Source of the DNA: Ceratodon purpureus
Lineage: Eukaryota > Streptophyta > Bryopsida > Pseudoditrichales > Ditrichaceae
Length of the DNA: 64,000 nucleotides
Assembly (NCBI GenBank): GCA_014871385.1
Contig: CM026431.1
Span: 11,995,594-12,059,593 of the forward strand
Reading direction: 5' to 3'
In this document: positions 1 to 64,000 of the stretch, one piece after another
How the letters are laid out: every line of letters starts with the position of its first letter
Numbering within the stretch: the first letter of the stretch is position 1
Made by a program: the position numbers and the translations under genes
Notes under the pieces: generated by a model
What the model saw: the letters and a program-made list of their open reading frames with translations, nothing else
Databases searched by the model: none
Told to the model about the DNA's origin: nothing

Positions 1-3000
1 CAGTCCTCCAAAGTAACCCAGTTAAACAGCACGTCGTCTTTTGCGAGGTTAGTCAGTCCAACGCCCTGGCTGGAAGGGAGGAGAAGAGGCTTCGGCTGCC
101 TGGCCACGTTGGCACCAAAGGATCTCACAAGCAGGTATGCTTTAAATTTTAAAGTCTGATCATTAAGACAAAGCGAACATCAGAAGAAGCATCTTACAAG
201 TAATATTCATGAGTCAAAAAAAAAAAAACAAAAATAATAATGTAACTCACATAACTGTCGGGGTCTGTGGGATGTGACAAGTGGAGAGCGTTGATTATGG
301 ACCACTCCTTCAACTCCTTGAGGTCGTTGTTGTTGAGAAAGGCAGTCAACTCTTTCTTAATATGTGAACTATCCGGAGCAAAAATCAACAACGCTCCATC
401 ATCATGCAAATAGCCCCCGCAAAATCCAATGACAAACTTCATAAAGAATTTGATTTGCTGGTTCCAGGCAGGTACTTGGGAGGGTGGGTCTGACACTCCA
501 GGAACCGGGAGGCCGTCAGGAAGATCCGCTATAACAAGGTCAACTCCAGGCTTTGACATCAGTTTCCCTCCAAAGTGGAATTCCCGATTCGCACCAGTCT
601 GGATTCACGTAAGAGGCAGAAAATTAAATGATGAATTCAGAATAAAACATCAAAATAAACTACAAAATGAGTGGATATTAGAAATACCTTAAGAAGAAAT
701 GCTATCATGGTGTCGAAAGATTTTGGAAATTTCTTCTCCTTGTTCTTGTACTCCATCATCTTTGGAAAGGTGTCGTTGAGGACCAACACCTCAGAGGAAT
801 GTGCTGAGCTGGACGCAGGCTGGGATATAACCAAGGATTTCAGCGATGGGGGGATAAGTGGGGTACCTGAAGCAATCTCCAAATCTTCGACATGCGGCTT
901 CTTGTGAACCTGCTGCGTTGGTCCAGGTGACTTGGTGCGATTTGGTGCTATCACAGGGGGCGCTTCTTTCTCAACTAACTCACCGCTCGCAGCGGTTGTT
1001 GCAGGAATGTCTTCATCTTGATTCTCTTCTATCAGATCAGTTGCTTTGCGTTTGGCACCCCGAGTTTTGCTTGCCCCAGCTGCCCTTCTAGACTTCTTTG
1101 TTGCCACAGGTGACACATTCGCTTTAGCTGGAGCAGGGGCAATGTTTGCAAGTGTTGGCTGAAGGGAGTCTCGCAGCTGTATATCAAACGGAGGTGGTTT
1201 CTTCACCGGGCAATCAAGATACCAACCACATCGATCATAGTGGCAATTGTCCCATGCCTTCAAGATGGCACTTGTATACATGCACTCGGGACTTGTGACG
1301 TCAAGATAAGTGGGAAAAAAGGCAGGTACCCGCGTCACTGCTTTCCGAGGAAGCAATACGTATTTGAAATATCGGTAAAGGATCCTTCTCAAAGCTGGCT
1401 GAAAATTAGGCTGTTGGTCCTTAGTTTTATTCTTGTGTGCCTGATCAGCCCCCATGAATTCTCTGAAAAATGCATTGTCCCAAAGGGAGCAACGCATGGC
1501 TTCCACATAATCAAATATTTTCTCAATAGGATTCTCGCCATCAGGGCAGTAATTAATGGTAACCCCTAAGTCGGTGACAACCGCCTCAAATAGCTCCTCA
1601 GCTTCTACTGCCAACTGAACAATCAACGATGTTATTAGCAATTGAGCATCATAAGAAACAAGCATCAAAAACAGCATAAAAAGTAGCTGCTGTCAACTGA
1701 TGCACTAAAACACAGTATCATGAGTGCCAATCAGTCGAAAAAAGAAGGAAGACTCTGGTACTGCCGTTAACGGCAGTACATTGGAAGTCTCTACCGGCAG
1801 AACCAAAAAAGCCCTGAAATGTACCGCCGTTAACGGCAGTACCGAATTTGCTTATTTTAATTGTAACTGAACAGTCAAGGAGACTAAAAGCAATTAGTTC
1901 TCAAGCATTGAAAATATTTAAAATAGTAGGATAACATAACAAATTCAAAATAACATTTGCTGAAACGAAGCCTAATGAAAGACTAAGGTACTACAACTGA
2001 AGCTGGGTAATTTCACTTATAAGAAGAACCAGCTTCACTTAGATGCAGCTTCAAATTAGTGAGGCACGTGAATAATATTAGTGCTATATAATAAATAAAA
2101 AAAATGAAGCCCCTGGTACTGCCGTTAACGGCAGTACATTTGGAGTCCGTCGAGGCACTACAATGAAAGCTCTAGAATGTGTTGCCGGTAACAACACAAT
2201 CATAGCAACCTAAGAGAGGTCTCAAACAATTAGATAAAGCCCTTGAAAATCAGATAAATAAGCCGAATGCAAAACTAAGGTAAGTCCTATACTCTTACTG
2301 TTCCAACTAAGGTAAATGTTCGAAGATGTAATTTATTATTGAAGTAGTACTGCCGTTAACGGCAGTACATGTGGAAGCAACTAGAGAGAAACACAAAGAG
2401 CATGTATATGTACTGCCGTTAACGGCAGTACATGTGGAGGCTACCAAGGACAGACACGAAGAACATAACAATGTACTGCCGTTAACGGCAGTACATGTGG
2501 AGTCTAACAAGGAGGATCTCGAAGAGCATTAAAATGTACTGCCGTTAACGGCAGTACCTAAACAGCGTACCATAACATTTCAATTTAATGCGATAAAAAT
2601 ATTATACACTTCAAATAATACTTTGAGAACTAGTTACCTGTGCCCACCATGTGGCTTTGTGAAGCCATGGAGGAAATACTGTGTCGGCGAAAGTAGGCTT
2701 GGGAAACCGGTGTGACTTTCGGATTGACTCAGGGGAGTTCCATCGTTCCAACCACTTGATTTTCATCTTAGTTGGGATGGCAGAAGTTGCGAACATGTTG
2801 AGTTTCTCCTGTTGCATTTCAGGGGATGGGAACTTCTCATAATGAAGTTTGACTTGCTCAAGAAAAGCCGGTGTATGCTTCGGATCCGCAATAGGTAGCA
2901 ACTTCCTTAGTTCCCCTTGTTGCGTGTTAACTACTTTCTCAACTGCCAATCGAACCCATTCATCTACAGACTTGTTCGTCCACATGTGCTTTTCCGGATA

Positions 3001-6000
3001 CATTTCGTAAAATCGCTGCTCCGCGCTTGAAGCCGCTTCACCAATCTCTTGCTGGGAAAACATCAAGTCAAAATATAAGAATTTCTCTAAAATCATTAAG
3101 AACAAACCTCGAAAAATTGAAAGGCAGTTAAGAATTACCTGGTATAAAAATGAATTGAGGGACTCTACTGTGAGAGTGTACCAAGTCCGCTTCGCACCAG
3201 CCTGCTTTTTCTTGGCACTCTCAATCGCCGCTCGGGGAACAAGGCCTTCGAAGTAGCTGAAGGGCTGCGGTGCAACACTCTGTATCCTAAACAGTTTGTG
3301 CACCATATTCGTGGTCACATGAGACTTCTGATTTCTCCTGCACATTTTTAGATGAACTTGTTATTTAGAGAACCAATATCAAAAAGGATATCATAATAAT
3401 AAATAGAGAGAAAATTCATACCAATTTACTTCGTGTAAAGCCGCAATGACTGCTGGAACATCGCCTTTCGGGTCCAGTATAATGCTCTCAACTTTGTAAT
3501 GCCAGTTCATGTCCCGGGAGTGATACTCATTTATGATAGGATACCATGCTTGCAGCCGGTGATTACCATCCCATACCATAAACATTTTATTTGAAAAGAC
3601 CTTCAGATCCTCATCCTCTAACAACGTCTTCTCGAAGTTTTCATTTACCTCACGCCATTCCGGGCTCCAACTGTTCGTGATAGCCGGAGTGACATCAACA
3701 GTATGGCCGAGATTATCCTGGATAGAGACATAAAAAAACCCGTTCCCTTCCAGGTATCCTGTCTTCACGAAGAATGATGCTAGCTGCGAAACGTCAGTCT
3801 TCAAATATGGCCTCACGACTGGGAGAGACTGCATTCGACACAATGGAATAAAAAGCCTACCCTTAGATTTTGGCTCCCATTTTAAATCACCCAAACGCGA
3901 TGCAGTATTCGGAATCTCTCTCTCAACTAGATCGTGGAGTTTTGCTTTCACTTCGCTCTCAGTTAAGGAGATAGCATCTGCAAAAAAATATCAAGATCCA
4001 GGAAGTCAGATGCCTAACTCTAAGTTATATAAGATATAATATAAAGCACCTTGATCATAGCATTTGTTCATAGCCTCGATACTGCTGAAAATTACAATAC
4101 AACGGGAGTAAAAGAAGAGACATATAAAATGGATCAGAACAACTGCCGTTAACGGCAGTACTAAATCAGCTAAACTCCAGATGAAAAAACTAAATTTTGC
4201 GGTTCAAAAAGTTTATCAGAATACCAAAAAAGCGTACTGAAATTTCCCTGGGAGTTGATATATGAGACATCCAATTAGCATGAAAATCAATAGCCGTTAA
4301 CGGCAGTACAAAATCAACCTACTTGAAACTTGAAGAAAAACTAAAAAAAAAATTTGGATTGCAAATAAAATTGATCAGAACCCACTGCCAACCAATGCAT
4401 GATACGAAAATAATGCACTGCATTTGTACTGCCGTTAACGGCAGTACGTTTCAGGTCTGTCAATATGTCCAACCGAAAGTATAAGAACATGTTGCTGTTA
4501 ACGGCAAAATAAAACTAGTGTATAACAAATCAGAAGATTAGAATGCCTTGGTCCTCCAGAATCGTCCATTATCACAGCAGTAATATAAAAATGAGTGGAT
4601 CTTATACCATTAGCAACAAAAATAAGAATAATATGCCTTCAAAAATGTATTGCCGTCAACGACAATATTAAATAGGTATAAAATGGAACTAAGATAAACG
4701 GCTCCTTCGGTACTGCCGTTAACGGCAGTACTCAGAGGACAGATTTTTTTGCGAAGTAGATGACAAATGAACCAAATAGTCTGGGACTGTAAGAGTAATC
4801 TAAAGGTCGAAAAATGTCTCAAAAACTACTGCCGTTAACGGCAGTTAAACTTGTGATGTACATAAGAATAGAGAATGACTGCCCCTTGGGTACTGCCGTT
4901 AACGGCAGTACCTTAGGGGCCTTCGTAAAATTCATCCTAAGTCACCTGCTGTTAATAGATAGTGCAACTAGGTAATAAAACAATGTTGAAGAATTCTAGC
5001 CATTGAGTACTGCCGTTAACGGCAGTACCTTAGGGGCCTTCGTAATATTCATTCTAAATCACCTACCGTGGATAAATAGTGCAATTAGTTAAAAAAATAC
5101 TGTTGAAGATCCGAGCCTTTGAGTACTGCCGTTAACGGCAGTACCTGAGGGGCCTTCATAAAATTCATCCTAAGTCACCTGCCGTTAATAGATAGTTCAA
5201 TTACTTAGAGAAGAATTCGAACCTTTGAGTACTGCCGTAAACGGCAGTTCACTTTGATAAATTCCATATAAGAAATGGTGGAATCAATTTCACTTGCTTT
5301 ACACAATATGGTGAATAAAAGAATATTCTTTGTTTAGGAGAAAGGTTAGTATGATTACTTGAATTACACCTAAAACACGTAAGGCTTATTAAAAAACAAT
5401 CTTCTAAGACTATACCACAGAATTTAACTGTGCGGCCTGGCACCTGCCGTGAACAGCAGTGCCATTACACAGAGATCATGTAAGCACAAATCGTGCCAAG
5501 AATTGTACTGCCGTTAACGGCAGTACTTCTACAAGTACTTTATTCAATCTGAAACCGAACATTCCAAGAATAAACTAACCCTTGAAGTAAAGAATATCTA
5601 AGACGAATGGATATTAAAATGTTGGCAATTCGGCTTAATGTAAAGATTCATTCAGCCTTAAAAACAATCTCGTGAAACAATGGTACTAATGCATTACAGA
5701 AGCAAAGGCCAGATATGTACTGCCGTTAACGGCAGTACAAATGAAGGGCAGATGAAAGGGTGCTCAAGTCCCGTTCGAGTCACATTCAGAACATGATATT
5801 GAAGACCATTGAAGACCTATGAAGACATATACACGTCATTGAAGACCACAAGCTGACCTAAGTACAAGAGAAAACTAAATAAAACAACCTTAAGTATGGA
5901 ATATCTGTGTCTTCATTTTTGGGAGAATTTGTACTGCCGTTAACGGCAGTACAATGGAAGACCTTAGAAACGATTTCAAGGACATCAATCTGGAGCTAAG

Positions 6001-7247
6001 AGGGTGAAATTTTTATGGTAATGTACATCAATGGCAGAGCACTAAAGGTACGAACGCAGGTGGATGAGAGGGTGCTCGAATTAAGAAGTCTATCAAAGAC
6101 CTAAAGCTGACCAAAATACAAATGGAGACGAGTCCCCTTAAGCATGAATTCAAGAATAAAACTGCGTATTCGTGTCAACAACATTGACTGAGTTTATACT
6201 GCCGTTAACGGCAGTACTATCGACAAGCAAATTAGCCAGAGCATAAAAGACAGTAGAAGAAAACAAACCCATCTTAAGGAGATTCAAACCCAACGGAATC
6301 ATACAAATGTTTATGGCTTGACCTGTCTGTAGACAAGATGTTGCTTACCTTCAGACTGCTCCGGCCTTGGATTGACATCAGCGTCGTCTTCTTCCTCGTC
6401 CTCATTGTCGTTGCCATCCTCACCACCAAGGCCATCGTCCCCGCCGTGGCCATCGTCACCGCCATGGCCATCCGCATCATCCAGATTCTCGTCTTCATTG
6501 CCGGGACCGTTCCTCTCAATGGGCGCATCAGAGCGAGGCGTTCTTAAAGCCTTGTCCTGCGTCACTTCTTCTTCGGATTGCTCCGATGCCGCCTGCTGCG
6601 TACCCATCATCTAATACAGCAAACGAGTTCAAAATAATTAGTCTAATCCAAATCTGCAAAGCTCTCAACCTGCTCAATCAGCTAACCAAATTGACTTGTT
6701 CCGCAAAAGAAGTAAATGAGCTAACCCGATTCTCTCACAGAACTCACAGCAGTAAGGAAGATGTCCACGCTTAACCCTAAAGGAAGCTAGAGAAGATGAG
6801 CACATAAGTCGAGGGCAGTATTGGAGGTGGTAAAGGATGGGCGATCTCAACGAGGTCTTAATTATATGGGGAACCTAAAATAAGCTACCATACGATGTGA
6901 ACTGTCGTGTCAAAGGCTGGTAATGGTAACACTCAGTAGGCAACTTGAGTAACATGATTATTGATGTAACATACCTTATTTCCAGCGCTTACACTTGTAT
7001 CTGATTCCACGACTTTTGGGTTTGGATGCTTGAGTCGTCTTCCATAACGCAATGTGCTATCTTCTTCAATTCCCCCCAATGCCGAGTCACCGTCTGTCTT
7101 CTCAAAGTCTAATGCTCTAGTTATGCCATCCTTCTGAAATCTTTCTGCCTCTTTTCTAGCTCTAGCCATCTTACTACGTCTAAGGGCCTTAGTGCTACTA
7201 AAATGTGACGACTTTTTCTTTCGCCGCTTCTTAGGTATAGCCAGCAT
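1..7247 (-). CDS. ParB-like / methyltransferase-like multi-exon gene (runs off left edge)
   Basis: Exons in transcript order: 7247-6975 (ATG at 7247), 6610-6349, at least one unseen small exon, 4081-4050, 3977-3422, 3337-3139, 3051-2638, 1614-688, 598-251, 155-<1. Apart from the missing piece, all junctions keep frame with GT-AG sites. The N-terminus is very basic (KKRRKKK), then acidic with HGGDDG repeats. Exon 3977-3422 holds MVWDGNHRLQAW, which resembles the GxxRxxA core of ParB/sulfiredoxin-fold domains. Exon 598-251 holds GVDLVIADLPDG followed by a Rossmann-like DGALLIF strand, resembling motif IV and the following strand of SAM-dependent DNA/RNA methyltransferases, but with DLPD where adenine or N4-cytosine enzymes have DPPY. 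ParB-plus-methyltransferase fusions are known from phages and bacterial mobile elements. Activity is unproven and the diverged motif could mean loss of catalysis. The gene starts 580 bp from a divergent MULE transposase and may be transposon cargo. Two introns carry the palindrome arrays. Confidence 0.62.
2347..2557. repeat. 63-bp tandem array carrying the palindrome
   Basis: Four perfect palindromes start at 2347, 2410, 2473 and 2536, exactly 63 bp apart. The 41-bp spacers are recognisably related (ATGTGGA.. just after each palindrome, then AAGG/GAGC-rich text) but differ at many positions, while the 22-bp palindrome is identical in every unit. Confidence 0.93.
4890..5250. repeat. Second palindrome array, about 117-bp period
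   Basis: Units start at 4890, 5007, 5123 and 5229 (periods 117, 116 and 106). Each has the palindrome followed by CCTTAGGGGCCTTCGTAA or a close variant, then a CCTAAGTCACCTGC segment. The first three palindromes are perfect; the last has two changes. The unit is unrelated to the 63-bp unit apart from the palindrome. Confidence 0.9.
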
Positions 7248-7829
7248 AGCACACTCAAAACATCAAGATGCAAACATCAAAATGATAGGTTTCACTCATA
7301 ACAGCACAATGCACACACACCCTAGAAAATAGATGACAAGAGCTTCAGTCAGTTCTTATATAGAGTCCTCTCATAATAACGAAAAATACATGGATGAACG
7401 ATATCTGTCCTTTACAAAATTGACATTCACTTGAATCTGCAGACTTTCAAATCGTGCAAAGCCAAAATTTAAGGGATTTTCTATTTTCAACTAGAAATAA
7501 CAATTCCAATACCAGTTCTAACTAGAATTTATTTCAAAGACGGCTATGCCTAATTCTGTGCAAACATTAGACGAGTAGAAAGTGGACCATGATGCGATTA
7601 TAAAAAATACTTTGGAATGACACATCTGCACACCAAACGACGGCTCCATAATTGATTCATTCTATTCTCTCGTACGCCTTTTCATCTACGAATATGAGAT
7701 ATATAGAATTCACTTAAATGAATGTAAAATTCTACTTAGAATAAATAGAGTGATCACAATGTCCTATTCCTCTCAATTCGTGTTCACAAATTCCTTTAGC
7801 ACCAGTTCGTTCTATCAGCACATCTAAGC
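7248..7829. promoter_or_regulatory. Head-to-head intergenic region between ParB-like gene and transposase
   Basis: This 582-bp AT-rich spacer separates two divergent start codons and so must hold both promoters if the starts are right. I see no palindrome copy in it. TATATAGAG near 7359 and ATATATAGAA near 7700 are possible TATA elements for the minus and plus genes. The assignment is positional inference. Confidence 0.4.
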
Positions 7830-10800
7830 ATGGCTCATATCCCTGCAGACAGAGTGTTAGGCATGGCCGTGCTCAGAGCACAGGGTGTTGGTATTCCACT
7901 TACAGTACGTGTAGATGAGGATGGCTTGGCCCTTGTGACGGCACAACGCCTTAGCCTCAGATTTCACTTCAGAGAGGAGACTATCTGTTTAGAGGAAGAG
8001 ATTTATGATGATGAGACAAATGAGATTACACATACGCTAGATCAGGTTTCTGAGAAAGATGATGATGATAACAGGTTCTGGAACCTTTATCCTGGTAGAT
8101 ACAGAGTTTATGGTCTTACAGAGTCCCAGATGCAGGCGTCTACTGAGATTCTAACTCCTCGTAGATCATCTACTGTTCAAACTCCTCTGCCTCGTGATGT
8201 GAAGGTTAAGGTAGAGCCTGGCTTGGACACTCCTGATGTAACACCAGTCATCTCTCTCTCGTCAGATGAGGAGACTAGTCCTGTCAAGGCATCACCTGCT
8301 TTGCCTAGAGTGACTGTAGTATCTAGCACGCCAGCTACACTACCAGTTAAATGTGCCAGTACCTCACAGACATCAAAGGAGCAGACTGTCAATGTACTGC
8401 CACTCATTATGACTCTTGCAGAGAGACCTGGGAGGAAAAATATTCTGAAGAGAATAGATTTCTCCACAGTTCGTCAGGAGAAGGTGGAGTACTTACCTGC
8501 AGTCTTCAACAACAATGTGATATTTGAGCTCCCTCCAGTTGGTGACGGGGCTTCCAAGACACAGGCGAAGGCTATGAAGGGGATGGACAAGCGGTACGAC
8601 GGCCACATTTGGACGAAGACAATCACTACCAACATCACTAACGAGTTCGGCCTGTCGTTCCGCTATTCCAGCTGCGTTGGTTGGCTGCGCTGCGTCAACA
8701 AAGAATGTGAATTTCTCAACCGTCGACCTCGAATCGTTGAGGTAAACGAGACTGAGTTTGAGGGTAGTACCCTCCAACCTTTTACAGTGAATCAGCCACC
8801 CCCAGCGGATGCAACACTTGTCTGCAAGGTATGTAAAGAGCCTCCTGCATGTATTGCTACATGCGGAGCCAAGATTTATTATGTTCTAGGTAAATCCAAC
8901 CAGACTAGGGCATGTATCCATCAAGGAACACATAATCATCCAGTGAAAGTTGGAGACTATAGAGACACTAAGGAGGAGATCAACAGCTTGATTGAAGAAC
9001 AGGTGGAGAATACTCCCCGGGCTACGAAGAGCGCCGTTGTCCTGGAGGCCAGCAAGATTCTGATTGGAAACTACCTTCTACAGCCTGAGGACGCTCCACC
9101 GAAGAAGCTCACTATGGAGGAGCTCATTCCTGTACTTGACCGGTGCAAGGACATGGCTTCCCCAAATATCCGCAACAAGGTGATGACGTTCAAGCGAATT
9201 GCAAGGTACGGAGTGATGGACGCCATCACCAAACTCCGTGGGATCAGTTTGTGGGCCTTCGTCCAGGAGAACAAGTTCCCAGGCCAAGGAGCTGACAGAG
9301 AGAAGGTCTTCGTCTTCAAGATGTCAGAAGTTGGGCCGGGTTCTGGTGTCGACTTAGTCACCAGAATGCAACCTGGTGGGGATCTTGACAATGCTTGGAT
9401 TATGTTCGACCACGTGAAGCGTGTACGGGATTGGTCCACGATGGCTTGCCATGTTTATGACGCCACCTACTGCCGCGTCATGACGATCGCAAGTTGCGAC
9501 ATGCAATCCGAGGACACCGAGGCTCAGCTGGTCTTCTGGAAGAACCTGAACAGCGTTATGGAGAGGAATGGCGTTGCAGCGCCAAACTTCAAGGGGTTCA
9601 TGGCGGACAACGCACAAGCAAATTGGAATGCGGTGCGTATTCTCTACGGAAACGGCAACAAAGAAGACAAAATGGAGGATCGGGAAAGGTCATGCTTGTT
9701 CCACTGGACCCAGAACATGGTCCAGTACACTGACAAGTACTTCCCCGAAGAGCTCCGGGAACAGCACAAGAAGATGTGCAACCAGTATAGGACAGCAACG
9801 ACTTTGACAGAGGCGGACACTCTTTATCACGCGTTGCAGGCATGGTGGATATCTACTGGGGTCCTGGGAGAGAAGGCCCTAACCAATCTGGGGACTTGGC
9901 TCGCATTCTGGCACCACCGCTATCGTCAGTGGGGTGGATTCATGTCTGCGGTATGATGCTACTAAACCCTGCTGCTGTACTTGTTTTCTGTACAGGTAAA
10001 TTTACTCGACATCACTTCTATAATTGATCCTAATTATTGTAATTGCTCAAACTGCAGAAATTTACTGAAGAAGAACTCACAGAGATGCCGACGTGTAACC
10101 TCGCCGAAACAGTTCACAATAAGTGGTTACAAGCATCAGGCAACAACGGCAACGACCTCTATGTTGCCACTGTGGACGATTACGTCCGGGGCTTTCTGCA
10201 GGTTGTAAACTACTACCAGTTCCTGAAAGGAGATGTAGGCGGAACTGGACCTTCAAAGAAGGAACTCAAGCTTCGAATGGCGGAACGCTTGGCGAAGAAA
10301 ACAGGAAATCCTAAAGTCCTTAAAGATCCCATGCTGGATATGCCTGGTGCAGATGAGTTCTGCACCCGTGAGCCTGTCCTGGCCGGAGCAGAGGTGTTTG
10401 GATCACAGAAGCGTAAGGCGGACGTTCCCATCGGAGCTGACGAGGAGTCACACCGACCAGACAAGGTAAACTTCTCACGTCCCAGATGTGTTGGACGCAA
10501 CGTTCGAGCTCGCACTGTCCAGCTGCCCATCATCGTGGAAGACGATTCTGAAGAAGAAGAGGCCCAAGAATCTCCCGCCCAAGAAGCTTTCTCGCCCTCA
10601 ACGTCTCCTGTGAACGAGGTCGGCGTTCGCCATGTCAACTATGTTGAAGAAACCAAGGTTGATGTGAAGGAGTGGCACATTGCAAGACTTCACAAAGCTT
10701 CTGCAAAGTGCTGCTGGGCCCAAAGAGCTGGTACAAAAAAGAAGTGCACTGAGAGAATTGTCAGGGGCCCAAACTTCACTGCTGCACCGACCTACACCGG

Positions 10801-11541
10801 AGTTTGGACAAACTATCGCAGGAATACGGTTGAGAGGACAGAGTTTTTCTTCTGCTCTGATGATATTGAGCGCTGCGTGAAAGGCACAAGGCGCAAGTGG
10901 GTTGCACACTACTCCAAGGACCTCGAAGTGCCGCCGATTCCAGAGGTGTGGCCCGTAAAACTAGGTACTAACCTGAAGCTTAATGAGATCCTCGCCCTTG
11001 AAGCTGCAGGGTTCCAACTCCCGCCGAAGAAGCCTGTCTCCCCAGACGTCTCTTCTCGTCTGCTCCGCCTCCTGCAAACCTCGCTTCGTTGCCGATTCCA
11101 GCAGAGGCTGACCGCTACCCTGGTAAGCGAGATGGGAAGATGGTCAAACGCACAGCAACTCGACCTAACCCAGCGCAGCGACTCTCCATGGGCTCCTCTC
11201 AGTCCCTCAAGGCTCGCCTCCGTTCCATCACCATGATACCTCATCCAGGCCATGGTTGCATCATCGGGCTGGATTCGGGCGTTGCTCCAAACATCACACA
11301 GTACAACATCACCATCACCTCTTACCCAAGTTGCACTTGTCCAGCATTCAAGAAGACGATGACTAAGTTTCGAGGTAAGATACAGTTTTCATACTGTAAA
11401 CATATTTATTACATCCTTTTAAAGGTTTGCAACCGTAATCCGGAGGCCGAGCTTTTCATCCATGCGCCTACCTTTAGTTTCAACGAAGTCAAGCTAGTCC
11501 TAGAGAGCGGAATCTTGACACATCCCTTGGCCAAAAAATAG
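7830..11541 (+). CDS. MULE-type transposase with GCM1-like and SWIM zinc motifs
   Basis: Exon 1 is 7830-9950 (ATG 7830, donor GCG|GTATGA) and exon 2 starts at 10057 (acceptor CTGCAG), in phase 0. An acidic N-terminal region of about 240 residues precedes a WRKY/GCM1-like zinc motif (two CxxC-type pairs, then GTHNHP near residue 380). The catalytic core shows VYDATYCRVMTIA and FKGFMADNAQANW, which match the first two acidic residues of a MULE DDE transposase; the third is not clear. The C-terminus has a SWIM finger (CTCPAF ... CKHIYY), usual in MULEs. The frame changes once near 11.09 kb: the part ending LLRLLQ is in one frame and PIPAEADRYPGKRDGK in another, so a very short intron or a one-base indel lies there. 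Otherwise the gene looks intact. It is divergent from the ParB-like gene. DNA cut-and-paste in the nucleus is the family role. Confidence 0.8.
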
Positions 11542-11800
11542 GAGGCACTATACTATTACGGTCTCAAGTATGCATAGTGGACAGTGATACATGCGGATAC
11601 TTAGCCCGAGGTGATTGAATTTTTCCTTGTACTGAGTCAGCAATACAAATCTCGTATTGCCTATTTCAATATAAAGGTTTTGTCTTTCACATTTATTACA
11701 TTGTATTACAATAGCATTCATTTCAACAAGTGGCATTTGTTATTTATATCAACGCACAATTGGACTGTACTCACTCCATGAATACATTCAAATATAGATT

Positions 11801-12253
11801 TTATTCCTTGAACTTAATGCGTTTAGGTATCCCCTTCGCATTTTCAGCACAATCACGAACTACCTCCTGCACTACAGGACAAGCTACATTGACATTCATT
11901 GTTCGTTCCCTAATTGGCACTTGTCGTGGGCGGGGACGTTTCAACAATGGAATAGCTTCACTCTTTCCACGTAATGCCTCCCTAGAATAAGTCCCCGGTG
12001 GAATCTTCCCGACCTTGGAGTATGCATGAGGTGCCAAAGGGACAATCGGTTCCTCCTGAGGAACTACGAGAACGCGTGGCTCTTCTACAGCCACTATGTC
12101 TCCTATCACATCTATTTTTGCTTCCACGCCATCATTTTCAGAATGCTTTTCATTGCACCCATTCAACTCCTCTTCCCCCTCGACCTCCTCATACGGATGA
12201 AATGGGCCAAGGACATCACCAAGTGAGATAGTGGTTTCCCCGGCAACTTCCAT
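11801..12253 (-). CDS. Small acidic protein, unknown; convergent with transposase
   Basis: An open frame of 150 codons from ATG 12253 (MEVAGETTISLGDVLGPF) to a stop at 11801, lying 260 bp beyond the transposase stop and convergent with it. The N-terminal half is acidic (EEVEGEEELNG), the C-terminal half basic and proline-rich (KRPRPRQVPIRER, ending IPKRIKFKE). No domain recognised. A TATA-like box lies about 120 bp upstream of the ATG. It could be a third gene of the same mobile element, in parallel with the small gene of the 22.8-33.9 kb element. Function unknown. Confidence 0.45.
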   Translation of the reverse strand: MEVAGETTISLGDVLGPFHPYEEVEGEEELNGCNEKHSENDGVEAKIDVIGDIVAVEEPRVLVVPQEEPIVPLAPHAYSKVGKIPPGTYSREALRGKSEAIPLLKRPRPRQVPIRERTMNVNVACPVVQEVVRDCAENAKGIPKRIKFKE

Positions 12254-12301
12254 ATCACAACACGCTCTTCTTGGAACTTGATTCAAGAAGAGCACGAACA
12301 A

Positions 12302-12612
12302 AGAGGATGAGAGCTTCTACTGCCACTACTTAAATATTGAGGAGGTAGATGCTCGGCGCCCTTGAATAGTGGGATATATAAGAAGGTTTAAATATTATAA
12401 CACTCCATGGCATGAGTAGGTTTGTCATCACTGTTTTGATTAATTTGTAGACAAAATACCCTAAACCATCAATGGAGAATGAACTAGAAGGTCTTTCAAA
12501 AGATAAAAGATAAAAAATGAAAAGGTAAAGACTTAGAAGATAGTAAACTAGAGGACGAATGAAAAAAAAAAAAGTGATTAAAAAAAATAGAAATCAAAAA
12601 AGATAAAAGATG

Positions 12613-12709
<97 letters not shown>

Positions 12710-13041
12710 TGAAGAAAAAAAAGAAAACAGTGTAAAATAAACTAAAATTAATGATAATAGAATATAAGAACAATGAAAAGATAAAAGGTATGAAAGTTGA
12801 AAATAATTAAAAAACGATTAAAGATAAAAAGAATAAATGATAAGGAAGAGTTAAAAGATAAATGTTAAAAAAAATTAAAAATTAAATAAATATAAGATAA
12901 TAAATGCAACTTCTAGATGATGCATTAATACAAACCGTAAATAGTATTTAAAACGATTAACCAAGAAGGAAATAACACAAATGAAAAATTAAAATTATCA
13001 GAAATAGTGAATTCCAGTCCACGGTTATAGGGTCATAATAA
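12302..13041. repeat. AT-rich spacer with (TA)n microsatellite
   Basis: The spacer is dominated by A-rich text with GATAAAAGAT and AAAAGATAAA words. An uninterrupted TA dinucleotide tract of about 45 units runs from about 12614 to 12706. No coding signal seen. If the transposase locus is a transposon, its right end should lie in or near this interval, but I could not identify it. Confidence 0.85.
12375..12381 (-). promoter_or_regulatory. TATA-like box for the small convergent gene
   Basis: Minus-strand TTATATATCCC, about 120 bp upstream of the ATG at 12253. The spacing suits a short 5' leader. Confidence 0.4.
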
Positions 13042-14692
13042 TTACCAAAAATAGTAATATTCTCTGAATATTCTAAAAATATTCTGAGAATATTCAAATT
13101 TGCTAATTATAGTTTTTATTTTTAGTAATAATGTTACTGTTTTTAGATTTAGCCCTCTATTTTCTGCTCGTCGCTCACCAAATCTCCGCTCGCCGCTCTC
13201 CGCTCGCCGCTCGCCGCTACCATACAAGCTACCCCCGTTCACGAGCCGCACGGACTTGAGCCCCGGAAACGGATCGCCGTTGTCCCCCTGGTCCTCCTTC
13301 CGCTCCAAATCCTTCTCGCCATCGCTCTGCACGAGCGCCACCTTGTAATTCGTCTTCTCACTCGTGTTGTCATCTTTCGTCTCGTCAATGTGCCACACTA
13401 GCAGCCCGCCCGACGGCAGGTCCTTGTCGCGCCCCTTCTGCTGCCGATCCTCCACCAAAAAGTACTCCGACTGCGGAGCGCCGTCTTTCCATAGCTTCAA
13501 CACCTTGTATGAGTCCTTCACGTCAGGCAGCTCAACCCTGTACCATTCATTGCCCACAAGTTATCCACTGAATATTATCACCCTGGAAATTGTTGTGCAA
13601 TATATCAGACACTAATTCAATACAGTTTAAACGAAAGATTAGATCTGTCGACCGTATGTCTTGGAGGCAAATGTTTGCAGTGGGTGATTTAACTTACTGC
13701 TGAGTCTCGGTGGGAGTGATGACTTCCACCCACCCTTGGTCAACTTTGCACCATGCGCACGGAGTCGAAGGGTTATCTTCGTTGCCGTTGTAGCTCCCAG
13801 CAGCCATGAGGCACCAATCGCCGATGCCACCCGATGTGTAATCTGCATCATAGAGGTCCGGCCAGCCGAATGCTAGATGGCCAAGCTCGTGGGCGCAGAC
13901 CCCGAGCTGACAATTCGCCGGGACGGTGAGATAAGAGTAGATTTGCGTGCCGTCGGCTTGGTAGGGGCCCTTGTCGAGCACCCACTTGTGAGACCAAATG
14001 TCGTTACCCTTCCCAGTCCTCTCGGCACCAGCGCCGGCGTGTACGATCACGAAAGCGTCGACGAAGCCGTCGCTGTCGTTGTCATACTTCGTGAAGCTCA
14101 CATTCGGGTTCGCTTTGATAGCCGCGTCTCTGGCCATGGTTCTGGCATTCGGGGTCCGATCTGCTGTTCCGCTTTGGCCGTTCGCGTAGTAGGAGATCGA
14201 TTTCGGCATGCGGTATGGCCCAACGACCTCGCCCTTGATGTCCACGGCTCCGTTGGAAACCTCCTTGAAGTAATCCTTGACGCTGTTGGCTCCCTCCTCG
14301 AACCATAGCTTGGTGTAGTGCTCCTTGGTCTGCGATTCTGTGAACTTCTTGTCAGAGAAGTCCACCATCACTACTATGACATTCACGTCGCCCCGCAGCG
14401 GAGTCCGCTCTGCGAGTTGTGCGGCAAAGGTCATACCCGGCCGGTAAGTGTTGCCGGGGCGGAGCAGGGCGTCGTTGAATCCTGGTGGACGCCTCTCGAT
14501 GGGACGCAGCACCTCCCGCAGGAAGGACATCTCAGAGCTATCTGCAAGTCTTTCTTTCATCTCATTGTATTTCTCCAGCAGGTGCTTGCGCACTGTAGGG
14601 TGTGGTGCAACAAGGCATCGATCCTCGACGGAGTGAGGGCGCACAATTACAGATGCTGGCGGCGCCATTATCTCTCGTCTGTCAGAAAACAT
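13042..14692 (-). CDS. M6-family (immune inhibitor A-like) metallopeptidase
   Basis: Exon 1 is 14692-13698 (donor CA|GTAAGT) and exon 2 is 13537-13042 (acceptor TACAG|G); the 160-bp intron joins them in frame (TETQ-VELPDV). The zinc site HELGHLAFGWPD at about residues 268-279 and the following GIGDWCLMAAGSYNG are hallmarks of peptidase family M6. Exon 2 adds the family's EYFLVEDRQQ and GGLLVWHIDE segments, so the catalytic half is complete. After LVNGGSLYG the protein runs into a low-complexity GERRAES repeat and stops, so the usual C-terminal region is missing or replaced. No secretion signal is visible, although bacterial members are secreted. Typical members are bacterial; a spliced plant-genome copy suggests old horizontal transfer followed by intron gain. 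Start alternative: ATG of MAPPAS, 24 bp downstream. Confidence 0.8.
13155..13218. repeat. GAGCGGC-type low-complexity repeat
   Basis: Imperfect repeats of GCTCGCC/GCTCTCC (plus strand), encoding the GERR repeats at the end of the M6 peptidase frame. Probably replication-slippage sequence that now forms or interrupts the gene's 3' end. Confidence 0.7.
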
Positions 14693-16782
14693 CAATCGAT
14701 GTAACCCATCAGCTTCATATTCCCAACATTTTAATTTAAGTATACAGATGCTGCATTTTCAAGCTACGGCCGACTAGCAGACCATGGCAACCTCTGAACT
14801 TCTCTTTCTTGCAATGTAGACGGCGACCTTGTTACCGTGTTAGTCGAAGTTCTCTGAGCGAAGCTTTACGATCCTCTCAGCAGGACTATTCTGGGGAGCA
14901 TGCTGCATACATATCACATACAATTTGAAACAAAATCAGAAGCTAGCGCAGCAATACTGCCAAGGCTGCCGACAGCGCACATTGTATACTTTTGCGTGCA
15001 TGACATGATGTAACTGCACGTTGTTAAAGAATGAAAATACAAGGAATCTTGTTAGATCAAAGTTACTATTGACAGTGGACACCTTTCTAAACTTCACTAC
15101 GCCCCGAGCAGTCTTAGAGAATAAATTGTTACAATTTATGACTGGGTCATGTCGATTGAAAACAGAGTTTCTCTGTCACAAGGTCATTCACGTCTGGGAG
15201 ATATGTTGCTCGTTGTGAGCTTCAAGACGTTCTTGTACAACAAAGTTAATAATTCAAGTCCATGTATTGACTGCGAGACCACAAATTTCGATCGAAAACT
15301 GAGTAAATCTGAGATTGAAGGGACAGAGTGTGGCTGTCGGTATCTATTTAAAAGGAAAACAATGATTAAGTAGATCGAGAATACCATCCGTCCCGATCAG
15401 AGGCATTAGGAGGGGATCACTGATCAATAGCTACTCAAAGTATCAAAGTCTGAAATTTCTATCAGGTTTTGAAACCTGTCCGAACACAAACAAGAGAACA
15501 GAGTCGAAGATCGAGAAGCTAGATGCACCTCAAGGAAGGCGGAAGAAACATTCTGCAAGCTGAAAAATTAAACGGGAAGGAATGAGTCCCACGTACCACT
15601 CAAGGGCTAAATGAAAACTGCAACCACGGTGGTGCGGATGTCGGTCGGAGAGGGGAGCTGCGATCGAGAAGAGATTGATGAATAAAAGTTTCGAGGAGGA
15701 ACTAGTTATACCAGGTGGGCAATGATCACTTAACCTACTCCGAGCACTTGACCCATACGTCAGGGCTTATATGATCACTGTGTTCTGCCTGAGCTTCAGT
15801 TCTTCAGCTTTCCGTAGAGTTTGCTCAAAACGCACGCTGCCACGCAGATCTGAGATTTAACGAGTCCAGAGTTGTTTTTCATTTCCGTCATTGCTGGCTC
15901 ACAAATTAGTGCAGCTACTCAGCAATACTCTTTGCATGCACTGCTATAAGAAGTACAAACATACATGGGATTCGGATCAACCGTGGCTCTTACTGATGGA
16001 AAGTACAAATTACCGTAGTACTTGTCAATTTGACGCATGAGCTGCCAGGTCTAAATTTGTTTGAGAGTCAATGCATTGCATTTCAAGTGTCCTATGGTTC
16101 ATTTGTGCAACTAATCACGGAGCACATTGTTAAGTCGTTTGTCAGCAGGATTTGATTTAGAAGCTATTGCTGCTGTACACGAGGCTGCACATCCGCCACG
16201 ATAAGTTTCCCGTATCAAATTGAATGGACCTACCCAAGTTTATCGATGGAACGTGCTCAAGACTTTCTAATGTCAGATCGGCCAATGTCACTGGAAAACT
16301 TTAATATTTTTTTTAATTTTAATTTTTTTGGAACAAATGAAACAGGTTTCATTGCAAAAAGACAGAGTACACACCCGATCAGCCACAAGTGGCCTGATAA
16401 CTTTAATATTTTTCATCTCTCACAGCGAGAGACCATTCAGGATAATTTTGGACTTATCACATTCTTAGTTTCTGACTCTTGTGGGCCAAATGACCCCTGC
16501 CTCAGAGTTTAAGAACGTACGGTGGTCTATTTCTACCTCGTTGGAAATGTTCACGTAACCTGCTCAAACTATTTGCCAACCCCTCGACGGAACAGGCGTA
16601 ACGTACGATTCACTCATTATAAATCACCGGACATGACATTCATAAGAGAAAAACAGGACTGGAAAGCTGGAACAGTACTAAGTCTTGCAAGTTGCTCGAC
16701 TGCAGACAATCAACAACTCTCGAGTATACTCACGTAGCATGTGTTTTTAAGAGCAATAATGGACCTCTGCTATTGTAATGAA
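14693..16782. other. Gene-free interval
   Basis: No convincing coding exon, RNA gene or element boundary on either strand; only short chance open frames. It holds the promoter of the M6 peptidase gene. Confidence 0.6.
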
Positions 16783-17524
16783 TGGGGGGAAGCACAATAA
16801 AGTGAACCACAAAAGTGCTTATCTTTTTTCCAATTTCAGCCCCTTCTGTAAAGACTAGAGAAAGTGGGATTTACGTTATGTTGATGCAAAATTAAGTTTG
16901 GGATACGGAAAGTAGACTTGATCTTCTTCAACTTCCCGAAGTTGCGAGAAAAGATATTGAGTTTACAATGGAAAACGGAGACGTCAAAGTCAGGCAAAGT
17001 GAATGGTCGTCATTTGGAAAAGTGAACATAACGGTTTAGGGTTTTGTCCAAAATCACTTTTAATTTCGCGGTGCACTCTGTATGTTTAAAAAGTATTCTA
17101 AAATAGTCAATTAATATACTCATTGATTGGTTTAGGGTTCCAAAAGTACCGCAAGGATACTTTTTAAGAGGGTCACTTCCACGGTACTTTTTGTGCGTTT
17201 TTTTTCACCGAACATTGTTTTTCAAATTGAAAAAAACATCCTCTAAAGACAATAGATGGCTCCAAATGAAGAAATTAAGACTTTGGAAAAGTTCATTTTC
17301 ATGAATTAGAACTAGTGGTCAAATTAAGTTTCAATTGAAGATATTCTTTTTATGAAGATGTATATAAGATACCTTATGACACCCTAGAAAGTGACTAAAA
17401 TGCTCAAAAACTACACCAAAATGCTCAAAATCAGCTTTGAGCCTTAAAAAACAGCACACTTCATATTCACTTGTTGGTGGTCACATTTTGCACTTTGTGG
17501 TCCACTTTATTGTGCTCTCCCCCG
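16783..17524. mobile_element. Miniature inverted-repeat element, about 740 bp
   Basis: Left end GGGGGGAAGCACAATAAAGT (from 16783) continues with GAACCACAAAAGTGC. Its reverse complement recurs at 17490-17524 as GCACTTTGTGG..CCACTTTATTGTGCTC.CCCCC with a few differences. GAAT adjoins both ends (GAAT before the left end, after the right) and may be part of a target duplication. The interior has no coding frame, so it would be non-autonomous. Family not assigned. Confidence 0.6.
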
Positions 17525-17669
17525 AATATCTACCTTTAAAAACTGTCATAGTAATTCATATCTTCACTTTTTCTTATTTCAAAAGAGTCAAAACAAAAAT
17601 TAATTTTAATTGTGTGTTTTAATAAAATTTATTTTCTATTACTAGTATGGGCTAAAACACCCTCATCCA

Positions 17670-17911
17670 TTACACTAAATCACTGGGTCGTTTACACTTC
17701 CTACCAAGAGTAGGAGCCATGAAAATGCTGGGTTTGCTTGCAGAATATGCAAACCACCCCACTGCAGCACACGTGACGTTGTAGGTTCCAGACGCTTTGT
17801 CAACACACTGTAAAACATGCGCTGAAACCAGAACGTGCTCATCAAAGCCACTGTTGAAACTGGTTTTAGTTAAATATTGGTCTTTGGTTGTTCTTCGACA
17901 CTTTACTTCAA
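17670..17911 (-). CDS. Possible terminal exon of an unknown gene
   Basis: After a plausible acceptor (CTGTAG) at 17912 the frame VEVKCRRTTKDQYLTKTSF... continues 80 codons to a stop at 17670. The composition is protein-like, with several cysteines and a C-terminal GRKCKRP. No upstream exon found and no family recognised; it could be a gene fragment. Confidence 0.25.
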
Positions 17912-18651
17912 CTACAGTAAATTGATCGATATAACCAAATTTAAACAGAAGCTGATTGAAATCTACACTAATAATTAAGCTCACAACACAATATTGCATT
18001 ATCTGCAAGATGCCACCCGTGGGAAATATGGCAGACTCGCTGGATGTCAAGAAACAGAACACTTCGTTCGTTGTCGGTATATGTATTCTTTTTATTCTTT
18101 TTATTTTATTTTATTTTTGATACGAAAAGCGGCGTTGTATAGAAATAAAAACAGACAGCCCCAGTCAGTTACAATCGCAGCAAGTGCTCAATTCTGGGAA
18201 CTGACACTGGGGTGGTACAGACAGTTCCTCGTACAGACTGCTGCTGCATGCTCTGATTTTTATTCCCAAGTACAAGCAGGCATGTCACATGTGAAAGTTT
18301 CTGCACCAAAATCCCTCCAAAGTAAAAGGTTGATATGGAAATTAAAGTAATACGGAAAATGTGAAGTAAATGTAAAAGATTTATGAAGTAAAGTAAAGTA
18401 AAGTAAAATGTACATTGTGGGATAAATGTAAAAGTCTGATTAATGAAGGAATGTTTTACTTTTTTAATTTTACTTTACTTGATTAGAAGGACTATTGATG
18501 TTATATAAAGGATTTTCTCCACTCATCTTGTTATATTTCTACATTTGTTTTATTCAAGATTTATTCTATTAGAGAGATTGTTCATTGTTGTGTTGATATT
18601 TTATGTTATTTAAGTTAGTGTTGTTGAGTAATTTGAGTCATTCTAGAAAAG
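17912..18651. other. AT-rich interval with AAGTA repeats
   Basis: It contains a T-rich stretch at 18087-18120 and short tandem AAAGT units at about 18384-18410, mirrored by TTTACTT text near 18460-18480. No coding signal. It includes the likely promoter of the gene at 18652. Confidence 0.5.
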
Positions 18652-19233
18652 ATGGATACCAATAAAAGATTTAACTACAAGGTTAAAAAGTGTAAATATT
18701 GGAGAGAGTCTAGAGGCAAGCATTGTCCTAAAGGAAAAGATTGTAATTTTGCTCATGGTAACGAAGAATATGACAAGTACTCCAAAATAGAACAAGATAA
18801 ATTTTCATATAATGAATACAAATCTATAAATGGCAATGAAAATCATTATGATCATAGTTATCATTCAAGGGAGCATTCAAGGGGCCAATCAATGAAGAGA
18901 TCAAGGGCCCGATCAATGGAACATTTAAGAGGCCAATCAATGAAGCGTTCAAGGAGTCAGTCAATGGAACGTTCAAGGGCGCCTTCAAGGGCATGTTCAA
19001 GGGCTCCTTCATCTCGACACCGCTACAATGAAGTTGATAATCAAGCCAAAGTTGAAAATTGTACTAATTGCAAGGAGTTAGAAGACCAACTTCTTGCAAT
19101 GGAATACGAGAACAAGAAACTACGAGATGATTTGGCAACCATATTCAATAATCAACAAGAGTATAAACACAAAAAAGAAAAATTTATGGAGAGTATTTCC
19201 AAAGTAGAAGCCTTTCTATCTAAACTAAACTAA
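18652..19233 (+). CDS. Intronless CCCH zinc finger / SR-repeat / coiled-coil protein
   Basis: A 193-residue frame from ATG 18652. Residues about 14-35 form a CCCH-type zinc finger with spacing C-x10-C-x5-C-x3-H (CKYW ... HCPKGKDCNFAH), a fold that usually binds RNA. Residues about 72-124 are an RS/SR-like repeat (SRGQSMKRSRARSM, repeated with variation). Residues about 137-190 look like a coiled coil (ELEDQLLAMEYENKKLRDDL). RNA binding is inferred from the first two parts; the coiled coil suggests oligomerisation. Codon use is strongly AT-rich compared with the GC-richer exons of neighbouring genes, and there is no intron, so an origin from a mobile element or by transfer is possible. No specific homologue recognised. 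Confidence 0.6.
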   Translation: MDTNKRFNYKVKKCKYWRESRGKHCPKGKDCNFAHGNEEYDKYSKIEQDKFSYNEYKSINGNENHYDHSYHSREHSRGQSMKRSRARSMEHLRGQSMKRSRSQSMERSRAPSRACSRAPSSRHRYNEVDNQAKVENCTNCKELEDQLLAMEYENKKLRDDLATIFNNQQEYKHKKEKFMESISKVEAFLSKLN

Positions 19234-20296
19234 AAATGAAGAATTTACAAGATCTACCATTACACATACTAAATATTGTATCAAAAATAACATAATCCCA
19301 CTGCTGAACGAAGCCACTCTGCCCTCAGTGCCTCAGCTTAATTCAACCCTAGCCCTTAAGTGGTTGTTTGTAACTCTCTTCAACCAGGAGTAATCAAATT
19401 GCTGATTCCCAATGGTCTCCTCATTGCCACTTGGTTCGTTACCAGAACTATGGTACATGTTCCCCATATTTCCCATGATGTCAATACTCACCACCATATT
19501 TATACTTGCTTTCCTCATTTTGGTATCTCAATTGGATTACATGACTTAACATGCTGCATGACATTGTGTGTAACTTCACAACGCTCATTACAATACTCAT
19601 TGATCAAGCATGAAACTTACAGTGAGTGTGGAGAATGATATATTGTATCTAGAGCTACCAAGTGCCTGTCTTCTACCTCATTCCCAAGATCATGGATTTG
19701 AACTTTCCTTAGAAAGTACAAGCCTAGATACCGCTACCCTTGAAACTAAATCCAAGCACAAGTATTTCCATATAACCAAGAAGTCAAAGTTGGAATTTAA
19801 CCAACACTCCATGGCACCTATTATTCTTACTTATTTTTCGAATGTCATCAACAGTGAGGGATGCGGCGTCTCAGAGCTTTTACGTACACTGTAGTTGCAC
19901 AATGCACCAGGATTTCATTTCAAATCAAATCACTACTTATCAATAATGTAGATGTTTAGATTTACAGTCTGCATGGTACTCACAGATTCTCCCCAAGCAT
20001 TCCTCAAAGGAGCATAAACAGAGTGCTCACAATGTTTGCACAATTCATGAAGAGATTCAAGGAGTCGCGTACAGTCCAGGTGCAACAGGCAGAGCCTTTG
20101 GCAGCAGAAGAGACGCCATGATATATCGTTGTTCTTAAAATCAACAATTTTGAGACAAAGTCCACCTTCAAGAGATTCAAAACCCTATTCCTTCAGCACA
20201 CCACACAATTCCGAAAGCGCAAATGATGAAGGTCAATGCAGGCCGATTACGAAGTCTATGTTTAGAAAGAATCCCAAGTGACGAGCTTTGAGGTTT
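19234..20296. other. Gene-free interval before the aspartic protease
   Basis: Short chance frames only. It must include the promoter and 5' leader of the downstream protease gene; I could not pick a TATA box with confidence. Confidence 0.5.
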
Positions 20297-22712
20297 ATGG
20301 TACTGATGGATCACCGCCCGGATAGTGCCCAACTTGTGATGGTTTTTTTGACGTTGATGCAAATTGTGGCATCATCGCATGGAGGACAAAACAGTGCACA
20401 ATCTCGCAACCAAACTAGGAGCATTCAAGCGAAGGAGATGGATCTACCCACGGCACTATGGACGCGCTCGGAGTACGGGGCGGCACTTGTAGTCCCGCTC
20501 TTGTCTTCCATCTCCAAGTCACCACTGGAACGCTACCGCACGAGTCTCTCTGCATTGAATGTGGGCACGAAGTTGTCTGACAGCCTTGCCCGTCACGGGT
20601 AACCCTTTTGCACCTTGAATGTGCTTTCATGTCTGGTTTACGATCATGTGAGATTGACGACATGTTTAGCTGACAGCTGAAGAGTTGGACTCCGCAGCTA
20701 CTACACCACCATGGTGTACATAGGCTCGCCTCCTCAATCCTTTGCGCTGATTGTGGACACGGGCAGCACCATCACTTACGTGCCGTGTTCATCTTGCTCG
20801 CATTGCGGCACCCATCAGGTAATAGCGCTACACGTGCATGACCAGATTCTTCTAAGATCAATATTTACTATGAAGAAGATTTGGTTAAACCCTTGCTCTG
20901 GGTGTACAGAATCCAAGCTTCAAGCCAGAGGAGTCGAGCACCTACACTGCAATCCACTGTGATGATCTAGACTGCGAGCTTGGCGCTTGCGCGCATAGCA
21001 GCAACCTCTGCAACTACGCGAGGCATTACGCAGAGCAGAGCTTCAGCAGCGGGTTTCTGGCGCGAGATATTGTGCGGTTTGGAAAGGGCAGCTCTGGGTT
21101 ACCTAGGCCGTTGTTGTTTGGTTGCGAGACGACCGAGAGTGGGAACTTGTTCTTGCAACACGCGGATGGTATCATGGGCCTTGGTCGGGGATCTCTCAGC
21201 GTTGTGGATCAATTGATCACGCAAGGCGCAATTGCGAGTACGTTTTCGTTGTGTTATGGAGGCATGGATGAGGACGGGGGAGCTCTGATCTTGGGCTCTT
21301 TGACCCCGATTGACGAAATGGTCTTCACACCTTCAAACCCCACTCGCAGGTTTGTTCATGAGTTTCGAGATTGGTGTGTCTAGACGAACTCCATCTGAAT
21401 GTGAGCTCTAGAGAATTGTGTGAATTGAATCTTCTCTTCATGCCATTGTCCTATACCGTGTCCAAGGGGTGTTCACTGAAGTTTTTTGCAATCGTGTGGG
21501 TGTTGCGATTGAAGGCAGCTCTTATTACAATGTTGTCTTGAAGGAGATTTGGGTCGAAGGGGTGCCTCTGCCAGTGAAGCCCAGTGTGTTTGATGGAAGA
21601 TACGGGACAATCCTTGATAGTGGAACCACGTTTGCTTATCTTCCAGCGAAGGCGTTCGATGTCTTCAAAGATGCTGTAAGAATCTCAAATCTTAGACTTC
21701 TGTAAGTAATATGTTTTGGAACCTGTTTATATCATGTTCAACATCTCGAGTTTTCATACTGGATATATAGCAATTTGAAGGATTTCGGGGATAGTTGGGC
21801 AGTTTGTTCGAGGTGTGAAGGATCTTAAAGAAATTGATGGACCTGACGAAAATTTCCAAGATATCTGCTACTCAGGTGCAGGGAAGTAAGTGAGAATCCA
21901 GGCCAGACTGCCAACATCTTACAGTCGACATGTTTATTGCAAAATATGCACTTAGCCTCTTTTGAACATCTTTCAATATAGAACTTATTTTATGCAGTGA
22001 CCCAGATAATTTGAGCTCCTACTTTCCATCGATTGACTTCGTATTCGGAGACGACAAGGCGATTTCCTTGGCGGCAGAGAATTACCTCTTCAGGGTACTC
22101 ATAAAAACCTTATAGCTTTCAACATCTTTCACTCAATGCTTCAGTAGGAGCTGATGAATGCAACTGACCCTACCTTTGCTTAAAAAGACTGATGTGGTGT
22201 GCATGTGTAACCAGCACCCGAAGCATGCAGGAGCGTATTGTTTGGGGTTTTTTCAGAATGAAGACTCAACCACAATCCTAGGAGGCATCGTGGCGCGTAA
22301 CATGCTGGTCACATACGATCGAGAGGAGGAGCAGATTGGCTTTGTCCGAACCAAGTGCACGGATCTGTGGAAGACATTGTCAGCGGAAGCACGCTCGGCA
22401 TCAGACAACGACTCATCCATTCCTCCTTTCGCCAATGGTGACACGGATTACGAGTGGATCAATCCTTCGATGCCGTACTTACCACCCAACCGTCATCCTG
22501 TCAGTGATTCTCCCCATTCTCCTCACCAAAACAATAGCCAACCTCAGGGGAAGAATCACTCCGACACGGATGTGGTTCCGAAGAAACGTGTTCATATTTC
22601 AGATGCTTGCTCCTTACTCTCTTTTCAGTTATATGTACCTTTCGTGGGGCCTTGCTTGAGGCACTTGCATGTGCCATTGATGGTCATCTTGGTCAGTACA
22701 TTGTGGAAGTAG
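20297..22712 (+). CDS. Plant pepsin-like aspartic protease (A1 family)
   Basis: Seven exons fit in frame: 20297-20598, 20683-20818, 20910-21349, 21519-21675, 21803-21885, 21998-22094, 22215-22712, giving 570 residues. The first catalytic motif is VDTGSTITYVPC in exon 2, directly after YYTTMVYIGSPPQ; the second is ILDSGTTFAYLP in exon 4. FGCETTESG, DGIMGLGRGSLS and TTILGGIVARNMLV complete a typical plant A1 protease, closest in my memory to the Arabidopsis At3g50050/At5g43100 type. The hydrophobic MVFLTLMQIVA stretch near the N-terminus may be a signal peptide; the start could also be ATG 20306 or 20339. After the catalytic domain comes a polar proline-rich tail and a final hydrophobic segment ending VPLMVILVSTLWK, possibly a membrane anchor. 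The gene ends 98 bp before the large MULE, which may supply or disrupt its 3' region. Confidence 0.87.
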
Positions 22713-22810
22713 ATTCTCCTTGTTGATACGGAATTTATGATTTTACATATGCCGCTTCGCACTGAATTATGACACTACAGATAACTTGATTTCTGGAGAC
22801 GGCCCGATTA

Positions 22811-23127
22811 CCCTGACTATAATCCTCGCCCACGTCTTAATGACATTCGCTATTTCTGTTCCCTTCCGCGGCGGTCCCGCGAGACAGGGCCCACGGCGCG
22901 AGACCCTTCTTTCGCTCCAGAATTCTTTCCGTCGCTCCCCCCCTCTCGCGAGCCGTGCCCGGGCTCGGGATGCCACGTCGGACCCCGTCTCGAAACCCTC
23001 CCTGCCACGTCCGCATCCTCCACCCTGTCTCGTCTCGGAACCCAGAAAGACGAGACACCCCATGCATGGGCTGTCTCGCGAGACAGCCTCATGGCACCAT
23101 GGCCCATGGGCATGCATGGAGATTTTC
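22811..23127 (+). repeat. Left 317-bp terminal inverted repeat of the MULE
   Basis: It matches the reverse complement of 33594-33910 with no difference that I can see, ending at GGAGATTTTC. It includes the palindrome TGTCTCGCGAGACA and a nested GGCACCATGGCCCATGGGC stretch. Open frames inside it recur identically in the right repeat and are not genes. Confidence 0.95.
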
Positions 23128-23392
23128 ATCCATCCGAGACGGACAGAATTCGTCACGTCCTGTCGAATGACCTTCCACGTTTTAGGGTATGATGTCTCAT
23201 TTTCGTGGGTGTCACTTCTGCTTTCTCCTGTCACTTCTGCTTTCAGTCTGTCTCGTCGGAGCTGTTTCGGGTGTTGAGGTGATGATGGGGTTCTGTGGGT
23301 GGAGATCATGCGCCGTCTCTTGCAGCCTTTTCCTCGATTTTGATTTCTGAGGTTTTGTAGGTGTGATGATGGCGTCTCCCCCCTGCTCCCTG

Positions 23393-23399
23393 TATAAAT
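23393..23399 (+). promoter_or_regulatory. TATA box of the Ulp1 gene
   Basis: CTGTATAAATTGG in the element's 5' zone. A transcript starting about 30 bp downstream would have a leader with a probable 530-bp intron, donor at 23788 (CGAG|GTATGT) and acceptor ending 24317 (TTTTAG), just before the ATG at 24335. Confidence 0.55.
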
Positions 23400-24334
23400 T
23401 GGCAGCCTCCTGGAAAAACGGACTCATTTTATGCCATTGCCTGAGGAGAGTTGCGAGAGTTGTCTCGTGGGGTGGTGAGAGTGTTCCCTCGAGAGGAGGT
23501 GCGAGGGTTTATATGCGCGCGTTGTCAAAGTTTGCTAATTTCTCTGCCAATTTCTCTCCGTTTCCTTCTCCGCTGTCTCGCGCCATTGTTAGATGTGTTA
23601 CGCTTAGTGTTTGTGAGGTGGAGAGTGTTGTGCGAGAGGCGCTTTCATGGGCGGAGAGTGTTGTGATAGAGTTTGAGAGTGTTGTGAGAACTGAGGAGTC
23701 GGAGTCTGTTGCTGGAGCCGCGATCGAGGAGTTTGTGCGATTTGGTCGGAGGAGGAGTGCAGAGGCGATTTCGCAGAGACAATCGAGGTATGTATACGTT
23801 CATCATCTTCTATGTGTTTCTTTTTATGGTGTTCCGGAGAGACGATAGCGATTTTGTTGCCGGAGTTTGTCACAGAGATTAGTTTTAGGGTTTAGTAGTC
23901 ATACGTCACGACGTTCTGGGGTTTAGGGTTTAGGATAGACATGTCTCGTGGAATACTGTTCAGGTGTATCTTCTCTGCGGTCGTTGTGGGTGGCCTCGCT
24001 GCTATTGTCGAAATCAAATGAGGACGACGATGTCGCCCCCGTTACAGGAGTGTCTCGCGTTGGAATTGGGAGGGAGTTCTTGAGTATACCAATTTTGTGC
24101 ATAGAATCTTAATTTCTGTTCCGATTCGTCGTTCATGTTTCGCCGAGACAAAGATCCGTCGTAGAGGCTCCTTCCTGTCGTCCACAGTTCCTGCCGAATT
24201 TGATGTGCACGGTTTTTGCTTCGCAGCTGTCTCGCAGTCTCGGCGCTGTGTCTGTGTCTCGGAAGGTCTTATAAACTTCGCATCCAGGTTACTAACCTCC
24301 GCCCCTGTTTGTTTTAGGTTCAAGTTAGCGAGAC

Positions 24335-27300
24335 ATGGCTCCCGAGTACAGGAGGAACCTCCAGATCACGGACGACGGCGTCACGGAGGTCCACGAAAGC
24401 GACAAGAAGTTGTTCACGGAACACTACACATGGGAAGAGTGGAAGAATTTGCTCCTGGAGTGTCATAGCGCGCCGGTGATGTTAGGACGTCGATTGTTCT
24501 GCTGCAAGCACAAATGCCGTGGCAAGAATGGGGAGCCCATGTGTGCTCAGAAGGCGCGTCTAAATACTCATAGATGGCACGGGTGCCCCCAAAATGTCGA
24601 CGCGAACGGTTTCGTCATCCCGGAGAAGATGTACCCGAACCTGCTTGAGAAGAACGTTACCATTGACAAGCTGCAAGCGGGTGTCTCGCCCCAGAAGTTG
24701 GTGAGGGACTACGTGAACGAGACACAGGCTATGTTGCGGCGAGGGGAGCCGGTCAAATTCCAACAAGGCGTCCCTGCGATTCGTGGTCCGAGTGATAGAT
24801 CGCCGAAGAAGCAGACGAAGAAACCCATGAAGGCCGAGAGAAAATCTGTCCCTGATAGGTTGGCTGTCAGGAGTTTGGAAATGGTGCTGAGCAGTTCAGA
24901 TTCCGAGGCAGAGGCAGACAGTGACTTCGTGGCCTCGGACTCGCCCGTGGTGGAGCGAAGACCGTTCATCGCCAATCCCGAGACGGCACCGACGCCTGCT
25001 GTTGTCCCTATCATCCTCTCACCGCCCCGGCGAGACACATCTGCAGGCGAAGAGGACGCCACGGGAGCTGTACCTGATACGTTCATCGTTCTTCCTCGGG
25101 CAGGACTCACTCCTCGACAGCGAGACAAGAAAGGACGAGACATTGAAGTGAAGGCTTCCAAGCCGGAGGAGGAACCCGAGGAGAGGGAGTTTTACTCTCG
25201 GAAAAACAAACGCAAGACCACCCCGGCACAGAGGGTCCCAGCGGCAAGGAGCGAGACAAACACGACGGCAGCGAAGCGACCGAAACCATCGGACGAGAAA
25301 CCGCCATCCCCAATCCGGGACGAGACAGCCGGGTACGCCTCGGATACGTCTCGGATACGTCCCGGGGACGGCTCTGAAATGGCCGTCTCCACTCCCACTG
25401 TCCACACAGAGGATACTGGAGCGGTGGCTATGGTGGTCGACGAGGCCCCGATGGAGGTTCCCCTGAGCCCAATGTCCGCCTTAATGCGAGACAAGGAGAA
25501 GGTTGTGGAGGAGGCTCAAGAGGCAGCGGAGTCCCTGTTTACAATAGATCCAATTCGCCAGCCCGAGACACGCTTGGGACACACGGGCCTCACCATCCTA
25601 ATGGATTATGGGCTTTTTGGGGAGGAGAGGGAGTTCCACACGTGGGACAGGGGAACTCTTCGGACCAGACTGGGGGAGTTCTTGAAGAAGGAGGGGCGCG
25701 AGACAATCATCTCGCTTACCTACTTCCGATTCCAGAAGTTGAATCGAAAGGTACGACATCTCCTCCCTGGAGTTCTCAACTTCATTATTTTATAATAACT
25801 TGTACTTGTCGTGAATATGTTGCGATATTTTAATTCATTTCCGTCTATCTTTCATACTTGTCTCGCACTTCAATCTGTGCCTCAAGGTTGCTAACGGGGG
25901 AGGACTGCCGTACTCTCTGAATTGCAGAATTCTCTATACTCCGAGAGAGATAGCGGTCTAGCGGCAGATCTTTCTGAAGTGTTGGACACCGGGGAAATGT
26001 CCGAGACAGAGATGGATCGTCTCGCGAACGCCTCCATGGACTACTACGTCAATGTCCACGACTGGAAGAAACACGAGGAGGCCGTAGATGCCCAGCGCCT
26101 TCATAACGCCAGACTGAAGGAGAAATTCATCGCGGACAGGGTTGCAGCGTGGGAGGAGTCCAAGGCTGGGGAGTTGGAGGAAGTGTCATGGGGTTGGAAT
26201 CCCCTGTACCACATATGCGCGAAGAACCCCGCTGTCTCGGAGAGGCTACCTCCCATGCCCTGGAAGCACAACGAAACGGAGGCGCGAGACGTGGTCAGGG
26301 CACTCGGTACGAGACGGACGCTGCCAGTCGGAGCAGGTCTGGAGGCAAAGATCATTCGCGTTTTCCTCCTCGTCCACAATATTCGGTACAGGTCAGTATT
26401 GTGTACTTGTTTATTTTTATTTTTTCCTCCTGAGGTACTTTATTCAATTCAACATAATTTAAAATAAAAACAAAACCGTCACGGGCCCCTCATATTTTCC
26501 TCGTGCTCTGGTATAACAGCTCAGCGGACCCACTGCAAGGAGCACTGGACAAGAGTGTCCAGGAGAAGTTGTCTTCGCCTGGAGCTCTAGACACAGCGAG
26601 GTGTCTCGTTCAGGCCGCTGGGAGTACACTGTTCGGTGCTGATCCAAACGCCGAGACGGAGACGTCGGACGCCATCACAGCAGCATGCATGTCCCTCCAC
26701 AGCGGTGTCTCGGATGACCTGCAGGCGTGGCTCCTTTCAGTCCAGGCTCGGGCACTGGAGGACTTTGCATCTTCCGAGACGGAATCCTTTATGACGGCGT
26801 GGCAGTTGACGGCGCCCGTCTCGGAAGAGGTATTCCCAGAGTGCTTGAAGATTTTGCGGCAAGCATTAACTCGACGGGAGGACCTAGATCTCCGTTGGAT
26901 CCCTCTCGCGGATGGTAAGTTCATATCCGACACAGAGGCCATGTTCTGATGTCTTGTAGTGAGAATGTCTCGGAAATAGTTCATGCGTTCCGAAGCTAAC
27001 GGCTTGGACCTTCTTTGCAGAGCCGGCCTGGGCCTCTGGTTTGCGCAGTGCGTTGTCAGTGCGCACTTTCTTGAATGGTGTCGCTCAAGACCGGTGGTCC
27101 GCTGCCGAGACGGCTGTTGACGGGGTTTCGCGAGACAGGTTGGTGTACGGGCACTTGAACGTCCATGGTCACGCGATACCTGTCGACGAACCTGCACAAG
27201 ACTCGGAAGGGACCGAGACAGCGAGCCCTTCATCCCCATTTCACAACGAAATGAATGAGGTTGTTGACATTGCCTCCGTGGATTCGCCTCGCCGGTACGA

Positions 27301-29100
27301 GAGTCCGCGAAAGGAGGCTGCCTCATTGGAGACAGTGGCAGCCGCGAAACCCACAGGTGAGTGTCCCGGAACATGGACCCAAGAATTGCGAGACGGGTTC
27401 AGTTCCCTGCCATTGGGCGATGGCATTCCCTCTGCATCCCAGATGGACTGTTTCGGATTCTCGCAATTACTTTCTTGCACACCAACTCATCATACAGTGT
27501 CCAGAGGGACATTAATTAACGGGGGTTGCAATATTGTGTCTTTACTAGACGCAGTGGCGGCGTCCGAGACAGTGGTCCAGGAGGACAAGGAGCCGGAGTC
27601 AGACGAGGGACAGTCCTCTGGAATTGGGTCACGAGAGGAAGGACTCAAGATTTGGGACCTCGACTTTGGCGCACCAATACCGCCGAGTAAATTGAAACCG
27701 GGGAGCCACTGGATTTTTAAATTCATGGACCCTGCCACGCCTGTTCCGAACACATTGGAGCCCCCGAAGGATTTCAAGACGGAGCTTGTCTCGGAGGGAG
27801 TACAGATGGATTGGAAGGCAGTGCTTGGGGTATTGATGATTCCATTCCACGTTGGCTGCTTCAAGTAAGTTCTTAAGTTCGTGAATGGCATGTTTTATTA
27901 CTCATGGTATGTTTAGGCTCGTTGTGTCCATGTTTTTTATTCTTGAAAATGTTTCGCGGTGTCCCGATATCATGTTCCTATAGCGCTGTCCAGGTTCTAC
28001 CCTGTCTCGGATCTAACATTATCACTGTCTCCTATTTCAGGCAAGGGCATGTGGCCGAGACGGAGTACGGGGATTACATCATCTACTTTGGTAACGACCC
28101 CCGGATTGCCGTGAAGATCCCTGTCCTGGTCCAAGAGTGGGAGTGCGTACTCAGACCACAGGCGTGCATGATTGGGCCATTCGTGGACCTCCTCCTGCGG
28201 CACTTGGTTCTGAGATCGCCGGACCACGTCGCGAGACAGTATGTGGTGGCAGAATCCAACGTCAATACTGTCTTGGATGCGCACATCCTGGAGTGCAACG
28301 GGGACTGGGAATGGCTGGGGAGTTTCGGAATCCGGTGGCTCTCAGGTTGCAATGGCCGGGAGAACACGTTGGTGATCCCTTATTGCGATAAGGATCACTG
28401 GACCCTGTTTGTTGTGGAGGTTGACACGACATATCACCTTGGATCCCTCCTCCACATACACGACACGGAGGCTCGAGACAACTTCGTGACGTTGGTGCAC
28501 ATCGCGTGGGCGAGCTCCAGGGGAATTGTTCCGGGATCGCAGGACTGGTGGAAGGTAGTGTCTCGCGGATGTGTCTCGCTCAAGGCTCCGAACCAGAAGG
28601 AGTCATGGGAGTGCGGATACGCGATGAGTTTCCAGTTCTGGCAGTACATGGTCACTCGTGGATATGGTTGTCGTTTCCCGAAGCCTGCGGAGAAAATGAA
28701 GAAGAAGCGGTGGTTGAAATGGACTGGGCAGCAAATGCAGTTGTGGTTCTTGGAGCAGCTGTACATCGAGACAGCCCGTGCGGACGACAGATTACCAAGA
28801 CCGAGGATCTGCGGGACTGGACTGAATGACTTGCCTAACCTGATGGAGGGGGATATCGTTGTCCCGGACTACGTCACAGTAAAAGGCGGGGTCCAAGTGT
28901 TCGGTATTTCGGCAGCGATGTCTCGGACCGGGTACAAGGTGGATGCGTTCTACATCCGTGAACCACGAGCACCAGGTTCTGAGGAGGAAGAAGACACAAA
29001 GGCGAGGCTCGGAAGCGCCACCAAGTCCAGGAAGTCTAAGCGTGAGAAATTCGAGAAGATGGTGCACTCTCCTTCAGGCTCGGCGAGACGACGGCTGTAG
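24335..29100 (+). CDS. Transposon-borne Ulp1-like (C48) cysteine protease
   Basis: Five exons fit exactly in frame: 24335-25750, 25928-26391, 26520-26914, 27021-27864, 28041-29100, giving 1,392 residues. The N-terminus has a C/H cluster (FCCKHKC ... MCAQKA ... HRWHGC, about residues 50-85) that could be a BED-like zinc finger. A long charged, probably disordered middle follows. The C-terminal 350 residues form the Ulp1/SENP peptidase: KDHWTLFVVEV supplies the histidine (about residue 1158), LLHIHDTE the aspartate, and NQKESWECGYAM the oxyanion glutamine and catalytic cysteine (about 1235). All four positions are present. Ulp1 enzymes remove SUMO; in MULEs the role is unknown, perhaps releasing the transposase or chromatin from SUMO-linked silencing. 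The exons are full of the CGAGACA motif. The gene is convergent with the transposase. Confidence 0.85.
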
Positions 29101-29555
29101 ACTGCGTTTTTTTTTTGGGGCGAGACAGGCAGGAGACTTGTACAGGACTGCTCAGTACATAGTACCAGTTTTGGGGATGGGAGGGAGACGTACAGTAGTA
29201 GAGATGTAGTGCATAGTTGAAGGACAGAATGACAGTGTATAGACGAATGGTATAGTCCGAGACAGTCCAAGGAAGGGAAGTGACTGTCTCGCCTCTCGTT
29301 TGTAGTGGACTCCCTGTGACTAGTTGAGTGCTCAGTGTCTCGTATGTGGGATGCTTGGCTCCCAGGGGTCGGAGAGGAAAGAAAACATTTTTTTGTACAA
29401 AATTTTCCACGGGAAACCGTGTGACGTATAATTAGAAAACGGAAGATTCTTTTACATCCGATACTTGTCTACATTGAGCATAAAAGAGTATCGATAATTC
29501 CTAGGCTACAATCCGAGACAGAAATTCAATAAATTCGCTACAACACAATCTAGAG

Positions 29556-29942
29556 CTACAGTTTACCGAATGCTGATGGTCCTAACATCCTCCTTGACCT
29601 AGTGGGGTTCCAAGGGGTGAGACACATGCCTACGTACGTAAGGGACTCGTAGTCCACCCCGTCTCGCCTCGAGACAGTTCGTGTTCGGGACTGCCCGCCA
29701 AGGTATTGTCTCGGTATACGGTACACGTCCACTGGATTCCGTTTCGCAGAGCTCATTCTCCGAGACGATAACGCTATATCATATGATGCCTCCAAGAACA
29801 ATTGCTCCAGTACGTCTAAAGCGTCGGCCTCCAATTCCTGGAGATCACAGCAGCCTGTGGCACCCGAGACAGGCCCCTCCGGATGAACTCCCGGGACGGT
29901 GTCCTCCCCCCCATTGAAGAAGTTAACGTTCATGGACTCCAT
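29556..29942 (-). CDS. Small third gene of the MULE, unknown function
   Basis: A frame of 128 residues from ATG 29942 (MESMNVNFFNGGED) to the stop at 29556. It lies between the ends of the two large genes, on the transposase strand. The middle ELEADALDVLEQLFLE could be helical; the C-terminal half is basic (SRRMSSAKRN, TRTVSRRDG). Another minus-strand open segment, 30317-30132 (MAEMNTRHAAMETRIL ... GRVGRPP), could be an upstream exon, though its donor is weak. No family recognised. By position it is the only candidate in this element for an accessory DNA-binding or anti-silencing protein. Confidence 0.4.
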   Translation of the reverse strand: MESMNVNFFNGGEDTVPGVHPEGPVSGATGCCDLQELEADALDVLEQLFLEASYDIALSSRRMSSAKRNPVDVYRIPRQYLGGQSRTRTVSRRDGVDYESLTYVGMCLTPWNPTRSRRMLGPSAFGKL

Positions 29943-30335
29943 TCTGCGAACCCAATTGAACGCCAAACGGGAACTACGGAAACTGGTACCCCGTGATTAT
30001 GAATCCCACTCAACACTTGCAGAAATAAAAAGACAGTACGAGTCGTGGCGGGTGTACTTATAGGTAGAGTTCCCGCTGTCTCGATCCGAGACACATCGAA
30101 TATAGAAATCCGAGACAGGGACGTGGGGTCACTCCTGCGTGGATCTGGGCGGACGTCCGACGCGTCCCCCGTCGAGGAAATCCCTATTCCGTTTCAGCGA
30201 GTTGGGCTTGTTCGGGTCATTCCTCTCAAATCTTGGGGCGTCTCGCTCCGTTGGATGAAGGAGACCGGCTAGAATCCTCGTTTCCATGGCAGCGTGTCTC
30301 GTATTCATCTCTGCCAATTCCGCCGCCAGGTGCTT

Positions 30336-33201
30336 CTAAATGACGTAGTGTCTCGCAGCTCGTTCCGTGATTTCTCTTCCCGTCTGGTCTATGATGCGCT
30401 TCATTCTTGCCACCTCGTCTTCTTGACTCGGTGGAGGGTCGAGCGTGGGCACCTCCTGTGTCTCGCTGTTGGCATTCCAGTCTTCGGGGACATCCTGCGA
30501 CGGTCCGGTTTCAGTCTCGCTTGGAATTCCCGGTCCCGGGGGATTTAGGAGAGCCGAGACACCGCCTAGCTTGGTACCGTACAGTGTCCCGCAGACCTTC
30601 ACAATCGTCCCGTCGGCAAGGTCAGGCCTCATTAGACGAAGAACCTTCAGCTGATGTTTGCAAAGATTTCCTTTCTGGGCCCATACACATTCGCAAACAG
30701 CCCACTCGGTATCGGGATTGTACACGGCGTATCTAATGTGGGCTCGCTTGGACGACGTGACTATGGCGGGGTCACCGGGTCGAGACGGCAGCGAGACAGA
30801 GGAGTCCGGGATCTTGTTCGCCGATATAATGGAGTTTCTAACGATCTGCTCTGCCTTCTTGTTTGTTATGAAGCCATTCTCCTTCATGTATTGGTTGTAG
30901 TCGTATTTCGTTACGACGTCGTTTGTGAGCTCGTGAATGAGCCAATCGAGACGCCTTCCATCCAACCGACTCTTCTCGGCCTTCAGAGTGGCCTTTGTGT
31001 GTCCATGATATGACTCAATTCCTGCGTTCGTGTCTTGACCAGCATGTGGTATGTGCCTGTTCCCTGTCACCCACATTTCGGGCTTTATCATCCAGTACTT
31101 TTCAATGTACGCCCAGAAAGCAGCAGCGCCGGACACTAATGTCTTCAGTCTCGCGAACCTAGCCTTCACGTAGTCCAAGACAGACAACCTCGAATCGGGG
31201 GACTCCTCGATGTACATGAGCGCTCCCATTTCCCGCAGCGCCCACGCTCTGGTGATTATTCCTTTAATTTTGGCACAGGCGTTCTTTTGCCAGGCCCGCC
31301 TCACATGCCAGAGGCATAGGAATACTTTAATCTTGGGCCATACCAACCTATGAAACGCACGAGACATATCAGGGGTACAGAAGTGGAGGTGCAGTATGCG
31401 TGATGAGGAATCACGAGACAGTGTGCGGAACGGTATGTCACGAGACAGCTTGCGAGTCGGCAAATCACGAGACAGTACGCAGACAGAGATATCAGAATAC
31501 GTACATTATGGCGTTAATCTCAGCTAATGCATCATCGACAATGAATGCACTCGGTAGCCACTCTGGCATCTTCGAAACTAGCTTCTGCTTGATTGCGGTG
31601 AGCCAGGGAGTGATGTCTTTCTCTTTTGCGGATTGCGCGATAATGAAAGCAACAGGGACTCCATTCCGCCACTTGTCGAACACCATCAGAGTGTACAGGG
31701 GATACTGCAAGAGCGAGACAGATGTGAATGTCTCGAAAAACGAAATGAGTACTGAACGAGACAAAGTCGAAATATATGGGCCTCACCTTCCAGTGATTTG
31801 TTCCGAACGTAGCGTCCATCGAGACAATACTTTCGTGGCCGTGCTGTAGCATCATCTTGAACTGGAACTCGTTTTGGATGCCGATGACAAACGGCAAATT
31901 CGCAGACGTGAGAGTTCCCGAGACAGTGCCTTTCTTAACGAGACGGTAGAAAAAAACATCGTCCGGGTTAGCCTCCACCCACATCTTCACGGATTCGGCG
32001 TCGTTGTCGTCTCTCTGATACTCTGTTTTCCTCAATTCCTTGGCGATGTTTCGGACATCCCACTCCCGTAGAAAGTGACATCGTTCAGGCGGAACACCCT
32101 CGGCTACGAGACGCATCACCTCGGCACGGTGGGTAGAAAGAATCTTGTTACTGGAAACGCCAGACCGGAGGCTCGACAGTACCCAATTCCGGAGCTCCGT
32201 CGGGATTTGTTTTTCGAAACGACCACGCTCGCCGGGTAGGACGGCGCCGTGGACCACTAGCGATGCAGGATTTTCGTGTCTCGGGTTATAATATACAATC
32301 TCGACCACGTCTCGGAGATAGTAGAGCTGCTTCACCTGGAATCTGCACACGCATCCTCTCTTGATGCTCATTCCAGTCGCAGCAGCGCCAATTCTGGGCC
32401 TCCCCTTCCCACGCCCGTTGGGAATCAACTTGCCCTTGACGTTGTATTTCGGTTTCTTCGTCTCCATCTCGGGAGTAATTGTGAGGACCTTGTCGGACAA
32501 GTCCTTCGGCCCGTACTGGCACTCGTACCTGTGCCGAAAATACAATACTAAGTTAGCAAGCCGTTATCGACTGTCTCGGAACCCGTTTCGCGAATGCTGT
32601 CTCGTTATCGAAGAACATCGAGACACGGACATCACGTATAAACAAATAGAGGAACATACAAAACATTACCCAGAAGTATTCGGTTTCGGAAATGAACTAA
32701 CCAGAAAGTATGAAGGCCAGTATTGTGTCTCGGCTCGTGACCAGGCGGCTTCCCCTTGGGTCGTTTCAAGAATCTTGTCTGGACATCGGACCTTCGTTTG
32801 CTTTCGCCTTCGACGAAGTCCTCCACTCTTTCCCACGGAATGTAAGCAACATGATACCTTTTCTCCGAGACATCACCCTCGGAGCGCCCGATTCCAAGCC
32901 CGGACTCCGGGACGTTCCGTCTACAGTATTCGACAACATCAGGATACGAATTCGGTTGGCGGAAGTCCCACTTGATGTCTTTGAACGTGAAGGGACCGCG
33001 AGGTGGGAACTGTACCGCGTCTCGGTATCCCTGCAGAATGTGACCGTTCTTCTGCATGTAGATTGTCTCCCACGGTCCAATCCAGGAGGTGTCTACCTCC
33101 ACCTTCACCTCGACAGAATGGGAAGCCACGGTCGCTCCATTGTCTCGCGGAATATCGTCCTTCAGGATTCGTCTCGCGGCGTCCTCTTGCAGGGTCTCCA
33201 T
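30336..33201 (-). CDS. MULE transposase (DDE + SWIM)
   Basis: Four exons fit in frame: 33201-32702, 32528-31787, 31704-31505, 31347-30336, giving 817 residues. The start is ATG 33201 because a stop lies upstream in frame. An N-terminal cysteine/histidine zone (YECQYG, GCVCRFQV, PRHENP) resembles FLYWCH/WRKY-like zinc modules. The catalytic triad is visible: SMDATFGTNHWK (first D, end of exon 2), AFIVDDALAEI (second D, exon 3) and DTNAGIESYHG (E, exon 4). FLCLWHVRRAW is the conserved C/H motif between D and E. A SWIM finger, VCECVWAQKGNLCKHQLK, follows. All expected residues are present, so activity is plausible. It acts in the nucleus on the 317-bp ends. Intron 3 carries a 27-bp array of the CGAGACA motif. 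Confidence 0.9.
31411..31480. repeat. 27-bp tandem array of the CGAGACA motif in a transposase intron
   Basis: TCACGAGACAG starts at 31411, 31438 and 31465, exactly 27 bp apart. The 11-bp block is constant; the 16-bp spacers are only loosely similar (GTATG / GTCGGCAAA). Confidence 0.9.
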
Positions 33202-33593
33202 CCCGACCGCACCTCGGGGAGTATCACGCGTCACGCATCACAACAGATTGCGCTTGTCCCGCAAACAGGTGCGGTACAAGCCGATGCCACTCCTGAAGAC
33301 ACCTTCGGTCTCGCGTTCACGGGTTCGGCATCGAAACGGCCAAAAAAACGAGCGGTATCGGACGATGCATCGCGGGAACATGCAAGACACAGGGAGGGCA
33401 CCGAAACGGGTCCGCCGTAGACAGACACTGATGCCACTCGTCTGGGCCTGGCGAGACGGCGGGTAACCCTAGAATTTGAAATCGATGGAGCACTTAGAGA
33501 CAACAAACTCCCGCCTGGGAATCGCGAGCGGGAAACCGAGACGAGACTTATTCCACGTCTCAGGCCTACGAGAGGGAAGCCCCGGAAAGGTAG

Positions 33594-33910
33594 GAAAATC
33601 TCCATGCATGCCCATGGGCCATGGTGCCATGAGGCTGTCTCGCGAGACAGCCCATGCATGGGGTGTCTCGTCTTTCTGGGTTCCGAGACGAGACAGGGTG
33701 GAGGATGCGGACGTGGCAGGGAGGGTTTCGAGACGGGGTCCGACGTGGCATCCCGAGCCCGGGCACGGCTCGCGAGAGGGGGGGAGCGACGGAAAGAATT
33801 CTGGAGCGAAAGAAGGGTCTCGCGCCGTGGGCCCTGTCTCGCGGGACCGCCGCGGAAGGGAACAGAAATAGCGAATGTCATTAAGACGTGGGCGAGGATT
33901 ATAGTCAGGG
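33594..33910 (-). repeat. Right 317-bp terminal inverted repeat of the MULE
   Basis: Mirror of the left repeat, ending GGATTATAGTCAGGG directly before the second GCCCGATTA target copy. Equal length on both sides argues that no indel has occurred since insertion. Confidence 0.95.
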
Positions 33911-34065
33911 GCCCGATTAGGCCCTGAACACTGAACCTAGCTTGACAATATTGAGACCCTGGGCTTTTCGCACAGGTACCTGGAATCAGTATGAAGCGCA
34001 TCGAAACTGTAAATTAAGTATATTTTGTTGAGGTTGCACCAACTGACTATGTGAAGGTAAGTGTA

Positions 34066-35030
34066 CAGTACCCACCAATAAGTTTACGTTCACAACACAC
34101 ATAAGAGAACATCTCTCAATTTTCAATGAATCACCATGTTCTCAAAAATGATCCAAATTGCCAACTGCAAAATGTATTGGAAAGAAAACGGAGTCCTTTA
34201 TACCATTGTGTCAAATATTTCCCATAAAAATGAAAAATATGTGCTATTATACCATTTTCCTTACGTAGTATCTACTATTCACCCTTAGCTCTTATTAGGG
34301 GCTTTCTACATTGAGGTATGCCAGAAAAGAGAACTTCAACCATCTTCATAGAAAGCTCTTCCAATTCTTTTTGTATAAATGCAACTTATTTTAGAAAAAA
34401 ATATGAATTATGCTTACCAAGAAACTTAATTTTAGACTTTCATACTCTAACTAAAGTGTCACCATAAACAAGTGTAACTTCAAATGATCATATCTCTCAC
34501 CTCAAATGACCAAATTTCATGAAACTAACACCAAGTTGTCTAAAATGTAGTAAATTTCATCAAAACCATCTCTTATGTGCTGATCCAAGCCACATGTGTA
34601 AGGAAATTTCATTAGCAATCATTGCACTCAAAAAAAGGTGTATGTTATTTTTTCACAAAAGACCACGTCAACGCTTATCACGCCAACTCCATTCAATATT
34701 TGTCAGTGTGAGTCACATCTATACAAAGGGCATCAAAAGAGGTCTCTCAAGAGATAATAAGATTTTTTTTCTCAATATATCTCACCATATGAAGGCCTTC
34801 ATACCAACGAAAGGTAGATACTAAAAATATGTTAAAACATGCTAAAGTTATTAGATAATTTTCCACTCTTCTTGGAATATTTTCATATATTGATAAAGAA
34901 GACTCTACTATCTTCCTTATGTAATTTGTACTTTATAATTTAAATTAGTTTTGAGGGCATGGTGGCCAATTGAAAATTGGAAGTATGTTATCTCTTACTG
35001 CTATGAACGTAAACTTGTTCGTGGGTACTG
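34066..35030. mobile_element. TA-flanked miniature element (Tc1/mariner-like ends), 965 bp
   Basis: The left end TA|CAGTACCCACCAATAAG continues into TTTACGTTCAC. The right end is the imperfect mirror, GAACGTAAACTTGTTCGTGG then GTACTG|TA. The repeats are about 30 bp with a few mismatches, flanked by TA on both sides, as in the Tc1/mariner/IS630 superfamily. The interior is AT-rich and has no transposase, so it is non-autonomous. It lies 155 bp from the MULE's right end. Confidence 0.75.
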
Positions 35031-35032
35031 TA

Positions 35033-36281
35033 CAGTTCAGATTGAAAGAGCGAATATATTGCTCTGGGTAGAGACTGATGTTATCTTCTTTCTTTCAAAT
35101 AAGAATTGAAAAATCCAAAGTTTCGTCTCCTAATCTTCCTTGGCATATAAATTTTCAGTTCTGCTTTTCCCTTCTGCTTCAAGCATGCTCAGTATTTCAA
35201 AAAAAGGGGACCCTATCTGCAGGATCATGACCCTATCCAACACATCTCAGTAATATGAAACACCATACCATAATATAAATAGGCCTCCACTACTATCTTC
35301 GTCCATGTTCACCATTGCAGGCAGATTCTTTTGCGTCTGTTGTCTCGTCGAGCCTTTTTCCCTCCACTTACACCAAAAAAATTCAAAACCAGGGCCTCAG
35401 ATTGCATCAAATGTCTGTACGCAAGGTGCAGACAATTGGTCGGTATGGCATACAGTATCGCCGGACGGAACAACGAACGATATTGCAGGAACTAGATGGC
35501 CCTTGTCTTCTTCCGCACTCAGTTTCACACGGCACCTTCATTAGTGCAGAAGAGCAGAGGTACGGACTTTCTGAGAAAATATCATCTGTAACGACAACTC
35601 TAGCCTTTCAAGTCCACCACAACAAGCTTTACCAACTCTAAATAGCTCAAGAACATTATTCACAGAAGTGATGATTCATTAGTTCACCTCAGGAACCGAT
35701 TAAGGGCATGCTGCTTCTCGAGCTTTCCTTGCCGACACCAAAGCGAAGTTGTCACCACAGAAATATGACCTGCTCTTGGAAGCTAGAATCCAGCAATTTC
35801 CACGACGATGGCTGAAACCTGAAAGTGAGGGGCATCCGTCAGTTATGACATCGGGTTGTAAGAGTTCTGCGTAGTTTCAGCTTCTAGTTTCTAAGGCCAC
35901 TTGACGAATAGTTGTCACCCTTTGTACGCTTCTTAATGTGAGAAAGTGCCATGGATGGGCCAAGGATACTCCTTTGTGTCGACACGGTTTGATGCGTTCC
36001 GAGAATCAGACGTCCTAATCCTGTCATATTTTCTGCGACCTCTAAATTTCTATGACCACTTGTACAGTTAACAGGCTGGTGTTCAGGAGTATGCAAAGCA
36101 ATTGAGTTATCCTGAAGACAGGAGGGCTACAGATTAAAACTCATGTTCATGAAAGCAACCAACAACTGAATGCAGTAGAAACCTTGTTATAGAAAAGCCG
36201 AAATAATACACAACTCAACAGACTAAACCGCTAAAATAAATCCCTGTATCTAGTAAAGAATAATGTCAACTTACAACGCTT
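35033..36281. other. Gene-free interval downstream of HCF106
   Basis: A clear TATA-like text (AATATAAATAGG, near 35272) precedes short open frames at 35305-35641, but no protein family is convincing and splice structure is absent. The rest would be 3' flank of the minus-strand HCF106 gene. Confidence 0.5.
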
Positions 36282-38778
36282 CTAAAGCTTCGGGCTACCA
36301 TTATCACTAGATTTTTCTAACGGCTCAGTCGGTGTGCTTCCCACTACTCCACTGCCATCCTTGGCGGCTGAATCTGCTGACATCTGAGCTTGGTCTTCAC
36401 TAGAGGTCTCTGCTACAGGCTTCACAGGAGGAGCACCTCCCCAAGCAGCAGCTTCAGAGGCTGGCAATTAAGATCCATTCAAAAGTGAGAAACTGTCTAT
36501 GCTACGTGTGACAATTTAGTGTGGAAAAACTGAAATTAGACAAACTGTGATGGCTCTGAAATTCTTCCAACTAAGAAAATTAAGGGATTTGAAAACAAAA
36601 TACTTGCATAAACTAATTAAACATTAGAGCAACCGTAGTGGTACATCCTTTGTAACCCAGATGGACATTTCTAAAACACCCACACGCATATCAATGCAAA
36701 GGCTTTTCAACGTTTTCATTCATACTGATGCTTTCCAGTATGTCCACACTCCAGCATGCTGAAAAATTCAGCAGTCAGTTAAACATACCTTTGCGCTGTT
36801 CCTCTGACACGAGAGCTTTGGCTTGATCCTCCGTAATCCGCACATAGTCTTCTGTCGTGTAAGGTTTGGGTGGGGCAGGAGCCTCCTCTACAAACAGTCC
36901 CCAGAGAACAAAAAGAAAAGCCATCAACACAGATACTCGTCAACAATCACGGGACCACCGTTGTGGAGACAGTTCAATAGGCACGTAAAGGTCATTATTC
37001 TCTCCAACAAATATTAAACAACAGACAACTATTAACGAGACAGGTGAACAAGTGTGGCCTACTTGTGAAGAAGTATCCTACCTGTTTTCGGAGCTGCTGG
37101 GGGTGCTTCAGTTGCCGAGAGGGTGGTCGGCATGGAGGTCGGAGTTGACGAAACAGTGTTGGGACGAGATGGAGTTGACGTTGGTGGAGAGTCATAAGGG
37201 GTTGGATTGCGCAACTCATCCAGACCTATTTCTTGCTCTAAAGTAGCTTTGAACTCCCTAGAAACTTGCTGTCACAAACAATCCAGGTCCTCAGATAATG
37301 AATATGAGAATCGCGAACATTTTCCTGATTTCTCAAATCACAACCGTAGCATCAACCAGAACTGGCTCAGATGTAGTCAATACAAAGTGTACCGGGTGGA
37401 GTATATCTGGGATCACTAAGCTAGAAACGAAAAATAACCCTGCTGTTCCTAAATTTTCATCGTTTCGCACATAAATGTGCTGAAGTTCTGCCAATTGGAC
37501 AACTGACAAAGAAATATCGAAGGACAAACGATATTTCACATAAATAGCCACATGCAATAATAAGGTACCTGAAGCTCCTTAATTGTCGGCTGGAAAGCCC
37601 GCAATGATTTGCCCAAAGTGCGAGCAACCTGCACCCACAGTTCATTTTTAGGATAGTTGAGGAACTGGCATTCGCATATCATAATCCCATTTGTATTCGT
37701 GGCTCTGTAACCTTATTAACAAGAGCTCCACATCCTAAAGATCGGATCAAAAGTTGAAGTCTCCAACTATCAATCCCTCGAAGTTCCTGCAACAACTAAC
37801 TCTTCACTCCCAGGGGCTTTCCATTATTACAGATTCCACATCTCTTTTCAGCTCACTAACTCCATCCTAACAGTGGCACCCAAACAGAAGTAGCTCCAAG
37901 AATTCGCCTCCCACAAATTCCACTACCTCGATGCAACCTCAAATTTCACAACCACAAAATTTCCAAAATCCCATCATAAGCCAATTAAAGACTACAACTA
38001 AAAGAATTATCCATCATCACCATCATGAAACCCACGTGGTTTGAGCTCAGAAACACTGTTCCATCAATCGCCCTGAATCACGAAATTAGCATTTCTACAC
38101 GCACATTGAAACATAGAAGAAGTCCCGGAGAAAAATCCACCCTGCTTCAGTACCTCTGCAAGTCCCTTCGGACCAAACACAAGCAGCGCTACCACACCAA
38201 TCACCAGAGCTTCAGGCGCGCCAACTCCCAGCAACGACGCTCGCACTCCCGACCTCTTCCCCTCCCTCACCTTCCCTGATTCCAAACCCACCAACAAACA
38301 TCTCAATTCTCCGTAAAAAACAGTTTCAAAACCCTGACCCCAAATCCACAACAAAACCAAAAGGAAAACCAAAAACCAAAACCCCATGCAGCTGAATGAC
38401 CACCATTTCGAGCTCCAAACCAATCCCAAACTCAACCCTCACATCAAAAACCCCCGAAAACCAAAACCTACAATTGAACCCAAAACTCGAAACTTTGGGG
38501 GGAAGTAAACACCCACCTGTAGGGCACGAGAGGACCAGACAAAGACGACCTTGGAACGACGACGAGGCAGAGCTGAACGCCCTGGCTCTCAACACCAACG
38601 ACGTCTTCCTGCACCCGAGCTGCCTGGACAAGACTGCAGAGTGGAGACCACCGCTCACTGAGCCCGAGGACCCCGAGCTGGTGCTACACGAGGGGATGTC
38701 GACGGTGGTGCGAGCGAAATGGGCAGCGCAGGGCAGCAGAGAGGCTCTGGAGCACACCACTCCAGCCATGGTCGCCAT
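36282..38778 (-). CDS. HCF106: HCF106 / TatB, thylakoid twin-arginine translocase subunit
   Basis: Six exons fit exactly in frame: 38778-38517, 38275-38154, 37628-37569, 37268-37082, 36887-36789, 36460-36282, giving 302 residues (Arabidopsis protein about 260). Residues 1 to about 88 are rich in S, A and R, as in a chloroplast transit peptide. Exon 2 carries SLLGVGAPEALVIGVVALL, then VFGPKGLAE: the TatB membrane helix with its conserved glutamate and FGP hinge. Exons 3-4 give VARTLGKSLRAFQPTIKELQ and QVSREFKATLEQEIGLDEL, the amphipathic helix and following conserved block. The tail is rich in P, T and S. It forms the receptor complex with cpTatC that binds twin-arginine precursors on the stromal face of thylakoids. 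Start chosen as the first ATG of the frame; an in-frame ATG is three codons on (MATM). Confidence 0.95.
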
Positions 38779-40082
38779 GGTGACCTACTGGCGCAATCGC
38801 AGCAGTGCCCACAAGGATTTTCTCCTGCGCAACCCACTGCTGACTGATGTTGTTGAAGTGGGTGAAGCTGCTTCCACTCGCGCAGGAATCTGTCGATCAG
38901 AGGCGGTTCGAGGGCGAAATGGGAAGGGGAGTAGGGATAACTCGAGTCGGAGTGGCCCAATCTAGAGCGCCATCGACGAGGTGGAGCTCACGCACAACAT
39001 CGTCGCACATTAGGTGCGTCAATCCATGGCTACATTGCCATGCCTGAGTCTCCTTTCCAGGGCTTTCAGGTTGGATGAAACTCGTCGACTATTTTGGATG
39101 CGGACGTGAATTTCAATGGCATTAAGTGTTGAATGGAATTTCAAAGTTAAATTTCTGATTAAGCTTCTATTAAATACTTTAAATTATTTTGAATTGTTTG
39201 TTAATTTATTTTAGACCTCAGATTGTGGTTATGAAGGTTTTGTTGTGTTCTCAAGAGTCAATGTATTTAGTTGAAGAAATAAATTTATGGAATTTCTGTC
39301 ACGCTTTTTAATTGAGGACCCATTTATTTCCGCTTAATTTTGCACATTGACTATGGTGGTCTTCAATCAATTTATCTTCTAGTATGTTCCGGTATTTACA
39401 AGATCACGAGGTTTTTAACATGTTTTGAAAAGCTCAAGGATTTACCAAGATAATATTAGCCAAAATTTACAATTATCTACTCACACCTCAAAATTCTTTA
39501 GAAAGGGAATGCTTCTTCACTCTAAACTTAGAAATATTTATTGTATTGATTAACACTTTCTCTCTTGCTCACACTGCAACCATGAATGTAGTTGCAGAAA
39601 GTATTATTTGTCAAAACCTAGTTGTCAAAAGTTATTGATAAGACAAATTCTCAATTTGTTTTATCTCTTAAATGGTCTATCACGGATGTGATGATAAGGA
39701 AATTGCATTTCCTACCTAAATTTTAGGTGCCTCAATTTTCTGCTTTAATTTGAAAATTGTTCAGGGATGGAGACGAATAAGTGTATACCTGAGTCTTTAG
39801 TATCCCCTTTCTTTCACATCACTCATCAGAGTGCTCTTACGGACATTTTCTGAAGTTTTAGGGTTTCTAGAGGCGATGTTCTTTTAGAGCTAAGTAGTGA
39901 TATGAGGCATCTCCACAGGTAATGATTCTCTGAATGCGTAGACGATAGTGGCGTTTTTTTTCTATGGTATGACAAGTTACTTGTAAATTGAATGAGCACC
40001 ATCAAGATTCTTTAGAACAAACGTGTCCAGCTTGTTGGATGAATATCAAACCAATTTGCAATGTACCACAATAAGAAAACCC
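38779..40082. other. Gene-free interval upstream of HCF106
   Basis: The first 250 bp are GC-rich and hold the HCF106 promoter and leader. Beyond 39.1 kb the DNA is AT-rich with no coding signal seen. Confidence 0.55.
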
Positions 40083-41810
40083 TGTTTTTTGTCATGTCTT
40101 ACGTGATGTCTCTAAAAACGCAAAGACATCCCCAGCAATGTCTTGCAAGCGCAAAGACATCTCAGACAAGGTGGATGTTTAAGGAGACATCCCAGAAAAC
40201 ACGAAGACATCTCTGTGTCTAAGACGTCTCAAGGTAATTTTGGAGGGTTAAAGTGTATGCCACGTGGGTGCCACTTCAATGACACATCAACGCCAAGTGG
40301 ACGGGTACTGCCGCATGGCAATGAATTTCATCATGATGTGGACTTTTACGTGGTCCCACAGAATATGACATGACAACGTCAAAATCGTACGTGGCACCCG
40401 GAAAAAATGACGTGGCATGCCTCGTTAGTAGATTTTTGGGGGATTTATGCTCGAATCTTCTTCATGATAAACATCACACAAGACATCAGCTTGTTATGCG
40501 AGACATCCAAGATGTCTTTATAAATGTCTTAAGTGATGTCTCCAAAAGTGTAGGAGCGTCTGCCGAGACATTGCTTGAAATGTATCTTATTGCTCACATT
40601 TTGCAGTGAAGGATGTTTTAGAAGATGTCTTAAGGGATGTTTGGGAGGATGTTCGAGAGGATGTTTAAGATGATGTTTGCTATGTCATTTGAGAAGACGT
40701 TTGAGGGGATGTCATTGCACAGTCTCACAAAAACATCCCCATCTCTTGTATACCGTGTCTTACAAGACATCCAATCCTATACCTAGACTTCTCCTGAAGC
40801 ATGCATCACTCACCATTCAAACATCCACTGTCACTGTTGGCTACCAAAACTCCCATATGGTCGTGCGCACGCCCAACACTGCATAAGTTCAACAGGCCAA
40901 CAACACATGCAGTTAAACAAGGAATTCACATAAGAAGGAAATTGCTATAAATTCCCTTAGTGGAACGACCTATACGTACATGGTTTACTTCCTAACGTCC
41001 ATAAGTTGTTAGCCCTAATCATAGCCATATGTGAACGTTTGACATGCCCACATAGTGCTATCCAAGTTGCATCATGTGACAAGATGTCTCTTGGGATGTT
41101 CTACCAGACATCTCAGAAGCTTATAGAAACGTCAACCCGTTTAATCGGACGTCTTCAAAGAACATCCCACGTTATTCATACGTCTTGTAGTGGCTCACTT
41201 GAGTTTCATTTGGGCCAACATTATATTGTGCAATCACGTGACCTACTTGCACTCCTCTTCCCCCATTTCTTCTTTGTTGGGCCTCTACACTCTAAACTCT
41301 ACACTCTCAAACTCTAACTTCTAACCTCTAAATTCTACACTCTAAAACTCTAACTTCTACAATCTAAACTCTTACACCCTAAAACTCTAAAAGCTAAACG
41401 TCTAAAACACACACTCTAAAACTCTAAAACTCATACCTCTCTATTCTAAATTCTTACACTCTAGAACTTTAACTTGTAAACTCACTCTACACTCTAAAAT
41501 TCTAACCTCTACATTCTAAGCTCTAACTACTTGAAAAAATAAAGGCCCAAATGAACTTTGTAAAGCCTCAAATTCCACTTAAAGGTCTCATGCCCTAACT
41601 ATGGCTGCAATAGCTAACCTTAGCTGCCTCATGAACTAATTCTGGCTGCAGCAGCTAACCCAAGCTGCCTTTGTTCATCTAGTGAACTCAATGAAATTCA
41701 TCCGAGTTGATGGTTATGAATGTCATCTTAGACATCTTCATGGACGTCATCATAGACATCTTCAATGACAATTGGAAATCGTAATTGATGTCTTTGCAAA
41801 TGTCCCAATG
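40083..41810. repeat. Zone dense in GATGTC / GACATC words
   Basis: AGACATC, GATGTCT and one-base variants (GGATGTT, GACGTCT) recur dozens of times in both orientations between about 40,100 and 41,190, and again at 41,720-41,810. Examples are CGCAAAGACATCCCC, CGCAAAGACATCTCAG, AAGATGTCTTTATAAATGTC and CATAGACATCTTCA. No open gene is present. The pattern resembles the dispersed motifs of the two transposase loci, so this may be a decayed or non-autonomous relative; no end repeats were identified. Confidence 0.6.
41283..41528. repeat. Degenerate ACTCTAA tandem repeat, telomere-like
   Basis: About 35 imperfect units of CTCTAAA / CTCTACA / CTCTAAC. Resembles a drifted form of the plant telomere heptamer CCCTAAA but with T for C, and only one CCCTAAA copy is seen. 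It could be an old interstitial telomeric patch or a plain simple repeat. Confidence 0.75.
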
Positions 41811-43099
41811 TTGGCCATGCTTTGTAGATTAGCTTAAGGCACGGGTGCTGTTGGATGAAGAAGCCGGAGAACATTTGGAGAAGGACGTGGTAGAATACTC
41901 AGCAAGTGGAATCGCAATCAGTGACGACGGGGACTTTCGAGCCTTACAACTGCAGATTCAAAAGATAAAGGTAATTTGAAGCCCACCGCCCACGAGGAGG
42001 TGCTATGTTATAGCTGCAACAAACACAATCAACAATATATGCTCAAATCCAAGACGAGTAGTGACAAAGTCACTTATTGATACGTGTAATACCATTCTGA
42101 GAAGGCAATCTTTCCAATTGATATATATGATTTAAACTTATGAGGCTCCACACTCTACGTGTTAGGTAATTAACAAAAGAAATATAGAAGTTTAAATAGG
42201 ATATATAGTTCATAGGAATAACACATCTTTCTTTAGTAACCATGCTCTTCATACCAATTACTTTACATAAGGAGTACAAGACCAATCCTCATGTTTTTCT
42301 TGGGGCCCACAAATATGAAGATCTTATGGTGTCAGAAAAATAATCATTGCATGATTGCATCTATACATGGGTTTTGCTTAGCACTCACAATAAAGATTTT
42401 ACCACATATAATTGGATTGGTCACAACCACTCACATTATGACACATGAGCTCTTAACAATCTATTGTTGATTACGGCTACGTCATCCATTTAGTTGTCAC
42501 TACACTTATACTTTTATTTATAATAGATTTGTTCATCCAATTCCCAAATTTGGCGTCGCCCTTTGCAATCCAAGGAGAGTGGCAGCGAGGCTATGGACTT
42601 TTTATCACGAATGGCTGGCCGTGTTGGGCGCAAGAAGAAGGAATTCGACATTGAGCTCTAAAGCTATTCCATTGAGACAACATAGCATTACGTGCAAAGG
42701 CCCTGTAAGCCTGCCCAAGTTAGGTGAACCCCTTGCCCAAAGCCCCTCTGCCGCTGGCAACGGATGCCAAAATCGCTGCCCGCACAGTTAACAAGGGTCC
42801 TCGGTGGCGCACTGTTAATAAGGGTCCTCGGAATATACCACCTGACATGAGCGGGTCGGCTCGGGGTTTGGTCCCAAGTAGGCAGAATGCTGTCAACGTG
42901 CCACTGTAGCAACATCCTTCACACGCCTTGCGCGGAGGTCATTGGTTCGACCCCCCTTAGCGGGTTTGCTAGCACCTCGGTGGCACGTCCAGTGCCATGT
43001 CAAAAAGTACGCGAGCAGGCCCCATTTTTTTCTCTCACGTGCCGCTTACACGGCCTTTTCTAGACCTATTTTTGCACGTAATGGAACATGCAATCAATA
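41811..43099. other. Gene-free interval
   Basis: AT-rich to 42,530, then a GC-richer stretch with a partial internal duplication (AACAAGGGTCCTCGGTGG and AATAAGGGTCCTCGGAAT). No coding exon supported. It may include the 5' part of the mariner element that follows. Confidence 0.45.
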
Positions 43100-44045
43100 G
43101 CAGCTGCCATGGGCACATCAAAAGATATAGTTCAACGAGTTGTGAAGGCATGACTTCTCGAGCCACACACGAACGCCATCAAGCCGTATCTAACTGACGC
43201 TAACAAGGTGAATTGAGTCAAGTTTTGCCTATCCCTGCTTGACTATGACAATCCGGCCTAGTTTCACGATATGATGAATACCATCCACATTGGCGAAAAG
43301 TGGTTTAACATCACGGAGCAAACATCTCGTTTCTATCTAGCACCAAGTAAAAAACCTCCACAACGCACCTCCAAAAGCAAGCGGTTCATAACAAAGGTGA
43401 TGTTTATGGCTGCCGACCATGTCCCCCGTTTTGATACGGGCCGCAACTGTGAATTCGATGGTAAAATTGGTATATTTCCATTCATATTCTAGGAGCCCCC
43501 AAAAAAAAGCAGCAAAAACAGGCACGGTGGGACATTGAAGACAAAGTGCATTACCTCCATTGATAAATTTGAGACACACAAGATGTTATTAGAGCAATTC
43601 TTGCCGGCAATTTGGGCTAAATGGCCATTGGCAGTGTGAGGGGCAAAAGACGAGCGATGTTATCATACAACAAGACAACGCCAAGCCGCATGTGCTCAAT
43701 GATGATCCCAATCTCGCCGTTGATTTAGTTCAGGATGGCATGACGATCAAACTGATGAACCAACCACCAAATAGTCCCGACATGAACGTGTTAGATCTTA
43801 GATTCTTCCGCACGATTCAGTCCTTGTAACATCAACAATACATGTCGGGGATCGATAATCTGATTGCTGCCACCAAGAAAGCATATCAAGATCTGTCGGT
43901 TGAAAAGCTAACCAATATATTCCTCACTTGGCAGCAGTGCATGATTGAGGCCATGAAGCTCAACGATGACAACAAATACAAGGTCCCGACTCTCACATAT
44001 TGGCAAGGATGGTTTGCGACGACGAAGCACATTGCCGTCTAGTCT
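43100..44045 (+). pseudogene. Mariner-like (plant MLE) transposase remnant
   Basis: Fragments in successive frames match plant mariner-like transposase: AIKPYLTDANKV and VKFCLSLLD, then HIGEKWFNITEQTSRFYLAP, KVMFMAADHVPRFD, IIQQDNAKPHV, and NQPPNSPDMNVLDLRFFR, with TYWQGWFATTKHIAV at the end. The second and third catalytic aspartates (DNAKPH, SPDMN) survive; the first position reads G in HIGEKWF where functional copies have D. At least two in-frame stops (after DANKVN and DNPA) and a frame change near 43.5-43.66 kb make it dead. The family moves by cut-and-paste into TA sites and mobilises Stowaway MITEs. Confidence 0.85.
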
Positions 44046-44544
44046 GGTGTGTCCTGATGAAGTTCGCTTGCAAGGATTCAATTTTGTTAATAAAATGGAG
44101 GAAAACACATCCTGGTTTTATTGGTGATTGATATTGAAGGTTTTCAAGCACGACTGTCGTGTGGAGTATTTGGTTTGATCTGTCTCTCTGTCAGTGCACT
44201 GTTTCTGTAGTGTTTGTGATTTGTAACTGAGGGTTTGGGTTACTAGCTGGATAGTAGACCTAGTTTTTTGGTGGCCATCTTCATGCATGTGGTTGTTCTG
44301 AACTTCTGGCATGTGGTTGGAGCCGTAGTGGCAATAAAGCGACAGTAGAGCCAGCCTAGTTCAAGAAGCATAGTTCAAGAAGCATGAAGGAACTTATAAA
44401 CTCTTTTTGTGCACGCCTTTGACTTGTCATTTATAGGATTTGCATGATACAGAATGTCCTCCTTCCTTGCCGGAGAAGCAAGAAATTATTTTGAGACAAA
44501 TCAAGGTATTTTTTGGAGACAAATTTTTCAAGCAATTCACGATA

Positions 44545-44564
44545 TTATTTTGAGACGGAGGAAG
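44545..44564 (-). repeat. Stowaway-type terminus
   Basis: Reading on the minus strand, the end is CTTCCTCCGTCTCAAAATAA directly next to TA, close to the CTCCCTCCGT consensus of plant Stowaway/mariner ends. A degenerate GAGACAAAT.. copy lies 30-80 bp to the left; a good partner end was not found. It could be the 3' end of the mariner remnant or of a separate MITE. Confidence 0.6.
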
Positions 44565-44566
44565 TA

Positions 44567-45395
44567 TATTGCAAAAGCTGCTATCATAGAAAATAGATTA
44601 ATTACTTTGTCATACCTCTTAAACACTCTTTTGTGATAACACTTCCCAAAAAAAGCTATTTTAATTTTTAAAGGCTTTGGGCCTCTCATCATGTCACAAT
44701 TAAACTTAGACTGCAAAAAGTAATCATCCACCAAAAGGTAGATAAAATTTCAAAATACATTGCACGGTATTTATACTTATTAGTTTTGAAATTTTATTGA
44801 TTTTTTAAATCTTTTTTAGTCTTTTAGTTTTGTGAAGAAAGTAGTGTTTTTCCTATTATTACCACAAAATCTAATAAACTATGAAATATTATCCAGTGGC
44901 CATTTTAAAAGCCCTTTTGACAATAGTATGGATTTTTTTTTCGATGAGTATAAATCTAAGGCATGGACAAGGTTTAATATGCCATATATAGATTTTAGGG
45001 CCCTCTGGTCATGGCTTTGGTACATTTCAAAAATCCCCATCTAGAAGTCTCATGAAATTGCTAAAGATCTATGGTATTAGTTGTTTATAGATATTATATG
45101 CTAAAGTACTAAAAAGTTCATGATCATTAAATTTAAATGCAAATGACTAAATATTGTTATTAACCTACAATTTCAAATCTTTTCCACTAGCTTCTTCTTT
45201 TGTATACAAAATCATTACAATTACTATAACTTGTTGCAACTTGTAGAAAACCAAGTAACCGCAACTTATAGAAGGTTAATAGGGAAGTATGTGTATAGTG
45301 CTACAAGATTAAAAAGCTTCTTAGAATATATACTCAAGATATATCTTTGTTGTCTCAAACCTTCTTCTTGCTCTTGAAAATCATTATAATACTTC
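44567..45395. other. Gene-free AT-rich interval
   Basis: No coding or element signal recognised. It includes the 3' flank of the kinase gene. Confidence 0.5.
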
Positions 45396-47045
45396 TCATT
45401 GATCTGAAAGAGGACCCAAATACATTAAAGCTACTCTACTCCTTTCTTCTCTATCTTTTCTCAATTCTACTCTGATTCTTAGAAGCACTGCTCTTCTCCT
45501 TATCAATGCTTCTTGGGTTTCTTTTCTAAAATATTCTTGTGAACATTCTACTTCATCTTCACACTTTGTTAAACCTACTTCTTCCAAGCATTCTCCTTCT
45601 TGTTCTGCACCTTCTCCTTCTGCCCATTCTGCTTCTCTTGCCCATTCTGCTGCCTCTCCTGCCCAATTTTCTGCTTCCTCATGTTCCACCCACCTTGCTT
45701 CCTCTTCTGCCCAATTTACTCTTTCGTTTGCCCAATACCTTACTTTTCTTCCCCACCCCTTTTGTACTCTTGCCCATTGCTCTTTTTTAATTACCCACCT
45801 CTGTCTTTCTAAATCCCTTACAATTCTATTTCGTACAATATTTGTCCATTCGGAAATTGGACTTTGATCGATCACAACTCCTGTAGATTCTACTTTATCG
45901 ATCGCACCCAATATATCTGAGAATGTGGGCCTATATAAAGGTTCATGCTCCCAACAGCACTTCATAATTTCAATCATAAAATAGTGGCGCAGAGTTTCGG
46001 TAGTTGACATATCTGGTTTATAACTAAGCATCCAACTATATTCTTGAAAATCATGTCCTTCAAATGGCATACATCCAGTTAAAAGTTCATAACAGATCAT
46101 CCCAAAACTGAAGATGTCTGCCATTTTTGTGAACTCCAATTTCGAACTTTTAACTCCATCCTTCAGCTGTTGAAGAATCTCAGGTGCTCGCCACAGTCCA
46201 GTGCCCACCACTCCCACGGAACACTCATAATCAACCACAGTTGCTTTTACATCTGGATTTTCATCAGGAAGACCATCACCAAATGACCATAGAAGAATAT
46301 TAGAAGCTTTTAGATCTCTATGAACAATCCCATACTCGTTGTGCAATTTCTCCATATCTCTTGCAATGCACTTCATGACTTTCTTCACAAAGTCGATCTT
46401 AAATGGTAGGTCTTGATTGTTGTTAAGTTGCATTTTGAGATCAATGAGTTTTCGCAGATCACCCCACTGCCTCACCATCACAAATCCAAATCTGTCGTCG
46501 ATCATCGTTCCTCCTTTAATATACATCAACGGTCCCTTACTGTTGTCTATAGGGACATTACGCAACATTCCGACTGGCCACTGTCTTTGAAAGACTTGCA
46601 GAGGATTGTCTCCCTTCATCAACTTCACCACATAATAACCGTAATCAAACTCACGTCCATCTGCAAATTCAACTTTGGCATCATAAATCTCTGCCTGTCC
46701 ACCCTCGCTGATCTTCTCGCCCAACACCACATTTATATCCTTGAAGAAACCTCCCCATTCAGGATGATTCGTCAGCACTTGAAAGTATTCACGGTTGGTC
46801 AATCTAGTGGAAGCATCGTCTGTGTCGGAGTCGGTAAGTTCACTCCAGTGGATTTCGGAGAATTCGATGTTGAACTCAGCCTCACTACTGAAGTTGCTCC
46901 TGTTCTTAATCATGCTCTTAATACGTTTGGAGGAGGAAGAGGACGATCTAGTTGGCACTCTGGAGTTTGCAGCATGGTTACCAAAGGACTCACCTGTATG
47001 ATACTCAGAGATCGTACTTGTGCACTGGCTCACAGCTTGCCCCAT
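45396..47045 (-). CDS. N-myristoylated bryophyte-type protein kinase with W-A-E repeat tail
   Basis: A single 549-codon exon from ATG 47045. MGQAVSQC at the N-terminus fits N-myristoylation (G2, S6) with a nearby cysteine for palmitoylation, so membrane anchoring is likely. A Ser-rich linker precedes the kinase domain (about 106-400). ISEGGQAEIY replaces the usual glycine loop, K141 lies in YYVVKLMKG, HRDLKASN is at 242-249, APE at 287-289, and DIFSFGMICYELLTG follows. The DFG position reads DYE (272-274): the metal-binding D is kept but F and G are changed. The C-terminal 120 residues repeat WAxE-type units (WANERVNWAEEEARW, ENWAGEAAEWAREAEWAEG). The QWPVGML and GGQAEIY features recall large kinase families in mosses. 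Substrate unknown; the catalytic residues allow activity, but the DYE change leaves a pseudokinase possible. Confidence 0.85.
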   Translation of the reverse strand: MGQAVSQCTSTISEYHTGESFGNHAANSRVPTRSSSSSSKRIKSMIKNRSNFSSEAEFNIEFSEIHWSELTDSDTDDASTRLTNREYFQVLTNHPEWGGFFKDINVVLGEKISEGGQAEIYDAKVEFADGREFDYGYYVVKLMKGDNPLQVFQRQWPVGMLRNVPIDNSKGPLMYIKGGTMIDDRFGFVMVRQWGDLRKLIDLKMQLNNNQDLPFKIDFVKKVMKCIARDMEKLHNEYGIVHRDLKASNILLWSFGDGLPDENPDVKATVVDYECSVGVVGTGLWRAPEILQQLKDGVKSSKLEFTKMADIFSFGMICYELLTGCMPFEGHDFQEYSWMLSYKPDMSTTETLRHYFMIEIMKCCWEHEPLYRPTFSDILGAIDKVESTGVVIDQSPISEWTNIVRNRIVRDLERQRWVIKKEQWARVQKGWGRKVRYWANERVNWAEEEARWVEHEEAENWAGEAAEWAREAEWAEGEGAEQEGECLEEVGLTKCEDEVECSQEYFRKETQEALIRRRAVLLRIRVELRKDREERSRVALMYLGPLSDQ

Positions 47046-49161
47046 CTTAGCAGAAACATTCGGAACTGATTACTCTGCTTCTACACGGTGCTCTCGGTTA
47101 GCTCAAAACGTCACCAAATCTCTGCACCCAAAGTACACAGAATCTGTCGGTATGGGTGAGGCAGGAAACAGAAGATGGAAGGATCGGTCTCCAAAGCTCT
47201 GAGCCAGGAAGACAGATCTAGTACTCTAGACGGAAGAATGGAATGATCTGCCAACCCAAAGCGACTCAAAATAAAGGTCACACACAGTGTGGATGTTTAC
47301 CTATTATGATCCCGATTGTCAGGTTCGTGTTGCTTCAGCTTGAGTTCCGCAACAACAATCGGCCTCCAGGCGAGTTTCTGACTTCGATGCCTTCCAAGTG
47401 TATCTGACAGGGTAGATTCCTTCCCTCCAGCTGGTAGACGGCGTAACTCAGCAACAGATCTAATTCGCTACAAAGCCAGCTCCCGAGTGACCTACAAAAC
47501 AGTAGAACACATTCCGAAGCGCCCTCGATCCCTGTCTACGTCAAAGAGTTGTGACGTGTGATAGTGAAGAATTGCCTCGACATCTAGCTGCAACGGATAA
47601 GTACTTACAAGTACGCTCCCTGCTCTCTTCAGGTTTTCTATCACGTCATCGGAAGCAAAGTCCAGGCATACCTTTAGCGACCTGGAGGCTGGGAGCATCA
47701 CCTCGAGCCGGGGGTGCATTACTGTAGCCGGGCCGGGTGCTCGGGAGTCGTGCAGAGGCTCGGCGATTGTTTGCCAGGCCCGGCTCTTCCTCTCCATTTA
47801 AATTTTTTTTCCCTGACCATATACATTTATTATTTAAAATAACAAAAAGTCTTCGCATTATTACAGTCTTCCAAGATTCCTCTTCTAAAATTGACGATGC
47901 CTGCGAGATGAAGGTGAGTCTAAAGAAACTGGCATGTCTACTGCCTAATTGCGAAAGGTATTTTCATCGATAACCAGTCGACACTTGTCAATTTATTATA
48001 TACATTGCCTGATTTAAAAGCCTTCCCTAAATTTACTATGTGTTAATCACTTCAAACCATAGTTTTTTTGCTCTCCGTTGTGTTGCTTCAATTTGGATCC
48101 TCTGGAAATTCTTTACAACTTGCCCTCGGGCCTCGTCTGTGAACTGCCAAGTGCGAGCAGTTTCCATGATCCATCACTTAGTTCAGGGGTGGTGACAACG
48201 CCGTAATATGAAGTGAACCATGTGTAATAACGGTAGTCAGCACTGAAGTTTTCTTGTGCGTTCGACCCACGTAGGTCTAAACCACAGAATGGGCGATGAT
48301 TGAATGTAAAGCACCATGTTGCAATTAGTAAACCATCATCAGATGATCAGACTTGGTTGTTTTGGTATGATCTGTGTGACAATATTTCTTGTCCCACGAC
48401 AGCCAAAAGTCAAAATCTTTTGTTCCTACCCAAAAAACATTTCCAAAAGTTCACACTCAAAATACGAGGACATATGAAAATACAAAGAGCTTACTAGGTG
48501 CAATCCATTACGTAAGGTTTTGCCTAGCTCAGCATTAAGATCGTCCATAATAAAGAACAAATGACAGGAGCACACTCTCAACAGGCGGATCATTTCCATC
48601 CTATCCTGCCCCCAACAGAAGCAGGTCGATACAAAAGTTCCTGGTTCGATCTTCTTTGGTAACGAAGCAAGGACTAAGCTCTAAATCCCTAAACTTACGA
48701 AAAGGATAGTTAACTGGGTAATATACCGTATACAGAATCGTAAAAGTATATCCCGTGGTTCCAGGCTACACAAAATCATGGAAACCTGAAATCCAGATGC
48801 TTTCTCTGCTCAAGCTGCGGCTTCATTGGTGGCAGTTCCAGCAATAGAAGCTGGACACTACATTATCTTGCCTCAAAAATATCCTTTCGCACGAGTGGCC
48901 AATACCAGAAGCACACAAAATTGTAGTATGCTTGTGAAAAACAATCTGTCCACATTCAAAGTGGACGATCGTAATCCCTGGGTCCTGAGGTTAGTATCCA
49001 ACACTTTGTGAGGAATGAACTCTTTGTGATTCCCAGTAGTAACTCTCGGACAAATTTTAAACTCTTATGCTCCCAAAAATGTCACCCTCTTCAAAAGCTA
49101 GACATCAGTCAGATTCTTCCATGAAATTCATCATCTTGATTCCGTGTCTCAAACTGGATTA
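47046..49161. other. Intergenic interval: kinase promoter and transporter 3' flank
   Basis: A 5' splice acceptor (TTTCTGCTAAG) lies directly before the kinase ATG, suggesting a leader intron. The rest has no supported gene. Short frames at 47492-47858 are not conserved-looking. Confidence 0.5.
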
Positions 49162-50986
49162 TCAAGAAGGGATCAGGAATACCGTCGCAAATCCAACATA
49201 GGTGCTGTAAGCGGCAAACAAAACTCCACATAGGATGAGGACAACATCCACAACAACCGACTGCCGAGAGGCGCTTGCGCCACAGAGCTGCATGTGGAAC
49301 AACGATGGGAGTACGAACGCCAAGAGAGCGCACACTGTTCCACCCACCAGAGAAATGAATATGCCAAATCCTGGCACCGACACCGCCAGGATTGCAGTGG
49401 CCAACACGGACGCTCCACGAACTGCATTGAGGAGGAGAGCATACAACTTGGAAGATGGCAGCACGTTTTTCTGGAACCAGGAGCTGAGCAGGAGCTTCCC
49501 CTCGAAAATGTCATGAACTGGGTACATCATGACAGGATATGTGAAGAAGAGGCCGATGCAGAGGCCCACTTTCACCAATTGAGTGGTCAAGTCTTGCGGT
49601 AGGTTTAGAGTAATGATGTCCTGGGTATCGTCTCCAAAAGCCAGGTAGCCAATGAACCCAAACAAGAGGTAGAGGCCTGTGATCCCTGTGAAAGAGAGAG
49701 CCAGGATTCGGGGGAATTTCTCTGGTCTCTTCATGGAGGCTTCCAGTGTAAGAGTCATGCCGAAGCCCTCAAAGCAGTAGATTGCGACGCCCACTGCAAA
49801 AGGGATGGCGCCCAGAGTTGTGTAAGGGTGAAGTTCCTGGAAGCCTTTTGGGCTCTGAAGGTCGTCTTTAATCACCAACGCCATGGCTGCGATGTTACAC
49901 ACATCGGCGAAGATGCTGAAGGGAGCCAGGGAGGCTAAGGAGCGCACCGTGGCCAGGAGAATTTGGAAGACTATCATGATGAAAATAAAATCGGACGATC
50001 GAGTGGTGACGCCTGTGACGACAGAAGACACGTTCTGGCCGAGGAAGATGAGGTAGGAAACACAGCAGCCGATTTGGGAAATGCAGATGAGAGTGTCGAC
50101 TGTCATTCTGCCGGTTGCACCGTAGGCCATCTGCCCGAGGTCTCCATATGTGTGAACCCGAATACCTCCGCCCTTGGCAATGGAATCCTTGCACTTAACC
50201 TGCCACATACCACTTCCCAGTCAATCAAACACGCCACTTTCCAGAATTTTCCATGAAATCAGGTTTCTCACAATTTGCTAACTCTTGAACAACTGCTGAG
50301 ACTCATATTCATTTATGGCTGTTCAACGATTTTCAAGAACTTTGAAACCTAATTTGCACAGCTCTTTTCCAAAACTCTTCATAATTGACCTTTCTATACA
50401 ATCATATAGTAAATGCTGTATAAGCCTCAAGCGATGAGTTACAAATAGTCTCATGACAATCCGGGATATGTCGAAGAATGATCTCCATGAGAAAGGAGTC
50501 AGGACAATGGCACAGAAGATGCTGGAACAAAGACAAAACGAATACCTAAGGTAATACATAGATCATTGGACCTCCTAGTGATTCTTTTCTGAGTGGACTT
50601 AAAACCGATCGACACACCATGACAAATACATCCATAGTAGCTAAATATGACAATGAAATTAACCTTATAGAAAAGCGCCATCGGCTACTAGTGCGATGAG
50701 AAATCATGAACACTAGATTATCGTAACAAGGAAGATGCAATGCGGGATAGTTCGGGAGGATACTGACCAGCAGTAGCATGCAGTAGTAAGTGAGGCAGGC
50801 CGCGCCGACGACAGAACTTGCAGCGACAGCCCAGCCGCTCATCCTGAACGTGTAAGGCAACCCTAAAACACCTGCTCCCACAATCGAAATGAAGATGTTG
50901 CCCGCTGTTCGAGCCACAGTTGCTTGCCCAGTCCCTGCATGCAACAGCAAGGGGGTCTCCTCATCTGGCTCCATCCCAAAAGCCAT
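49162..50986 (-). CDS. AVT3-type vacuolar amino acid transporter (AAAP family)
   Basis: Two exons in phase 0: 50986-50768 (ATG 50986; donor CTG|GTCAGT) and 50199-49162, giving 418 residues, the usual size. MEPDEETPLLLHAGTGQATV resembles a cytosolic N-terminus with an acidic-dileucine (EETPLLL) vacuolar sorting motif. The first helix is NIFISIVGAGVLGLPYTF, a family hallmark. About eleven membrane helices can be traced, including CISQIGCCVSYLIFLGQNV, FAVGVAIYCFEGFGMTLTLE and LYLLFGFIGYLAFGDDTQD. Arabidopsis AVT3A-C, the closest family I recognise, export neutral amino acids from the vacuole by proton-coupled transport. No break seen. Confidence 0.9.
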
Positions 50987-53055
50987 ATTCACCTCCTTTT
51001 CAGTCCCCTTTTGTGATTGTCACAAACTCCCGTTGCTCCGATTGCTATGTAGAAGGAATTGTCCCTGAAATTGTCACTCTCTTGTCAATGTGGGACGATT
51101 TTGCCCTTCATAGCTCCGTTGCCCTCTCGTTAACTCCTTGGATATGGTAACGCCCCTGCAACCGCTATGAACGCCTCCGATCGAATTAGGGTTCCTGGTT
51201 CATAATCCACGGTGATAAATATCGCAATTTCCTGTCAAGTTGAGAATTCCTTTTCCGCTTGAATTGAGAAATATCCCTCTCTTCTCTTCATAAATCCGCG
51301 GTCTCCATAATTGGTATGTATGTAAGGAGAACTGCAGTTTCAACACTTCATAAAGCAAACAACGTCGAGAGTCTAAACACAGGCTCTTCGAGGTAATCAG
51401 AGTGGCAAAGGTAACGAGGACAATTCGGTCCGATAATTTGATCTCCGACAAGCAATTCCGGATCCCTAATGAACTTTCTAAGATATCTATGATAGAGATA
51501 ATCCGAGCATTGTAAATATACACAATTTCCTACATATATAACTGGAATGAAGCAGCTTCTCTCTGCAATTCCGTGGTCGGTAGTCCTCTCTCCCCGAAGT
51601 AGCAACCCGCAAGTACCCGAAGACCGAAGTCCTAAACCAGGAAACAAACACCCAAACTCAACGAAGACAAAGCAAAACAGAGGAAGCAACTGAAGCCCTG
51701 AACGATCACGATCCCCGAAGATCTCTACGAAACCAATATCCAACACAAACCGACACTACTTCCTACAATCGAATTACCACAATCCAGAGAAACAACAAAC
51801 CAGCTCAGAATTCCGAACAAACCTCACCAAACATTATCCAATCCCGATACTCACTCGCACGTACCAAAATCCGCCCAAATCGCCCCAATCTTCGCCATCC
51901 AGCACACGGTAAAAATGAAACCCAATCCACCCGTCTCAAAAAAAATCAAACCTTTCCCTCACCAAAGATCATGACTTTAACCTTCGTTTCAGCTTAGCAA
52001 CCAACTTCCCATCTCTACTAGCAGGAGCACAATTGACAGGCTTCGGTTGCATTCAATTCCGAGCCTGTCCATGTGCAGGTGGTCATGGATCAGATCATGA
52101 ATATAGGAATTCTTACGATAACTGTTGTCCCTCCGAGGAGCCAAATTGGTAACTTACCAGAAAGAGGCCGAAGTTTGTTGCGTTACCGAGTCTCTTCGTT
52201 GCAAATGACAACTTCTTCTAGTGACTGGACTCCTGTTGATCAGAGCTTGGGGCCGGGGTGATGTGGCGGCTTGAGCTCGTGTTTGTTGTCAATGCGACGC
52301 CATGCCACATGCATTCCTCGAAGTCCATGCACATTCGATACGTCGACTCCCGTTCTTGTCTTCATGTGGGAAACGAATTTTCGGCGATTGTAGGAACGGA
52401 TGCCTCGCTGCACAGAGATCGTGTTGTGGATAATATTTAACGTGATCGGAGCTTATCTTGTGGGAAACCTGGCAATGAGTTGGAGAATGTCCGGATGTGA
52501 TCATCTGGGCAATGCCAAATTTAGTTTGAATGACCCGGTTTTGCTTTCAAGGTTTTACTTTGTATCGTGTGTATGGGTCAGTATGTATTGAGATTTTACT
52601 TCTTGTGTATTATGCTTCCATGCCTCACCAGAAGTTGAACGAAAGTGGTATAAGAGTTACAATATTGAATCTCCACTTCATAAAGTACGGTGCTTGACCA
52701 CTTAGGTTAGCTCTACGTAGAGGATTACGGTCGTTCGACAACTTGTTACGAAGTTATCCCTTCACCTCCGAAGTTATCCTTTCACCTCCACAAAATCTAT
52801 CCCGGCTGTAGCAACTGGATGAAATTCTGTCTTCATAATTTATCCATTAGGAATATGCAGCCAACTATTTACAAAGTATTTACAAAGTACTGCACATTAG
52901 GATTAGGAAGGTTGCTTTCTACATGGAGTACCTGGTTGAATCTCCTTCCCCTGTAGGCTATGGAGGGAACCAGCGATTCTAAATTGGCTAAAATTAGGTT
53001 AATTGCTACCAAACGCAAAATCTGTGCTATATAAATTGGAATGAAGGGCCTCCCA
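50987..53055. other. Gene-free interval upstream of the transporter
   Basis: It contains the transporter promoter. No coding exon is supported on either strand; there is an A/C-rich stretch at 51.6-52.0 kb. Confidence 0.5.
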
Positions 53056-53455
53056 CTAAGGTGGTTTCCCCATTCCCAACTGCATAAGAAATACAGATAT
53101 GAGCCATTGATATTATTTGGTGTTATTATTTTTTAGAGGTACGCAAGAAAAAATGGAATCCAACACAAGTTGAAACATAATTTTTGGATGAAGAATGAAT
53201 TAGTTATAAATTATCAAAGTTGCAGTATGACCCATCCCATTCACATCATATAGGTACACCTCTTTCTATGTACTAAAGATGCTTAAACCAACTACAGCAA
53301 ATCCATAACCACACTTACATGTGCTAAAACCAACAAAAGAAAACCCCCTACCAACTCAAACTCATGCTACGACCAACATCATTAGAGCATTGATTGCGGA
53401 AAATACTCCTAGCTGTTGGTGAAAGGAGCCAGTTGGGAACGGGGAAACCACCTTA
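53056..53455. mobile_element. Miniature inverted-repeat element, about 400 bp
   Basis: The left end CTAAGGTGGTTTCCCCATTC continues CCAACTG; the right end is its mirror with one difference (CAGTTGGGAACGGGG, then AAACCACCTTAG). This gives 27-bp terminal repeats. No internal coding frame and no clear target duplication, so the superfamily is open. Confidence 0.75.
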
Positions 53456-53817
53456 GCAAAAATTGCAACGAAAGCTTTAGGTTAACACACAATTTGCTTA
53501 TCGCCACAAAACTTTGGTCCTCAAATAGCACCAATTCAATGAATTAGAGCTTCATATGTAACTATATGGTGAATATAAACAGTCTACCTACTAACCAAAA
53601 ACAAAATGTTTTTTTAAACTTATGTTCATCCTGGTAGAAATAGTTGCTGCCCATTTAGGGGGAGGTACCATTTGTACTAATTGCCACAAAGTAGTCCTGG
53701 GATCGCTGGTGGGAATTCCCTGCAGTAGGGAAACTTCACACGCAAAAAATGTTCTTGGAACTGCACAGTAATAAGAATCTAAGCTTTGTGACACTGCCAA
53801 ATGGACAAGCTTTTGCC
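53456..53817. other. 3' flank of the RBR ligase gene
   Basis: AT-rich, without coding signal. A minus-strand open frame here is only the read-through of the last RBR exon in another frame. Confidence 0.5.
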
Positions 53818-56036
53818 TTACAACCTGGACTCGTTCCATCTTGGACAAGAGCAGGACTTTGCACCACCTACCCATGACTCTCCACAAGTGTAGCAAAATT
53901 CATGTCTGCACCTGCACTCAAGAAAAAACTATGCGGTATCAGTTTACTCCTCAATTTATTTAAAGATGGAACGAAGAAAGAATGTAGTTCAGTGAATTAG
54001 TTATTGCTTGAGCAGAGCACTTACAAACAGGTCATGTGAAAACAACCATGGCTCAGCTCAACAAGTCGCCCACATTTCTTGCAGCGTTGCCATTTCTTCT
54101 GGCCGGCTAGTTGTAGCAATTTCTCATCCCCCAAAAGACGCAGATTTTTCAAGTTCGCATTAAACTCGGCGCAACTCATGTCGGAATGCCAGGGCACAGC
54201 GCACTCCAAGCAGAATGCCCGGTGGCAGGCCTCACATTCTACACAGCCAGAGGCAGTTGGATGCGGATGTGCCGAACTCGACGGTTTATCCATGTGAGAG
54301 ATGGGTTTGAAAAGCAGCGCAGAGCAGTCTCTGAAAGGACAATACATGCGCTCTGCTTCTGGGATGGCAGCTTCTATTTGCCTCCTTGTCAACACTTCGA
54401 GCAACGTCGAGCTTAGAAGCAACGACAGCTGGGTGTAGGATATGATAGTTGGGCATTCATCATGAAGGCAGGTTACATGCATTTGCCCTCCATCCAGTAT
54501 CCTTGCCTCCGCATGTCTTGAGACGCATGATTCGCAGAATTGATGTTCGCATCCTAGAAATTCACGATTAAAACACTGTAACTATCACTTTGAGGTATGA
54601 AAAAGGACGGCATCAAACAAGCAGGGAAATCTGGTATAGTGCTGAAAGTAGAGGACCAGAAACATCCAATAAGAGCTTAGTTACACACGGAGCCATAAAC
54701 AATATAATAATAAGACGAGCAATAACCTAAGTACTGACAGGAGAGTGAAATGAGAGAGAACATGACTACCTTCAAGTGTAACAAAGGAGCTCGTTCTTTG
54801 CGTAGCTTCGAAGCAGATCTGACAATATTGCACCCCATATTCATCAGCGTTCATATCTGTCTCATTCTCAAGACTTGATCCTGCAATCAATGGTAGCCCA
54901 ATTCTTGTGTTCAGGCTGTCAAAACTGACTGGAGAAGATTGGATGCAATCGCCGTCCTCTTCCTGTACCACCATCTTGCCTTTCTCTTGCTTCTGTTTGT
55001 CAAGTGGGCATTTTCTGGGAGCTATTTCGCGGATGGTCAAGGGCCCAATCAAGGGAGTCACAGATAGTTTTGCACGCTGCATCACAGGGATGATTTCGCG
55101 CGCTGCATTATATTCCCCCATGCCAGCACCGCTACATCGTGACCTCGCAAAGCCTGTGAGGCTGGAACCATCCTCCAACAGGCTCAGAACCGATTCGTAA
55201 TCATCCACTTCATTCAAAAATTGGTCTAGAGGAACAGACGAGTTGGTGAAGGGGTCTTCCGCGGAATCTCTAGTACTGCTGGACATGTTCGCCAGCGATC
55301 GTGCGAATCGCGCATCATGCTCTCTGATGGCATCTAAGTGAGCCAATCTTGCTGCCTCTAATAAGGACAGCTGCGTTTCTTCTGTGTCTTCCACAAAGCT
55401 ACCAAGTTCGTCAACAGACAGGTTCAGTGCAGCAGCCTTGTCTACATCACCGCTAACCTGAGAAGCTGCGTGCAGTACACCCCAGGATATCACATTCCAA
55501 GAAGTCACCAAATTATCTTAACCATGTCCAAAAGTAGCTTTGCCAAATAACAGTATCAATAAATCAAGCTTATTTCACTAGATACTGTGTGAAACTTATT
55601 CTAAACAAGAGATAAAGGTAATGTGAAGCACAAGAGCACCTTATTGTTTCCCTTTAAAGGCTGTACGATTTCAGGCACCGTATTCGTTCGGAACTTTTGG
55701 ATGCTTGATTATCAAAATCAGACATAGAGCTAATCAACTAACTGGACGCTTGACAACCCTGTATCATCGTCGATCCTTGGCGCAATAACTAAACAAATAG
55801 CAAACGAAAGCAATCAATCCAGTCAAACACCAACCTTTGAGTTTCTCGATGTTTGGATAGTGCTGTGTCGGATCCTCCAGTTCCTCACCAGCTTCTACCT
55901 CGTGTTCCTGCAAATTCGCAGTACTTTTCATGATTTCCTGTATCTGCAAAAGGAAAGCCAATTCCGCATCTCTTGCCTCCACGATGCCCTTAGCAAACTC
56001 CACAGCCTGCATCCTAGAAACTATAACCTCGTCCAT
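53818..56036 (-). CDS. RING-between-RING (RBR) E3 ubiquitin ligase
   Basis: Four exons in frame: 56036-55835, 55465-54770, 54553-54025, 53911-53818, giving 506 residues. The N-terminal MQAVEFAKGIVEARDAELAF is typical of plant RBR ligases. RING1 starts at about residue 281 (CQICFEATQ ... CEHQFCESC ... CLHDEC) and is split by the second intron. IBR follows (YCPFRDC ... CVECEACHRAFCLEC ... WHSDMSC). RING2 is CKKCGRLVELSHGCFHMTC then LCRHEFCYTCGESW, spanning the last intron; the C of SHGC is the expected thioester cysteine. These enzymes take ubiquitin from an E2 onto that cysteine and then to a target. The protein ends 17 residues after RING2 (CPRWNESRL). No ARI-type C-terminal domain, so it is nearer the plant group that includes RSL1-like proteins. 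Target unknown. Confidence 0.92.
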
Positions 56037-57586
56037 TGCTCTCCGACCACCAGGCTTCCACCAGAATTTTGGTTACTGGCAAGGGCATAGCAATCGCTCA
56101 AAACAAGTAGGATTTCAGCTCAAAGAGGGTCAGCTCAGTTGAGGCAGATCGGCAAAGAATAAGTTATAGAGCAGCCTCCATAAAATAGTTCAAAGACGTT
56201 TCAATACAATCTGTCATGACCACTTCTGTACTTGGTCCCTACAAGTAGGCAAGGAGTCCCAGTGAATGAAGCATTAAGTTTCATGATTGCATGCGCCGTC
56301 ACAACTTGACGTATGGGAGTTGACAATATAAAATAACATTTTCTCAGCACAAGTACACTCATTAGTAGAAGTAACATGAGAAGGAGATCCTCTACACAAG
56401 TTCTCGCATCAATGTAAACAAGTACGCTTAATGCTTCAGGATGTGAACATACCTGGTGAATTACTGCCCACTACTTACATCTCCGTGCATTGAGCTTGGA
56501 CCTGTACCCAGAATATTACTTCAGGTTTTAACCAGGTGGCACTTGGAGATGATATGAAGCTACTCATTTTATATGATGGTATTGTGCTAACCATTCAAAT
56601 TAGGAAAGCCTAAGAAACTGCCAAGCAAACGTACTTCTTAAAATGTGTTATGCCGGCTCTCCAGCTCCCATTTCCAAGGGCAATGTTTTACCTGAATTTT
56701 AAACATTTGAGTGTGACATCTAAGAAAATTCGAGTCATAGGTTATTACGCCCTTTTGTAATGGTAAGCAAAGAAAATACAGCCATGAGAATTTGTTGGCT
56801 GCAATAGCAAACGATATATGTGCAAAACAAGCCCCAAATCTTCTTATCATATAGTGTTCTGTGAAGATCTAAGAAAACTCGTATGCATAGCGTTCGCTCC
56901 TCCAGCCGATCTCCATCGAACCTAAATCCATCACAAAGTCAATAATGTTTACAAGACTTGACACAAACTCCAACCGCCGCTAACACACTCTAAATGAAAC
57001 ATATTCACAGATTTGTGTATTCAATATGCACACCAACACTAATGGCCTCCAGAGAACCACATATATTCGAAATCCAATCCATTTAACAAATCGTATAATT
57101 TAAGTCCCTTCCTGAGAGCCTGTCTACGTCACACCAAAGCCGGATCTTCATACAACAGTTTCGGAGATAAGACCTTGCCCTGCTGCATACAAAAAGACGA
57201 TCAAATTAAGTCAAATCTTATTCAATAAAAGTGCCAGGTTAAAAGACCTCTGCATAGTGCTTACTCCATTAAACTCACATAAGGATCTATTCACAGTCAA
57301 ATTATTGACGCTTCAGCCCAGACTGCACAAAATTCAAACGCAGAACGCGCCCTAACCTAAGACAGGCTTGCGTTTAGAACACAAAGAAATGAAGACACTG
57401 AAAAGTCTTATCTAAAGTGCATCCAAGCTTTGTCTCTGAACTCGCAGGATTCTAACGGCGTTGTGAATGAGCACGCAGGTCAACATGTCCTGAATCGAAC
57501 TCAATCATTGGAGCTAAACTACGCATAAATATTGTACACTGGTTTATAATGGTACAGTGAAGAACGTTGTGTTTACCATGTAGATT
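56037..57586. other. Intergenic interval upstream of the RBR gene
   Basis: It contains the RBR promoter and the duplicated segment at 57,030-57,205. No coding exon is supported. Confidence 0.5.
57030..57205. repeat. Diverged copy of the STN8 upstream segment
   Basis: Aligns in the same orientation with about 59,670-59,845. Shared landmarks in order are TGGCCTCCA..AGAACCAC, ATCCA..TTAACAAATC, AGCCTGTC..ACGTC, CAAAGCCGG, CTT(AA)GCCCTGCT and CATACAAAAAGA. Divergence is substantial, so the duplication is old. Confidence 0.75.
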
Positions 57587-59631
57587 CTACTTAGAGAATG
57601 TAACTTTGGAAATAATTTTGGAGGCTTGATCGCCGCCCAGGAGGAAGTAAGGGTGGCGCAAGGCTGCAGCAGCGGATAGTCTACCCCTGTTGAGCGCATT
57701 TCTCTCACATATTAGTTTCGTTGCTAAATCCCAGCCCTTTCCTCCATCTAAATCTAGCAAATCGAAGTTTATCCTTGCCACTTTTGTGATCTCTCTCCAC
57801 TTCTGAAGGTCGTATCCCACAGATTGGATCTCCTTCTTGAACGTCTGCAGTCCAATTGCTGTTCGCAGTCCGACGCACGACATTTGTAGAAAGATCACTC
57901 CAATGGAGTACATATCGAACAAGTCGGGGCAGTTAAACTGCACACATTTAAACAAACAGAATTGAGATCCAAAAAGTAGGGGATATCCTAATTTAGATTT
58001 TATCACCAACATTCATAAGCGGATAAGTGGTTCAGGGAGAATTGGGAAGCTTATCACCTGCCAGAGGAACGGCGAGAGGACCGCAGCGACTGGTTCAATA
58101 GGCGGCAGAGGAGTCTTTTCTGGAAGAACATAAAGCTCCGGAGGACAGTAGTCCGGGTCAAGAATGCCCCTGTCTGGAACAAAGTTCTTCCCTACTCGGA
58201 GATCTGTTGCAGCTCCAAAATCAATAAACTTCAATTTGCCTTTGTCTGTCACTACCACATTGGAGGGCTTCACATCCCTATGAACAATGCCTGCTGCGTG
58301 CATTTTGTTGAGACAGGAAATAACTTGCCGCATAATTTGCTTAATTATTAGCGCATTCCGTTGAAGGTCATCATCGTTATTAAGTGTTCGCCCAAAAAGA
58401 GGCTGTTCTAGGTTTTGCGGAAAGCTCTGTTGCTTCATGAAATCTAATAACGTGGAATCACCCTGTACCAAACGGAATATCACAACATTAAAGCCTGTAA
58501 AATTGACAATGCTAGACTTTCCGAAGTAAATTTCTTACATCTTTATAAGATGCTGATTCCGTTGCTCTATATCAAATAATGAATTCGAAACAGATGGAAG
58601 GGTAGGCATGGACCTCATACTTCCAGATAAGCCATTTGCCGCCCTCGGTAAATTGTCCCTTGGTCACGTCTGCTGTAAAGGTGCCCAAAAATTTCGCACA
58701 CACATCTGGCGCAGCCCTACACATCCGATAATTAAACCACTCCTCCATGTCCCCGCATTCCTCCGCCCCTAATACTCCTACTTTCACCTGTGTAGAACAA
58801 TCACCGAATCCTCACGTTGACATTCCTCTGGGCAAGATCTAGCTCTATGAGCTGAATAATTGCAGCAATCATTCCTCTCATGCAACTTGCACAGAATCAC
58901 GTAATCAATGAAAAACATCAGTCCTTTACCTTCTTCAAGATAACTTTCTTAAACTTCTTGTAGTCTTCGAACTCTTCCAAACGCCGGCCCCGTCTTCCAA
59001 GCTCATCGTCCGCGCTAACACCCTTAGGCAAAATATATCCAACATATACAGTTCCAAAGGATCCTTCTCCTAGCCTCTCGCTAATAACAAAATCAGTCCG
59101 TTTCCAGCCTCTTCTTCCGCGCACGGACTCAAGCAGCGCCTGGAAAGGCGCTGCAACATAAGTATCCAATGCTCCTTTCAACACTCCGGGCCTGGCAGTC
59201 AGATAGATCCACCCTAACATCGAAGCACCAGCAACACGAATCCTTTCCCCATCGGAGAGTTCCACCAAAGATTTTAACACATTAGATTTCGTCAACCCTG
59301 ATGCTGCATCTGGAATATAGCTATACAATTCCGGCACCCCGTGCTGCAGAGTGTCGATCCATGGCAGTTGCATTACCACATCCGCCACGCCATTCGCCAC
59401 CACTTCCAACACACAGTCAATTCTCTGCTTCTGCTTCTTGGCTGGGCACACCACCACCAGCGCCCGCAAGCCTTCCCCCAAAAAACCACTTCTACACCTC
59501 GGCGACACGGATTTTCCTGCAAAACTAAGGGATGAGTTCACGGTGTTCAATCGCATCGTCACCATAGGCCGGTCGGTATTCAGCGGCACACCACACTTGG
59601 GAGCTCCCAAGACCGCCACTCCCGTGGCCAT
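57587..59631 (-). CDS. STN8: STN8-type thylakoid protein kinase
   Basis: Four exons, all phase 0: 59631-58930, 58787-58614, 58462-58058, 57937-57587, giving 543 residues. The N-terminal region is rich in S, T and R and fits a transit peptide. A hydrophobic segment (VAGASMLGWIYLTARPGVL, about 135-155) precedes the kinase domain, as in the STN family. The glycine loop is LGEGSFGTVYVG, the lysine is in KKVILKK (about 233), HRDVKPSN is at 353-360 and DFGAA at 373-377. EEWFNYRMCRAAPDVCAKFL, PDYCPPELYVLPE, FDMYSIGVIFLQM and GRLSAAAALRHPYFLLGGD closely follow Arabidopsis STN8 as I recall it, more so than STN7. STN8 phosphorylates photosystem II core proteins from the stromal side. A 5' splice acceptor ending at 59643 (AAATCTAG) indicates a leader intron. 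Confidence 0.93.
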
Positions 59632-61249
59632 GGCCAACAAACCTAGATTTCAATTAATTGAGAATTTATGCACACAGAATGCACAAATATGGCCTCCAAT
59701 AGAACCACGTCTGTTCAGGCATCCAACAAATCATATAACAACTCCAGTTCCTTTACGAAAGCCTGTCAACGTCCAATCAAAGCCGGCCCTCTATGCAACA
59801 CTTGAGGCGCTAAAGCCTTGCCCTGCTTCATACAAAAAGAATACCAACGATGAATCATCAATCCAAGTCCAATTTCCACGATCAAGACAAATGAAATAGA
59901 GCTAGCTTACATTCAATGCAAACTTAAACTATAACCAGCTACAGTAAGAAACTAGCATGTGCACTGAAATCTACAAGTCATCTGACCTAATTCAGTAAAA
60001 CTTCAACCACTGGCAATAGTATGTTGCAAGGCAGCGGTATCATTGCACAGAGAAGCGGCTAAGGAGAACACAATACAGACGTGCGAAGCGTTCTCATACC
60101 TCAGCCTTACATCAATTCGCGTGCAGACCGCAGCTGCAACGTCTCCGAGCAATGAGCGGAACTGCCTAAGCTTCCGCATCACGGAGGCACGAGTAGTGAC
60201 TTGTTTGATTCAGTAATTTCCTGTCATATGTCAATTGTTGTCTCGATTAGGCTCTCCAATGCACCACAATTTCTTTACTGCGAACTACTGTCACATTAGC
60301 CTACCAATGGTTCGCCTACTCTGCACTCCAAAATGCGGCGCATAGTCCACCTGCACTGTGAGCAGAAACAAACTGTGCAACGACTCGCATTCCAACTTGC
60401 CTTAATTAAGCTCTCTAATGCACCATAAGTTATTACGATCTTAAGGCACCTCTAGTACAAAGTTTCGTCCTATCTGTATTCAAAAACACGGCGCAGCACA
60501 GTCTGACGCACTCCGAGCAGAAACAGTTGTAACTAAGAGTTAAAATCAATCACGAGGAAAGAAGAACACTCTAGCACTAGACAAATGGTAAACAAATCAG
60601 CTCACGCATTAAAGAACCGCAATGTCTGATTTCACTTCGTAATCCTCTGCACTCAACACTCTAAACCTCCAAATTCAAAACCTAAGCAATTCCGTCACCT
60701 TCGACTTCACATTCCAAACCACGGCGCGCCACAGTCAAGCCACACTCTCGCAACAAGCGAAAATAAGAATTCAAACTCATCACCAAAAAAAAGCAGCTCT
60801 CTCACACAGTTCAATTCCATTCTCACATCCGCTCATGTCTAACAACCACAATGACTACCGACGCACTTATTAATCCTCCGCACGCAGAGACACTGAAACC
60901 TAACATCGGTCACCTTCGAGTACAAATCCTTCCCCGACTCCGCATTCCAAAACACCACGCACAGACCAGGAACACTCTCGCAACAAGTGCAAGCAAGAAT
61001 CCAAAATCATCACACGAACAGCAGGAACTCGCTCGCAATGAATTCATCGCAGAAACATCCGCAAATCTATTAAAATATCACAATGCCTCTCACCTACAAA
61101 CAGATAATCCAGTCTGACCTAACGTCTGCCACCTCCGAGTACCAATCCTTTGTCAACACACTCGCACTGAATTCACACTGAATTCACATCCGCACATGCA
61201 TTCAACACCCGGCGCAAGTACATATTCAAGGATTAGAGTCACGCCTACC
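59632..61249 (-). other. STN8 upstream region, probably leader intron
   Basis: The acceptor ending at 59643 and a good donor (CAG|GTAGGC) after 61249 on the same strand could bound one long leader intron. The proximal part (59,670-59,845) is the segment duplicated at 57 kb. No coding exon on the minus strand is supported inside. Confidence 0.4.
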
Positions 61250-61589
61250 TGCACTTATTGATCAGCGAGACAGTGTGAGCCTCCGAGTCCACAGCAGCAG
61301 CGACGCGGGCGACGCTCCCGCCATAGAAGTTGGAGACGGTAGACTGTGACGAGTGTGGAATTGATGGGAGCTCAGTCTGTGTTGGAAGCTCCTGCAGCGG
61401 CGACCATGCGCCAACCAAGTTGAACCAACTGAAAGGCTGTCCTGCATCAAACCTGGATATGGTTTCGTGGAGACACGAGTGCTCAAGCCTCGGCGGAGTT
61501 GCAGTCTTCTTTCGAGCCTGAAGGTTTGTTAGGTGCCTGTGACCGATGGCTCCAAAGCCGTCGCAGATGGTCGCCCATGACAGGCTCAC
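61250..61589 (-). other. Candidate STN8 leader exon or short unknown gene
   Basis: A GC-rich block with an open minus frame from about 61589 (no ATG in that frame until far inside; it opens GTG) ending at the CAG|GTAGGC donor. A second frame starts ATG (MAGASPASLLLWTRRLTLSR) and stops at 61262. Joined to the 59642 acceptor it is not in frame with STN8, so a noncoding leader with an upstream frame is the simplest reading. A separate short gene is possible. Confidence 0.35.
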
Positions 61590-62068
61590 GGTTATGAGGG
61601 TTTTATTTTGTTACCTGAGGTTGTTGTTTTCAAAATTCCTGATGCATATAAATCTTCATAGAGTAAATGTATAAATATTTTTATTACGTAGAAAAAAAAT
61701 ATGTGGTAGCCTATTAGCCTCGACAAAATCATTGGTGCCTACAACACTAATATATAATCATTTCTAAAAGCTTATATTGTAAAACAATAATACATTCACT
61801 TTAAAAAGGATCTTTGCACAAACAAAGTAGTTATTGTTTCCAAATAATTTATATTACAATAGAATTATAAATTTTAAAATCAAATCTTATTTACTTAAAG
61901 GATTTCTTTGACTTCTAAAGATTGAGAAAACAAAAAATATATGTTACGATGTACATTTTAGAGAAAATAACATCTTCTAAACATTGTAATAGCCTATGAG
62001 CCACCAAAATAATTGGCCCTAGCGTAACCATTTTGAATTCATTTCTATAAATCAATACAATAAAACTA
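61590..62068. other. AT-rich interval
   Basis: No coding or structural signal recognised. Confidence 0.5.
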
Positions 62069-62719
62069 CCGTACTTTAGGGTCAGCTTCGTCACCCCTCG
62101 GTCGAATAATTAATTAATTTCAAGTTTTGATGTCCGACACCTAAATAAAGTATATTCTCAATTTCAACAATTTCTTAAAAATTCATCTTAAAGCCTTATT
62201 TAAATTTTCTCCAAACATTAATCCTCCACAACCTTTTGCATTGGATGACAAGAATGCTCTTTGCTTTATGCAAGTAGAGTGGAGTTGTTCATATCTTTTG
62301 CATAAAGACTTATTTTAAAATAAAATTTGTTGGAGCTAGAAAAAGAATTGATTTATCAACTTTTATTACTTAATCACAATTCTATAAAAACTTCATCTTC
62401 TATGCTCAATTGGACTCCAAAAATCTCTGTACAACACATTTGAAAAGCCTCACCTAGACCCTTCCTACTTCTTAACCCATATACTTTGTAAACTAATGTG
62501 TGTGAGCTTGATTACAAAAAGAGCACATTCTCTCCACTTTAACTTACACATGCTTCAAATATAAGTAAATGTCTAGTGTGAAGTGAAATTTCTTTACATT
62601 CTCGCAATTTTGAAAAATAATTTATATTAGATTCAACAAAAAATGCCAACAATTTTCTAAAATTTCCGACATCTATTTTTGGAATTATTTTCTGACAAAC
62701 CTGACCCTAAAGTACGGTG
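62069..62719. mobile_element. TA-flanked miniature element, about 650 bp
   Basis: Left end TA|CCGTACTTTAGGGTCAG; right end CTGACCCTAAAGTACGG, then TG|TA. The 17-bp repeats are perfect. TA lies next to the left end and two bases beyond the right, consistent with a TA-targeting superfamily and a small end loss on the left. The interior is AT-rich and noncoding. Confidence 0.7.
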
Positions 62720-63345
62720 TACATCGACTATGTCATTTTATTTCATTTCATTTTTATACGAATACCTTTCATTTTTTATATTCAAATTTAAAAAATTATG
62801 ATTTTTATCGACGATTATGAGTAGCATTGCATAGCCTTAATTATTACAATTAAAATTATTTTTGGACAAACCTACTCTAATACTTCAATAATAGATATTA
62901 ATTTAGATTGACACAAATAAATAAGTGTCATTTTTTAGGTTTAGGACCTATTTATACAAAAAACAATTAGGCTTCTACTCAAATGTATAAGTAATACCTT
63001 GTTTTAGATGAATTCACCATAGATAAGGAATTATAAGTGAGTTGTGCACTAATCTTTTCGTGTAAAACTCTCAAAAAAGGATCACAATCCATAGCAAAAA
63101 ATGATAATAACATGAATTATGAAGTTCAAAAATGAATAAAAATTATAAATCAAATTGCTAGAATTTGATCATCTAATTTGTTTTACGAAATATGGTATAT
63201 TTTTTGGTTTTAAGGATTTTTAGACCACCTTCTACTTAGAATTAAGTAATAAAAACCTATGAAATTATTCTTTTAATGAGTCGAAGTCCAAAGAAATATA
63301 AGCTTATTCTTTTATGTCTAATTTCAGTTAGAATCTATTATACAA
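62720..63345. other. AT-rich interval
   Basis: No gene, RNA or repeat boundary recognised. Confidence 0.5.
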
Positions 63346-64000
63346 TTGAGCATAGTTGTCTCACTCGACGGTTCCGTGGTGGAATCCGTCGAGGAGACAA
63401 CTCACACCTTTAGCATGTGCCTTGGGGACCGCTACGGCAGTGGTGGCGCAGAGGGTGCAGTTGCAAACGGTTTGATGGAGAAAGAAGGCGACACATTCTT
63501 GCAGTGCTACCTGATCCGCCTCCACGCTATGTTGGGATGGGATGGGATGGGTTGGGATGGGATGGGATGGGTTGGGATGGGATGGTGGGGTGTGCATTGT
63601 GTGCGTGGTTCTGGGATCTTTGGTGCCGACTGGTGGTATTATTCTTAAATTAGGAGTGGATGGTGTTGTGGTGGTGTTTGTGTGGAATTTGCGAAGTGGT
63701 GGTAGAGTGGTGGTGTGGAGTGTTGGGATGGAGTGATAATGCTCTGTGTGAGTTTTGTCGCATTGGAGCTTCCTGGAGTGATGCGGATTTGGCACTGTTT
63801 ACCGTATCTTCTTCTTGCAGGGTGGCTGTTCGTATCCATATGCGCATTTTGGGAATTTGTTTCGTAATTGGAGGTGCAATAATTGTGATGAGGTTGTATC
63901 TTGGTTTGCGTGTGTGTGAGGTGTGAAGCTCAGTTGCTTAATTGTCCTGCTTAAGGGAAGATCTGTTATGTTGGGCAGCCTTGCTGGGTTTGATTGAAGG
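63346..64000. other. GC-richer right edge, possible gene of unknown strand
   Basis: Base composition changes sharply at about 63,350. Both strands are open over 63,350-63,530 (plus: VVSLDGSVVESVEETTH; minus: QVALQECVAFFLHQTV), with no family recognised. A CTTGCAG at about 63,820 could be an acceptor of a plus-strand gene continuing off the edge. Confidence 0.3.
63531..63590. repeat. GGGATGGGATGGGTT minisatellite
   Basis: Tandem GGATG pentamers with interspersed GTTGG units over 60 bp, G-rich on the plus strand. Confidence 0.9.

Follow-up and report, generated by a model that had tools for sequence, protein, structure and literature searches.

In lambdoid phages a repressor plus its operators form immunity regions, and, to our knowledge, sequence-specific escape of a transposon from silencing is known only from the VANDALs of the Brassicaceae. 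For Arabidopsis VANDAL MULEs, PMC5735166 describes VANA as better conserved than VANC and names DUF1985 as a VANC domain, and VANDALs are presented as non-TIR elements in PMC6446971. Titles and the beginnings of abstracts in the open-licence PMC literature disclosed nothing on the element reported here or on a moss counterpart of VANC. The stretch of Ceratodon purpureus DNA analysed (64 kb; termed the window) contains part of a MULE-type transposon whose cargo gene carries arrays of a 22-bp palindrome, GTACTGCCGTTAACGGCAGTAC, in two introns. Based on the arrangement and divergence of gene and sites, we consider it moderately probable that the palindromes are binding sites of the product of the gene carrying them and act in an anti-silencing manner like the VANC system.

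Architecture of the transposon and its cargo gene

The transposon comprises the following parts (window positions).

1–13236, unstranded: MULE-type transposon of 21,620 bp, of which the right-hand 13.2 kb lie in the window (element comparison, TIRs, target duplication)
7830–9956, plus strand: transposase ORF, divergent from the cargo gene (131-aa core at 9456–9848)
10043–11541, plus strand: further ORFs, putative later transposase exons (SWIM-like zinc finger near 11329–11424)
13182–13236, minus strand: right TIR; 55 bp align locally with the terminus at the left end
13237–13245, unstranded: 9-bp target-site duplication GTTCACGAG, with its second copy beside the left end, outside the window

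The left end of the transposon lies beyond the window at approximately C11:11987210. Target-site duplications of 9 bp, each with its own sequence, flank five of five elements, and termini similar to the 55-bp TIRs of the window element are also present in the other four. The link to MULEs drawn in a preliminary description of the window has thereby become concrete, as the cargo gene is located inside such an element. The main transposase ORF, which gave no Pfam match, presumably resembles MULE transposases; the match to the SWIM-like zinc finger is weak (E 0.014, below the cut-off).

The cargo gene and its palindrome arrays are organized as follows.

6349–6610, minus strand: exon 1, acidic N-terminus (predicted exon)
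3978–6348, minus strand: predicted intron 1, with 12 palindrome copies at ≤3 mismatches, 8 of them exact
4140–6217, unstranded: palindrome array of intron 1 (22-mer mapping)
3422–3977, minus strand: exon 2, encoding a conserved domain that contains DGNHRL (genome-wide, at least 150 matches)
3139–3337, minus strand: exon 3 (predicted, exon comparison)
2638–3051, minus strand: exon 4 (predicted, exon comparison)
1615–2637, minus strand: predicted intron 4, with 7 palindrome copies at ≤3 mismatches, 6 of them exact
1758–2557, unstranded: palindrome array of intron 4 (22-mer mapping)
688–1614, minus strand: exon 5 (predicted, exon comparison)
251–598, minus strand: exon 6, where the methylase-like part begins, including a degenerate motif IV, ADLPDG (alignment)
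1–155, minus strand: first part of exon 7, encoding methylase motifs X and I (exon start deduced from splice phase)

The gene runs on beyond the window (locus L005). Introns 1 and 4, as predicted, have GT...AG ends and conserved exons on either side; a small extra exon at about 4050–4084 was discarded because it would break the reading frame. Exon 2 is under purifying selection, with dN/dS values of 0.02–0.06 in the seven of eleven comparisons yielding a ratio, and its synonymous sites are saturated in distant paralogs. As to the encoded protein, the Pfam scan of the spliced 902 residues detected no family, DUF1985 included, and the C-terminal part likewise gave no DUF1985 match in Pfam. Residues 88–480 found no homolog at E 0.001 among ca. 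5.8 billion predicted proteins, a set whose coverage of plants is uncertain. No DNA-binding domain was recognised in the product, and a single-sequence fold prediction reached a pLDDT of only 38 and was of no use.

The preliminary description regarded the product as a ParB-like protein joined to a methyltransferase. Its label for the exon 2 domain rests on the DGNHRL motif, which we take to be ParB-like; a ParB identity of the product is not supported, as no ParB match was obtained in Pfam, PHROGs, NCBIfam or a PDB profile search. The methyltransferase assignment survives for a methylase-like C-terminus, since PF01555 is matched at motifs X-I-II by all four members that were scanned (E 2.4e-5 at best, but 0.0054 and 17.1 bits for the window member, which stays below the curated cut-off of 26.7), and the matches among PDB profiles are the adenine methylases RsrI (E 0.0064) and DpnA (E 0.019). 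It becomes questionable with respect to activity. The expected catalytic motif IV, with motif names and consensus as we take them to be, is (D/N/S)PP(Y/F/W), i.e. DPPY; in five of five aligned members, two pairs of which are close relatives, it reads [DEN][LF]PD and lacks the second proline and the aromatic residue. Because of this degeneration, active methylation at the palindromes by the cargo product appears doubtful.

Transposase and cargo gene differ in their evolutionary pace; the cargo gene diverges while the transposase stays conserved, as reported for VANC and VANA. We paired 76 exon-2 places (one from L006, the rest drawn from a listing of at least 150) with 75 of at least 150 transposase places, in a sample that holds no places on contig C6 and omits the small contigs C131 and C46. 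Among the matches listed, 33 of the 76 exon-2 places and 32 of the 75 transposase places had no partner. The transposase core is 95–100% identical in 35 of the 43 paired loci, and 21 of the 43 combine an exon 2 of at most 73% identity with a transposase core of at least 95%. Between the window element and that at C1:23.68M, the transposase ORF has a dS of 0.006, while the cargo gene DNA aligns at only 74–77%.

Distribution and conservation of the palindrome

The whole 64-kb window contains 19 copies of the 22-mer at ≤3 mismatches, of which 14 are exact; the remainder carry one mismatch (at 1821 and 6196), two (4140 and 5229) or three (4826). All of them fall within 1758–6217, and 100 shuffled versions of the window contained no copy at all. 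The 14 exact and two one-mismatch palindromes noticed earlier in two introns are therefore part of a somewhat larger set, and the statement that they occur nowhere else holds for the window but not for the genome, where 564 exact copies compare with none for the reversed control. Tandem units of 63 bp, 117 bp and 106 bp are present in places. Scanning the window against Rfam and for tRNA genes produced no matches.

The genome-wide copies track the cargo gene family and are not evenly scattered: of 50 listed places, 45 have a listed exon 2 less than 5 kb away, as against 0.1–0.5% expected by chance, in a test based on 36 exon-2 places (35 from the matches listed, one from L006). Related sequences are also in excess over control throughout the genome, with 1344 versus 0 occurrences of TGCCGTTAACGGCA, 480 versus 6 of TGCCGGTGCCGGCA and 2871 versus 187 of TGCCGNNNNCGGCA. 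Not every site follows this pattern: among those listed, 15 out of 50 TTAA cores and 10 out of 100 GTGC sites are more than 5 kb away from any listed exon 2, and L010 has an array of nine copies at ≤7 mismatches and no recognisable exons within 5 kb. In five elements read end to end (18.6–22.3 kb), which carry 15–19 sites each at ≤3 mismatches, all such copies reside in one internal span of 3.0–4.4 kb, and the rest of these elements and their fetched flanks contain none. Exon mapping places the sites either 5' of exon 2 or in the interval that separates exon 4 from exon 5. The 30 best-matching loci, the window's own included, all carry copies on both intron sides (295 + 144), and the span from exon 2 to exon 4 is free of copies in 30 of 30.

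The earlier observation that the surroundings have drifted and the palindrome has not can now be quantified. Compared with 29 paralogous loci, a few of which are near-duplicates, palindrome footprints mismatch at 17% of positions, their 22-bp flanks at 44%, the remaining intron at 42% and the exons at 12%; an equal conservation of the spacers, which would weaken the case for a dedicated site, was thus not seen. The step in conservation lies between 11 and 12 bases from the palindrome centre, which is exactly the 22-bp edge. Within the palindrome, core positions differ in 2–6% and positions 1, 2 and 4 from either end in 9–14% of cases (512 copies at ≤6 mismatches from 31 loci; the duplicates or near-duplicates L026, L030, L038 and L052 were omitted here and kept in the mismatch and both-sides comparisons). 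At L052, 16 of 16 copies are exact although the dS of exon 2 is saturated and not computable. Edge and constrained core positions support the proposal that selection acts directly on the site.

Co-divergence of site and gene

From one subfamily to the next, the palindrome varies in step with the gene. The subfamilies retain the arms TGCCG and CGGCA and vary in a 4-bp centre, which is TTAA, GTGC or TTGC. TTAA is found in the window type, in a type with 66% exon 2 identity (L006, L009) and in a 70% type (L055, whose units are palindromes of more than 40 bp), so that divergence of the site does not strictly scale with that of the protein. GTGC surrounds 13 loci with an exon 2 at 69–72% identity and, among the matches listed, occurs on both sides of exon 2 in 12 of them, the thirteenth being covered in part; one site among nine at the GTGC locus C1:240329 has TTGC. 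The TTGC centre characterizes 8 of 10 sites at the 67% locus C1:270223, the other two having different centres. At C1:5409026, TCAA is the centre of the two sites listed for the intron-4 side, and the intron-1 side has eight TTAA and two TCAA. No exon-2 locus among the places listed has both GTGC and TTAA. For the 72% and 70% types, intron sequence was read at one locus each. Two separate introns that switch their centre together point to a single trans-acting reader. The suggestion that the gene's product targets these very sites hence gains indirect support from this co-variation.

Discussion

Several other functions of the arrays have to be weighed against that of binding sites in an anti-silencing system. 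Binding of the product to the sites may instead regulate the gene that encodes it and so set the copy number or activity of elements of the same type, as an autoregulatory or immunity module with no role in chromatin silencing, comparable to the repressor and operators of lambdoid phages. Sites inside the regulator's own gene, and a gene that behaves together with them as an exchangeable cassette beside a near-invariant transposase, would fit this scenario, which we nevertheless judge unlikely; operators would be expected near the promoters, in the interval between the two divergent genes, but the window element has no site there, and 15–19 sites per element are many for an operator. A still smaller chance is given to self-marking, in which the methylase-like protein would modify the palindromes (6mA or 4mC) and thereby label its own element, compatibly with the binding-site reading. 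Symmetric modification suits palindromic sites and the profile matches at motifs X-I-II and to adenine methylases point in this direction, but the altered motif IV of all aligned members argues against it.

A signal in RNA is very unlikely as the main explanation. A perfect 22-mer could fold into a hairpin in the intron RNA and act in splicing, small-RNA production or as a decoy; 72 of 90 listed GTGC sites near a listed exon 2 are oriented as the gene (counted by eye), and changes on both sides of a base pair are somewhat commoner than expected (36 versus 23). However, pairing is kept in just 15 of these 36 double changes (512 copies, 31 loci), of 250 copies that deviate from the 22-mer only one is itself perfectly palindromic, and 18 of the 90 GTGC sites are oriented against the gene. 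We reject this reading chiefly for the paucity of pairing-preserving changes. Recognition by the transposase or by a host factor, with the sites as enhancer or insulator, has an even slighter probability. It could account for an extra three-site array 229 bp past the transposase core at two loci of the 70% type, but the centre differs between elements whose transposase cores are 98–100% identical (all 100% for C1:18077736 of the TTAA type and C2:17208270 or C3:19090233 of the GTGC type), and host factors are the same for all elements. Least probable of all is that the palindromes are a neutral satellite whose uniformity is due to tandem duplication or gene conversion; the tandem units and the long palindromes of L055 would be typical of such a process, yet the flanks diverge freely, the 22 bp do not, and the identical 22-mer persists in paralogs with saturated synonymous sites.

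We return to the palindromes as binding sites of the cargo product. In this mechanism the protein, most likely as a dimer, would read the arms TGCCG...CGGCA and the subfamily-specific 4-bp centre arrayed in the noncoding DNA of its own element, and recognition of this centre would restrict its action to elements with matching sites. Most likely, it would thereby keep elements of the same type from silencing, as VANC does for VANDAL MULEs. CpG depletion, considered as a trace of hypomethylation, was inconsistent, the introns being above the rest in element C, not in element A, and split in element E. Beyond this, we tentatively consider, as a less probable extension, a self-recognition system invented independently of VANC. 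In it, a protein derived from a methylase would read or mark the bipartite palindrome in the introns of its gene, and elements would trade a common transposase while their cassettes of protein and matched sites diversify into types blind to one another; base modification could serve as a self label. If true, a moss would harbour a second, unrelated solution to anti-silencing, and the elements would show how transposons exchange recognition cassettes. It would also become possible to test directly how the specificity of a protein for its site evolves, since at least 150 gene copies and several site variants are available and the conserved transposase provides an internal control. The finding also bears on the content of a very large contig, probably a sex chromosome.

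Comparison with known systems

The cargo product shares with beta-class DNA N6/N4 methyltransferases (PF01555, RsrI) the order motif IV-like, X, I, II, which we take to be that of the class, an AdoMet-binding motif DLTAGTG and weak profile matches. It differs in its degenerate catalytic motif, in its fusion to a large N-terminal region without recognised fold and in that a transposon carries its gene, in a genome that has spliceosomal introns. Bacterial ParB-parS presumably resembles the moss system in a palindromic site near the gene and a DGNHRL-like motif; the missing ParB profile match and a site presumably unlike parS set the two apart. As in lambdoid phage immunity, regulator and palindromic sites diverge as a cassette while the remaining element is near-identical, although here the protein is unrelated, the sites are many and intronic, and the element is a eukaryotic DNA transposon.

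The comparison with VANC is drawn from PMC5735166 and PMC10398659, and for the termini from PMC6446971. The moss product has a methylase-like C-terminus instead of DUF1985, the 22-bp palindrome contrasts with the VANC21 motif YAGTATTAY arrayed in the same orientation, and the 55-bp TIRs contrast with non-TIR VANDALs. VANC binds its motif and removes DNA methylation, whereas the moss element is known here from sequence. Nevertheless, both systems consist of a MULE cargo gene and a short motif arrayed in the noncoding DNA of its own element, introns of the cargo gene included; in both, the motif varies by family, the arrays grow by tandem repetition, and the transposase is far more conserved than the cargo gene.

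Palindrome copies and the transposon that carries them

A sequence search of the window found 14 exact copies of the 22-bp palindrome and 19 at ≤3 mismatches (0 in 100 shuffles). All 19 are intronic, which reproduces, coordinates included, the placement in two introns of one gene reported in the preliminary description. The exons of this minus-strand gene join in frame with GT-AG borders. Comparison with other genomic copies placed the gene as cargo inside a transposon, for which the following features were established.

1615-2637 (-): intron 4 of the cargo gene, 7 palindrome copies at ≤3 mismatches, 6 exact
3978-6348 (-): intron 1 of the cargo gene, 12 palindrome copies at ≤3 mismatches, 8 exact
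7830 onward, divergent from the cargo gene: transposase ORF
End at 13236: element of 21,620 bp with terminal inverted repeats of 55 bp
13237-13245: 9-bp target duplication GTTCACGAG

A 9-bp duplication, different in sequence each time, flanks all five elements examined. Since Pfam recognised no domain in the transposase ORF apart from a weak SWIM finger, the MULE label is based on this duplication, the terminal inverted repeats and a resemblance to MULE transposases, which we presume. The element has another ORF, 498 aa long (read in locus L014 at 6074-7570, +), for which the domain scan gave only weak coiled-coil hits; by eye, its cysteine-rich C-terminus is RING/PHD-like. Directly past the right end of the transposon lies a peptidase M6 domain of the immune inhibitor A type (13694-14758, -; E 3.6e-24). 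More long ORFs at 24329-32563 appear to be genes of other transposons, among them a possible Ulp1-like ORF (27877-29100) and a transposase-like ORF (30336-32563), both judged by eye; two of the ORFs in this stretch were scanned and gave no Pfam hit.

Genome-wide distribution

The genome-wide searches covered an assembly of 362,488,568 bases in 151 contigs, the largest of 110.5 Mb; passages of a 2026 review give Ceratodon purpureus a genome of 358 Mb with about 30% in sex chromosomes (PMC13120521). The exact 22-mer occurs 564 times, compared with 0 for its reversed control. Exon 2 of the cargo gene has at least 150 matches of 64-100% identity, most without stops (150 scored out of 1851 candidates, protein-match counts being lower bounds). 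Contig C6 (110.5 Mb), which is probably a sex chromosome, holds roughly half of the 150 listed.

When the 22-mer was mapped against the gene family, as the preliminary description had proposed, the two were found together: 45 of the 50 places listed lie ≤5 kb from a listed exon 2, for a chance expectation of 0.1-0.5%. Four of the other five (C1:28054k) adjoin exons 5-8 of a family member, L011, in which exon 2 was unmatched, and the last is an array without recognisable exons, L010. There (C1:7084000-7089000), nine palindromes at ≤7 mismatches and of mixed type (GTACTGCC... and GTAGTGCC...) occupy 2406-3723 with no cargo-gene exons recognisable within 5 kb; the array may belong to another subfamily or to an element that is non-autonomous. 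The best 30 loci, including that of the window, all carry copies on both the intron-1 and the intron-4 side, and their exon 2-4 span is free of them; reading five elements over their full length turned up no copy outside these two sides.

Constraint on the site and the gene

Over the bases aligned with 29 paralogous loci, mismatch amounts to 17% in the palindrome footprints compared to 44% in their 22-bp flanks, 42% in the remaining intron and 12% in exons, the step in conservation coming between the 11th and the 12th base out from the palindrome centre. The palindrome has thus been kept while the surrounding intron drifted, as originally suspected. Among 512 copies at ≤6 mismatches (31 loci), 262 are exact, and variation is 2-6% at core positions and ca. 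9-14% at the first, second and fourth position counted from each end. In these copies both partners of a palindrome pair had changed 36 times, against 23 expected under independence; as just 15 of the 36 preserve pairing, the letters rather than the fold are conserved. CpG depletion gave no consistent contrast.

For exon 2, the seven comparisons that returned a ratio put dN/dS at 0.02-0.06, and dS is saturated towards L052, L053 and L006. All 16 palindrome copies of L052 are exact, and L009, which like L006 is 66% identical in exon 2 to the window's gene, has 11 exact copies.

From 76 exon-2 and 75 transposase places, none on contig C6, 43 exon-2 loci could be matched to a divergent transposase lying 4.0-6.6 kb upstream. 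Exon 2 at ≤73% accompanies a transposase core at ≥95% in 21 pairs; both are high in 14 and both lower in 8. Between the window element and that at C1:23.68M, the transposase ORFs differ by a dS of 0.006 and the cargo genes align at 74-77%. With the cargo gene diverged beside a near-constant transposase, gene and sites behave as a cassette next to a shared transposase. Two 70%-type loci carry an extra palindrome array 229 bp past the transposase core.

Site variants and their co-divergence with the gene

The corresponding intron of L054 (72% subfamily) contains no window palindrome even at ≤6 mismatches; instead, sites of the form (A)(C/G)TGCCGGTGCCGGCA recur in it, with unchanged arms and another centre. 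Genome-wide, GTGC-centred sites number 480 (control 6), and 90 of the 100 places listed lie ≤5 kb from 13 exon-2 loci, each 69-72% identical to the window's. TTAA cores number 1344 (control 0), with 35 of the 50 listed places ≤5 kb from a listed exon 2. Among the places listed, GTGC and TTAA occur together at no exon-2 locus. A third centre, TTGC, is found in 8 of 10 sites around a 67% exon 2 at C1:270223. The minor variants were read at few loci. Some arrays are impure: the other two sites at C1:270223 have different centres, the GTGC locus C1:240329 has one TTGC among 9 sites, and C1:5409026 mixes TTAA with TCAA. The 12 sites of L055 (70% subfamily) comprise 11 TTAA and 1 TCAA.

The pattern TGCCGNNNNCGGCA gave 2871 places genome-wide versus 187 for the control; of the first 50 listed, 31 surround three listed exon-2 loci, 15 form arrays farther from a listed exon 2 (C1:5387k, 5414k and L010) and 4 are singletons, about the chance expectation for 7 Mb. 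The TTGC sites at C1:270223 are among these 50.

Copies multiplied by local duplication alone would not yield a site change shared by both sides of exon 2, and GTGC sites flank exon 2 on both sides at 12 of the 13 loci, the listed places ending within the thirteenth. Together with centres that track the subfamily, this is the pattern expected of a single element-encoded trans-acting reader.

The sites of L055 sit in palindromes reaching well beyond 22 bp. At 317-1639 of this locus (C7:17211400-17213100), head-to-tail units of ~106 bp each form a long imperfect palindrome centred on TGCCGTTAACGGCA, and end-to-end inverted-repeat arms extend up to 239 nt.

The cargo protein and its relation to VANC

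Exons 7-8 matched the AdoMet-binding part of PF01555 in all four members (best E 2.4e-5; the window member's match is under the curated cut-off), and a PDB profile search picked RsrI and DpnA at E 0.006-0.02. These matches support a methylase-like C-terminus, in line with the preliminary description; motif IV, which reads [DEN][LF]PD in five of five aligned members, makes methylase activity doubtful. Profile searches did not bear out the label "ParB" for the N-terminal part.

The nearest described system is VANC of the Arabidopsis VANDAL MULEs. There, the noncoding DNA of an element, cargo-gene introns included, carries arrays of a short motif to which the element's own cargo protein binds, and the motifs vary by family beside a much better conserved transposase (PMC5735166). 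By analogy, the moss cargo protein would bind the palindromes arrayed in its own element, and this binding might affect silencing of the element. Domain scans found no DUF1985 in the moss protein, the repeated site is palindromic, and terminal inverted repeats bound the element. As far as can be told from sequence, the moss cargo protein most likely works like VANC, but is not a VANC.
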